Made by a program: the position numbers and the translations under genes. The notes beneath the pieces are model-generated. The model saw only the letters and a list, made by a program, of their open reading frames with translations, did not search any database and was not told where the DNA came from. Positions 1-64,000 of a stretch of DNA of 64,000 nucleotides are shown in pieces. The stretch comes from Lucinisca nassula (lineage: Eukaryota > Mollusca > Bivalvia > Lucinida > Lucinidae), in contig OY757023.1 in NCBI GenBank assembly GCA_963580285.1, positions 125,954,027-126,018,026 of the forward strand, given 5' to 3'. Position 1 is the first letter of the stretch. Each line of letters starts with the position of its first letter.

Positions 1-538
1 GGTTGTCTTTTAATTGTTGTAATCTGTTGGGCTCTTTTGAAAAGAAATCGACATTTTGGGTCAAATAGTGTGTTATTAAAATTTCATTTTTGATAACTTG
101 CCTTCATTCAACTTAGGACACCATAGGCAAGCTGTGTTGTCTTCTGACAACCCCATTTAATCCCCTCGCAACAACGTTGTGACGGGGATATAGCATCGGT
201 ACCTTGCGTCCATGTGTGTGTTTGTGTGTGTGTGTTAGTGTGTGTGTCCGTACGGAACCTTGTGAACACGATAGCAGACACAGTTTTCATCGTAGAAGCT
301 TCCAGCATTCCACAAATGTTTCCCATGGATAGACGACGACCCCTATAGGAGCTTTTTGGTGACGCACTTCCGCTTCTAAAAATAGAACGGGAAAAGCCCT
401 GGCCGTCAACGTCGTATATGCTTCAAGGCAGTGGGACAGATAAAGTGTTAATTACAGCGTAAATTTAACTTTTGACGAATTCTAATGTAAGATAACGGGA
501 CAAACACCGATATGCTACCAGGTGTGAAATTTCGCATT
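1..538. other. Unassigned flank with short TG repeat and one stray repeat unit
   Basis: No gene is visible. A degenerate TG microsatellite lies at about 211-248. Bases 255-345 are a single copy of the roughly 140-bp repeat that is tandem at 3005-3680; both share AACCTTGTGAACACGATAG and the later ATCGTAGAAGCTTC block. The rest is unassigned. Confidence 0.6.
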
Positions 539-907
539 ACGAAAACATGCCTATATTATACAACTATATCATCAATTTTTCGGGGAAAAAAATGGAAATT
601 TTAAAATGAAAACTTGTGATATTTTTTTTTATTTCTGCTCGAAACATAGATTGCGGGGACTCGATAGGACCGCCTCTACGAGATAAGGATTTTTATTTAT
701 TTGCCCGTTTTTGTTTTTTTAACATTTAATCATTTTGTGCATTAAGTACAGGAGGTTCTATCGAGTACCTGCAATCTATGTTTTGAGGCGGTTCTATCGA
801 TAACCCACAGACAGGAATAAGAAAAATAATGTTTACCCCTGCAAACCCCAGTTTTACAATATAAAAGTGGGGTTTGAGGGGGTCAAAATCGCATAGGCGT
901 GTTTTCC
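539..907. mobile_element. Foldback MITE, family B copy 1
   Basis: It starts with ACGAAAACATGCCTATA and ends with an imperfect inverted copy (ATAGGCGTGTTTTCC). Internally, blocks around AAACATAGATTG and CAATCTATGTTT face each other, with GACCGCCTC/GAGGCGGTTC between, so the centre can fold into a hairpin. The same layout recurs at 5170, 33564, 53385 and 54753. It has no coding capacity. The superfamily is not assignable because no clean target duplication is seen. Confidence 0.7.
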
Positions 908-982
908 ATGATGGCAAATCCCTAGTCTTATGTTTTAATTAACTGCTCTTCAAGATTTATTGTACAAACAACCAACAGGGTC

Positions 983-984
983 CT

Positions 985-1039
<55 letters not shown>

Positions 1040-1062
1040 GTGTGCCATGGCCTACATGTTGC

Positions 1063-1147
<85 letters not shown>
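983..1147. repeat. Compound (TC)n-(CTGT)n-(TC)n microsatellite
   Basis: A TC tract runs to about 1037, then a short unique spacer, then CTGT repeats at about 1063-1107, then TC to 1147. The arginine/glutamate-rich and leucine/serine-rich ORFs here are translations of these simple repeats. Confidence 0.95.
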
Positions 1148-1151
<4 letters not shown>

Positions 1152-1757
1152 CCAACACTTAGCGAGCGTAGGTAAATGTGAATTACAGTTTCCACGTCAA
1201 CCGACATGTAACGTGTCAACAACGTCGTGTCTACATCAAGCAAACATCAAAGCGATGTACTGAATTTGACTTTGCAACGTCTATGAAACGTCAGAACGTT
1301 GCGTTGGCGATAATACGGCGTTGCTTAATAAGATGTCACTTGCCCAGTGCTCGGACCCATCAAGACTCAGTGGGATTGGAACATTAAATTCAAAACAAAC
1401 GTAGAACACCCTTTCAGTGCATGATAATGAAACACTCTTTCGCAAGTGCAAGATTTTACAGTAAAATCAGGTAGATCAACCTGCCCAGCCCTTACATTAC
1501 CAGGAACCACAAAACGGGTACCCTGGCAAACAGTGCAGGATTCTGCGGCGTCTGATCAGGGCCTACACTGTTTGCAAAATTCAAGCCATTTTCCAAACAA
1601 ATTTTGAAGAAAACACAACCTGACACGCCTAAATTCTGAAATGGACTCTGCTATATATAAGGAGGAAGATTCCATTATTTGGTACAAAAAGGGTTAATGG
1701 CTTATTAGCTTAGCTCCAAAATATCTTCTTGGATACACGGATCAGTCAAACCCCTCT
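1148..1757. other. AACGTC-rich stretch and palindromic short repeat
   Basis: At 1190-1350 variants of CAACGTC/ACGTC recur and the stretch ends near TTGCCCAGTGC. This resembles the iteron end at 52190-52268. At about 1520-1578 lies a short repeat, CAAACAGTG to CACTGTTTGC around GGCGTCTGATCAGGGCC, also found at 52290-52325 and 63893-63968. No gene is visible. Confidence 0.5.
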
Positions 1758-1957
1758 CATCTCAACGGTCACGTGACATTGACGTGAGTTGGAGTGGGTG
1801 TCGACGGCATGACGTCGAGTCAACGTTGACTCGACGACCGTCTTGCAGTCCACTCATTAGCTTTTTTTCGACTGTCTGTATGTTTATTTTTCTGTCTGTT
1901 CGTCCGTACGTCTGTTAGTCATTCATTCATTCAGTCGGTCGGTCTGTCGTCTGTCAG

Positions 1958-2047
<90 letters not shown>

Positions 2048-2266
2048 GGCCATGTGACTTTGAAGTGAGTTGGAGTTGGTGTCGACGGCATGACGTCGAA
2101 CCAACGTTGACTCGACGCCCGTCTGTCAGTCCACTCATTAGTTGTTTTCTACTGTCAGTATCAGTTTATTTTTCTGTCTAACTGTCCGTCCGTTCATCTG
2201 ATATCAGTCATTCAGTCAGTCGGTCTGTCTGTCGTCTGTCTGTCTACTGTCAGTTTCTCAGTCAAA

Positions 2267-2299
<33 letters not shown>
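1758..2299. repeat. Two tandem copies of a ~285-bp unit, each ending in (TC)n
   Basis: Copies at about 1758-2043 and 2042-2299 share the order: CTCAACGG, GAGTTGGAGT, GTCGACGGCATGACGTCGA, a TCAACGTTGACTCGACG block, CAGTCCACTCATTAG, CTGTC-rich sequence, then a TC tract (1963-2043 and about 2268-2299). The second copy is diverged. Confidence 0.8.
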
Positions 2300-2307
<8 letters not shown>

Positions 2308-2457
2308 ACATGATGTTTGCTAGAAATAAAATATTGTTTAAACCAAAACAAACGTTGTCTGTCCACAGGAATCTTCAATTTATTAAAACTGCACTTCTAG
2401 ATAGATCGTTGGACATTTTTAATTGCACATGTAGACAGATCGTTGGTCAGTTTTCTC

Positions 2458-2491
<34 letters not shown>

Positions 2492-2500
2492 GAGATAGAG

Positions 2501-2587
<87 letters not shown>

Positions 2588-2600
2588 GAGATAGATAGAT
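2458..2600. repeat. (GATA)n microsatellite
   Basis: About 35 near-perfect GATA units with a few GAGA interruptions. The serine/isoleucine/leucine/tyrosine-rich minus-strand ORF over it is a repeat artefact. Confidence 0.97.
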
Positions 2601-2664
2601 GTTCTGTCCGTATGTGATAGCTATACTTGGATAGAGAATAACGAAAAGTTACGTAAAAACCTAT

Positions 2665-2741
2665 TTTGTAAGTAAGCTTTCGTAAGCCATTGACATGGGT
2701 CATTTAAGTAAGCTTTCCTAAGCCATTGACATGGGTCATTC
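2665..2741. repeat. Tandem duplication of 38 bp
   Basis: AGTAAGCTTTC followed by TAAGCCATTGACATGGGTCATT occurs twice in direct succession with one mismatch. It is a simple tandem duplication. 2742-3004 holds nothing I recognise. Confidence 0.85.
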
Positions 2742-3004
2742 ACAAAGAGATTTTCGTCAATAACAAACGGATCCAGAATAAACGAATTTCAGTAAAAAAA
2801 AAAAGCAAAATATCATTCTTTCCTTCTCGAGGCATTATTTCATTGTAAACGGGTATATTTTCTCTCAAAATTTCTGAATATTGTTAGCATTTTAAGTTCC
2901 GCCAATACATTTGAATAGCGATTGCCGTTTCAATTGACGGCCAGTGCTTTGCGCATGCTAAAGAATGACGTCATAAACGGAATCTCTAAAACGTCCTATT
3001 GTTT

Positions 3005-3680
3005 TCAAGGTCAAGGGTAAACGGTCAAAGCTACAATGGCCTTGACATTAAAAACCTTGTGAACAGGATAGAAGACAGATCATCCTAGAATCTTCAAACC
3101 TTCCACAAATGTTCCCCATTGAAAGACAATGAACCCTATTTCTTTTCAAGGTCAAATGTCACGGTCACAATAAACCTGACCTTAAAAACTTTGTGAACAC
3201 GATAGAAGACACATTTATCATCATAGAAGCTTCAAACCCTCCATAAATATTCCCATGGAAAGACGATGAACGCTACTGATTTTCAAGGCCAAGGTTCAAA
3301 GGTCAAGGTGACAATGAACTTGAACTTAAAAACCTTATGAACATGATATAAGACACAGTAATCAGCGTAGAAGCTTCAAACCTTCCACAAATTTTCCCCA
3401 TGGAAAGACGATGAACCGTATTGACTTTCAAGGTCAAGGGTCGGAGATCAAGGTCACAATGGACTTGACCTTAAAACCTTTTGAACAGGATAGAATACAC
3501 AGTTATCATCGTAGAAGCTTCAAACCTTTTGCAAATGTTCCCCATGGAGAGACGATGAACCGTATTGACTTTCAAGGTCAGTGGTCAGAGGTCAAGGTCA
3601 CAATGGACTTGACCTAAAAAATCTTATGAACAGGACAGAATATGCAGCTATCATCGTAGAAGCTTCAAACCATCATGTCG
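3005..3680. repeat. Tandem repeat, ~140-bp unit, about 5 copies
   Basis: Units recur near 3005, 3147, 3282, 3427 and 3570. Each has TTCAAGGTCAAGG, a CAATGGACTTGACC-like block, CTTGTGAACACGATAGAAG, ATCGTAGAAGCTTCAAACC and CCCATGGAAAGACGATGAAC. A lone unit is at 255-345. This type of AAGGTCAAGGTCA tandem core is typical of bivalve non-autonomous elements. ORFs across it are out of register with any known protein. Confidence 0.85.
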
Positions 3681-3736
3681 ATGAATGGTATGCTGTTGCG
3701 AGGGGATGCTACGCTTGCGTTGCCTTGTTTGTTCTG

Positions 3737-4235
3737 TCGAGATTATTTCACTTATATCTAACCGATCGTTAATCACAGGTTGGTGAAAATCGAAGCCGGC
3801 ATCCCCGGAGAAAAACCACCAGACCTCTGAAGCCCCCGCCCATATGGGGCTTAAAGAAATATATGGGCTGCATGATGCTTCCACGCAGAGCTGAATCCGG
3901 CCCGCACACTAGTACTGGTAAACCGCTTAGAGGATCTAAGCCTGCCCAGGAACCGCGGTGCGAGGCGGACCGTCCATGCTAATAAACCCTATTGGTTTCA
4001 TTGGGCGACAGGGCTTGAGATGTCATTTCATCTCAATGTCGGGTAAAAGTCCCACAAAATTGGAAGCAACGTCTCCAAAATGACCTTTACAGTGTTGACG
4101 GGGACGTTAAACCTCAAATCAAACAAACAAACAAACACCCGACCTCCGGTTGGCGTCTCACATGTGACCCTAGCCAGTTTCGAAACACAGCCGTGAAAGA
4201 GCTACGATTAACAGTCATAAGGCAAAGAGGCACCT
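3737..4235 (-). mobile_element. tRNA-derived SINE (family C), split by a nested insertion
   Basis: Bases 3737-3827 carry the SINE tail region and 4138-4235 its central and tRNA-like head, both on the minus strand. Together they match the intact copy at 34872-35090 and the minus copy at 53624-53826. A family A retroposon interrupts it at 3828-4137. Confidence 0.75.
3828..4137 (+). mobile_element. Family A retroposon, nested in a SINE
   Basis: A ~300-bp non-coding element with head AGCCCCCGCCCATATGGGGC and a (CAAA)n tail. It is flanked by near-identical 9-bp duplications CCAGACCTC (3819-3827) and CCCGACCTC (4138-4146). The CAAA tail and target duplication indicate LINE-style retroposition. No tRNA A/B boxes are evident in the head, so its origin is unknown. 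Other copies are at 6041, 33866, 34537 and 54066. Confidence 0.75.
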
Positions 4236-4680
4236 CCAAGCCAATCATTTATAATCAGATAGATCCGAGCTGTGTCTTAGCTCCATATTAACTGCAAATG
4301 ACAAGCACAATAAATAGCTTAAGTTTCGTATTTGTTTATAAAACTTGTATCATGGTTACTTTCTAAAATTGCCTCGAGACCTCTGGCTAATGCAGCAGAC
4401 CTCGGACCTGTACCTGGGTCAATGCGAAATTACTTGATCAATGACATTATATTATAAGCCAGTTACTTATATTTTTATCTCTTTACAAACCAAAGTATGT
4501 CTTGTTACAATGACCTCCAATGTTTATTATAGATACATATAATTTGATTTATAGATATCTATTATAAAATTATAGATATCTGGTAAAATTATAGATATCT
4601 CGAAATTGTATTAAATAGTATAACGGCATGCCATATACTTTTCTATGTTCAGCCATATTAATTCAGTCACGTGACTGATT
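4236..4680. other. AT-rich unassigned sequence
   Basis: No gene is visible. ATAGATATCT-like motifs recur several times at 4540-4605. Confidence 0.4.
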
Positions 4681-4875
4681 TCACGCTCTTTTTGAAACGT
4701 GGTCGTTGTGCTCCACGAAATTGTTCGAAATTTCACGAATCTCCCAGTCGAACACAAAACGTGTTCCACGCTTCAGTTCGTGGACCACGAAATCACCAGT
4801 CGAATACCGCCACTGACCAGTAACAATTCTGGTTCTGATTCTGTCTTTTAACTGTCTTGTTCTTTTTGGATTTAT
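4681..4875 (-). other. Unrecognised open frame next to a transposon end
   Basis: The minus-strand frame is open across about 65 codons and has codon-like composition (R/E/V-rich, no simple repeat). It is interrupted upstream by the iteron end of the 4876-6832 element. It could be a fragment of a disrupted exon or of an unrecognised element ORF. I do not recognise the protein and make no functional claim. Confidence 0.25.
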
Positions 4876-5169
4876 GGACATCTCGGCCCCATACAAACTC
4901 GGCCCCTGACAAACCCGGCCCCTGACAAACTCGGCCCCTAGCAAACTCGGCCCCCATTCAACTCCGTCCCTAAAAACTCAGTCCCTAGCAGCATTTAGGT
5001 CTAAAAAAAAACAATGTTTTTGTTTCCGAGAATCAATTTGGAAGGTGGATAGGTAGTTTCACAGAAAGTTTGAGCATATTTATCGTTTTTAATACGAAAC
5101 CTTACCACGATAAAAGATCGCGGAAACCCATGCTGCAATTGGGACGGTGTTGGAATTGAGTGTGGCAGC

Positions 5170-5450
5170 ACGAAAACATGCCTATATAATTTCGACCACC
5201 TGCAACCACACTTTTATATAGTAAAACTGGGGTTTACAAGGTTTTATATCAATTTACATTTTTCTTTTCAGAAACATAGATTGTTGGTTCTTGTAAGAAC
5301 CGCCCCGTCGATGCCGTTTTTACAAGTACCCAAATCTGTTTACTCAAAAACATAGATTGTTGGTAATTGTTAGAATCGCCCTGTCAGTGTGGTTCTGACA
5401 AGTACCCAAAATCTATGTTTATTGCAGAAATTAGAAAAATACGTTCATGT
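5170..5450. mobile_element. Foldback MITE, family B copy 2 (rearranged)
   Basis: It begins ACGAAAACATGCCTATA like the other copies and holds two successive AACATAGATTGTTGG...ACCGCC...AAATCTATGTTT hairpin halves. The inverted end is not seen. It is nested in the 4876-6832 element. Confidence 0.6.
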
Positions 5451-6040
5451 TTCATCTGAAAATTTTCATATTTGTGCCACAACTAGATGGGTTCTTCTTG
5501 GACCAAGTAAAGCAAAACTCCTGTTGGTGACATTATATGGTGTTTATTTACATGATGATGGCTGCAATACAATCAAGTAGAATCATAAATACATTTATTG
5601 ACAAAGAATGAAGAAGTAGTTGAAGAGAATGAAAATACAACTCTTCACTTCAAACTCTAAATTTGATCTGCATTCAGGCATACAAATAATCATGCAGATC
5701 AAATCATACATATATATCAAAATGACATTTCTTAAAGATACATGTACATTTAGTAAAGATGACTCATAATACTAAAACAGCTATATAATTACTTAATGAA
5801 AGGATAATGGTGAAATCCTTATCATGTGCGTATGGAAGACATGTTATACACACTCATTAATGTCTACAGAAGACACTATAAATAACATGTAATATCCAGC
5901 TGCACGAAGATGCTCAAAGATAATCTGTAATAAAATACAATTGTGCTAACCTGCAATACAATAAAGTACAATCATAAATACATTTATTGACAAAGAATGA
6001 GGAAGTAGTTGAAGAGAATGAAAATACAACTCTTCACTTC

Positions 6041-6360
6041 CTGCCTACCAATGAAACCAATAGGGTTTATAAGCATGGACGGGCCGACTCGCACCGCTTT
6101 GTCTGGGCAGGCTTAGATCTTCTAAGCGGTTTACCAGTACTCGTGTGCTGGTCGGTTTCAGCTAGTTGCGTGGAAGCATCATGCAGCCCATATATTTCTT
6201 CAAGCCCCGACGGGCGGGGGCCGTCATACTTTCATGAACAGCAGAAAAATAAAATCCATTTCTTAAATGCACACACTAGTGTCGGGTAAAGTCACACAAA
6301 ATTGGCAGCAACTTCTCCAAAATGACCTATACAATGTTGACGGGGTGTCAAACAATCAAA
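6041..6360. mobile_element. Family A retroposon with inverted head
   Basis: 6047-6222 is the family A head on the minus strand, whereas 6281-6358 is the family A tail (from GTCGGGTAAAGTC to GACGGGGTGTCAAACAATCAA) on the plus strand. About 58 bp of other sequence separates them. An inverted 5' portion joined to a forward 3' portion is the expected product of twin priming during LINE-driven insertion. Confidence 0.65.
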
Positions 6361-6832
6361 TAATTGGTATTAATAGAAAAAGGGCTAATGGCTGTGGAAT
6401 GGTCAAACCCTGCAAATGATAATAAAAACAAAATGGTACATTTTTTTAAGTGCGCAACAGAACATACTACTCTTTTAAGTGACAGAGATGTTATTACACG
6501 CCAATCAATCAATTAGTTTTTAATTACATCGGAAGGTGAGTGACAGTGGACCCACAGCAGCGTGTCATACACTGGTTCAATCAACGGCATTATGTTCATT
6601 AAACTCATGTGAGATATGTTACTCATAATTTCATCAAAATGAGTTCAAAAGGTAATTAGGCATATGTACATTTAAAACATGTGTAATAGTTTGATAATAA
6701 GTCAAGTCCAACACTAATATATACATATTCTAATTTTAGGGGCCGAGTTTGTCAGGGGCCGAGTTTGTAGGGGCCGAGTTTGCTAGGGGCCGAGTTTGCC
6801 AGGGGCCGAGTTTGTTAGGGGCCGAGATGTCC

Positions 6833-7603
6833 TGTCACCCTTTTCTGCATTCCTGTCTTTTCAAGTCGATAGGAGTCATTTAGAGACGATGTGTTTTCAT
6901 TAAGCCGTGTACCGGAAGCGGGTCCATCTGACGTGTCCACAGTGTTTTTTCGGCAATTCCAGAAGAAATTAAGCTTACATCAATGATTTGATATACTATA
7001 AACCATTGCCCTAATACAGGTACATATAATAAAATAGTAATTTTCTGTTTAGCCATCCCAGTCAGCTCTTGTAAGCGTCCGAAGTATCATGCTGCGTGTA
7101 ACGAAAGTGGGTGGGGTAGGAATTCATCTATCTCTTCATACGGCATACACCCTCAACTGAGTATTATGTGCACATTTCAAGAAACAGTAGACCATTTTCT
7201 CCTTGATTGTGAACTCTGATGCTCAGAGAGAAATTTTGAGGCAAGAGCTCTTATTAAACTTTGGTACAAGCAGGCCCAGGAGAAGTGAAAAATCGAGGTA
7301 CTATACCTAAATCGATGTTTATAACCTCGATCGAGGTTTCAAAACACCCTAAATATGTGTAAACAATGTAGTGCGCATGAGAACTGCACAAAATTGCAAG
7401 GAAGTTCCCGGTGTCGATCGTAGTCTTCAGGCCAAAAAGTCGGAAGAACGAAAAAACAACGGTATTCACCTGAGCATTTTTTGCAAAAATAACTCCTTTT
7501 TGAACTCTGAAAGTGCGAAGATTTGAGATTCAACACGGAAACAGTACGTATTTATGATAGTTTTGATGTTTAGATTACATGTTTCCTCTGCAGCTTTCAC
7601 TTT
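6833..7603 (+). pseudogene. Unassigned stretch with a possible LINE 3' remnant
   Basis: Around 7160-7240 one plus frame gives C-T-F-Q-E-T-V-D-H-F-L-L-D-C-E, the H-x5-C part of a C-terminal zinc knuckle as in LINE reverse transcriptases, then a stop and frameshift. The rest of 6833-7603 is unassigned. Confidence 0.35.
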
Positions 7604-7751
7604 TGATGTAAAAGTGTACTTACCAATGGTAACAAGACGTTTCGCCCCCAAGACCTTTCCCCCCTGGTCGTTTCCCCCCTAGTCGTTTCGCCTCCCTTTT
7701 TGGCCCCTAGTCGTTTCGCCCCCAAACCCTAGTCGTTTCGCCCCCAATTTT

Positions 7752-7803
<52 letters not shown>

Positions 7804-9342
7804 AGGTATATATATATAAAAGATTTATTATCTCCATGTGTGACAGAGACAAAGGGAGAGAAAGAGTGAGAGAAGAACATGTAATTTAAATGAAATTATG
7901 ATGTATTACCTGTATTTGATCAATACCGTCAATCACATTGTTAATTTGATTTGACACATTAATCACGCAATTGATGCGATTAATGACGAGGTGTGAAAAC
8001 ACGTGCTCTTTGCAAGGTTATATGTCTTAAATTATCGCTTAAGCACCTTTACAGGTTTTGTTTTAAATTGGTCGCTTGGTTCGTCAAGAGAGTCGGTCAG
8101 CAAAGATTAATGCTTAGGTGAAAAACACGTGTTCTATGAAAAAATAATTGTCTTTAAATTGGTCGGTTGGTTCTTTAACAGTGTCGGCAAGCAACGGTTT
8201 AAAATGGTAAAATTGTCACAATTAGTTCATCTTTAGTTTCTAGAAAATCTTTCAAACGCCGACGATAGCAATATATAAGCTTCGCCCAAAGATCCCAGCA
8301 TCATTCATCTTTGAATTCGCCAAATACGTTTATCAAGGTCTTCTGAAGTAGAATATTGTCCTTTTTGTGTGTCGCATGTCAGAAGGAAGTAGATGGCCTT
8401 CGCCATTCTATTTCTTGTGAGGTGTGTGTGTCTGTGTGAGCGATGGGAGCATCGCCTATGTGGGACAGATAAGACTGATTTATTGATTTATTTATCACTC
8501 AAGTTACACGTTCATGTTTTTAATTTAATGTTGGTGTTTACTTTATTTTTTCTTATTATTTTTTGTTAATTGTACCCTGTTTTTGTTATAACATTTTTTT
8601 CAGACCAGACAAAGTACTTGTAAAGCTATATATTGCAAACATGGTTTGAGAATTCTTGTTACAGTCGCTATATTGGGAGGATTCTAACGAGTGCACACAG
8701 CCTATGACTTTGAACGGAAATAAGTAAAATAATGAACACCCCCGTAAGCCTCAGTTTTCTCTGTATAAAGTGAGGTTAAGGTGGATGTTTTTGAAGTAAA
8801 CAGCCTCAATGATTTTAGTGTAACAAGTCCTAGTCACACCTCTCCGAGTGGCCACTTTTAAGGCCCGGTTCCAGCCGGTAACTGAGGACAAGTAATCCTT
8901 AAGCTGACGTGACAGGGCCATGATGCTTCTTAAATATTTGCCTCTTCTCACCTCTTATAAAAGTGAAACTTAGTTTTACAGGAAAAAAGTGGGCGAAACG
9001 ACAAGGGGGACGAAACGACCAGGGGGGCGAAACGACTAGGGAGGAAACGACCAGGGAGGAAACGTCTTGGGGGCGAAACGACTAGGGGAGGAAATGGTTT
9101 GGGGGCGAAACGTCCCGGAATCCTTACCAATCCCACAGCCCTGGCTTGAGTAAACTCGAAGCACACTGGTAGGCTGCAGAACGGTAAGTGGCGATAGTAG
9201 CGTGGTCAGCTCTCCGTGTTCCTCGTGCCCAAAGTTGGTCAGGTGACTATCTTTCGTCAATCTTCGCACGTTTCCGTCTTGGTGTCGTAGTGGATCTTGT
9301 TGTTGTTGTCGAATGTGCATATAGCTACAGCCTAACGGCACA
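7604..9342 (-). repeat. 3' LTR, split by a nested transposon
   Basis: The LTR pieces 7604-7627 and 9132-9342 join to the same 235 bp seen uninterrupted at 17323-17557. The 54-74 codon frame in it contains a GGTAAGT that looks like a splice donor, but it lies wholly within the repeat and is probably fortuitous. Confidence 0.65.
7628..9122. mobile_element. 1.5-kb non-autonomous DNA transposon with CGTTTCGCCCCC iterons
   Basis: The left end (about 7637-7754) carries several CTAGTCGTTTCGCCCCC-type iterons; the right end (about 8985-9118) carries the same inverted. The element is flanked by perfect 9-bp duplications CTTACCAAT (7619-7627 and 9123-9131). The uninterrupted sequence at 17323-17557 is the empty site. 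A 9-bp duplication with long inverted ends fits Mutator-like elements best (family knowledge); 8-bp families are less likely. No transposase ORF is seen. A (TA)n(TG)n tract is at 7755-7802 and a fragment of foldback MITE B at about 8701-8790. Confidence 0.8.
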
Positions 9343-10024
9343 TCACTCGCCTCCTTTTATGAAGAACCTAGAGGTGGCTAAAGAAAGCTATATGCACATT
9401 AGATTATTGTTAAAATTTTAAAGGAATCGAAATGTTTTTTACTACGCCTCCTTTTATGAAAAAGGAGGCTCAATAGAGAACATAGAATTTAGAAATTAGC
9501 AAGTGTAACAAACAAGATCTATTAATAAAATTTCTTATAAGCAAGAGAATTCTTAACTTTTAATATAAATGGTTAATGAACTTATCAAAGGTTTTAGAGG
9601 AGCTGACCACTATGAATAGCTTGATTAAAGGTAATAAGCATTTATGAAATGGATTTCTGTAAATGGCCTGAATAACTTAAGAATGGTGAATGATTTACTG
9701 AATAAGCAGTGTGAGACAATCTTATTATATAAATGCATAGAGAAACCAATTTTGAGGTGATAGTAATTTACAGAACTATACATATCCACTGCACACAAGT
9801 TGTCAGTAACAAGGGACTACAAAGTGCTGCGCCCTGAAGGGACAACATAAAGCAATGTAAGCACTGGAGTCTCGGTTGATTTTAGATATACGACTAGCAA
9901 TTACAAATAAAGAATTTTAACAGTATAATGACCAAATATCACTGCTAAATAGAAATAACACAAAAATATAATTAAAACTGATAAAAGGACAATATCCAAG
10001 AATCACTGTAATGTGTATGCTTTA
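9343..10024. other. Interior of the LTR-type element, 3' side
   Basis: Non-coding. The purine tract (minus-strand AAAAGGAGGCG) next to the LTR is repeated at about 9447-9462, and an AAAGGAGGC follows at 9459-9470. Nothing else is recognised. Confidence 0.4.
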
Positions 10025-11495
10025 TAGGGGTGTAACGATGCATCGATAGTTCGATGCATCACGATAGGGACTGCCTCGATAGCAACGCATCGATAGTACT
10101 TTGGACTATCGATAACTATCGCCGATAGTTCATTCAACTATCGATAGTTTCGATAGTGTTTTTTTTTTCTTGAATAGACTTTGAAAATATACCTGTACTG
10201 TTGTGTAATGCTGCAAGTATTTTTGCTAAGGATATCCATGCAGCTGCAATCAGGACAGACTGATAACTTGATAAGCCTTCACATATGTGCATGATGATCT
10301 GAGTCTTCGCTGGTCGCACATGTGTATCATAGTTTTTTGCCATGCGGCACTGAATTTCCAGCCGTCATTTTTGCACGTGCAGATTAGGCAGTCAGAAAGC
10401 CTTTTCCCGCGTTTTTCAATAAAAAACGTCAATGATAGTTATTTCAAATGCTTGATCCATGCAATTTTTTGAAAACATGACAGTGAAACCTGTGCCACAT
10501 GTGAAGGCTCAGATCAACCTACAAAGTCATATATAAATGTTTGCTGTTTGTATTAGCCTTCTTTGGTATGGGACTAACCTCATTTCCCTGTTCAATTTGA
10601 AGACATTTGCAAGATGCACAAGCTGATCTTTTGTAGAGTTTATTTAGTTTATTTGAGTCTCATCATGGTTAACCAGCAGAGCTCTCACTAGGATTTTGAA
10701 AACAGGATTCCAGGAATCCTTCCTTGTAAAAAGTTGGATTCACAGATAAAAAGTTGGATTCCCACATAAAAAAGTTGGAGTTCTGATCTTGATCGCGCAT
10801 AGAACATAGACAAAAACTTCTTATTATCAGGCTACACATCCATATGAAAAACTGTATACTTTCATGGCTCCCAAACTCTTTTTTTTTCTGATAAATACAT
10901 TTCATAACTTCGTTCCAAACATGTAGATTGTGGGTACTAGTTAGAAATAGTTCACTGATGTATATATAAGGTAGTATTAGGATAACAGCAGATATAATGT
11001 AAACCCAGATCAGAAAAGCAGCATTCTATTTAGCTATATTTGTGCTTTCAAATTCGGACGTATATGTACGTGACAGTAGCTCAATTATTTTTAATTGGTG
11101 TAAACAAATACGTAAGGGAAGCATCCTAACCACGTCTCACTTCCTGTAATTGTTAAAAATGATTGTATTTTGAAGAATTACAAACATTTTGTCACCAGTA
11201 AACGTCGAAACACACTTTGACCGAGCGATAAAAAGTACGATCGTGTAGTCGCGAAAATACGTGACATTGGTAATTCGTCAATTATATCGTCTTCGTCGTA
11301 ACCCTAGTTTAATTAAACGTGATATTTTACCGACTCATGCTAATCCGTTGATGATATGAGCTTACATCAATTAGTAAACTCATTAATTGTAATCCGTAAT
11401 AACACGGGGATTAGCGCGGCGAGATTAAACAGGTACAATCATTTTTAACACGTGCCGCAAACCGACCACTTTCCAATATTGTCTCTCCCACTGAC

Positions 11496-11876
11496 ATGTG
11501 CAAAAATACCTGCCAATATAGGTCACGCCTACTGATTTGTGGCACGTGCGCTTTCAACATAAAAAGCGGGGCCGCATTTGATCTTTTATTGGTATTGCAT
11601 AAGCGGCCTAAATTAGCTTCTGAATTTACCGCTTCTGTAATTTTGGACGCGTGTCACAATAAAAACATGCGTACACAAGAATCGCCGGTTGTGAATTTTA
11701 CGCGTACAACGGCAAAAGTTGGCGTAAAATACGCAGAATCCTGCGTTTCCGAGAGCTCTGACCAGTACATATATACATTAAAAGAAACAGTAAATATTAA
11801 AATAAACCATGCCATTCTAAACAGAATTATAAGAGACTATCACATAGAAACTACATTATCAGATAAACAGAAATAA
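11496..11876 (+). other. Unrecognised 126-codon open frame in the hAT element
   Basis: Open from ATG to stop, not a simple repeat, with several cysteines in its first half. I do not recognise a hAT dimerisation motif (no W-rich DDE signature), a BED finger or any other domain. It could be a transposase remnant in an unfamiliar frame or chance. Confidence 0.2.
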
Positions 11877-12620
11877 ATACAAGAAATGTACAACCACTGT
11901 ACAGTCAATCCACAGCCACACGATATACGCATCAATAATAAAAAAAAAAAAAAAAAGGAAAAAAGAAAAAGCAACACCACTGATTGCGGAGGACATGTGG
12001 CAGACCAATGTCTAAACAGCACGCCCCCGCCTCAGCAATGGTCAGTAACACACCTACCGTGTGGCCGCATGGAAACCTAAAAGCACGTAATAAAATTACG
12101 TTAACCACCAATACTGTCATCCGGAGTCGAGCTCCCATGTGATAGGACTTGGTCCCACCAACAAGTCAACCCGGCCCAAGGTAACAGTAATACCCTTACT
12201 GCAAAGTTATTGTAAGAACCCTAAGATAAAATACCGCGGAACTCTGACGGCCCGAACACCGATATCTCGCCCACCATGGCCGACTCGAATACATGATTGA
12301 GTCCCTTGGTAATGCATTCCATAGGGCCTAATAAAACACGGGTGTATCTTAGAAACAATGTCATTGAGTAAAGGAATGTCGTGTGTACCAACAAGAATCG
12401 CCTCGATGGGGCGGCCCCAATGAGTACACACAACACTCCTTAATTTCACACAATCATCATGCCCACTGACACAATCCTATGCATAACCCCCAGTGACTCA
12501 AACCACTCCCGTCTCAAACACATCCTCAAGATCACGGAAGGATTCGGGCCATCAAAGTCTCGCTGTATGATTACAAATACAGAAAATATTAAATCTATTG
12601 AATAGCATATAAAAAGTACG

Positions 12621-13064
12621 TTATTTATAAAAGTATGAATTTCGCTGTTGTAGAATTTTAAAACAGGTTTTGGCACACATTCGGATCATATTGGGGTTGG
12701 TAAATAAAAACGACATTTTTTCATTATCATTAAGATCATTAAAATTTGGCAGAACTGAACTAGCTTTTAAAAATAAGTTATTTCTAAGGTCGTCGTAAGC
12801 CAAACAATTTAAAATCACGTGTGTTTCATCTTCAACCAAGCTACAAAAGTCACATAGACGTTGGGCAATATCAAGATTTCATATCTGCCTGTTTCGATTC
12901 TGATCGGGGCCACTCCACATCTAAATTTTGCATATGCAGCTCTTTGTATGAAGAAATGTTTGTTTTTGCTGTGTGCTGACTCATTCACATATAATAAACG
13001 GCAGTTTAATGCAGTTCTTGTTGTATATGTGACTCTTTTTGCGTCCAACAAACACGACAGCTAA
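12621..13064 (-). pseudogene. 3' end of a LINE reverse transcriptase ORF (frameshifted)
   Basis: Two minus frames that overlap near 12815-12839 give first RAAYAKFRCGVAPIRIETGRYE and then EDETHVILNCLAYDDLRN. Family knowledge: these are the C-terminal basic segment and zinc-knuckle-like H/C region downstream of the RT domain in a common invertebrate non-LTR retrotransposon. A frame change near 12830 and truncation upstream of 13064 make it a dead 5'-truncated copy. The 12000-12480 stretch beside it is unassigned. Confidence 0.65.
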
Positions 13065-14221
13065 TACGTATTAGGACTGTTGTGGTCTCATTAAAAATGC
13101 TTTTCGAGAAATTCACAGCATGCACGTACGTGATAGATTCAGATTAGTAAATAAGTATGCACAAATACATCAATGATGACGTCATCAGTCAGCTGGCCGG
13201 ACCGATTGGGATTTCAAAATTTCTAGAACTCTTGGGGGAACATTTAAGTTGACGAAGTTTTATTTTCCTGCCGTTTTTCTGTAGGGAGAAAAAAAACGTC
13301 GATCACGAGGCCTTGATACTTGGTCTCCGTCTATCAATTACTTTCTTAAGGTGATTCTGGACGTTCTGATTGTGGACAACCTGGGACAAACCGGCGTTTT
13401 TCTTTTTCGTGTTTATTTCTATTATAATATATTGAGGGATATTACTGAAAAAATAACAGGTCAAAACGGCCCAATTTCATTACATAATAACTTGTGTCGT
13501 GCTGTGATTACGTAATATTATGTAATGATTAATCGGGTTACCTAATTAACTGAATCCACAGATTTATTTACCAGAGGCGGCAAACATCAAACAATCGAAG
13601 AACGATCAGCATGTGTCAGTTTCCACTAGCGGAGAATCTCAAAATGTACATAGTTATTAAAGCTAAGATAACCATCACTCTGGAAGCAGCAAGTTACTTT
13701 TTAGGCAGTGGGTCCTTCTGTAGGTGGTGGGGATAAATAAAGAGCAGCTCCCCATGTTTTTTTTTCTGGAATAGCCCCGAGGGAATGAATGCTGATATTG
13801 AAACACACAATAAACATTCAATGTTAGGCCATTGCAATTTTCCTAACTCGTTCTGTCACTCTTAGCCATTTTTATGTGGGTGATATAACATCTAGGAATC
13901 ATTTATAACAGTTACCCGATAGTATCACGATAGTATCGTGATAGTATGTCCCGATAGTGATAGTATCGTGATAGTAGTTTCCACGATAGCAATACTATCA
14001 CGATAGTCAAAATTGGCCTCGATAGTCAGCCCTAATGCTTTACATAAACAGAGAGAACAAGCATCTGAATTTTTATCTATATATGTAATTTGGAAATACT
14101 GAATTTTTAGCATGCTTGTTCCATATAATAAATATTGCTGCCAAGTGTATAGTATGTTCAAATATTAATATAAATCAAACAGAACAGAATCTATCACAAT
14201 TAACTATTTCATATATGGCAA

Positions 14222-14660
14222 AAATCACACATGTACTACCCATGCACATGCATGAATTACAAATATCACACATGCACATTATGCACATGCATGACAAAAT
14301 ATCACACTGGCATCATAAATATCACACATGTACTTCGTGCACATGCATGACAGAATATCACTCTGGCGCAATATATACGCCAGCATGACAAAGCACTCGC
14401 CATCTCGCAGTCTGACTCGCCGAGCAAAGCGTCGAGGCGTTCTGTCAGACTAAGATGGCAAGTAATAAAATAAATATCACACATGTACTCTTCCAGCACA
14501 TGCATGACAAAATATCACTCTGGTGTACCATATACACCAGCCTGACAAAAATACTCAAATAATATATCACACATGTACTGCTGAGCATGCATGATAAAAT
14601 ATCACTCTGGTACAATGCACACACCAGCATGATAAAACAAATACTCAAAAGACAAGACAA
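14222..14660. repeat. Degenerate tandem repeat with internal hairpins
   Basis: Units of about 85 bp repeat ATATCACACATGTAC, GCACATGCATGACAAAATATCAC and a hairpin of the form CTGGTGTACCATATACACCAG or CTGGCGCAATATATACGCCAG. At 14395-14462 one unit holds a larger palindrome (GCCATCT, GTCTGAC and CGCC arms facing GTCAGAC and AGATGGC). Confidence 0.75.
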
Positions 14661-16433
14661 AGATTAATATGTGGTAGAAAATGTTACAATAAAATATGAT
14701 CTGTAGTTCATGTTATGTTTACAGGAGGCACTTGACAAAAGTGGACATACAAGATAATTTTAGCATACACATTTAAAGTAAAGCCTGGAATAATTTAGAA
14801 CTAATAACAAATATACTAATTATACTTACGGCCTTTAGATTCTGCTGGAAATAAATTGTTACATTATGAATATATTTTTTAAATGGAAACAGGACCCTTG
14901 CGATAAAACATACCCAAATCTTATTTCCAGATCATGTTCAAATTTAGAGATAATACTAATCACCGAGCTCTCCAGATCTGACAGTTTATATACAAATAAT
15001 AAGATAGAGAGCGACTGTTTTTGTTTAATACTGAACATTGTTTTAAATGAAGTCAAAAAGGGGTGACAGAATGGAGTAGCCAATGAGGACAAGCCTGGAT
15101 AGTACAGCATGGTTTAAACAAATAATTCAGGTGTCATACTCCATTCCCGCTCTCATATCAAATTCTGAGAAGGAGCTCCTCAGAAATGTTGACAGAACAA
15201 GTATGCAGTGGAGGGGTTCAAAATTGAACCTTGGCATACAGACAATGATAGAATGTATAAATCTACAGAGTGTCGTTTAGTACATGCCCTGAACATATCA
15301 CAGTGCACAGTGTATAAACAGATATATTCAGATTTTTACAAGGTAGCATGTAACACACAGAATGTATCAGAATGAAAAGATAACCAGCACATTGTGTACT
15401 GTTGGGAGGAGCACCTACAGAAACCCTGACAGTCCTAGGGACTAGTCAAATGTTTTATAGGTACCCCCGCCAAAGACACAAAGCAATAAAACAGACATAA
15501 TTTGAGATTTTAAGGTCTAGGCAATATTAAGGTAATGTCAAGCCAGCCAGTCAACCTAACAGCACTTTTCCTGGGCAAGCTCAGTCCTGAGCAGTTAACC
15601 AGTACAGTGCATATTTTAACAATACCTGCAATATTCTGCATATGCGGACATATCAGCTGGTCAACATACAAGCTCTACCAGCCTCCATATACACATACAC
15701 AGAACACTGCTTCCAAATAAACAAACAAAGTCAATGCCCAAAATACATAGGTGTGCCATACAATGACTACTAAGTTACTGTACCCTAAGTCCTAACAGAG
15801 CCACGAAACAATTCCACAGAAAAATTATAAGCCTCGAAAGTTCAGCATTAAAGCTACAAATGCAAGGGCACACACAAATTTGTTTATCATGCAAAATTAA
15901 TTGTACTAAGTTCAGCAAGAAAGGTTCGAATAAAGCCAAGCAGGATCTTAAATCTTAGTTTGAGGAAAGAAGCCAATAAGCATTTTCTACAATTCATGGA
16001 AAAGATGCATCATTCTACAGCAAAATAAAGGTAAAGCACATAGCCATTAATTTTGCCAAGAAGCTCATTTTGATAAATACTTAGGACAGTGTTGCGTGAC
16101 CGACGCACATCACAGGGTATACAGAAAAGATAGCAAAAGCTAAAAGCTACCAGTTACATGAATATAAAGATAATCAAACTATATGACAAGAAATACACCA
16201 AGTTTAGCAATGTCATGCAGCTATATATAGATATCCCTTCAAAGTTACAGAACTGCAAATATTTCACAAACCCTCAGTTCTTGCTCAAACAATACACATA
16301 ATCTCTCCCCCTTTTATAATGAAAAGCTATATTCAAGGCGAAAATGAGCTGAAGAAAAATGCAAGGTAGGAAAATGGCTATGACATGTAAGAGAACAGAT
16401 ATAGAGAAAAATATAAAACAGTTGAATAACCAT

Positions 16434-16683
16434 GATCTAAATTGGCGCTTGTGTATACCAAGATGAAAATTGGCGCATGAATATTAAACCAAGATGAAAA
16501 TTGGCACTTGAAAAACCAAGATGAAAACTGGCGCTTGAAAAACCAAGATGAAAATTTGCGCTTGAAAAACCAAGATGAAAATTGGCGCTTTTATAACCAA
16601 GATCAAAAATTGGCGCTTTTATAAAACCAAGATCAAACGTTGGCGCTCTTATAACCAAGATCAAAAATTGGCGCTCTGTTGAG
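16434..16683. repeat. Minisatellite, ~24-bp unit with TTGGCGC, about 9 copies
   Basis: Units of AACCAAGATGAAAATTGGCG plus CTTG recur with small length changes. The 111-codon minus frame across it (repeats of FHLGFSSAN) is a translation of the repeat. In element orientation it lies about 640-880 bp downstream of the putative primer-binding site. Confidence 0.9.
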
Positions 16684-17309
16684 AAAAAACGTTGTCGACG
16701 AGTGAAAAAATAAATCGTCGATATAATTAGACGACAACATCGGTGATAGTATTCGACGCCAAATAAACACAAAAAAAGTGTCTAAATGCAGGTTTTAGTC
16801 TGAAAAAGCCATCTGGAACGTAGAAATTTATCGTTACAGGTAACGACAAAATTATACGTTCAAAACGTGAAAGCAAGGGCCATAAATCACTAAACTACCT
16901 TGAAATTTTCTGTAAAAACTTCCTTTCACGTACAAAAAAATTATTTCTGACACTACTTTCGTTTTCAACAGTAAACAAAATATAAGAAACTAAAATAGCC
17001 GAAAGGGTGTATGTGCGAAAGATAGCCGAAATGGTGCATGAATGAAAGTAGAAAATAAAGAAATATTTCCCTAAATATATTAAAAAAATAGGTTTGAAAC
17101 GGACAGTTAAATAATTATTTTAACATTTTAGAACGTATTTCGGAAGATTAAATCAATTTTAGAAACAGATGGCATGGGATTGACATGGTCGTATTCTCTT
17201 CGACGGAACAAGCCTGTCCCGTCGAAGGAAATACGAGCATATGCGGCTAAAAATAAATTCTTACCTTATGTAAATTGAATGTGCATCACTCACCCGCGCC
17301 AATTCTTTT

Positions 17310-17321
17310 CTCGCAGCGCCA
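17310..17321 (-). promoter_or_regulatory. Putative primer-binding site (tRNA-Ser)
   Basis: On the minus strand TGGCGCTGCGAG begins one base after the LTR end. It is complementary to the CCA end plus acceptor stem of a eukaryotic tRNA-Ser (discriminator G, acceptor strand CGCAGC). Position and orientation fit LTR-element priming. Confidence 0.6.
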
Positions 17322-17322
17322 T

Positions 17323-17557
17323 TGATGTAAAAGTGTACTTACCAATCCCACAGCCCTGGCTTGAGTAAACTCGAAGCACACTGGTAGGCTGCAGAACGGT
17401 AAGTGGCGATAGTAGCGTGGTCAGCTCTCCGTGTTCCTCGTGCCCAAAGTTGGTCAGGTGACTATCTTTCGTCAATCTTCGCACGTTTCCGTCTTGGTGT
17501 CGTAGTGGATCTTGTTGTTGTTGTCGAATGTGCATATAGCTACAGCCTAACGGCACA
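17323..17557 (-). repeat. 5' LTR (uninterrupted copy)
   Basis: 235 bp, identical as read to the joined LTR halves at 7604-9342. It ends exactly at the N gap, so the last base and the outer flank are not certain. Confidence 0.65.
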
Positions 17558-17580
17558 NNNNNNNNNNNNNNNNNNNNNNN
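17558..17580. other. Assembly gap, 23 N
   Basis: The gap begins at the end of the terminal repeat, where an assembler would be expected to fail between identical LTRs. Confidence 0.98.
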
Positions 17581-17636
17581 GCCATTTATTTTATACTAAG
17601 CAGTGAAATCAATGCATATCTGAAACAAATAAAAAT

Positions 17637-17689
17637 GATATCAGCCACAAGTGAAATGATATCGTATCATTTCACATGTGACTGATACC
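17637..17689. repeat. 53-bp near-perfect palindrome
   Basis: GATATCAGCCACAAGTGAAA... is matched by an inverted GGTATCAGTCACATGTGAAA... on the other strand, with about 22 of 26 positions pairing around a TCG centre. It lies just upstream of the 39-bp minisatellite. Confidence 0.8.
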
Positions 17690-17705
17690 ATTTATAGGCC
17701 AGGTA

Positions 17706-18062
17706 AAGTTGGCAGAACAGCAGAACCAGCAGAAGAAATGGTCAAGTTAGCAGAACAGCAGAACGAGCAGAACGAAATGGTCAAGTTAGCAGAACAGCAG
17801 AACGAGCAGAACGAAATGGTCAAGTTAGCAGAACAGCAGAACGAGCAGAACGGATTGGTCAAGCTAGCAGAACAGCAGAACGAGCAGAACGGATTGGTCA
17901 AGATAGCAGAACAACAGAACAGCAGAACGAGCAGAACGAACTGGTCAAATAAGAGCAGAACCAGTAGAAAATGATCATATAAGCAAAACAACTAAATCAA
18001 CAGAAGAAATGGTCAAGTTAGCAGAACAACAGAACAAGAAAAAAAAAAAAAAAAAAAAAAAC
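17706..18062. repeat. 39-bp minisatellite and poly-A tract
   Basis: Units of GGTCAAGTTAGCAGAACAGC followed by AGAACGAGCAGAACGAAAT repeat at 17740-17950 and degrade to 18030. A run of about 27 A (18036-18060) follows. The 39-bp unit equals 13 codons, so a 98-codon plus frame (MVKLAEQQNEQNE repeats) stays open. I see no start context, homolog or exon signal that would make it a gene. Confidence 0.85.
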
Positions 18063-18102
18063 AAGACTACATACAAAGTCTCTCCAAAAGATGATGTATG
18101 CG

Positions 18103-21100
18103 GTTTTTTGTCTCGGAATTTCGGATTTTTTCTCTCTATACTTAGTCGCTATAAAAATGATGAAGAACGCCGTTTACCGCGCCTTCCTATCGCATTTATT
18201 AGCTGAGATATTGAGAAAAACATCATTTTTGTATTCTGCTGGGAAGATAGAGAAAAATTTTTTGTCTCCGAATTTCGGATTTTTTCTCTCTATACTTAGT
18301 CGCTATAAAAATGATGAAGAACGCCGTTTACCGCGCCTTCCTATCGCATTTATTAGCTGAGATATTGAGAAAAACATCATTTTTGTATTCTGCTGGGAAG
18401 ATAGAGAAAAATTTTTGTCTCCGAATTTCGGATTTTTCTCTCTATACTTAGTCGCTATAAAAATGATGAAGAACGCCGTTTACCGGACCTTCCTATCGCA
18501 TTTATTAGCTGAGATATTGAGAAAAACATCATTTTTGTATTCTGCTGGGAAGATAGAGAAAAATTTTTATCTCGGAATTTCGGATTTTTTCTCTCTATAC
18601 TTAGTCGCTATAAAAATGATGACGAACGCCGTTTACCGCGCCTTCCTATCGCATTTATTAGCTGAGATATTGAGAAAAACATCATTTTTGTATTCTGCTG
18701 GGAAGATAGAGAAAAATTTTTGTCTCCGAATTTCGGATTTTTTCTCTCTATACTTAGTCGCTATAAAAATGATGAAGAACGCCGTTTACCGCACCTTCCT
18801 ATCGCATTTATTAGCTGAGATATTGAGAAAAACATCATTTTTTTCTTCTGCTGGGAAGATAGAGAAAAATTTTTGTCTCGGAATTTCGGATTTTTTCTCT
18901 CTATACTTAGTCGCTATAAAAATGATGAAGAACGCCGTTTACCGCGCCTTCCTATCGCATTTTTTTAGCTGAGATATTGTTAAAAACATCATTTTTGTAT
19001 TCTGCTGGGAAGATAGAGAAAAATTTTTGTCTCCGAATTTCGGATTTTTTCTCTCTATACTTAGTCGCTATAAAAATGATGAAGAACGCCGTTTACCGCG
19101 CCTTCCTATCGCATTTATTAGCTGAGATATTGAGAAAAACATCATTTTTGTATTCTGCTGGGAAGATAGAGAAAAATTTTTGTCTCCGAATTTCGGATTT
19201 TTTCTCTCTATACTTAGTCGCTATAAAAAATGATGAAGAACGCCGTTTACCGCACCTTCCTATCGCATTTATTAGCTGAGATATTGAGAAAAACATCATT
19301 TTTGTATTCTGCTGGGAAGATAGAGAAAAATTTTTGTCTCCGAATTTCGGATTTTTTCTCTCTATACTTAGTCGCTATAAAAATGATGAAGAACGCCGTT
19401 TACCGCGCCTTCCTATCGCATTTATTAGCTGAGATATTGAGAAAAACATCATTTTTGTATTCTGCTGGGAAGATAGAGAAAAATTTTTGTCTCCGAATTT
19501 CGGATTTTTTCTCTCTATACTTAGTCGCTATAAAAATGATGAAGAACGCCGTTTACCGCGCCTTCCTATCGCATTTATTAGCTGAGATACTGAGAAAAGC
19601 ATCATTTTTGTATTCTGCTGGGAAGATAGAGAAAAATTTTTGTCTCCGAATTTAGGATTTTTTCTCTCTATACTTAGTCGCTATAAAAATGATGAAGAAC
19701 GCCGTTTACCGCGCCTTCCTATCGCATTTATTAGCTGAGATATTGAGAAAAACATCATTTTTGTATTCTGCTGGGAAGATAGAGAAAAATTTTTGTCTCC
19801 GAATTTCGGATTTTTTCTCTCTATACTTAGTCGCTATAAAAATGATGAAGAACGCCGTTTACCGCACCTTCCTATCGCATTTATTAGCTGAGATATTGAG
19901 AAAAACATCATTTTTTCTTCTGCTGGGAAGACCAAGAAAAATTTTTGTCTCGGAATTTCGGATTTTTTCTCTCTATACTAAGTCGCTATAAAAATGATGA
20001 AGAACGCCGTTTACCGCGCCTTCCTATCGCATTTATTAGCCGAGATATTGAGAAAAACATCATTTTTGTATTCTGCTGGGAAGACCGAGAAAAATTTTTG
20101 TCTCCGAATTTCGTATTTTTTCTCTCTATACTTAGTCGCTATAAAAATGATGAAGAACGCCGTTTACCGCGCCTTCCTATCGCATTTATTAGCTGAGATA
20201 TTGAGAAAAACATCATTTTTGTATTCTGCTGGGAAGATAGAGAAAAATTTTTGTCTCCGAATTTCGGATTTTTTCTCTCTATACTTAGTCGCTATAAAAA
20301 TGATGAAGAACGCCGTTTACCGCACCTTTCTATCGCATTTATTAGCTGAGATATTGAGAAAAACATCATTTTTTTCTTCTGCTGGGAAGACCGAGAAAAA
20401 TTTTTGTCTCGGAATTTCGGATTTTTTCTCTCTATACTTAGTCGCTATAAAAATGATGAAGAACGCCGTTTACCGCGCCTTCCTATCGCATTTATTAGCT
20501 GAGATATTGAGAAAAACATCATTTTTGTATTCTGCTGGGAAGATAGAGAAAAATTTTTGTCTCCGAATTTCGGATTTTTTCTCTCTATACTTAGTCGCTA
20601 TAAAAATGATGAAGAACGCCGTTTACCGCACCTTCCTATCGCATTTATTAGCTGAGATATTGAGAAAAACATCATTTTTTTCTTCTGCTGGGAAGACCGA
20701 GAAAAATTTTTGTCTCGGAATTTCGGATTTTTTCTCTCTATACTAAGTCGCTATAAAAATGATGAAGAACGCCGTTTACCGCGCCTTCCTATCGCATTTA
20801 TTAGCCGAGATATTGAGAAAAACATCATTTTTGTATTCTGCTGGGAAGATAGAGAAAAATTTTTGTCTCCGAATTTCGGATTTTTTCTCTCTATACTTAG
20901 TCGCTATAAAAATGATGAAGAACGCCGTTTACCGCACCTTTCTATCGCATTTATTAGCTGAGATATTGAGAAAAACATCACTTTTTTCTTCTGCTGGGAA
21001 GACCGAGAAAAATTTTTGTCTCGGAATTTCGGATTTTTTCTCTCTATACTTAGTCGCTATAAAAATGATGAAGAACGCCGTTTACCGCGCCTTCCTATCG

Positions 21101-24100
21101 CATTTATTAGCTGAGATATTGAGAAAAACATCATTTTTGTATTCTGCTGGGAAGATAGAGAAAAATTTTTGTCTCCGAATTTCGGATTTTTCTCTCTATA
21201 CTTAGTCGCTATAAAAATGATGAAGAACGCCGTTTACCGCGCCTTCCTATCGCATTTATTAGCTGAGATATTGAGAAAAACATCATTTTTGTATTCTGCT
21301 GGGAAGATAGAGAAAAATTTTTGTCTCCGAATTTCGGATTTTTTCTCTCTATACTTAGTCGCTATAAAAATGATGAAGAACGCCGTTTAGGGCACCTTCC
21401 TATCGCATTTATTAGCTGAGATATTGAGAAAAACATCATTTTTTTCTTCTGCTGGGAAGACCGAGAAAATTTTTTGTCTCCGAATTTCGGATTTTTTCTC
21501 TCTATACTTAGTCGCTATAAAAATGATGAAGAACGCCGTTTACCGCGCCTTCCTATCGCATTTATTAGCTGAGATATTGAGAAAAACATCATTTTTGTAT
21601 TCTGCTGGGAAGATAGAGAAAAATTTTTGTCTCCGAATTTCGGATTTTTTCTCTCTATACTTAGTCGCTATAAAAATGATGAAGAACGCCGTTTACCGCG
21701 CCTTCCTATCGCATTTATTAGCTGAGATATTGAGAAAAACATCATTTTTGTATTCTGCTGGGAAGATAGAGAAAAATTTTTGTCTCCGAATTTAGGATTT
21801 TTTCTCTCTATACTTAGTCGCTATAAAAATGATGAAGAACGCCGTTTACCGCGCCTTCCTATCGCATTTATTAGCTGAGATATTGAGAAAAACATCATTT
21901 TTGTATTCTGCTGGGAAGATAGAGAAAAATTTTTGTCTCCGAATTTCGGATTTTTTCTCTCTATACTTAGTCGCTATAAAAATGATGAAGAACGCCGTTT
22001 ACCGCACCTTCCTATCGCATTTATTAGCTGAGATATTGAGAAAAACATCATTTTTTCTTCTGCTGGGAAGACCGAGAAAAAATTTTTGTCTCGGAATTTC
22101 GGATTTTTTCTCTCTATACTAAGTCGCTATAAAAATGATGAAGAACGCCGTTTACCGCGCCTTCCTATCGCATTTATTAGCCGAGATATTGAGAAAAACA
22201 TCATTTTTGTATTCTGCTGGGAAGACCGAGAAAAATTTTTGTCTCCGAATTTCGTATTTTTTCTCTCTATACTTAGTCGCTATAAAAATGATGAAGAACG
22301 CCGTTTACCGCGCCTTCCTATCGCATTTATTAGCTGAGATATTGAGAAAAACATCATTTTTGTATTCTGCTGGGAAGATAGAGAAAAATTTTTGTCTCCG
22401 AATTTCGGATTTTTTCTCTCTATACTTAGTCGCTATAAAAATGATGAAGAACGCCGTTTACCGCACCTTTCTATCGCATTTATTAGCTGAGATATTGAGA
22501 AAAACATCATTTTTTTCTTCTGCTGGGAAGACCGAGAAAAATTTTTGTCTCGGAATTTCGGATTTTTTCTCTCTATACTTAGTCGCTATAAAAATGATGA
22601 AGAACGCCGTTTACCGCGCCTTCCTATCGCATTTATTAGCTGAGATATTGAGAAAAACATCATTTTTGTATTCTGCTGGGAAGATAGAGAAAAATCTTTG
22701 TCTCCGAATTTCGGATTTTTTCTCTCTATACTTAGTCGCTATAAAAATGATGAAGAACGCCGTTTACCGCGCCTTCCTATCGATTTTATTAGCTGAGATA
22801 TTGAGAAAAACATTATTTTTGTATTCTGCTGGGAAGATAGAGAAAAATTTTTGTCTCGGAATTTCGGATTTTTTCTCTCTATACTTAGTCGCTATAAAAA
22901 TGATGAAGAACGCCGTTTACCGCGCCTTCCTATCGCATTTATTAGCTGAGATATTGAGAAAAACATCATTTTTGTATTCTGCTGGGAAGATAGAGAAAAA
23001 TTTTTGTCTCCGAATTTCGGATTTTTTCTCTCTATACTTAGTCGCTATAAAAATGATGAAGAACGCCGTTTACCGCACCTTCCTATCGCATTTATTAGCT
23101 GAGATATTGAGAAAAACATCATTTTTTTCTTCTGCTGGGAAGACCGAGAAAAATTTTTGTCTCGGAATTTCGGATTTTTTCTCTCTATACTAAGTCGCTA
23201 TAAAAATGATGAAGAACGCCGTTTACCGCGCCTTCCTATCGCATTTATTAGCCGAGATATTGAGAAAAACATAATTTTTGTATTCTGCTGGGAAGATAGA
23301 GAAAAATTTTTGTCTCCGAATTTCGGATTTTTTCTCTCTATACTTAGTCGCTATAAAAATGATGAAGAACGCCGTTTACCGCACCTTTCTATCGCATTTA
23401 TTAGCTGAGATATTGAGAAAAACATCATTTTTTTCTTCTGCTGGGAAGACCGAGAAAATTTTTGTCTCGGAATTTCGGAGTTTTTCTCTCTATACTTAGT
23501 CGCTATAAAAATGATGAAGAACGCCGTTTACCGCGCCTTCCTATCGCATTTATTAGCTGAGATATTGAGAAAAACATCATTTTTGTATTCTGCTGGGAAG
23601 ACAGAGAAAAATTTTTGTCTCCGAATTTCGGATTTTTCTCTCTATACTTAGTCGCTATAAAAATGATGAAGAACGCCGTTTACCGCGCCTTCCTATCGCA
23701 TTTATTAGCTGAGATATTGAGAAAAACATCATTTTTGTATTCTGCTGGGAAGATAGAGAAAAATTTTTGTCTCCGAATTTCGTATTTTTTCTCTCTATAC
23801 TTAGTCGCTATAAAAATGATGAAGAACGCCGTTTACCGCGCCTTCCTATCGCATTTATTAGCTGAGATATTGAGAAAAACATCATTTTTGTATTCTGCTG
23901 GGAAGATAGAGAAAAATTTTTGTCTCCGAATTTCGGATTTTTCTCTCTATACTTAGTCGCTATAAAAATGATGAAGAACGCCGTTTACCGCGCCTTCCTA
24001 TCGCATTTATTAGCTGAGATATTGAGAAAAACATCATTTTTCTTTTCTGCTGGGAAGATAGAGAAAAATTTTTGTCTCCGAATTTCGGATTTTTTCTCTC

Positions 24101-27100
24101 TATACTTAGTCGCTATAAAAATGATGAAGAACGCCGTTTACCGCACCTTTCTATCGCTTTTATTAGCTGAGATATTGAGAAAAACATCATTTTTGTATTC
24201 TGCTGGGAAGATATAGAAAAATTTTTGTCTCCGAATTTCGGATTTTTCTCTCTATACTTAGTCGCTATAAAAATGATGAAGAACGCCGTTTACCGCGCCT
24301 TCCTATCGCATTTATTAGCTGAGATATTGAGAAAAACATCATTTTTGTATTCTGCTGGGAAGATAGAGAAAAATTTTTGTCTCCGAATTTCGGATTTTTT
24401 CTCTCTATACTTAGTCGCTATAAAAATGATGAAGAACGCCGTTTACCGCGCCTTCCTATCGCATTTATTAGCTGAGATATTGAGAAAAACATCATTTTTG
24501 TATTCTGCTGGGAAGATAGAGAAAAATTTTTGTCTCGGAATTTCGGATTTTTTCTCTCTATAAAAAGTCGCTATAAAAATGATGAAGAACGCCGTTTACC
24601 GCGCCTTCCTATCGCATTTATTAGCCGAGATATTGAGAAAAACATCATTTTTGTATTCTGCTGGGAAGATAGAGAAAAAATTTTGTCTCCGAATTTCGGA
24701 TTTTTTCTCTCTATACTTAGTCGCTATAAAAATGATGAAGAACGCCGTTTACCGCACCTTTCTATCGCATTTATTAGCTGAGATATTGAGAAAAACATCA
24801 TTTTTTTCTTCTGCTGGGAAGACCGAGAAAAATTTTTGTCTCGGAATTTCGGATTTTTTCTCTCTATACTTAGTCGCTATAAAAATGATGAAGAACGCCG
24901 TTTACCGCGCCTTCCTATCGCATTTATTAGCTGAGATATTGAGAAAAACATCATTTTTGTATTCTGCTGGGAAGATAGAGAAAAATTTTTGTCTCCGAAT
25001 TTCGGATTTTCTCTCTATACTGAGTCGCTATAAAAATGATGAAGAACGCCGTTTACCGCGCCTTCCTATCGCATTTATTAGCTGAGATACTGAGAAAAAC
25101 ATTATTTTTGTATTCTGCTGGGAAGATAGAGAAAAATTTTTGTCTCGGAATTTCGGATTTTTTCTCTCTATACTTAGTCGCTATAAAAATGATGAAGAAC
25201 GCCGTTTACCGCGCCTTCCTATCGCATTTATTAGCTGAGATATTGAGAAAAACATCATTTTTGTATTCTGCTGGGAAGATAGAGAAAAATTTTTGTCTCC
25301 GAATTTCGGATTTTTTCTCTCTATACTTAGTCGCTATAAAAATGATGAAGAACGCCGTTTACCGCACCTTCCTATCGCATTTATTAGCTGAGATATTGAG
25401 AAAAACATCATTTTTTTCTTCTGCTGGGAAGACCGAGAAAAATTTTTGTCTCGGAATTTCGGATTTTTTCTCTCTATACTAAGTCGCTATAAAAATGATG
25501 AAGAACGCCGTTTACCGCGCCTTCCTATCGCATTTATTAGCCGAGATATTGAGAAAAACATAATTTTTGTATTCTGCTGGGAAGATAGAGAAAAATTTTT
25601 GTCTCCGAATTTCGGATTTTTTCTCTCTATACTTAGTCGCTATAAAAATGATGAAGAACGCCGTTTACCGCACCTTTCTATCGCATTTATTAGCTGAGAT
25701 ATTGAGAAAAACATCATTTTTTTCTTCTGCTGGGAAGACCGAGAAAAATTTTTGTCTCGGAATTTCGGATTTTTTCTCTCTATACTTAGTCGCTATAAAA
25801 ATGATGAAGAACGCCGTTTACCGCGCCTTCCTATCGCATTTATTAGCTGAGATATTGAGAAAAACATCATTTTTGTATTCTGCTGGGAAGATAGAGAAAA
25901 AATTTTGTCTCCGAATTTCGGATTTTTCTCTCTATACTTAGTCGCTATAAAAATGATGAAGAACGCCGTTTACCGCGCCTTCCTATCGCATTTATTAGCT
26001 GAGATATTGAGAAAAACATCATTTTTGTATTCTGCTGGGAAGATAGAGAAAAATTTTTGTCTCCGAATTTCGTATTTTTTCTCTCTATACTTAGTCGCTA
26101 TAAAAATGATGAAGAACGCCGTTTACCGCGCCTTCCTATCGCATTTATTAGCTGAGATATTGAGAAAAACATCATTTTTGTATTCTGCTGGGAAGATAGA
26201 GAAAAATTTTTGTCTCCGAATTTCGGATTTTTCTCTCTATACTTAGTCGCTATAAAAATGATGAAGAACGCCGTTTACCGCGCCTTCCTATCGCATTTAT
26301 TAGCTGAGATATTGAGAAAAACATCATTTTTCTTTTCTGCTGGGAAGATAGAGAAAAATTTTTGTCTCCGAATTTCGGATTTTTTCTCTCTATACTTAGT
26401 CGCTATAAAAATGATGAAGAACGCCGTTTACCGCACCTTTCTATCGCTTTTATTAGCTGAGATATTGAGAAAAACATCATTTTTGTATTCTGCTGGGAAG
26501 ATATAGAAAAATTTTTGTCTCCGAATTTCGGATTTTTCTCTCTATACTTAGTCGCTATAAAAATGATGAAGAACGCCGTTTACCGCGCCTTCCTATCGCA
26601 TTTATTAGCTGAGATATTGAGAAAAACATCATTTTTGTATTCTGCTGGGAAGATAGAGAAAAATTTTTGTCTCCGAATTTCGGATTTTTTCTCTCTATAC
26701 TTAGTCGCTATAAAAATGATGAAGAACGCCGTTTACCGCGCCTTCCTATCGCATTTATTAGCTGAGATATTGAGAAAAACATCATTTTTGTATTCTGCTG
26801 GGAAGATAGAGAAAAATTTTTGTCTCGGAATTTCGGATTTTTTCTCTCTATACTAAGTCGCTATAAAAATGATGAAGAACGCCGTTTACCGCGCCTTCCT
26901 ATCGCATTTATTAGCCGAGATATTGAGAAAAACATCATTTTTGTATTCTGCTGGGAAGATAGAGAAAAATTTTTGTCTCCGAATTTCGGATTTTTTCTCT
27001 CTATACTTAGTCGCTATAAAAATGATGAAGAACGCCGTTTACCGCACCTTTCTATCGCATTTATTAGCTGAGATATTGAGAAAAACATCATTTTTTTCTT

Positions 27101-30100
27101 CTGCTGGGAAGACCGAGAAAAATTTTTGTCTCGGAATTTCGGATTTTTTCTCTCTATACTTAGTCGCTATAAAAATGATGAAGAACGCCGTTTACCGCGC
27201 CTTCCTATCGCATTTATTAGCTGAGATATTGAGAAAAACATCATTTTTGTATTCTGCTGGGAAGATAGAGAAAAATTTTTGTCTCCGAATTTCGGATTTT
27301 TCTCTCTATACTGAGTCGCTATCAAAATGATGAAGAACGCCGTTTACCGCGCCTTCCTATCGCATTTATTAGCTGAGATACTGAGAAAAACATTATTTTT
27401 GTATTCTGCTGGGAAGATAGAGAAAAATTTTTGTCTCGGAATTTCGGATTTTTTCTCTCTATACTTAGTCGCTATAAAAATGATGAAGAACGCCGTTTAC
27501 CGCGCCTTCCTATCGCATTTATTAGCTGAGATATTGAGAAAAACATCATTTTTGTATTCTGCTGGGAAGATAGAGAAAAATTTTTGTCTCCGAATTTCGG
27601 ATTTTTTCTCTCTATACTTAGTCGCTATAAAAATGATGAAGAACGCCGTTTACCGCACCTTTCTATCGCATTTATTAGCTGAGATATTGAGAAAAACATC
27701 ATTTTTTTCTTCTGCTGGGAAGACCGAGAAAAATTTTTGTCTCCGAATTTCGGATTTTTTCTCTCTATACTAAGTCGCTATAAAAATGATGACGAACGCC
27801 GTTTACCGCGCCTTCCTATCGCATTTATTAGCTGAGATATTGAGAAAAACATCATTTTTGTCTTCTGCTGGGAAGACCGAGAAAAATTTTTGTCTCCGAA
27901 TTTCGGATTTTTTCTCTCTATACTTAGTCGCTATAAAAATGATGAAGAACACCGTTTACCGCGCCTTCCTATCGCATTTATTAGCTGAGATATTGAGAAA
28001 AACATCATTTTTGTATTCTGCTGGGAAGACCGAGAAAAATTTTTGTCTCCGAATTTCGGATTTTTTCTCTCTATACTTAGTCGCTATAAAAATGATGAAG
28101 AACGCCGTTTACCGCGCCTTCCTATCGCATTTATTAGCTGAGATATTGAGAAAAACATCATTTTTGTATTCTGCTGGGAAGATAGAGAAAAATTTTTGTC
28201 TCCGAATTTCGGATTTTTTCTCTCTATACTTAGTCGCTATAAAAATGATGAAGAACGCCGTTTACCGCACCTTTCTATCGCATTTATTAGCTGAGATATT
28301 GAGAAAAACATCATTTTTTCTTCTGCTGGGAAGACCGAGAAAATTTTTTGTCTCGGAATTTCGGATTTTTTCTCTCTATACTTAGTCGCTATAAAAATGA
28401 TGAAGAACGCCGTTTACCGCGCCTTCCTATCGCATTTATTAGCTGAGATATTGAGAAAAACATCATTTTTGTATTCTGCTGGGAAGATAGAGAAAATTTT
28501 TTGTCTCTGAATTTCGGATTTTTTCTCTTTATACTTAGTCGCTATAAAAATGATGAAGAACGCCGTTTACCGCGCCTTCCTATCGCATTTATTAGCTGAG
28601 ATATTGAGAAAAACATCATTTTTGTATTCTGCTGGGAAGATAGAGAAAAATTTTTGTCTCCGAATTTCGGATTTTTTCTCTCAATACTTAGTCGCTATAA
28701 AAATGATGAAGAACGCCGTTTTCCGCGCCTTCCTATCGCATTTATTAGCTGAGATATATAGAAAAACATCATTTTTGTATTCTGCTGGGAAGATAGAGAA
28801 AATTTTTTGTCTCCGAATTTCGGATTTTTTCTCTCTATACTTAGTCGCTATAAAAATGATGAAGAACGCCGTTTACCGCGCCTTCCTATCGCATTTATTA
28901 GCTGAGATATTGAGAAAAACATCATTTTTGCATTCTGCTGGGAAGATAGAGAAAAATTTTTGTCTCCGAATTTCGGATTTTTTCTCTCTATACTTAGTCG
29001 CTATAAAAATGATGAAGAACGCCGTTTACCGCACCTTTCTATCGCATTTATTAGCTGAGATATTGAGAAAAACATCATTTTTTTCTTCTGCTGGGAAGAC
29101 CGAGAAAAATTTTTGTCTCGGAATTTCGGATTTTTTCTCTCTATACTTAGTCGCTATAAAAATGATGAAGAACGCCGTTTTCCGCGCCTTCCTATCGCAT
29201 TTATTAGCTGAGATATTGAGAAAAACATCATTTTTGTATTCTGCTGGGAAGATAGAGAAAAATCTTTGTCTCCGAATTTCGGATTTTTTCTCTCTATACT
29301 TAGTCTCTATAAAAATGACGAAGAACGCCGTTTACCGCGCCTTCCTATCGCATTTATTAGCTGAGATATTGAGAAAAACATCATTTTTGTATTCTGCTGG
29401 GAAGATAGAGAAAAATTTTTGTCTCCGAATTTCGGATTTTTTCTCTCTATACTTAGTCGCTATAAAAATGATGAAGAACGCCGTTTACCGCACCTTCCTA
29501 TCGCATTTATTAGCTGAGATATTGAGAAAAACATCATTTTTGTATTCTGCTGGGAAGATAGAGAACAATTTTTGTCTCCGAATTTCGGGTTTTTTCTCTC
29601 TATACTAAGTCGCTATAAAAATGATGAAGAACGCCGTTTACCGCGCCTTCCTATCGCATTTATTAGCTGAGATATTGAGAAAAACATCATTTTTGTCTTC
29701 TGCTGGGAAGACCGAGAAAAATTTTTGTCTCCGAATTTCGGATTTTTTCTCTCTATACTTAGTCGCTATAAAAATGATGAAGAACGCCGTTTACCGCGCC
29801 TTCCTATCGCATTTATTAGCTGAGATATTGAGAAAAACATCATTTTTTTCTTCTGCTGGAAAGATAGAGAAAAAAATTTGTCTCCGAATTTCGGATTTTT
29901 TCTCTCTATACCTAGTCGCTATAAAAATGATGAAGAACGCCGTTTACCGCACCTTCCTATCGCATCTATTAGCTGAGATATTGAGAAAAACATCATTTTT
30001 TTCTTCTTCTGTGTTGATAGAGAAAAATTTTTGTCTTCGAATTTCGGATTTTTTCTCTCTATACTTAGTCGCTATAAAAAAAGATGAAGACTGCCGTTTA

Positions 30101-30155
30101 CCGCGCCTTCCTATCCCATTTATTAGCTGAGATATTGAGAAAAACATCATTTTTG
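18103..30155 (+). repeat. 153-bp satellite array, left, ~79 units, plus orientation
   Basis: Head-to-tail units each contain GTCTCCGAATTTCGGATTTT, CTCTCTATACTTAGTCGC, TATAAAAATGATGAAGAACG, CGTTTACCGCGCC and TTCTGCTGGGAAGATAGAG. Linked variants (GCGCC/GCACC; GTATTCTGC...GATAG versus TTCTTCTGC...GACCG; CTCCG/CTCGG) fall in recurring orders. Private variants repeat at about 2140 bp (TTTAGGATTT at 19651 and 21791) and about 2290 bp (TCTTTTCTGC at 24041 and 26331; ATAATTTTTG at 23271 and 25560), giving 14- and 15-unit blocks. Units at the right edge (29860-30155) are the most diverged. No function is shown. Confidence 0.97.
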
Positions 30156-30591
30156 GCCTGCCCCGGGGCCCACTGGTTTTTCATAGGCTTGTATAGGGAC
30201 AACCTTCAAAATATTCTTGTCTGAAACCAGAAGGTCCAGGCCTTTGATATTTGATATGCAGCTTCATCTAAAGGGCCTCTATACCAAGATTGTTCAAATA
30301 ATAGCCCTGGGGCCAAAATGTCTCCGCCCGGAACCCACTGGTTTTACATAGGCTTATATTAAGAAAGCCTTTAAAAATCTCCTTGTCTGAAACCACAAGG
30401 CCCAGGTCTTCGATATTTGGTACAAAGCTGCATCCAGTGGCTCTACCAAGATTGTTCGAATTATAGAGTCCTGCCGCAAAAATTTGAACAATCTTGGTAG
30501 ATGTCTCTTGATGAAGCTTCAAACCAAATATCAAAGACCTTGGCCTTCTGGTTTAAGACAAGAAGATTTTGAAAGGTTTTCACTATAATAA
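30156..30591. repeat. Inverted copies of a CCCCGGGGCCCACTGG-type repeat
   Basis: Two minus-oriented units (GGCCCACTGGTTTT, CTTGTCTGAAACCAGAAGG, ATTTGATATGCAGCTTCATC) are followed from about 30481 by an oppositely oriented partial unit. The same repeat recurs in the other orientation at 33054-33410, so this 3-kb block is bracketed by inverted copies. Confidence 0.7.
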
Positions 30592-30905
30592 CTGGATCCT
30601 TTGGAAGCAAAGAATACACCAATAAACGAAAATAGCAGACTCGGTTTTATTGAGTCTGTTCATGACCAGTACTTAAATGTGCAACACCGACCATGCCCTC
30701 TAGCACCAACTTAAGCAGAACACTATTTTCAAAATGATTCTAAATGAACTCAATGATCCCAAAGGACCAGAAAATATAATCTGCACTATGATGGTGTACG
30801 AGGAGATTTTTTTCTGGCCGCCACACGGCACAACACTAGCTGCAGTGAAGATAAATAAGTTCTGAATAGTTGGATCATTTGGAAGCAAAACATACACCAA
30901 ACAAA
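30592..30905 (-). mobile_element. Retrozyme-related element, divergent core, 1.1 units
   Basis: GGATCCTTTGGAAGCAAAGA (from 30596) recurs as GGATCATTTGGAAGCAAAAC (from 30873), a period of 277 bp. Blocks CAATGATCCCAAAGGAC, AGAAAATATAATCTGCAC and AGCTGCAGTGAAG match the ribozyme-bearing units at 55008-57098. The segment that would hold the ribozyme is replaced, on the minus strand, by a hairpin CAGACTC...GAGTCTG with AATAAA in its loop. I find no hammerhead core here. A second fragment is at 32917-33053. Confidence 0.65.
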
Positions 30906-31542
30906 AGGGCCATGGTAGCCCTGGATCGTTCACCTGAGTCCAAGACGTTTCATAGCTTATGGAAATAGTGAAGTCACTAGTTAAAGGACGTGTGGACCAA
31001 AGCTTTTTTTCACTGTTTTTTAGACCATCTTTTTCATTGCAGTGGAATCCTTTTAGCAACATTAGAGGAAACATTCTATGAAACTATATTACAAGGAGCC
31101 TTTGGCTTAGATGTTCTTTAAAGATTTTGGTATTTTCAGCTCTGGCAGAACAACTGAAAGGTCATACGAGGAACATTTCCGTGAAATTATTTTGCAATTG
31201 GGCCATTTGCCTAGGAGGAGAAGTCCATGAAAGGTTCTTCTATTTTTTTAGCTCTGATGGCCAGAGCAGAACGATTTTAGCAAGTGTGGTAAATGGTCAC
31301 AAGAGAAACATTTCTGTGAAGTTGTTTTAAATTTAGACCATTTGCCTCAGAGGAGATGTTTGAATTTTTTTTTTCTATTTTAAGCTCTGGCGGTAATTTT
31401 GTTCAGTGGAGCGAATCGATTTTAGCAATTTTGGCAGAGGGTCACCCAAGGAACATGTTGAAATCTTGCCAGTTGTCATTTAAACATTTTTCTATTTTTA
31501 GCTCTGGTGGCCATTTTGTTCATCGAAGCTGAACCATTTTAG

Positions 31543-31835
31543 TGTGTGTGAATTCGGGTTTAACGTCGCTTTCAACAATTTTTCAGTCATATCACGACGG
31601 TGTCTGGTTGCGACAGGGAGCTCAATGCTCACGTTTATAGTGCTGCCTCACTGAAGTATCATGTCCCAGACACATTACATGATACCACACCCAGTCACAT
31701 TATCCTGACACTGACTCGACCAGTCCTAGCTCTACCCGTAAATCTGAGTGCCAAGCGAGGAGCAGCTAGTACCATTTTTAACGACTTTGGTATGTCGCGG
31801 CCCGGGATCGAACCCGAGACCTCCCGTTCCCCTGG
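31543..31835 (-). mobile_element. tRNA-headed SINE with perfect 10-bp target duplication
   Basis: On the minus strand it begins with a truncated tRNA-like head containing the B box GGTTCGATCCC and ends near GTTGAAAGCGACGTTAAACC and GAATTCACACACA. Identical 10-bp duplications ACCATTTTAG flank it (31533-31542 and 31836-31845), and their host is a tandem unit of the pearl-like element. The A box is missing, so the copy is 5'-truncated. Confidence 0.85.
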
Positions 31836-32510
31836 ACCATTTTAGCAATTTGGTATAGGGTCACCCAAGAATCATTTCTGTGAAATTATTTCAAATTTGG
31901 GCAAGTAGGCTAGGAGGAAATGTCGTTTTAAAGTTTCGTCTGTATCAGCGGAGCGGAACCATTTTAGTAATATTTATTAATAGGGTCACCTAAGGAACAT
32001 TTCTGTGAAATTACTTTGAAATCGAAGGAGATGTCGTTTAAAGGTTTTTTTTTTCTATTTTTAGCTCTGGCAGCCATTTTGTTCAGCGGAGAGGAACAAT
32101 TTTAGTAAGGATGGTAGAGGGTCACCAATGGAACATTTCTATGAAATAATTTTGAATTCGGGCCAGTTGGCTAGGAGGAGATGTCATTTAAAAGTTTTTT
32201 TGTTGTTTTTTTTAGCTCTTGCGGCTTGTTCAGCAGACCGGAACCATTTAGCAGTTTTGGTAGAGGGTCACCCAAGAAACATTTCTGTGAAAATATTTTG
32301 AAATTGGGCCAGTGGGCTAGGACGAGATTTCGTTGTCATTTTTTTCTATTTTTAGCGCTGGTGGCCATTTTGTTCAGCAGAGCTGAACCATTTTAGCAAT
32401 TATGGTAGAGGGTCACCCAAGGACCATTTCTGTGAATTATTTTGAAATCGAGCCAGTGGGCTAGGAGGAGATGTCGTTTAAAGTTTTTTTTTCTATTTTT
32501 AGCTCTGGTG

Positions 32511-32685
32511 GACCGGGCTTCCTCAGACTTTCGAATGAGTCTTTAAACCGAGATCCCGTCTCCGTATGACCTTAGCTGTTGGTGAGACGTAAAACTCAAA
32601 AACTCACTCACTCACTCACTCACTCACTCACTCACCCACTCACTCACTCACTCACTCACTCACTCACTCACTCACTCACTCACTC
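32511..32685 (+). mobile_element. 5'-truncated SINE with (ACTC)n tail
   Basis: The body ends GACCTTAGCTGTTGGTGAGA followed by CGTAAAACTC and about 21 ACTC units (32597-32685). The flanks AGCTCTGGTGG (32500-32510) and AGATCTGATGG (32686-32696) are an 11-bp target duplication with two mismatches. It is nested in the pearl-like core. Confidence 0.75.
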
Positions 32686-32916
32686 AGATCTGATGGCCAT
32701 TTTGTTTAACGGGGTGAACAATTTTAGCAATTTTGGTAAAGGGTCACTCAAGGTACATTCGTGTGAACTTATTTCAAAATCCTTTCACCGGTTAAGGAGA
32801 TGTCATTTGAAGAAAATGTTGACGACGCACGACACACAAAGGACGACGAACGCCGGACACAGGTCGATCACAATAGCTCACAATGAGCACCTTGTGCTCA
32901 GGTGAGCTAATAAAGG

Positions 32917-33053
32917 AAAATAGCAGACTCGGTTATTGAGCTTATTCATTTATGACCAGTACTGAAATGCACAAAACCGATCACGCCCTCTAACACCGGA
33001 TTATGCAGAACCCTATTTTCAAAATGATTCTAAATGAACTCAATGATCCCAGA
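32917..33053 (-). mobile_element. Fragment of the divergent retrozyme-related element
   Basis: Matches 30625-30760 over most of its length, including AAAATAGCAGACTCGGTT, TGACCAGTACT and AATGAACTCAATGATCCCA, then stops. It lies directly after the CTAA end of the pearl-like element. Confidence 0.6.
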
Positions 33054-33563
33054 TTAAGCGGGGCCGCGGGTCGGGCCCTTTTAGGCCTCAGAGCTATTTT
33101 TAGAACAATCTTCGTAGAGGTCCTCTAGATGAAGCTTCATACCCAATTTCAAAGACCTTGGATTTCTGGCTTCAGACAAGACGTTTTTTTTTTTTCAGGT
33201 TTTCCCTATATAAGCCTATGTAAAACCAGTGGGCCCCGGGGCGGGGCCATTTTGGCCCGGGGGCTATAATTTGAACAATATTGGTATAGATCCTCTAGAT
33301 GAAGCTTCATACCAAGGTCCTCTTGATGAAGCTTCATACCAAATATAAAAGACCCGGGCTTTCTGGTTTCAGACAAGAAGAGTTTTAAAAGTTTTGTTTG
33401 CTGGTTTTGCTTGGATCCCAAATTTTTGAACTACTTTCAGTATGTACCTCCCAAGCATCATTCTGGTGAAGTTTGGTTTAAATTGGCACAGTGGTTAGGA
33501 GGAGATGTCAATGCTGACGGACGACGGACTAAGGACGGACGCCTGAGCACTTGCCTGTCCATT
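33054..33563. repeat. Second copy of the GGGGCGGGGCC repeat and a broken pearl-like end
   Basis: 33054-33410 holds units with AGATGAAGCTTCATACC and TTTCTGGTTTCAGACAAGA, the opposite orientation to 30156-30480. 33440-33560 carries GGAGGAGATGTCAATG and GACGGACGACGG, as near the end of a pearl-like element. The matching CTCAGGTGAGCTA lies beyond the MITE, at 33849-33861. Confidence 0.6.
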
Positions 33564-33836
33564 ACGAAAACATGCCTATACGACTACATTGTAACCTTTA
33601 TCTCCGAAAAAATGAAAATTTTAAGATGAACAATTGTGATATTTTTCTTATTTCTGCTTTACAATATAGATTGTAGGTAGTCGTTAGAACCGCCTCATCG
33701 AGGTGGTTCTTACTAGTACCCACAATCTATATTGTAGAGCAGAAATAAGACAAAATAGGTTTACCCCTGCAAACCCCAGTCTTACGAAATAAAAGTGGGA
33801 TTCAAGGGAGTCAAAATTATGTAGGCGTGTTTTCGT
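33564..33836. mobile_element. Foldback MITE, family B copy 3
   Basis: The cleanest copy: ACGAAAACATGCCTATA at the left, GTAGGCGTGTTTTCGT at the right, and a central palindrome with arms of about 32 bp (ATATAGATTG...AGAACCGCCTC facing GAGGTGGTTCT...CAATCTATAT). It interrupts the terminal region of a pearl-like element. Confidence 0.8.
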
Positions 33837-33865
33837 GAGGCAGAAAAACTCAGGTGAGCTACATA

Positions 33866-34031
33866 AAACCAACAGGGTTTACAAGCATGGACGGTCCGAC
33901 TCGCACCGCTTTCCCTGGGCAGGCTTAGATCCTCTAAGCGGTTTACCAGTACTCGCGTGCGGTCGGTTTCAGCTCTGCGAGGAATCATCATGCAGCCCAT
34001 CTTTATGTTCAAGTCCCGATGGGCGGGGCCG
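33866..34031 (-). mobile_element. Family A retroposon, truncated copy
   Basis: Head half only (AGCATGGACGGTCCGACTCG to GGGCGGGGCC on the plus strand). The CAAA-tailed half is absent; it abuts the hairpin tandem repeat. Confidence 0.7.
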
Positions 34032-34186
34032 AAAGTTACTTTATTACATTAGACGTTGTTATTTTTGGGATTGTCTGTACACACAGACACCGGGTACCCA
34101 CACCAACTTCTACCTCAGGACCTGCACCAACTTCGACCTTAGGATATATGGATACTTTATGATTTAATTTTTTCGTTTGAGATTTC

Positions 34187-34470
34187 ATCTTCCTCGGTAG
34201 CTCAGTCGGATGCGCGTCTGACTGGTGATCAGGAGGACGCTTGTTCGATACCTGCTAGGGTCGGCAACATTCTTTCGTAGAGTTTGATCATGAAATCTTT
34301 TCTACGGTCATTCTCTCCATTCCGCTGATTCAAGACGGGCAGTTGTCAGTTTCTGTCGAAAGAATGTACACTGTACTGGTTAACCTCTTACGTATATGTT
34401 GATAGGTAAATTGACCGGCTCAAAAATGACCTAAAATAGTTAAACTCCAATACAAACAAACAAACCTGTC
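34187..34470 (+). mobile_element. tRNA-derived SINE with CAAA tail
   Basis: The head TCCTCGGTAGCTCAGTCGG (A-box-like) and GTTCGATACC (B-box-like) folds as a degraded tRNA: the anticodon stem TCTGA/TCAGG encloses a loop with GGT, but the T stem is mispaired and there is no matching acceptor stem. A ~200-bp body and ACAAACAAACAAAC tail follow. It splits a hairpin-array unit between CATCTT and GTCCTAGACG. No clear target duplication. Confidence 0.75.
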
Positions 34471-34536
34471 CTAGACGAAAGTTACTTTATTAGATAAGGC
34501 GTTGATACATTTGGCGTTGACTGCAACGCCTAATGT

Positions 34537-34833
34537 TTTGTTTGTTTGTTTGATTTGAGGTTTAACGTCCCCGTCAACACTGTAAAGGTCATTTTGGAGA
34601 CGTTGCTTCCAATTTTGTGGGACTTTTACCCGACATTGAGATGAAATGACATCTCAAGCCCTGTCGCGCAATGAAACCAATATGGTTTATTAGCATGGAC
34701 CTCGCATCGCGGTTCCTGGAAGGCTTAGATCCTCCAAGCGGTTTACCAGTACAAGTGTGCGGGCCGGATTCAGCTCTGCGTGGAAGCATCATGCAGCCCA
34801 TATATTTCTTCAAGCCCCTATGGGCGGGGGCTT
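34537..34833 (-). mobile_element. Family A retroposon, full-length copy
   Basis: On the plus strand it starts with the inverted (CAAA)n tail (TTTGTTTGTTTGTTTGATTT) and ends at GGGCGGGGGC. The flanking AACGCCTAATGT copies look like a target duplication, but the host unit naturally carries this motif twice, so that evidence is ambiguous. Confidence 0.75.
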
Positions 34834-34871
34834 GAACGCCTAATGTAATACACTCAGAACATTTCAAAGAA

Positions 34872-35090
34872 ACGGGCCTCCGTGGCCTAGTGGTTAAGAG
34901 CGCTGACTCTTGATCACTAGGTCTCTCACCGCTGTGGTTCGAGCCTTGCGCGGGTCACATGTGAGACGCCAAGTTCTGCAACGGAAGATCAGCTGGTTTT
35001 TCTCCGGGTACTCCGGTTTTCGCCCACCTCTGATTACCGATCGGCTCGATATGAGTGAAATAATATTGAAAGGGCCGTAAAACCAAACAA
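34872..35090 (+). mobile_element. tRNA-derived SINE (family C), intact, 13-bp target duplication
   Basis: The head CCGTGGCCTAGTGGTTAAGA resembles the tRNA-Ser/Leu D-arm (A box); GGTTCGAGCC is the B box. The body includes CTCCGGGTACTCCGGTTTTC, a segment widespread in molluscan SINEs, and the tail ends ACCAAACAAAC. Perfect duplications ACATTTCAAAGAA flank it (34859-34871 and 35091-35103). Minus copies are at 53624-53826 and, split, at 3737-4235. Confidence 0.85.
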
Positions 35091-37956
35091 ACATTTCAAA
35101 GAATCTTGAGTCATATCATTAATAAGAACAGTGTTGCGTACCCACACCAGATTCGATCCCGGTATCCACACCACCTTCATCTCATATATATGGATACTTG
35201 ATAGCTTGCTTTAACATTTTCAATTTAATACATTAAGCGTTGTTACATTTGGCATTGACTGCAACGCCTAATATAACAACGCCTAATATAATACACATAG
35301 AACATTTCATAGAATCTTGAGGAATATCATTAATTAGAATAGAGTTGCGTTAGAGAAGCACAAGTCCCCCCCACCCACACACACACACACAAACACTCCA
35401 AGTACCCACACCACCTTCGACCCCAGTACCCACACCAACTTTGACCCCCAAGTACCCACGTCACATTCGACCCCAAGATATATGGATACTTTATGATTTT
35501 AACTCTTTCATTTGAGATTTCATCTTGTCCTAGACGAAAGTTACTTTATTACATTAGGCGTTGTTACATTTGGCGTTGACTGCAACGCCTAATGTAACAA
35601 TGTCTAATGTATTACACTCAGAACATTTAATAGAATCTTAAGTCATATCATTAATGAGAACAGTGTTGGGTTGGTATCTTTCAAGAAGCACAGCCTCCCA
35701 CCACATACACTCCAAGTACCCACACCACCTTCGACCCAAGTACCAACACCACCGTCGTCCCCAGTACCCACACCACCTTCGACCCTAAGATATATGGACA
35801 CTGTATGATTTTAACTTTCTTATTTGAGATTTCATCTTGTCCTAGACGAAAGTTACTTTATTACATTAGGCGTTGTTGCATTTGGCGTTGACTGCAATGA
35901 CTAATGTAACAACGCCTGATGTATTACACTCAGAACATTTCATAGAATCTTAAGTCATATCATTAATAATAACAGTGTTGCGTTGGTATCTTTCAAGAAG
36001 CACAGCTTCCCACCACATAAACTCAAAGTTTCCACACCACCTTCGACCCAAGTACCCACACCACCTTCGTTCCCAGTACCCACACCACCTTCGACCCTAA
36101 GATATATGGATACTATATGATTTAAACTTTCTTATTTGAGATTTGAACTTGGCCTAGACGAAAGTTACTTTATTACATTAGGCGTTGTTACATTTGGCAT
36201 TGACTGCAATGCCTTATGTAACAACGCCTAATGTAATACACTCAGATCTTAAGTAATATCATTAATTAGAATAGAGTTGCGTTGAAGCACAAGCTCCCCA
36301 CCATACACACTCCAAGTACCCACACCCCTTCGACCCCAGTACCCACATTCTTCGACCCCAAGGTATATAGATACTCTATGATTTTAACTTTTTTTTTAGA
36401 TTTCATCTTGTCCTAGACGAAAGTTACTTTATTACATTAGGCGTTGTTACATTTGGCGTTGACTGCAACGCCTAATGTAAGAACGCCTAATGTAATACAC
36501 TCAGATCTTAAGTAAAATCTTTGAATTAGAATAGAGTTGCGTTGAAACATAAGCTCCCCACCATACACACTCCAAGTACCCACACCACCTTCGACCCCAG
36601 TAGCTTCACCCCATTCGACCACAGTACCCGCACAACCTTCGACCCCATGGCATATGGATACTCTATGATTAATTTTTTTTTGGAGATTTCATCTTGTCCT
36701 AGACGAAAGTTACTTTATTACATTAGGCGTTGTTACATTTGGCGTTGACTGCAACGCCTAATGTAACAACGCCTAATGTAATACACTCAGATCTTAAGTA
36801 ATACTATTAATTAGAATAGAGTTGTGTTGAAGCACAAGCTCCCCACCATACACACTCCAAGTACCCACACCACCTTCGACCCCAGTACCCACACCCCCTT
36901 CGACCCCAGTACCCACACAACCTTCGACCCCAAGGAATATGGATACTGTATGATTTTAACTTTTTGGGGGTGATTTCATCTTGTCCTAGACGAAAGTTAC
37001 TCTATTACATTAGGCGTTGTTACATTTGGCGTTGACTGCAATGCCTAATGTAACAACGCCTAATGTAATACAGTCAGATCTTAAGAAATATCATTAATTA
37101 GAATAGAGTTGCGTTGAAGCACAAGCTCCCCATCATACACACTCCAAGTACCCACACCACCTTCGACCCCAGTACCCACACCCCCTTCGACCCCAGTACC
37201 ACACAACCTTCGACCCCAAGGTATATGGATACTCTATGACTTTAACTTTTTTTCGAGATTTCATGTTGTCCTAGACGAAAGTTACTTTATTACATTAGGC
37301 GTTATTACATTTGGCGTTGACTGCAACGCCTAATGTAACAACGCCTAATGTAATACACTCAGATCTTAAGTAATATCATTAATTAGAATTGAGTTGCGTT
37401 GAAGCACAAGCTCCCCACCATACACACTCCAAGTACCCACACCACCTTCTACCCCAGTACCCACACACCCTTCGACCCCAGTACCCACACAACCTTCGAC
37501 CCCAAGGTATATGGATACTCTATGATTTTAACATTTTTTTTTAGATTTCATCTTGTCCTAGACGAAAGTTACTTTATTACATTAGGCGTTGTTACATTTG
37601 GCGTTGAGTGCAACGCCTAATGTAACAACGCCTAATGTAATACATTCAGATCTTAAGTAATATCATTAATTAGAATAGAGTTGCGTTGAAGCACAAGCTC
37701 CCCACCATACACACTCAAAGTACCTACACCACCTTCGACCCCAGTATCGACAACCCCTTCGACCCCAGTACCCAGACAACCTTCGGCCCCAAGGTATATG
37801 GATACTCTATGATTTTAACTTTTTTTAGATTTCATCTTGTCCTACACGAAATTTACTTTATTACATTAGGCGTTGTTACATTTGGTGTTGACTGCAACGC
37901 CTAATGTAACAACGCCTAATGTAATAAACTTGTTGCATTACATTAGAGGTTGCCAC

Positions 37957-40900
37957 AAGGCGCGGTAAACGGCATTCTTCATCATTTTTATAGCGACTTA
38001 GTATAGAGAGAGAAAATCCGATATTCGGAGACAAAAATTTTTCTCTATCTTCCCAGCAGAAGAAAAAAATGATGTTTTTCTCAATATCTCAGCTAATAAA
38101 TGCGATAGGAAGGGGCGGTAAACGGCGTTCATCATCATTTTTATAGCGACTAAGTATAGAGAGAAAAAATCCGAAATTCGGAGACAAAAATTTTTCTCTA
38201 TCTTCCCAGCAGAATACAAAAATGATGTTTTTCTCAATATCTCAGCTAATAAATGCGATAGGAAGGCGCGGTAAACGGCAGTATTCATCATTTTTATAGC
38301 GACTTAGTATAGAGAGAAAAAATCCAAAATTCGGAGACAAAAATTTTTCTCTATCTTCCCAGCAGAAGAAAAAAATGATGTTTTTCTCAATATCTCAGCT
38401 AATCAATGCGATAGGAAGGTGCGGTAAACGGCGTTCTTCATCATTTTTATAGCGACTAAGTATAGAGAGAAAAAATCCGAAATTCGGAGACAAAAATTTT
38501 TCTCTATCTTCCCAGCGGAATACAAAAATGATGTTTTTCTCAATATCTCAGCTAATAAATGCGATAGGAAGGTGCGGTAAACGGCGTTCTTCATCATTTT
38601 TATAGCGACTAAGTATAGAGAGAAAAAATCCGAAATTCGGAGACAAACATTTTTCTCTATCTTCCCAGCAGAATACAAAAATGATGTTTTTCTCAATATC
38701 TCAGCTAATAAATGCGATAGGAAGGCGCGGTAAACGGCGTTCTTCATCATTTTTATAGCGACTAAGTATAGAGAGAAAAAATCGAAATTCGGAGACAAAA
38801 ATTTTTCTCTATCTTCCCAGCAGAATACAAAAATGATGTTTTGCTCAATATCTCAGCTAATAAATGCGATAGGAAGGCGCGGTAAACGGCGTTCTTCATC
38901 ATTTTTATAGCGACTAAGTATAGAGAGAAAAAATCCGAAATTCGGAGACAAAAAATTTTCTCTATCTTCCCAGCAGAATACAAAAATGATGTTTTTCTCA
39001 ATATCTCAGCTAATAAATGCGATAGGAAGGCGCGGTAAACGGCGTTCTTCATCATTTTTATAGCGACTAAGTATAGAGAGAAAAAATCCGAAATTCCGAG
39101 ACAAAAATTTTTCTCGGTCTTCCCAGCAGAAGAAAAAAATGATGTTTTTCTCAATATCTCAGCTAATAAATGCGATAGGAAGGCGCGGTAAACGGCGTTC
39201 TTCATCATTTTTATAGCGACTAAGTATAGAGAGAAAAAATCCGAAATTCGGAGACAAAAATTTTTCTCTATCTTCCCAGCAGAATACAAAAATGATGTTT
39301 TTCTCAATATCTCAGCTAATAAATGCGATAGGAAGGCGCGGTAAACGACGTTCTTCATCATTTTTATAGCGACTAAGTATAGAGAGAAAAAATCCGAAAT
39401 TCGGAGACAAAAATTTTTCTCTATCTTCCCAGCAGAATACAAAAATGATGTTTTTCTCAATATCTCAGCTAATAAATGCGATAGGAAGGCGCGGTAAACG
39501 GCGTTCTTCATCATTTTTATAGCGACTAAGTATAGAGAGAAAAAATCCGAAATTCGGAGACAAAATTTTTTCTCTATCTTCCCAGCAGAATACAAAAATG
39601 ATGTTTTTCTCAATATCTCAGCTAATAAATGCGATAGGAAGGCGCGGTAAACGGCGTTCTTCATCATTTTTATAGCGACTAAGTATAGAGAGAAAAAATC
39701 CGAAATTCGGAGACAAAAATTTTTCTCTATCTTCCCAGCAGAATACAAAAATGATGTTTTTCTCAATATCTCAGCTAATAAATGCGATAGGAAGGCGCGG
39801 TAAACGACGTTCTTCATCATTTTTATAGCGACTAAGTATAGAGAGAAAAAATCCGAAATTCGGAGACAAAAATTTTTCTCTATCTTCCCAGCAGAATACA
39901 AAAATGATGTTTTTCTCAATATCTCAGCTAATAAATGCGATAGGAAGGCGCGGTAAACGGCGTTCTTCATCATTTTTATAGCGACTAAGTATAGAGAGAA
40001 AAAATCCGAAATTCGGAGACAAAACTTTTTCTCTATCTTCCCAGCAGAATACAAAAATGATGTTTTTCTCAATATCTCAGCTAATAAATGCGATAGGAAG
40101 GCGCGGTAAACGGCGTTCTTCATCATTTTTATAGCGACTAAGTATAGAGAGAAAAAATCCGAAATTCGGAGACAAAAATTTTTCTCTATCTTCCCAGCAG
40201 AATACAAAAATGATGTTTTTCTCAATATCTCAGCTAATAAATGCGATAGGAAGGCGCGGTAAACGGCGTTCTTCATCATTTTTATAGCGACTAAGTATAG
40301 AGAGAAAAAATCCGAAATTCCGAGACAAAAATTTTTCTCGGTCTTCCCAGCAGAAGAAAAAAATGATGTTTTTCTCAATATCTCAGCTAATAAATGCGAT
40401 AGGAAGGTGCGGTAAACGGCGTTCTTCATCATTTTTATAGCGACTAAGTATAGAGAGAAAAAATCCGAAATTCGGAGACAAAAATTTTTCTCTATCTTCC
40501 CAGCAGAATACAAAAATGATGTTTTTCTCAATATCTCAGCTAATAAATGCGATAGGAAGGCGCGGTAAACGGCGTTCTTCATCATTTTTATAGCGACTAA
40601 GTATAGAGAGAAAAAATCCGAAATTCCGAGACAAACATTTTTCTCGGTCTTCCCAGCAGAAGAAAAAAATGATGTTTTTCTCAATATCTCAGCTAATAAA
40701 TGCGATAGGAAGGTGCGGTAAACGGCGTTCTTCATCATTTTTATAGCGACTAAGTATAGAGAGAAAAAATCCGAAATTCGGAGACAAAAATTTTTCTCTA
40801 TCTTCCCAGCAGAATACAAAAATGATGTTTTTCTCAATATCTCAGCTAATAAATGCGATAGGAAGGCGCGGTAAACGGCGTTCTTCATCATTTTTATAGC

Positions 40901-43900
40901 GACTAAGTATAGAGAGAAAAAATCCGAAATTCCGAGACAAAAATTTTTCTCGGTCTTCCCAGCAGAAGAAAAAAATGATGTTTTTCTCAATATCTCAGCT
41001 AATAAATGCGATAGGAAGGCGCGGTAAACGGCGTTCTTCATCATTTTTATAGCGACTAAGTATAGAGAGAAAAAATCCGAAATTCGGAGACAAAAATTTT
41101 TCTCTATCTTCCCAGCAGAATACAAAAATGATGTTTTTCTCAATATCTCAGCTAATAAATGCGATAGGAAGGCGCGGTAAACGACGTTCTTCATCATTTT
41201 TATAGCGACTAAGTATAGAGAGAAAAAATCCGAAATTCGGAGACAAAACTTTTTCTCTATCTTCCCAGCAGAATACAAAAATGATGTTTTTCTCAATATC
41301 TCAGCTAATAAATGCGATAGGAAGGCGCGGTAAACGGCGTTCTTCATCATTTTTATAGCGACTAAGTATAGAGAGAAAAAATCCGAAATTCCGAGACAAA
41401 ATTTTTTCTCTATCTTCCCAGCAGAATACAAAAATGATGTTTTTCTCAATATCTCAGCTAATAAATGCGATAGGAAGGCGCGGTAAACGGCGTTCTTCAT
41501 CATTTTTTTAGCGACTAAGTATAGAGAGAAAAAATCCGAAATTCGGAGACAAAAATTTTTCTCTATCTTCCCAGCAGAATACAAAAATGATGTTTTTCTC
41601 AAGATCTCAGCTAATAAATGCGATAGGAAGGCGCGGTAAACGACGTTCTTCATCATTTTTATAGCGACTAAGTATAGAGAGAAAAAATCCGAAATTCGGA
41701 GACAAAAATTTTTCTCTATCTTCCCAGCAGAATACAAAAATGATGTTTTTCTCAATATCTCAGCTAATAAATGCGATAGGAAGGCGCGGTAAACGGCGTT
41801 CTTCATCATTTTTATAGCGACTAAGTATAGAGAGAAAAAATCCGAAATTCCGAGACAAACATTTTTCTCGGTCTTCCCAGCAGAAGAAAAAAATGATGTT
41901 TTTCTCAATATCTCAGCTAATAAATGCGATAGGAAGGTGCGGTAAACGGCGTTCTTCATCATTTTTATAGCGACTAAGTATAGAGAGAAAAAATCCGAAA
42001 TTCGGAGACAAAAATTTTTCTCTATCTTCCCAGCAGAATACAAAAATGATGTTTTTCTCAATATCTCAGCTAATAAATGCGATAGGAAGGCGCGGTAAAC
42101 GGCGTTCTTCATCATTTTTATAGCGACTAAGTATAGAGAGAAAAAATCCGAAATTCCGAGACAAAAATTTTTCTCGGTCTTCCCAGCAGAAGAAAAAAAT
42201 GATGTTTTTCTCAATATCTCAGCTAATAAATGCGATAGGAAGGCGCGGTAAACGGCGTTCTTCATCATTTTTATAGCGACTAAGTATAGAGAGAAAAAAT
42301 CCGAAATTCGGAGACAAAAATTTTTCTCTATCTTCCCAGCAGAATACAAAAATGATGTTTTTCTCAATATCTCAGCTAATAAATGCGATAGGAAGGCGCG
42401 GTAAACGACGTTCTTCATCATTTTTATAGCGACTAAGTATAGAGAGAAAAAATCCGAAATTCGGAGACAAAACTTTTTCTCTATCTTCCCAGCAGAATAC
42501 AAAAATGATGTTTTTCTCAATATCTCAGCTAATAAATGCGATAGGAAGGCGCGGTAAACGGCGTTCTTCATCATTTTTATAGCGACTAAGTATAGAGAGA
42601 AAAAATCCGAAATTCCGAGACAAAATTTTTTCTCTATCTTCCCAGCAGAATACAAAAATGATGTTTTTCTCAATATCTCAGCTAATAAATGCGATAGGAA
42701 GGCGCGGTAAACGGCGTTCTTCATCATTTTTATAGCGACTAAGTATAGAGAGAAAAAATCCGAAATTCGGAGACAAAAATTTTTCTCTATCTTCCCAGCA
42801 GAATACAAAAATGATGTTTTTCTCAATATCTCAGCTAATAAATGCGATAGGAAGGCGCGGTAAACGGCGTTCTTCATCATTTTTATAGCGACTAAGTATA
42901 GAGAGAAAAAATCCGAAATTCGGAGACAAAAATTTTTCTCTATCTTCCCAGCAGAATACAAAAATGATGTTTTTCTCAATATCTCAGCTAATAAATGCGA
43001 TAGGAAGGCGCGGTAAACGGCGTTCTTCATCATTTTTATAGCGACTAAGTATAGAGAGAAAAAATCCGAAATTCGGAGACAAAAATTTTTCTCTTTCTTC
43101 AAAGCAGAATACAAAAATGATGTTTTTCTCAATATCTCAGCTAATAAATGCGATAGGAAGGCGCGGTAAACGGCGTTCTTCATCATTTTTATAGCGACTA
43201 AGTATAGAGTGAAAAAATCCGAAATTCCGAGACAAAAATTTTTCTCTATCTTCCCAGCAGAATACAAAAATGATGTTTTTCTCAATATCTCAGCTAATAA
43301 ATGCGATAGGAAGGCGCGGTAAACGGCGTTCTTCATCATTTTTATAGCGACTAAGTATAGAGAGAAAAAATCCGAAATTCGGAGACAAAAATTTTTCTCT
43401 ATCTTCCCAGCAGAATACAAAAATGATGTTTTTCTCAATATCTCAGCTAATAAATGCGATAGGAAGGCGCGGTAAACGGCGTTCTTCATCATTTTTATAG
43501 CGACTAAGTATAGAGAGAAAAAATCCGAAATTCGGAGACAAAAATTTTTCTCTATCTTCCCAGCAGAATACAAAAATGATGTTTTTCTCAATATCTCAGC
43601 TAATAAATGCGATAGGAAGGCGCGGTAAACGGCGTTCTTCATCATTTTTATAGCGACTAAGTATAGAGAGAAAAAATCCGAAATTCCGAGACAAACATTT
43701 TTCTCGGTCTTCCCAGCAGAAGAAAAAAATGATGTTTTTCTCAATATCTCAGCTAATAAATGCGATAGGAAGGTGCGGTAAACGGCGTTCTTCATCATTT
43801 TTATAGCGACTAAGTATAGAGAGAAAAAATCCGAAATTCGGAGACAAAAATTTTTCTCTATCTTCCCAGCAGAATACAAAAATGATGTTTTTCTCAATAT

Positions 43901-46900
43901 CTCAGCTAATAAATGCGATAGGAAGGCGCGGTAAACGGCGTTCTTCATCATTTTTATAGCGACTAAGTATAGAGAGAAAAAATCCGAAATTCCGAGACAA
44001 AAATTTTTCTCGGTCTTCCCAGCAGAAGAAAAAAATGATGTTTTTCTCAATATCTCAGCTAATAAATGCGATAGGAAGGCGCGGTAAACGGCGTTCTTCA
44101 TCATTTTTATAGCGACTAAGTATAGAGAGAAAAAATCCGAAATTCGGAGACAAAAATTTTTCTCTATCTTCCCAGCAGAATACAAAAATGATGTTTTTCT
44201 CAATATCTCAGCTAATAAATGCGATAGGAAGGCGCGGTAAACGACGTTCTTCATCATTTTTATAGCGACTAAGTATAGAGAGAAAAAATCCGAAATTCGG
44301 AGACAAAACTTTTTCTCTATCTTCCCAGCAGAATACAAAAATGATGTTTTTCTCAATATCTCAGCTAATAAATGCGATAGGAAGGCGCGGTAAACGGCGT
44401 TCTTCATCATTTTTATAGCGACTAAGTATAGAGAGAAAAAATCCGAAATTCCGAGACAAAATTTTTTCTCTATCTTCCCAGCAGAATACAAAAATGATGT
44501 TTTTCTCAATATCTCAGCTAATAAATGCGATAGGAAGGCGCGGTAAACGGCGTTCTTCATCATTTTTATAGCGACTAAGTATAGAGAGAAAAAATCCGAA
44601 ATTCGGAGACAAAAATTTTTCTCTATCTTCCCAGCAGAATACAAAAATGATGTTTTTCTCAATATCTCAGCTAATAAATGCGATAGGAAGGCGCGGTAAA
44701 CGGCGTTCTTCATCATTTTTATAGCGACTAAGTATAGAGAGAAAAAATCCGAAATTCGGAGACAAAAATTTTTCTCTATCTTCCCAGCAGAATACAAAAA
44801 TGATGTTTTTCTCAATATCTCAGCTAATAAATGCGATAGGAAGGCGCGGTAAACGGCGTTCTTCATCATTTTTATAGCGACTAAGTATAGAGAGAAAAAA
44901 TCCGAAATTCGGAGACAAAAATTTTTCTCTTTCTTCCCAGCAGAATACAAAAATGATGTTTTTCTCAATATCTCAGCTAATAAATGCGATAGGAAGGCGC
45001 GGTAAACGGCGTTCTTCATCATTTTTATAGCGACTAAGTATAGAGTGAAAAAATCCGAAATTCCGAGACAAAAATTTTTCTCTATCTTCCCAGCAGAATA
45101 CAAAAATGATGTTTTTCTCAATATCTCAGCTAATAAATGCGATAGGAAGGCGCGGTAAACGGCGTTCTTCGTCATTTTTATAGCGACTAAGTATAGAGAG
45201 AAAAAATCCGAAATTCGGAGACAAAAATTTTTCTCTATCTTCCCAGCAGAATACAAAAATGATGTTTTTCTCAATATCTCAGCTAATAAATGCGATAGGA
45301 AGGCGCGGTAAACGACGTTCTTCATCATTTTTATAGCGACTAAGTATAGAGAGAAAAAATCCGAAATTCGGAGACAAAAATTTTTCTCTATCTTCCCAGC
45401 AGAATACAAAAATGATGTTTTTCTCAATATCTCAGCTAATAAATGCGATAGGAAGGCGCGGTAAACGGCGTTCTTCATCATTTTTATAGCGACTAAGTAT
45501 AGAGAGAAAAAATCCGAAATTCGGAGACAAAAATTTTTCTCTATCTTCCCAGCATTATACAAAAATGATGTTTTTCTCAATATCTCAGCTAATAAATGCG
45601 ATAGGAAGGCGCGGTAAACGGCGTTCTTCATCATTTTTATAGCGACTAAGTATAGAGAGAAAAAATCCGAAATTCGGAGACAAAAATTTTTCTCTATCTT
45701 CCCAGCAGAATACAAAAATGATGTTTTTCTCAATATCTCAGCTAATAAATGCGATAGGAAGGCGCGGTAAACGGCGTTCTTCATCATTTTTATAGCGACA
45801 AAGTATAGAAAGAAAAAATCCGAAATTCGGAGACAAAAATTTTTCTCTATCTTCCCAGCAGAATACAAAAATGATGTTTTTCTCAATATCTCAGCTAATA
45901 AATGCGATAGGAAGGCGCGGTAAACGGCGTTTTTCATCATTTTTATAGCGACTAAGTATAGAGAGAAAAAATCCGAAATTCCGAGACAAAAATTTTTCTC
46001 GGTCTTCCCAGCAGAAGAAAAAAATGATGTTTTTCTCAATATCTCAGCTAATAAATGCGATAGGAAGGTGCGGTAAACGGCGTTCTTCAGCATTTTTATA
46101 GCGACTAAGTATAGAGAGAAAAAATCCGAAATTCGGAGACAAAAATTTTTCTCTATCTTCCCAGCAGAATACAAAAATGATGTTTTTCTCAATATCTCAG
46201 CTAATAAATGCGATAGGAAGGCGCGGTAAACGGCGTTCTTCATCATTTTTATAGCGACTAAGTATAGAGAGAAAAAATCCGAAATTCGGAGACAAAAGTT
46301 TTTCTCTATCTTCCCAGCAGAATACAAAAATGATGTTTTTCTCAATATCTCAGCTAATAAATGCGATAGGAAGGCGCGGTAAACGGCGTTCTTCATCATT
46401 TTTATAGCGACTAAGTATAGAGAGAAAAATCCGAAATTCGGAGACAAAAATTTTTCTCTATCTTCCCAGCAGAATACAAAAATGATGTTTTTCTCAATAT
46501 CTCAGCTAATAAATGCGATAGGAAGGCGCGGTAAACGGCGTTCTTCATCATTTTTATAGCGACTAAGTATAGAGAGAAAAAATCCGAAATTCGGAGACAA
46601 AAATTTTTCTCTATCTTCCCAGCAGAATACAAAAATGATGTTTTTCTCAATATCTCAGCTAATAAATGCGATAGGAAGGCGCGGTAAACGACGTTCTTCA
46701 TCATTTTTATAGCGACTAAGTATAGAGAGAAAAAATCCGAAATTCGGAGACAAAAATTTTTCTCTATCTTCCCAGCAGAATACAAAAATGATGTTTTTCT
46801 CAATATCTCAGCTAATAAATGCGATAGGAAGGCGCGGTAAACGGCGTTCTTCATCATTTTTATAGCGACTAAGTATAGAGAGAAAAAATCCGAAATTCGG

Positions 46901-49900
46901 AGACAAAACTTTTTCTCTATCTTCCCAGCAGAATACAAAAATGATGTTTTTCTCAATATCTCAGCTAATAAATGCGATAGGAAGGCGCGGTAAACGGCGT
47001 TCTTCATCATTTTTATAGCGACTAAGTATAGAGAGAAAAAATCCGAAATTCGGAGACAAAAATTTTTCTCTATCTTCCCAGCAGAATACAAAAATGATGT
47101 TTTTCTCAATATCTCAGCTAATAAATGCGATAGGAAGGCGCGGTAAACGGCGTTCTTCATCATTTTTATAGCGACTAAGTATAGAGAGAAAAAATCCGAA
47201 ATTCCGAGACAAAAATTTTTCTCGGTCTTCCCAGCAGAAGAAAAAAATGATGTTTTTCTCAATATCTCAGCTAATAAATGCGATAGGAAGGTGCGGTAAA
47301 CGGCGTTCTTCATCATTTTTATAGCGACTAAGTATAGAGAGAAAAAATCCGAAATTCGGAGACAAAAATTTTTCTCTATCTTCCCAGCAGAATACAAAAA
47401 TGATGTTTTTCTCAATATCTCAGCTAATAAATGCGATAGGAAGGCGCGGTAAACGGCGTTCTTCATCATTTTTATAGCGACTAAGTATAGAGAGAAAAAA
47501 TCCGAAATTCCGAGACAAACATTTTTCTCGGTCTTCCCAGCAGAAGAAAAAAATGATGTTTTTCTCAATATCTCAGCTAATAAATGCGATAGGAAGGTGC
47601 GGTAAACGGCGTTCTTCATCATTTTTATAGCGACTAAGTATAGAGAGAAAAAATCCGAAATTCGGAGACAAAAATTTTTCTCTATCTTCCCAGCAGAATA
47701 CAAAAATGATGTTTTTCTCAATATCTCAGCTAATAAATGCGATAGGAAGGCGCGGTAAACGGCGTTCTTCATCATTTTTATAGCGACTAAGTATAGAGAG
47801 AAAAAATCCGAAATTCCGAGACAAAAATTTTTCTCGGTCTTCCCAGCAGAAGAAAAAAATGATGTTTTTCTCAATATCTCAGCTAATAAATGCGATAGGA
47901 AGGCGCGGTAAACGGCGTTCTTCATCATTTTTATAGCGACTAAGTATAGAGAGAAAAAATCCGAAATTCGGAGACAAAAATTTTTCTCTATCTTCCCAGC
48001 AGAATACAAAAATGATGTTTTTCTCAATATCTCAGCTAATAAATGCGATAGGAAGGCGCGGTAAACGACGTTCTTCATCATTTTTATAGCGACTAAGTAT
48101 AGAGAGAAAAAATCCGAAATTCGGAGACAAAACTTTTTCTCTATCTTCCCAGCAGAATACAAAAATGATGTTTTTCTCAATATCTCAGCTAATAAATGCG
48201 ATAGGAAGGCGCGGTAAACGGCGTTCTTCATCATTTTTATAGCGACTAAGTATAGAGAGAAAAAATCCGAAATTCCGAGACAAAATTTTTTCTCTATCTT
48301 CCCAGCAGAATACAAAAATGATGTTTTTCTCAATATCTCAGCTAATAAATGCGATAGGAAGGCGCGGTAAACGGCGTTCTTCATCATTTTTTTAGCGACT
48401 AAGTATAGAGAGAAAAAATCCGAAATTCGGAGACAAAAATTTTTCTCTATCTTCCCAGCAGAATACAAAAATGATGTTTTTCTCAAGATCTCAGCTAATA
48501 AATGCGATAGGAAGGCGCGGTAAACGACGTTCTTCATCATTTTTATAGCGACTAAGTATAGAGAGAAAAAATCCGAAATTCGGAGACAAAAATTTTTCTC
48601 TATCTTCCCAGCAGAATACAAAAATGATGTTTTTCTCAATATCTCAGCTAATAAATGCGATAGGAAGGCGCGGTAAACGGCGTTCTTCATCATTTTTATA
48701 GCGACTAAGTATAGAGAGAAAAAATCCGAAATTCCGAGACAAACATTTTTCTCGGTCTTCCCAGCAGAAGAAAAAAATGATGTTTTTCTCAATATCTCAG
48801 CTAATAAATGCGATAGGAAGGTGCGGTAAACGGCGTTCTTCATCATTTTTATAGCGACTAAGTATAGAGAGAAAAAATCCGAAATTCGGAGACAAAAATT
48901 TTTCTCTATCTTCCCAGCAGAATACAAAAATGATGTTTTTCTCAATATCTCAGCTAATAAATGCGATAGGAAGGCGCGGTAAACGGCGTTCTTCATCATT
49001 TTTATAGCGACTAAGTATAGAGAGAAAAAATCCGAAATTCCGAGACAAAAATTTTTCTCGGTCTTCCCAGCAGAAGAAAAAAATGATGTTTTTCTCAATA
49101 TCTCAGCTAATAAATGCGATAGGAAGGCGCGGTAAACGGCGTTCTTCATCATTTTTATAGCGACTAAGTATAGAGAGAAAAAATCCGAAATTCGGAGACA
49201 AAAATTTTTCTCTATCTTCCCAGCAGAATACAAAAATGATGTTTTTCTCAATATCTCAGCTAATAAATGCGATAGGAAGGCGCGGTAAACGACGTTCTTC
49301 ATCATTTTTATAGCGACTAAGTATAGAGAGAAAAAATCCGAAATTCGGAGACAAAACTTTTTCTCTATCTTCCCAGCAGAATACAAAAATGATGTTTTTC
49401 TCAATATCTCAGCTAATAAATGCGATAGGAAGGCGCGGTAAACGGCGTTCTTCATCATTTTTATAGCGACTAAGTATAGAGAGAAAAAATCCGAAATTCC
49501 GAGACAAAAATTTTTCTCTATCTTCCCAGCAGAATACAAAAATGATGTTTTTCTCAATATCTCAGCTAATAAATGCGATAGGAAGGCGCGGTAAACGGCG
49601 TTCTTCATCATTTTTATAGCGACTAAGTATAGAGAGAAAAAATCCGAAATTCGGAGACAAAAATTTTTCTCTATCTTCCCAGCAGAATACAAAAATGATG
49701 TTTTTCTCAATATCTCAGCTAATAAATGCGATAGGAAGGCGCGGTAAACGGCGTTCTTCATCATTTTTATAGCGACTAAGTATAGAGAGAAAAAATCCGA
49801 AATTCGGAGACAAAAATTTTTCTCTATCTTCCAAGCAGAATACAAAAATGATGTTTTTCTCAATATCTCAGCTAATAAATGCGATAGGAAGGCGCGGTAA

Positions 49901-50130
49901 ACGGCGTTCTTCATCATTTTTATAGCGACTAAGTATAGAGAGAAAAAATCCGAAATTCGGAGACAAAAATTTTTCTCTTCTGCGATAGCAGAATACAAAA
50001 ATGATGTTTTTCTCAATATCTCAGCTAATAAATGCGATAGGAAGGCGCGGTAAAACGGCGTTCTTCATCATTTTTATAGCGACTAAGTATAGAGTGAAAA
50101 ATCCGAAATTCCGAGACAAAAATTTTTCTC
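37957..50130 (-). repeat. 153-bp satellite array, right, ~80 units, minus orientation
   Basis: Same unit as the left array, inverted. A 12-unit higher-order repeat is visible: the rare GAGTGAAAAA variant occurs at 43207 and 45043, exactly 1836 bp (12 x 153) apart. Two private variants, CATTTTTTTA (41501 and 48385) and AAGATCTCAG (41601 and 48485), recur together 6884 bp apart, showing a ~45-unit duplicated block. Since 153 is divisible by 3, frames of 2561 (38762-46447) and 1201 codons (46411-50016) stay open as 51-residue repeats. The array ends in an N gap, so its true length is unknown. Confidence 0.97.
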
Positions 50131-50330
50131 NNNNNNNNNNNNNNNNNNNNNNNNNNNNNNNNNNNNNNNNNNNNNNNNNNNNNNNNNNNNNNNNNNNNNN
50201 NNNNNNNNNNNNNNNNNNNNNNNNNNNNNNNNNNNNNNNNNNNNNNNNNNNNNNNNNNNNNNNNNNNNNNNNNNNNNNNNNNNNNNNNNNNNNNNNNNNN
50301 NNNNNNNNNNNNNNNNNNNNNNNNNNNNNN
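50131..50330. other. Assembly gap, 200 N
   Basis: The gap follows directly on the satellite array and probably stands for unassembled satellite; a 200-N run is usually a placeholder length. Confidence 0.98.
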
Positions 50331-50472
50331 TGTTGTTGAGAATCCGAGTCGTTTCGCCCCCAAACTATTTCCTCCAAGGCGTTTCCTCCCTGGTCGTTTC
50401 CCCCTAGACGTTTCGACCCCCCCATCCCCTGGGATTTCGCCCCCCTCCCCCTAGTCGTTTCGCCCACTTTCC
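50331..50472. mobile_element. One iteron end of the CGTTTCGCCCCC transposon family
   Basis: GAGTCGTTTCGCCCCCAAAC and further CTAGTCGTTTCGCC-type iterons down to CGCCCACTTTCC match the ends of the 7628-9122 element. The partner end is not seen; it may lie in the gap. Confidence 0.7.
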
Positions 50473-50605
50473 AAGGTAAAATAGAAGTGTAGCCAATGAT
50501 CAGGAATCGATACAATTAGCCCACATATGCAGCTCCCATCAGAGACACCAAAGGGAAAGAAGCACAAATATGAAACAACAGACCCTAATGGAAACATCAA
50601 TTAAG
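50473..50605 (-). mobile_element. 3'-end fragment of the retroelement at 59938-61060
   Basis: Aligns with 59937-60060: GATCAGGAATCGATACAATT, GACACCAAAGGGAAAGAA and AATGGAAAC in the same order and strand. It is non-coding 3' sequence only. Confidence 0.7.
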
Positions 50606-50607
50606 TA

Positions 50608-50890
50608 CCTCGGGATGACGTCACTTCCCGTAGCAACCAAACGGCCGCCATACTTCGAGGTGAAACTGTTTGCCTAACAACCGGTAATATTCAATTACAT
50701 ACTATCGTTTTTTTAGCTTGGATGTATCTTTCAAGTTTGTTATTGCAAAATTTACCGTTATGCTTATTGAATTATTTTAACTGTTGTTAGTAATTATAAA
50801 AAAAATAAATAAATAAAACAAAAAATAAAAAAAATGATGAAAAAAAAAAAAATGATAATTTCAGCGACGAAAGTGAACGTCATCCCGAGG
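50608..50890. mobile_element. 283-bp MITE with TA target duplication
   Basis: The left terminus CCTCGGGATGACGTCACTT and the right terminus (inverted) CCTCGGGATGACGTTCACTT match apart from one inserted base. TA flanks both sides (50606-50607 and 50891-50892), as in Tc1/mariner-derived MITEs. Partial copies at 63355-63467 and 63468-63620 lie at the far side of the LINE. Confidence 0.85.
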
Positions 50891-51075
50891 TATGCTGTCG
50901 GTATTCTGTCTGTCTGTGTTTCTTAGTGTTCCACCGCTTCTTTAATCGGTGCACCCTCTTGGAGGTATAAGTTTAACGATAGAGAGCTCAAATCTATTGT
51001 GGTGCTTTTATTTACAGGTGTGTGGCTTAACTTATTTATTTACACTGTATTTAAAATACTGTCTTTTCTGGATAG

Positions 51076-51785
51076 TCAGGTAGTGGACGCCCGCTTAAGG
51101 GCAACGATACGTCTCCTGTGTATTTTGGATAAGTACTCCCTTGTATACAGTTCCAGCAACCCCAGCCTCTCGTCCCCCAAATCGTTGGTATTAAGGAGCA
51201 CAGACGCATCCAATGTAATTTGAGTCAAGAATTCTGGGTCACTGAGCTGTGATGTCTGATAATCTGTAATAACATGGCTTGCTGACAACCTGTCTCTGTA
51301 AGCTTTCCTCTCGGCTGATAAGAATTCACATTCACTAATAAAGTGCTGCCTGGTTTCAGGAGCAACTGCACACAGTTTACAGTTAGGATTAACCGCGTGC
51401 TGATTAAAGGCAGCTCGATTTGCTTGAAGGATGTACGTACCCGTCAATAACTTACACTTAATTTGTGCCCGTCTATTATCATGAACATTATCCCTAACAG
51501 TTGACCAAATATGGTGGCACTTGCCAATTTTCAGAACATTTGGGTTAAGATATTTAGTAGAGGTTTTATTTGCAATATCGGACTTCCAGAAGGACTCCAC
51601 ACTTTCATGTATTCTTTGGTTAAGTGAACGTTTCCATTCTGCTTTGGAAGGGGGATTGCTGATCAAATGAAATATTGATGGCAGCTCATACTGTTCAAGA
51701 ATACTTTGAATATGAGTAAACATACTCTTTTGAGGCTTTTCTCTCATAATTAATTGCCTTTTTGCTATTTCTAGCTCGACTGAAT
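51076..51785 (-). pseudogene. LINE ORF2, C-terminal segment with CCHC zinc knuckle
   Basis: About 236 codons of LINE sequence, preceded in the same frame by a few codons of transposon DNA. The knuckle reads C-x2-C-x8-H-x4-C (CKLC...RQH...C), about two thirds along, as in the region after the RT domain of many non-LTR elements. The frame is open to its natural stop at 51076. AATAAA motifs lie in the following 150 bp on the minus strand. Its function in a live element would be nucleic-acid binding during target-primed reverse transcription; here it is cut from the RT domain and presumably dead. Confidence 0.75.
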
Positions 51786-51787
51786 TT

Positions 51788-52112
51788 GCCCAGCAGGCAC
51801 TCAACGTTGAATCAACGTTGAGTTTGTGTTGAAATTAGGTTGATTGGTTGATCAACCTTATATCAACCTCTGTTCAACGGTGATTTATCAACACTGATTA
51901 AACGTTGGCAGTATAACGTTGAATCAAAATTGATATGTTGTTGTATATAAACAACTGATTCAGCAAAGTTGAACTTAAGTTGGTAAAACTCTGCTGATTA
52001 AACGTTGATGTCCTTATTATTTAATCAACGTTGAAATTTGGCTGACAACCAACATTTGGTTATTACGACATAATAAACAACAACAACAGCAACGATATTA
52101 TTATTATTATTG

Positions 52113-52158
<46 letters not shown>

Positions 52159-52268
52159 AAAACAACACTCGCAAATATGAAAGAGCACATCACGTCGAGT
52201 CAACGTCGTATCAACGTCGTCGCATCGACGTTGATGCGACGTTACCTAAACGTCATGTGCCCACTGGG
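51788..52268. mobile_element. Possible 480-bp MITE with CCCAG(C/T)GGGCA ends
   Basis: CCCAGCAGGCA at the left and TGCCCACTGGG at the right, with CAACGTTGA iterons on the left half and AACGTCG iterons on the right half. A (TTA)n(TTG)n(CTG)n trinucleotide tract lies at 52091-52156. No target duplication could be matched. Confidence 0.5.
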
Positions 52269-53384
52269 ATAAAAATCCAGAAGGCGCGCAGGTGCGGCAA
52301 ACGATCAGGGTCTACGCTGTTTGCTTGTCAAATACCAATTATATATGGATCTGATCAGTTTGTAAGTTTTGAATGAACTTTCCCACGAAGCTCGCAGAAA
52401 CAAAACAATGGCGGCGCTGAACAGAAAAAGGTATTTAGAGTTTTATGCTAACGTACGTCGCTGGCATAGCCAGTGTTCGGCTTATCCTGCGTCTAAACGA
52501 GATGGTTCTTATAAAAAAATGCAGGCTTTGTTAGATCTTATTTTCATATCTTTTGATCCTTTGGTCGTGACGTGACGCGCCGGGAAAATCATATGCTCAC
52601 AGAGCGTGTAAGTTTTTTCGTGAACTTGAGACAGAGAGGGAAAAAACAACAGAAAAAAGAATTCATTGTGTGAGGTAAGATTTATTATTATCATTATTAC
52701 TGCATACATTTTCATAATAGCATGTGTTATTACACACAATACAATGGAAACGAAGAAACTTTTGATTCATAAATTTTGTTCTCTTTCAAATGCGCATTAC
52801 AAGCGCATGCACGCAGACGCGCAGTTATGAAAATACACCGCCAGAAACTGAAACGGGCTTCTCAACTTGCAGTTAATACAAAATATCATTTAAAAGTGAT
52901 TTTGTAATAGCTTTGTTCTTTATAAATTTTAAAATTAACTTTTTTTAAATGAAGAGAAACTTTTCATTTTTCCAGTTAACTTTTAAATCGAACGAAACGA
53001 AGTGCAATGATGAATATATAATTGGCCAGTCAAAGGAAAATATATAAATTAAAAAGCCCGGTAAAATGCACGATTCTATTTCTATTACTTAACAGTAAAA
53101 TCAAGCTTCTGGGCCATGTAATGCTTAGTTTAAGTCACTGGGAACCTTTTTAGAAAATATGTGATTTTCAGCCAACTACTTAAAAAATTTTATTATGCTC
53201 TGGCTTTACTCCTTTGTGTATACATAACTGTGCTTATCAGTTTTTCCACATTATAGGCGTGTAATATTAGAGCGTCTGGTGTTTATGATTCCCAGCTTAT
53301 GCCACAAGGTTTATGCCTTTTTTACGATAACTCACCCGTGCGACATGGTGCATTTTTTCACATCTCAAAAATGGCTTCTTTTCT
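52269..53384. other. Unassigned sequence inside the large insertion
   Basis: No recognised gene. 52290-52325 shares the GATCAGGGTCTACGCTGTTT motif with the short palindromic repeats at 1520 and 63893. A 68-codon plus frame (52369-52575) and a 76-codon minus frame (52509-52739) overlap each other and match nothing I know. Confidence 0.4.
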
Positions 53385-53600
53385 GATGAAAATTTGTGAT
53401 ATTTTTGTTACTTTTACTTCAAACATATGTTGTGGGTGCCCGTAAGAACTGCCTCATTGAGGCGGTTCTAACAAGTACCCATAACCTATGTTTTGAAGCA
53501 GAAATGTAGGAATAAGAAAAATGATATATACCCCCGTAAACCCGAGTTTTCTCGATATAAAGTGGGGTTTAGGAGGTGTTAATTTCACGGACGAGTGCAC
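53385..53600. mobile_element. Foldback MITE, family B copy 4
   Basis: Contains CAAACATATGTTGTGGGTGC, facing CTGCCTCATTGAGGCGGTTC, and CATAACCTATGTTTTGAAGC, then AACCCGAGTTTTCTCGATAT as in other copies. The ends are worn. Confidence 0.65.
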
Positions 53601-53623
53601 GTGATGGATTATACGGCCCTTTC

Positions 53624-53826
53624 AAGATTATTTCACTGATATCGAGCCGATCGTTAATCATAGGTGGGCGAAAACCGGCGTAACCGAAGAAAAAAATTGC
53701 CTAACCTTCCCTTGCAGAACTTGGTGTCTCACGTGTGACCCGAGCCAGGCTCGAACAACAGCGGTGAGGGATCTAATGATTAAGAGCCAGCGCCCTTATC
53801 CACTAGGCCAAGGAGGCCCATATGTT
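53624..53826 (-). mobile_element. tRNA-derived SINE (family C), minus copy
   Basis: The reverse strand aligns end to end with 34872-35090, including the head GGCCTCCTTGGCCTAGTGGA and a B-box region (GTTCGAGCC), though the internal tRNA part is mutated. Ends AAAGGGCCGTATAATCC in sense orientation. Confidence 0.75.
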
Positions 53827-54065
53827 TTATGCCTGTACATGGTTAGTTTGGACGATTCCGTTCCCTATTATATGTTACTGTTATTATACATGTATTTTTA
53901 TGCAAATAGTGTAAGATGCCCTGGGTGTACGTAGTGCGTGGGTCTACACTATTTACCCAAATCTCATCCATTGTACCCTATATAGGCATTATAATGTGCA
54001 AATGTAATCCAACAGGGTTTAGAATAAAAATGCATATTTAAACGTTTGTTACAAGACATGTGCGG

Positions 54066-54370
54066 CCCCCGCCAATTGGGGCTGACAGAAATAAATGGGC
54101 TGCATGATGCTTCAACGCAGAGCTGAAACCGACCGCACATGAGTACTGGTGAACCGCTCAGAGAATCTAAGCCTGCCCAGGTAAAGCGGTGCGAGTTGGA
54201 CTGTCCGTGCTTATAAACCCTATTGGTTTCATTAGGCGACAGGGCTTGAGATGTCATATTTCATCTCCATGTCGGGAAAAAGTCCCACAAAATTGGAAGC
54301 AACGACTCCAAAATGACCTATATATATATATATACAGTGTTGACGGGGACGTTAAACCTCAAATAAAACA
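54066..54370 (+). mobile_element. Family A retroposon, nearly full length
   Basis: Head GGCCCCCGCCAATTGGGGC to tail CCTCAAATAAAACAAAACTA. An internal (TA)n expansion at about 54320-54335 replaces ACCTTTAC of the other copies. Confidence 0.75.
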
Positions 54371-54445
54371 AAACTAAAATCATAACACTTTATCTAGAAA
54401 AAAAACTTTAATAGTGAAATAAACAGAAGCATAGGCCTACCCCTG

Positions 54446-54450
<5 letters not shown>

Positions 54451-54479
<29 letters not shown>

Positions 54480-54540
54480 TTCTTATTTCTTCTCAAAACA
54501 TAGGTCGTGGGTACCCGTTAGAAGGCGGTTCCAACAAGCA
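54451..54540. repeat. (ATT)n tract and fragment of foldback MITE B
   Basis: About 10 ATT units are followed by CAAAACATAGGTCGTGGGTA and GAAGGCGGTTC, the centre of family B. Nothing is recognised from 54541 to 54752. Confidence 0.6.
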
Positions 54541-54752
54541 ACAACAAGCTACGGGTACGTATGCATGGAACATGCTAGACGTTAATTTCATTTAGTAAGA
54601 AAAGGTTACTCAGGAAAAGCCACAATCAAAGACCACAGCCACCACAAGCCACCAAAATAACAGTTAGAAATGATGAGACGACACGTCACATACACAATCG
54701 AAATGTGCGTGCACCAACAGTGCAAAACCAGAAGCTGCAACGGAATCATTAC

Positions 54753-55007
54753 GACAACATGCCTATGTAATGCAGGACAATATTTTATGTATCCAGAGAT
54801 GATAATTGGTGATTTGTTCTTATTTCTGCTCCAAACATAGATTGAAGATGCTCGTTAGAGCAGGTTCTAACGCGTACCCACAAGTAATAATAATAATAAT
54901 AATCGACCTCTCGATCTCAAACCCGATGCTTTACCACTGCACCCAGCGCATTTATGTTTTAGAGCAGAAATAAGTAAAATAATGTAAACCCCACCTTTCT
55001 CTATATA
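54753..55007. mobile_element. Foldback MITE, family B copy 5, with SINE fragment
   Basis: It starts ACGACAACATGCCTATG and runs through the hairpin to ACCCCACCTTTCTCTATATA. At about 54884-54950 it is broken by an (AAT)n tract plus a minus-strand tRNA-like head (TGGGTGCAGTGGTAAAGC, A-box-like). The MITE stops at the start of the retrozyme array; TGTTTAGAAGGGTAATC after 57098 may be its continuation. Confidence 0.65.
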
Positions 55008-55086
55008 AATATGTTCTATAAAAGGGTTATCCTTTGGAAGCAAGGAATACACCACAGAAGTGATAAATATGGAGTGTACATGTTTT

Positions 55087-55138
55087 CTGGGCCAGACTAG
55101 CTAGTTTCGGCCAATTAGGCCTCATCAGTGACCCTCAG
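55087..55138 (-). ncRNA. Type I hammerhead ribozyme, unit 1
   Basis: Minus strand, 5' to 3': stem I strand GGGTCA, core CTGATGA, stem II GGCC-TAATT-GGCC, core GAAA, palindromic stem III ACTAGCTAGT sharing its first A and last T with the core, cleavage triplet GTC, stem I strand TGGCCC. Stem I pairs over six positions (one G-U). Predicted cleavage is between plus positions 55095 and 55094. Stem III is too short for a stable hairpin loop, so a dimeric (double) hammerhead is likely, as in other retrozymes. Confidence 0.88.
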
Positions 55139-55348
55139 ATATTTTTTAAAATTCCACAATGGAATCAATGATCCCAAAGGACAAGAAAATATAATCTACA
55201 CTATGATGTAGGGTAGGGAGACGTTTTACCGCCGCCACACATTCCCACACATCAGCTGTAGTGAAGTTAAATATGTTCTATAAAAGGGTTATCCTTTGGA
55301 AGCAAGGAATACACCACAGAAGTGAAAAATATGGAGTGTACATGTTTT

Positions 55349-55400
55349 CTGGGCCAGACTAGCTAGTTTCGGCCAATTAGGCCTCATCAGTGACCCTCAG
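55349..55400 (-). ncRNA. Type I hammerhead ribozyme, unit 2
   Basis: All core and stem bases are identical to unit 1; 262 bp downstream of it in plus coordinates. Confidence 0.88.
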
Positions 55401-55610
55401 ATATTTTTTAAAATTCCACAATGGAATCAATGATCCCAAAGGACAAGAAAATATAATCTACACTATGATGTAGGGTAGGGAGACGTTTTACCGCCGCAAC
55501 ACATTCCCACACATCAGCTGTAGTGAAGTTAAATATGTTCTATAAAAGGGTTATCCTTTGGAAGCAAGGAATACACCACAGAAGTGAAAAATATGGAGTG
55601 TACATGTTTT

Positions 55611-55662
55611 CTGGGCCAGACTAGCTAGTTTCGGCCAATTAGGCCTCATCAGTGACCCTCAG
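55611..55662 (-). ncRNA. Type I hammerhead ribozyme, unit 3
   Basis: Core and stems identical to unit 1; spacing 262 bp. Confidence 0.88.
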
Positions 55663-55873
55663 ATATTTTTTAAAATTCCACAATGGAATCAATGATCCCA
55701 AAGGACAAGAAAATATAATCTACACTATGATGTAGGGCAGGGAGACGTTTTACCGCCGCCACACATTCCCACACATCAGCTGTAGTAAAGGTTAAATATG
55801 TTCTATAAAAGGGTTATCCTTTGGAAGCAAGGAATACACCACAGAAGTGAAAAATATGGAGTGTACATGTTTT

Positions 55874-55925
55874 CTGGGCCAGACTAGCTAGTTTCGGCCA
55901 ATTAGGCCTCATCAGTGACCCTCAG
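55874..55925 (-). ncRNA. Type I hammerhead ribozyme, unit 4
   Basis: Core and stems identical to unit 1; spacing 263 bp. Confidence 0.88.
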
Positions 55926-56135
55926 ATATTTTTTAAAATTCCACAATGGAATCAATGATCCCAAAGGACAAGAAAATATAATCTACACTATGATGTAGGG
56001 TAGGGAGACGTTTTACCGCCGCCACACATTCCCACACATCAGCTGTAGTGAAGTTAAATATGTTCTATAAAAGGGTTATCCTTTGGAAGCAAGGAATACA
56101 CCACAGAAGTGAAAAATATGGAGTGTACATGTTTT

Positions 56136-56187
56136 CTGGGCCAGACTAGCTAGTTTCGGCCAATTAGGCCTCATCAGTGACCCTCAG
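56136..56187 (-). ncRNA. Type I hammerhead ribozyme, unit 5
   Basis: Core and stems identical to unit 1; spacing 262 bp. Confidence 0.88.
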
Positions 56188-56398
56188 ATATTTTTTAAAA
56201 TTCCACAATGGAATCAATGATCCCAAAGGACAAGAAAATATAATCTACACTATGATGTAGGGCAGGGAGACGTTTTACCGCCGCCACACATTCCCACACA
56301 TCAGCTGTAGTAAAGGTTAAATATGTTCTATAAAAGGGTTATCCTTTGGAAGCAAGGAATACACCACAGAAGTGAAAAATATGGAGTGTACATGTTTT

Positions 56399-56450
56399 CT
56401 GGGCCAGACTAGCTAGTTTCGGCCAATTAGGCCTCATCAGTGACCCTCAG
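56399..56450 (-). ncRNA. Type I hammerhead ribozyme, unit 6
   Basis: Core and stems identical to unit 1; spacing 263 bp. Confidence 0.88.
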
Positions 56451-56660
56451 ATATTTTTTAAAATTCCACAATGGAATCAATGATCCCAAAGGACAAGAAA
56501 ATATAATCTACACTATGATGTAGGGTAGGGAGACGTTTTACCGCCGCCACACATTCCCACACATCAGCTGTAGTGAAGTTAAATATGTTCTATAAAAGGG
56601 TTATCCTTTGGAAGCAAGGAATACACCACAGAAGTGAAAAATATGGAGTGTACATGTTTT

Positions 56661-56712
56661 CTGGGCCAGACTAGCTAGTTTCGGCCAATTAGGCCTCATC
56701 AGTGACCCTCAG
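56661..56712 (-). ncRNA. Type I hammerhead ribozyme, unit 7
   Basis: Core and stems identical to unit 1; a one-T insertion lies just outside it. Confidence 0.88.
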
Positions 56713-56923
56713 ATATTTTTTTAAAATTCCACAATGGAATCAATGATCCCAAAGGACAAGAAAATATAATCTACACTATGATGTAGGGCAGGGAGACGTT
56801 TTACCGCCGCCACACATTACCACACATCAGCTGTAGTGAAGTTAAATATGTTCTATAAAAGGGTTATCCTTTGGAAGCAAGGAATACACCACAGAAGTGA
56901 AAAATATGGAGTGTACATGTTTT

Positions 56924-56975
56924 CTGGGCCAGACTAGCTAGTTTCGGCCAATTAGGCCTCATCAGTGACCCTCAG
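56924..56975 (-). ncRNA. Type I hammerhead ribozyme, unit 8
   Basis: Core and stems identical to unit 1, although this edge unit is the most diverged outside the ribozyme (shortened T run, AATGTTCCCAAAAGAC). Confidence 0.88.
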
Positions 56976-57239
56976 ATATTTTCAAAATTCCACAATGGAA
57001 TCAATGTTCCCAAAAGACAAGAAAATATAATCTACACTATGATGTAGGGCAGGGAGACGTTTTACCGCCGCCACACATTCCCACACATCAGCTGTAGTAG
57101 TGTTTAGAAGGGTAATCATTGCATGGACTTGTTAACATGATGTGACCGCCAGTAGTTAAACTACTGATTGGGTTTCAAATCCGGAGTTTACGAAATTGTC
57201 ACCATCGCCCCCAATTCCGATGCAGTGTCATACATAATG

Positions 57240-58775
57240 GCAATAACAGTATATTCAGCATTCATGGTCAGGTGGTATAGACGCAGCAAAGCGTATGGCT
57301 TTAACAAACACTACCTGCATGCAGCCACATTTATTTAGCTAGTTTGTTCATAAGCATATTTATCTTTCTCTCCTCTAATAAATAATGACTTCTTTAATGA
57401 ATGAAATTTTGAAGATGAAGGAACAGGTTTCAGAGAGGGATATGGTAGGTAATCAGAGAGATATTTATAGGTCTAGAGTGAATTAGAGTGAACATTTGGA
57501 CTGATTCCAGTCTACCACGATAAGTAAAACGGAAAAAAAATGTTTGGTCATTGTAAGGTTACTTAACTCAGATTTTTAGTTCAATCCTATTTTTGGTTAT
57601 GGCATTTTCAAGATTAAACGTTATTTTCCGCATGTTTTCGTGTAAAATTGAGGATCCAGTGTAAATTGTTCATAAATAAGAACTTATCCTGATGTGCGAT
57701 TTAAATTACAAATTCATAATTAAAACTCTTGCTGCATATATATTTATATTATCGGTCGATCCTCAAACCAGGTGGCTTACAACATAGAAAACGATCCTCA
57801 TACCTAGCAGTTATGGTGAGGTGGTATCGATACTGCAAAGCATACAACACTTATGATTTCACTATTTAAGTAGCACATAAAGTAAGGAATTAAACACAAT
57901 AAATATCTAATTCAGAAATTAAACTTCTCGATGCTCATGTTTTTTTTTTTTCAATTTTCGATCGATCCTCATACCAGTCTGTTGAGGAGAGGTGGCTTTT
58001 TAGAAAACGATCCGCATGCCTTGCATTCATGGTGAGGTGGTATCGATACTTCAAAGAATACAACACTTACACATACATACCTTCGGTTTACAAGCATGAT
58101 TTCATTATTTACGAAATTAGCACATGAGGTAAGGCAATGCTTATTCAGAATTTAAACTTCTCTATGCGCATGTTTTTTTTTTTTTTTTTTTTTCAATTTT
58201 CGATCGATCCTCATACCAGTCTGTTGAGGAGAGGTGGCTTTTTAGAAAACGATCCTCATGCCTCGCATTCATGGTGAGGTGGTATCGATATTTCAAAGCA
58301 TACAGCACTTACACATACATATTTTCGGTTCACAAGCATGATTTCATTATTTACGTAATTAGCACATGAAGTAAGGAAACCCTAATTCAGAATGTAAACT
58401 TCTCTATGTTCATGTTTTTTTTTTCAATTTTCGATCGATCCTCGTACCAGTCTGTTGAGGAGAGGTGGCTTTTTAGAAAACGATCCTCATGCCCTGCATT
58501 CAAGGTGAGGTGGTATCGATACTTCAAAGCATACAACACTTACACATACATACTTTCGGTTTACAAGCATGGTTTCATTATTTACGTAATTAGCACATGA
58601 AGTACGGAAATACTAACTAAGAATTTAAACTTCTCTATGCTCTTGCTTTTTCCAATTTTCGATCGATCCTCACACCAGTCTGTCGAGGAGAGGTGGCTTT
58701 TTAGAAAACGATCCTAATGCGAGGTGGTATTGATACTTCAGAGCATACAGCACTGTCACATACATACTTTTCCAG
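57240..58775. repeat. Tandem repeat of ~230-243 bp, about 6 copies
   Basis: Units contain CGATCGATCCTCATACCAGT, GAGAGGTGGCTTTTTAGAAA, CATTCATGGTGAGGTGG, the palindrome GTATCGATAC, CATACAACACTTACACATAC and a poly-T run of variable length. CGATCGATCC recurs at 57958, 58201, 58432 and 58660; earlier copies (57262-57800) are degenerate. There is no ORF and no hammerhead core. Confidence 0.85.
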
Positions 58776-59344
58776 ACAACTTGAACGACAGCGGATCGCG
58801 GTCAAAGTTTACGCGAACCCCTTCGGGGTTCATTTAATTTGCATGCGACCCACTGCGTTCATATTTACATAAACAGCAGAAAGATAAAATGCATTTCTAA
58901 AGTGTACGGATTTTCTACACAATACACAATAATTCCTTCCAGAAACTAAACATGCATCTATAGGAGAAAATACATCTGTGGTGTAATTTGAAGAATTGCC
59001 TTTCTTGTTTTTCAGATTGTGTTATGAATAGGACCACCCTTGACCCCGTCAGAATTAAAAAAGAAAAGAAAAGAAATTATCGTCCGACTACTATTGACAG
59101 CTTACAGAACAGGCGGTAGCTAATGTCGAACAAAATAAAAACAAAAAAAAACACAGTGATCAGTTCTACAAACTTTAAGTACAACAGTGTTTGTGGCTCG
59201 TAATATCTTAAAAGAAAATTTAAGTGAAAAAGTGGGCGCCCTTGCATGCGTATGAAATATTTTCAGTTTGCAAATTTATATGTTAGTTTCGTTTCTTTAA
59301 TAAATCATGGTTTCTTAAACGCTGTTTCTGTAGTTATATCAGTT
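58776..59344. other. Unassigned sequence
   Basis: 58850-58905 (ATAAACAGCAGAAAGATAAA) resembles 6230-6270, so a dispersed repeat is present. No gene is seen. Confidence 0.4.
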
Positions 59345-59637
59345 TGATTTAATGGTTGATATTTCAACGTTGATGCAAGGCTGAAAATTAAGCTATGGTT
59401 CAAAGATGACTGCTCAACGTTGATTCAACTTTCATATTCAACCGAATATCAACGTTTATTCAACGTTGAATCAACACTGAAATATCAACGTTGATTCACT
59501 GTTGGATTGTCAACTTTGAGTCAACGTTGACTGTGCAACGTTGATTCAAATTTCATATTCAACCCAAAATCAACGTTTATTCAACGTTTGCCTTCAACGT
59601 TGACTCAACGTTGAATCAACCGATTATTGCCCGCTGG
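59345..59637. repeat. GTTGA-iteron right end of the large insertion
   Basis: At least ten variants of TCAACGTTGATTCAAC in both orientations, closing with TTGCCCGCTGGG at the LINE junction. They match the iterons at 51796-52030. Confidence 0.8.
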
Positions 59638-59937
59638 GTGGGTTACTAATAATGCCAGCAAAGAGGTTAAGCAGGGTTTTGTGTAGCACAGCTTCCAGAG
59701 GCAAGATGTCAAGCATAGCCATACAGGCAGAGTTTGAGACATTGTCAGGTAGACCCTGAATTTGTTTCAGGCATTTTCTTTGAAAGCTTTCGAGAATCTC
59801 AATATCTCTCTTCTTAAGCAATTGAACATCGAGACCATACAGGAGTCTCGGAACAACGAAAGTCGACCATACGTGACCGTTCTGGGCAGCTTTCACCCCA
59901 TTGCCCCCATGGAACCCAGCCCCCATTAAGGAGTAAA
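59638..59937 (-). pseudogene. LINE ORF2, segment just after the RT domain
   Basis: One hundred open codons (VWSTFVVPRLLYGLDVQLLK and onward), the helical thumb/post-RT region seen in LINE proteins. It continues the RT piece at 61089-63354 and is continued by 51076-51785. Bounded by the second retroelement upstream and the iteron transposon downstream. Confidence 0.75.
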
Positions 59938-61088
59938 GTAGAAGTAAAACAAAGATCAGGAATTGATACAATTAACTTACTCCACCCATAAAAGACACCA
60001 AAGGGAAAGAAATACAAACATTAAGCGACCAGACCATAATGGAAACCTAAACAAAGGAAGGCCATAAGGACAGTTACTTTCCCACAAAATGGCCATATGG
60101 CCATCCAAAACCAAAAGACACAAGTGATACACACAGTAAGTAACAAACAACAACATAAATAAATCGCCACAGAAGAGCCGCCTTGGAACGGTCAGTGGAA
60201 GATTTCCACTGGGGGGCTTAAATCGATTTTACGTGGCCACAATCCTCGCCCTTACTTCCGTCGCGATTTAGACAAATAATTTGTTCAGTCCGCATGAAGG
60301 CCTCCTAACTCATCAGTGCAACATCTCCGTGAACACAAAAATCAAAGAACCACGGAGGTGAGACAACGGTGAGGACTCGACAGCAAGAAACCACAGAAAT
60401 GCTGGAGCAAAAGAAAACCAACAGTTAGACTCCGATGAGCCCAACCAGAGACAGAGCATCAGACACCAACCAACATTATCTCTCTAATTTTCGATAAGCC
60501 TTTACGTTGGAGCCGTCATAGAATCTGAGGCCTGACCCACCGGCGTGCAATTAAAGAGGGAAGCAAAGTTGCCAACCGTGAGTGGGTTAACTACCATGCA
60601 TGCAGTCTGTCGTATAATATCCATGTTGTACCCAATCTTTTTATATCGAAGAATGATTTTACGAAATTGGGTGCTGAAGTCATTGCAGTTGTGTATTTTT
60701 CTGAATTTATATACTAAGTCACCATAAAATTCGGGTTTCGATAGACCTTGTTGCAGAAGAGATTTAAGTCCAATATTGAATTTTGAAATTAAATCAGAAT
60801 GGCGTCTATAAAATTTTGAAAAGGCTTTGCGTAGTTTATGGTACCGATAACCCTGATTAAGGAGTTTAGCCGTTAATATTTTATTACGAGTGTTGAAGTC
60901 AGTAACATGACTACACACTCTAGCAAATCGAATTAATTGCGAAATATAAACGCCATAGGATGGCGCACGAGGAACATCACCATCCAAAAAAGGAAAATTT
61001 ACAATCTCAAAATCAAAGTCATCGCGTTTATCATAAATTTTGCACGAAACAGTCTTCCGACCCAAAGAGAAACAGTCTTCCGACCCAA
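59938..61088 (-). mobile_element. 5'-truncated retroelement inserted in the LINE, with duplicated 5' junction
   Basis: It carries a 3' UTR of about 560 bp and the C-terminal end of an RT-type ORF (60502-61053). Its 3' terminus (minus-strand CTTTGTTTTACTTCTACTTT) recurs at 50473 and 63969-64000. LINE bases TACTCTCTT and TACTCCTT at the two sides look like an imperfect target duplication. At 61040-61110 an 18-bp LINE motif (CTTTGGGTCGGAAGACTG on the minus strand) appears three times, which suggests template jumping at the 5' end of the insertion. Confidence 0.7.
60502..61053 (-). pseudogene. C-terminal part of a retroelement reverse transcriptase ORF
   Basis: About 180 open codons. From CKIYDKRDDFDFEIVNFPFL through YGVYISQLIRFARVCSHVTD and KLRKAFSKFYRRH, it resembles the conserved post-catalytic region of an RT family frequent in cnidarian and bivalve genomes. 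The layout recalls the region after the palm in Penelope-like RTs, but I see no GIY-YIG endonuclease and cannot fix the clade. The catalytic motifs lie upstream and are lost by truncation; the apparent ATG is in LINE-derived filler. It ends at a normal stop. Confidence 0.6.
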
Positions 61089-63354
61089 AGAGAGTAAGCA
61101 GTCTTCCGACCCAAAGAGATTCTTCCTGTTATATCAGCACTTCCGGACGTATTCCTAACAATGCCTAGATGTGTGGCGGAATCTGTCACATCAACCCTAT
61201 TCCCTGAGAGAAAAATATCCATTTCGAGAACTTGCCTTTTCTTATAACTGTACCATAATAGATGACTTTTTGTAGGATGGACACAATATCGTTCTCGGTT
61301 TGCACTGTGTTCTACATCCCATACCATCACTTGCATGTCTGTCTGACACTGTGCCAGAAGCGCCAAATCATCGGCAACAGTTATGTGCGGTATGCTGATG
61401 GATCCTATTATCATTCCTGGATACCTGTTCTCCAACTGCAACAGCAAGGGATTATTATATCTCTTGTAATGTCCCGTTGAGAGGACTCCACCCTGTCTGA
61501 CTCCTTGTCTGATGTTGATCGGCTCTGAGAACTCACCCGCCCATTTAACTCTTGAAGAGCAGTCCGAGTAAAGATCTTTCAATAATAGCCAGTCGTTGCC
61601 CTGGACTCCATCCAAGTACAGCTTCCGAAGGAGTGAATTGTGATCCACAACATCAAACGCCTTCTGTGTGTCTAAAGTTGTAAGGAACAGATCCTGTTTA
61701 CAGTTAGCTGCTTCCAAAATGCACTCAGAAAGAATCAATGCTGCATTTACTGAAGAACTTCCAGAAGTAAAACCTTTCTGCAACTTGGACTGTGAATCTT
61801 GGAATATAGCAGTATGTCTACTATTAAGGATATGTTCAAGTATCTTCAGTAGTACTGGCGTAACTGTTATACCTCTATAGTTGCCTGGGTTGGAGGGGTC
61901 TCCTTTCTTATAGATAGGTGTCAGGATTCCTTCCTTCAGAACAGCAGATATGGTTCCAGAATCAACGAGGTAATTCAGCAAACTGGTGAGAAAGTCTGTT
62001 ACTTCAAGGCTAGCCAGCTTATAGTGTTCACTGGTGAGTCCCATAATATCCACAGCTTTGTTATTATTTAGCCGTTTCATGGCTGTACGTACTTCACTTT
62101 CCGTGATGGGGGCGATAGGAGAGTTCTCTTTCCTACACATGGACTCAATGCACTCCACGTCAGCATCCACCATCTGTTTATACTGGTTGTCAAAGCTCGG
62201 ATTATCCAGGGGTGTGGCCAGGGTTTGAAAGTGGGTAGCCCATCCTTGTCTTATCTCCTCTGGTGTTTCCCTATCAACATCATTGACTGTCAAGGACAGC
62301 AGTTGTGGGTTTGAGCTCTTTCGTTGTTGTCTGATCAGCTTATAGAACACCCTTGAGTCGTTCTCGGCGGCCATGATCTCCTCGGTCTTCTCTCTCCGTA
62401 TCCTGGCTGCTTCCTGCCTCTGTTCTTTCCTCAGGTCTTTCTTTGCAAGCTTCATCTTCTGAACCGATTCACTCAAAGGGTCTCTAGGGGAACCAGATTT
62501 CTGCCACTCCCACCAGGCTAGACGGGAAGCCTTAACCGCTTGGTATATTCTGGTTGACCATGGTCTGGCTCTAAATTCCTTTGCCGTAATCTCCGGTTTG
62601 AATTTCGGAATACTGTCAAGAGTTGCCTGCTTTAACACTGCACATAGGTGGCTCAGAGGTTGTAGGATGTCAAAGGTGCTAGTCAAAGTTGGTACGAAGG
62701 TGTCAAAAGGAAGTAGAAGTCTTTGTACTGTGTCCTGGAACACATCAGTATTACACTTGTCCCATTTCGGTTTACATACAATTCTAACTGGATATTTCTG
62801 CACGTCCCCAACAGAGACACTGAGAGATCCCAAAACCGGAATATGATCTGAAGTGTTTGTTGAATTTCTATCCATCACACCAGCAGATGTCAAAATCTCA
62901 CTTCCAATGGCGTTACAGAGAATATAATCGATTTCAGCCCGATCTGACTTGTTAGGATGAAAGAACGTATTCCCACTTTCCTGTTTACACACTAGGGCAT
63001 TGAATTGGACAAATTCCTTCAAGAGAGTGTCTTGATTATTTCCCTTCCTTTGGGAGAGTGAAACATTCATATCTCCTAGAATGAAAAAAGCATGAGAGTT
63101 GCTGTATGTAGTTAGGATCTCTTCCAACTGGTCAAGAATGTGTAAATATTCCTCCGCATCTGTGGAAGCACTTTTTGAGTTCCTACTTGGCATGTACGCA
63201 CAGCACAGGCACAATGGTGGAGAAGTAAGCACTTCAATGGCCACAATCCTGTTCCCTCCCACAGGAAGCTTCTTCACTGTAATATCCAGGTTATTCCTGT
63301 AAAGAATGGTAACTCCGCCATAGCCACGGGGCTTCTGTGATGGGGGCAGAGGAT
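61089..63354 (-). pseudogene. LINE ORF2: endonuclease (partial) plus reverse transcriptase
   Basis: About 755 open codons of LINE sequence. With residue numbers from the ATG of the open frame (63382, which lies in the flanking MITE), an APE-type endonuclease C-terminal half has GDMN (about 103-106), IDYIL (about 151-155) and SDHIPVLG (about 178-185). The RT domain follows: NPGNYRGITV (about 498-507), motif A TLDTQKAFD (about 569-577), motif B RQGVRQGGVLS (about 625-635) and motif C VADDLALL (about 669-676). Motif C has V instead of the usual Y/F before ADD; both aspartates remain. The endonuclease N-terminus, including its first catalytic residues, is missing. The role in a live element is target nicking and reverse transcription; this copy is broken. 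The clade is not assigned. Confidence 0.85.
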
Positions 63355-63620
63355 TGTATCTTTCAAGTTTATTACTGTACAATTTACCGTTATACTAATT
63401 AAATTAGTTGTAAAAAAAATGATGAAAAATAATAATTTCAGCGGCTATAGTGAAGGTCATCCCGAGGTGCGCTATCGCTTTTTTAAAGCTTGAATGTAAC
63501 TTTCAAATTTGTTTTTTGTAAAATTTACCGTTATACTAATTAAAATAAGTATAAGTTAAATTAGTATAAGTTTGTAAGTGACTATGAAAAATGATAATTT
63601 AACGGCGAAAGTGAACAGGT
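63355..63620. mobile_element. Two partial copies of the CCTCGGGATGACGTC MITE
   Basis: 63355-63467 matches 50728-50890 and ends at GTCATCCCGAGG. 63468-63620 repeats the interior (CTATCGCTTTTTTAAAGCTT to GGCGAAAGTGAAC). The first copy lacks its left half, which the LINE 5' edge replaces. Confidence 0.7.
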
Positions 63621-63892
63621 GAAAGTCTCAGGTCTTGTGTATTCAGAAGTGACATGTCATCGGACAGAATAACCCAAGTGTCAAGGAAACTTGACATAGA
63701 TCTTGACAAGTAAATCAAATGCCTGGAACATATTTCCATGTTCATAACGCTTCGTTAATACTGATTGATAGTTGAATGTGAAAATTAATTATAAAAATGG
63801 CTTTTGGCTACATAATAATAAATGGATAGACTAGGCGATTGTGATTGTAACCATGTAATTACGTTAGGGTTCTCTTAAGTGTTTAAACAATT
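63621..63892. other. Unassigned AT-rich sequence
   Basis: Nothing recognisable as a gene or known repeat. Confidence 0.4.
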
Positions 63893-63968
63893 ACCCTGGC
63901 AAACAGTGCAGACCCAGATCAGACGCCACAGAACGCGGCGTCTGATCAGGGCCTCCACTGTTTGCATA
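63893..63968. repeat. Short palindromic repeat (CAAACAGTG...CACTGTTTG)
   Basis: CCCTGGCAAACAGTGCAGAC and the inverted GGGCCTCCACTGTTTGC enclose GATCAGACGCC facing GGCGTCTGATC. Related copies are at 1515-1578 and 52290-52325. Confidence 0.75.
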
Positions 63969-64000
63969 AAAAGTAGAAGTAAAACAAAGATCAGGAATTG
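63969..64000 (-). mobile_element. 3' terminus of another copy of the 59938-61088 retroelement
   Basis: AAAAGTAGAAGTAAAACAAA followed by GATCAGGAATTG equals 59939-59970 and continues past the window edge. Confidence 0.7.

Follow-up and report, generated by a model that had tools for sequence, protein, structure and literature searches.

The tandem repeat at positions 55006 to 57098 of the window, by which we mean the whole 64,000-nucleotide stretch of Lucinisca nassula DNA analyzed here, is very probably a metazoan non-LTR retrozyme, with a minus-strand RNA predicted to self-cleave into pieces of 262/263 nt that would then close into circles. The case is built on eight unchanged type I hammerheads, one in each unit, on their scores against an independently trained covariance model and on their predicted pairing between neighboring units of one transcript.

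Units and hammerheads of the array

Tandem Repeats Finder describes 55006 to 57098 as 8.0 copies of a 262-bp period with 98% matches, and the unit alignment, with starts spaced 262 or 263 bp apart, bears out the eight tandem units claimed in an earlier sequence-only reading of this DNA. By blastn, the units are 97.7 to 99.6% identical to unit 2. The GC fraction of 0.40 lies below 45 to 50%, as in metazoan non-LTR retrozymes. The interior of the array holds no open reading frame (ORF) of at least 40 aa, and two ORFs span its edges, one of 45 aa on the right and one of 62 aa on the left.

55006 to 57098, minus strand: putative retrozyme array of 8.0 units (262/263 bp each), GC 40%, non-coding
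55007 to 55268, minus strand: unit 1, at the 3' end of the sense transcript
55269 to 55530, minus strand: unit 2, from the unit alignment
55531 to 55793, minus strand: unit 3, identical to unit 5
55794 to 56055, minus strand: unit 4, identical to unit 6
56056 to 56318, minus strand: unit 5, identical to unit 3
56319 to 56580, minus strand: unit 6, identical to unit 4
56581 to 56843, minus strand: unit 7, from the unit alignment
56844 to 57098, minus strand: unit 8, at the 5' end of the sense transcript, the most diverged, without its last ~7 nt

On the minus strand, each unit carries one copy of a 54-nt type I hammerhead, with no change among the eight occurrences. Stem I (GGGUCA/UGGCCC) has 6 bp, including one G-U pair; the core CUGAUGA is followed by a 4-bp stem II with loop UAAUU and then by GAAA; and stem III, with loop AGCU, is 3 bp long if the A-U pair at its base is included. 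Cleavage is expected after the C of GUC, at the positions given below, and the expected position agrees with the site that had been proposed for the first motif (55095/55094).

55089 to 55134, minus strand: type I hammerhead, descriptor and model R1 (50.3 bits), expected cleavage after 55095
55351 to 55396, minus strand: type I hammerhead, descriptor and R1, expected cleavage after 55357
55613 to 55658, minus strand: type I hammerhead, descriptor and R1, expected cleavage after 55619
55876 to 55921, minus strand: type I hammerhead, descriptor and R1, expected cleavage after 55882
56138 to 56183, minus strand: type I hammerhead, descriptor and R1, expected cleavage after 56144
56401 to 56446, minus strand: type I hammerhead, descriptor and R1, expected cleavage after 56407
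56663 to 56708, minus strand: type I hammerhead, descriptor and R1, expected cleavage after 56669
56926 to 56971, minus strand: type I hammerhead, descriptor and R1, expected cleavage after 56932

The descriptor (CUGANGA, stem II, GAA, stem III with a basal A-U pair, H17 and a stem I of at least 5 bp) matched the window at exactly these eight places and nowhere else. In Markov sequence with the window's own dinucleotides it matched 3 times in 129.4 million strand-bases, or 0.003 times per window. For a second line of evidence, a hammerhead pattern scan of viral contigs yielded at least 260 distinct motifs whose stems pair; 66 motifs were selected from this set, 60 were aligned, and 18 of one geometry were used to build a covariance model, R1, which includes no sequence from the window. 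All eight motifs scored 50.3 bits (E = 8e-14) against R1, and the next best place in the window scored 9.6 bits. With filters off over 50500 to 64000, the same eight were returned (E = 1.7e-14), followed by a line at 7.9 bits. These E-values are flattering because the training motifs were chosen by a core pattern and stem II geometry that also fit the window motif. Descriptor and independent model nevertheless agree on the eight complete minus-strand hammerheads that had been claimed from the letters.

Rfam, at its gathering threshold, returned no match in the whole window. In permissive mode over 54900 to 57200, sub-threshold hammerhead lines of 17.6 to 20.3 bits (E = 0.63 to 4.7) covered all eight places; one unrelated line, of 22.8 bits, lay at the left edge of that interval. 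As a control, the same gathering cut-off recovered 1 of 10 hammerheads that are themselves members of R1 and missed the other 9 (the control covered nine of the 15 loci that underlie R1), and another viral-contig motif reached 32.5 bits against the cut-off of 34. The Rfam check that had been proposed for this array therefore came out negative when taken literally, but it does not refute the hammerhead, since the same cut-off missed nine-tenths of the controls. The blank is best read as a shortfall in sensitivity, and Rfam was rejected as sole judge on the same grounds. Judging by these controls, the Rfam hammerhead cut-offs seem to miss many plain type I hammerheads.

The loops of the motif were compared with 130 viral-contig hammerheads that share a 4-bp stem II, a loop of the form U-NNN-U and a stem I of exactly 6 bp (among the matches listed; motifs too close to a contig end were left out). 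Demanding exactly 6 bp rules out a seventh standard pair and does not itself force an A on both sides of the stem. Among these listed matches, an A flanks stem I on both sides in all 130 and stands at the middle of the loop in 118, whereas the other listed motifs with exactly 6 bp (n = 58) have mixed bases. The window motif, with loop UAAUU and an A on either side of stem I, has all three signature bases and appears to fit the canonical contacts between loop 1 and loop 2, as judged by a yardstick drawn from viral contigs and not from animal retrozymes.

The eight copies represent one ancestral motif and not eight independent finds. An alternative hypothesis is that a non-catalytic, hammerhead-like sequence arose by chance and was multiplied by tandem duplication, in which case the copies would not be independent events; the lack of Rfam matches at gathering also speaks for it. 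Against it, 0.003 matches are expected per window before the loop signature is even demanded, and the score of 50.3 bits stands far from the 9.6-bit background. We consider such an origin extremely unlikely.

The layout is that of the metazoan non-LTR retrozymes, for which PMC7229834 (2020) reports bench work in three hosts: many tandem units in a row, each non-coding and a few hundred bp long, with GC below 45% and one type I hammerhead per unit. The unit size of 262/263 bp falls inside the retrozyme range of ~150 to 450 bp; the sizes given in PMC7229834 are 220 to 240 bp in Acropora millepora, 350 to 390 bp in Mytilus galloprovincialis and 330/350 bp in axolotl. Mytilus offers the nearest host for comparison; its units are longer, and its hammerheads, as PMC7229834 describes them, lack most of the conserved loop-contact bases, unlike the motif found here. 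The sequence family of the array was unmatched in the collections searched: the genome contig collection gave no exact pattern match, blastn against phages gave no match, and among viral contigs one matched the general hammerhead pattern and none the unit-specific one. A separate scan for hammerheads with a short helix III found 11 viral stretches, each with a single pattern match.

Predicted cleavage between neighboring units

Helix III and its loop together read ACUAGCUAGU, a perfect 10-nt palindrome missed in the earlier sequence-only reading, and because of this palindrome two neighboring units on one transcript are predicted to pair as a dimeric hammerhead. Among the viral-contig matches listed, a fully palindromic helix III and loop occurs in 3 of 260 motifs. 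Folding was done with ViennaRNA, a model that leaves tertiary contacts outside. The ten bases are unstable as a hairpin (+1.5 kcal/mol) and stable as a duplex with one extra base per side (-15.1 kcal/mol). For the 54-nt motif, the minimum-energy homodimer is exactly the double hammerhead, at -46.3 kcal/mol against 2 x -16.6 kcal/mol. For the 46-nt motif, dimerization gains -13.1 kcal/mol, compared with a viral-contig mean of -6.5 (sd 2.4); among the matches listed, 6 of 260 motifs gain as much and 14 of 260 pair helix III between molecules. The seven neighboring pairs of the array have minima of -96.8 to -98.5 kcal/mol, and in all seven the dimeric hammerhead lies 0.4 kcal/mol above the minimum, while two monomeric hammerheads lie 15.1 kcal/mol above it. 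A two-ribozyme fold so close to the minimum in every pair suggests that cleavage probably works between neighboring units.

Single motifs fare worse in the same model. Helices I and II form with a probability of 0.65 to 0.79 in the bare 54 nt, of 0.00 with a 30-nt flank and of ~0.05 with 60 or 100 nt of flank or in a one-unit circle, and these low values imply that single motifs may misfold. A released unit has one motif with a weak helix III, which would leave its circle comparatively safe from re-cutting; the degree of protection is uncertain because enforcing the hammerhead in a one-unit circle costs only 4.0 kcal/mol. According to PMC7229834, invertebrate hammerheads typically have a helix III of two pairs with a tetraloop, and most of them cut well as monomers; the helix III of the array without its base A-U pair is of that two-pair size. 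Given monomer cutters with a helix III of similar size, and the limits of ViennaRNA, monomeric cleavage may also occur here.

The idea of dimers joined through helix III is already known from earlier hammerhead work. Dimeric hammerheads are described for axolotl in PMC7229834, where the need for dimers is stressed for amphibians rather than invertebrates; the palindromic helix III of the array favors dimers as well. Hammerheads of a newt and salamander satellite (PMC7229834) and of Aedes aegypti (PMC3088659) share with the array a short helix III and a palindromic loop, and the 10-bp dimer stem given for the Aedes repeats in a supplementary legend of PMC3088659 matches in length the one predicted here. 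The 3 bp of helix III, with the base A-U counted, compare with one pair in HHR_Amex1 and two in HHR_Amex2 (PMC7229834). The hammerhead of Dolichopoda crickets (PMC2837043) also lies in satellite DNA, and a double hammerhead has been proposed for it. There, according to PMC2837043, helix III is intramolecular and helices I and II form between two molecules, whereas the dimer predicted for the array shares helix III and stem I.

The steps of the cycle would be as follows. Neighboring units on one transcript would form a dimeric hammerhead through a shared 10-bp helix III, and both sites would be cut; the one-unit product would be closed into a circle by a host RNA ligase, as the retrozyme literature suggests, and this circle is predicted to be comparatively protected from re-cutting. 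Following the same literature, a borrowed reverse transcriptase could then copy the circle into tandem cDNA for insertion elsewhere. What stops circles from cutting themselves is left open in PMC7229834, and for one more host the array suggests a testable answer, namely that cutting takes place mainly as a neighbor pair.

Origin of the array and rival identities

Outside the motif we counted 11 variation events by hand, and inside it none (the missing end of unit 8 was excluded), which agrees with the observation that the motif is unchanged while other positions vary. If the events were evenly spread, the probability that none of the 11 would fall in the motif is ~0.08. The suggestion of selection on the ribozyme thus finds no significant support in this invariance, which may simply reflect a young array. 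Units 3 and 5 are identical, as are units 4 and 6, junction included, and two linked variant types recur. The identity of units 3-4 and 5-6 defeats a single monomer circle that was copied once and followed by independent later mutations. It also means that repeated copying of one template, as had been suggested, does not suffice without a two-unit template or a later duplication. We infer that a two-unit block may have been duplicated to lengthen the array, or that a two-unit circle may have served as its template. Alternation of the unit types, tried as proof of a dimer circle, is not significant (26 of 70 arrangements alternate as much); the identical two-unit blocks hold independently of that test.

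The array begins and ends at almost one and the same unit position. Read in the sense direction, its left end lies 89 nt 3' of a cleavage site; the array ends therefore do not coincide with the cleavage sites. A degraded continuation of the array in the flanks was rejected, as neither flank of 262 nt resembles the unit more than shuffles do (126 of 300 shuffles as good on the right, 159 of 300 on the left; for the nearest 60 nt, 38 of 300 and 268 of 300). No target-site duplication was found, the longest exact word shared by the ~55 nt around both ends being 6 nt. The 206 nt to the left and 202 nt to the right share no repeat. There are no LTRs: in blastn within the window, the borders (54800 to 55040 and 57080 to 57300) match each other only via the unit.

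These features bear on the view that the array is an ordinary satellite with a fossil hammerhead, that is, a former retrozyme that spreads by unequal crossing-over only and is no longer transcribed or mobile. Unequal exchange gives identical blocks such as 3-4 and 5-6, the most diverged unit (unit 8) sits at one edge, and the missing target-site duplication points the same way, though its absence does not disqualify a retrozyme, since the literature on these duplications says "when present". A passage of PMC7761336 adds that no promoter is known in retrozymes. Against a fossil, all eight ribozymes are intact and the units have decayed little, given their identity to unit 2, and the flanks hold no degraded continuation. 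On this evidence we find a fossil satellite unlikely, and we favor the metazoan non-LTR retrozyme.

Another possibility is that the array belongs to a Penelope-like or Terminon element, with hammerheads in terminal repeats. As in the array, the hammerheads that PMC7761336 describes in these elements are type I, are arranged in tandem and may cut as dimers. They are described there as minimal motifs, without helix III or loop contacts, in autonomous elements, whereas the array is non-coding and its motif has a short helix III and the loop signature. ORFs of at least 150 aa were listed in the window, and three were scanned with Pfam. The sole reverse-transcriptase ORF among these three, at 61031 to 63382 and ~4 kb to the right of the array, combines RVT_1 with Exo_endo_phos, and this endonuclease/exonuclease/phosphatase domain also argues against such an element. 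We regard such membership as very unlikely. Plant LTR retrozymes resemble the retrozyme reading of the array in being non-autonomous, in bearing hammerheads and in being thought to move via circular RNA (PMC7761336). They carry type III hammerheads in their LTRs, mostly in one or two copies 600 to 1000 bp apart, with 4-bp target duplications (PMC7761336). The array, with type I motifs spaced 262/263 bp, is ruled out as one of them.

Among the proteins nearest to the reverse-transcriptase ORF is one, 94% identical over 64% of the ORF, from a metagenome-assembled genome (MAG) named Candidatus Thiodiazotropha endolucinida. The 95 protein matches of the ORF are mostly nameless and include 7 from Thiodiazotropha, 3 from Sedimenticola, 5 from Mytilus, 1 from Pinctada and 1 from a butterfly. 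Lucinid clams carry Thiodiazotropha in their gills as symbionts, and where MAGs of this name hold an animal-type LINE, host DNA is the best reading. On these matches, the host of the array is likely a lucinid bivalve.

Hammerhead-less relatives in the window

The window also holds relatives of the array unit, likewise missed in the earlier reading, in which other sequence takes the place of the hammerhead.

30587 to 30900, minus strand: diverged relative, a 278-bp unit and the first ~36 nt of a second, with other sequence in the hammerhead slot
30623 to 30724, minus strand: replacement module of ~102 nt that fills the relative's hammerhead slot, edges placed by eye
32909 to 33051, minus strand: second copy of the module with ~40 nt of backbone, 85% identical over 145 nt to 30621 to 30761

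The copy at 30587 to 30900 has the same orientation as the array and matches its units by blastn at 76 to 79% over 103 to 182 nt, plus 96% over 26 nt; an internal 36-nt repeat (86%) recurs 278 bp apart. In a global alignment of the backbones, 144 of 168 aligned bases are identical, gaps left out. The replacement module gives no clear alignment with the hammerhead stretch of the array, and no hammerhead was detected in 30400 to 33400, where the best model score (9.3 bits) falls outside the module. No known RNA family or tRNA reached its curated cut-off in the module, which is overlapped by one weak RNA-family line (15.4 bits against a cut-off of 60). The best line nearby, MIR2630 at 43 bits against 144, sits in a neighboring inverted repeat. 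Copies that bear the module are more diverged than the hammerhead array. Among the open-access papers listed in literature searches, no title or abstract start named a lucinid retrozyme or hammerhead-less sister units.

A conserved fold of the backbone, common to array and relative, was tried and gained no support from a broken-pair test. Seven pairs are broken. Random substitution at those positions breaks 7.9 (seven or fewer in 176 of 500), and substitution at shuffled positions breaks 10.4 (seven or fewer in 41 of 500). The minimum-energy folds of the array and relative backbones have 62 and 51 pairs, with 13 in common.

From their alignments, we read the relatives and the array as a backbone with a putatively exchangeable module, and they allow a direct comparison of one backbone with and without a ribozyme. 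We speculate, and think it on balance doubtful, that they represent an RNA replicon of modular build whose tip can be exchanged. The ribozyme could have been inserted into the slot of a tandem element that already existed without one, or the other module could itself be a processing element not yet described. The palindromic helix III would then act as a copy-number switch, in that tandem precursors cut and one-unit circles do not. In unit phase, the left end of the copy at 30587 lies within ~14 nt of the left end of the array, and such like left ends, seen at two loci only, hint at a fixed 3' start of reverse transcription.

Inverted satellite arms and the spacer between them

Two arms of a 153-bp satellite in opposite orientations, each about 12 kb long, enclose a spacer of about 8 kb, within which sit the hammerhead-less relatives of the retrozyme array (copies of its backbone with another module in the ribozyme slot). 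The repeats of this region and the runs of N are as follows.

17558-17580, run of N, length 23
18105-30155, left arm of the 153-bp satellite
30192-30581 and 33100-33395, family of direct and inverted copies around the hammerhead-less relatives
35393-37930, 287-bp repeats, 8.8 copies, with inner repeats of 24 bp and 15 bp
37957-50130, right arm of the 153-bp satellite
50131-50330, run of N, length 200

One left-arm satellite unit matched the minus strand of the right arm at 96-97% identity. The satellite period corresponds to 51 codons, and long repetitive ORFs (maximum, 2561 aa) therefore run through both arms. Because the run of 200 N directly adjoins the right arm, the length of that arm may reflect a limit of the assembly. 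One stretch of the family surrounding the hammerhead-less relatives scored 43 bits with a miRNA-precursor model, for which the cut-off is 144.

Repeats and ORFs flanking the array

54814-54979, short element with inverted ends, separated from the left end of the array by about 26 bp
57901-58720, about 3.5 copies of a 242-bp unit, 91-93% alike, a short distance to the right of the array
60502-63382, minus-strand LINE-type ORF (783 aa; RVT_1 and Exo_endo_phos domains), with an overlapping ORF

The inverted ends of the short element span 22 nt and are 86% complementary. Fragments of the same stretch are also present at 621-653, 757-839, 8703-8742, 33632-33757, and 54480-54548. A diverged 54-nt piece of the 242-bp unit lies at 57258. 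The ORF overlapping the LINE-type ORF (187 aa) had no Pfam match. Some of the closest relatives of the LINE-type ORF carry the names of metagenome-assembled genomes of Thiodiazotropha, the gill symbionts of lucinid clams; these are likely host DNA within symbiont bins.

Hammerheads of viral contigs

Several type I hammerheads extracted from viral contigs for comparison did not reach the Rfam gathering score. Among the viral-contig matches listed, all 130 motifs with a 4-bp stem II, a U-NNN-U loop on it, and a stem I of exactly 6 bp carried A on both sides of stem I.
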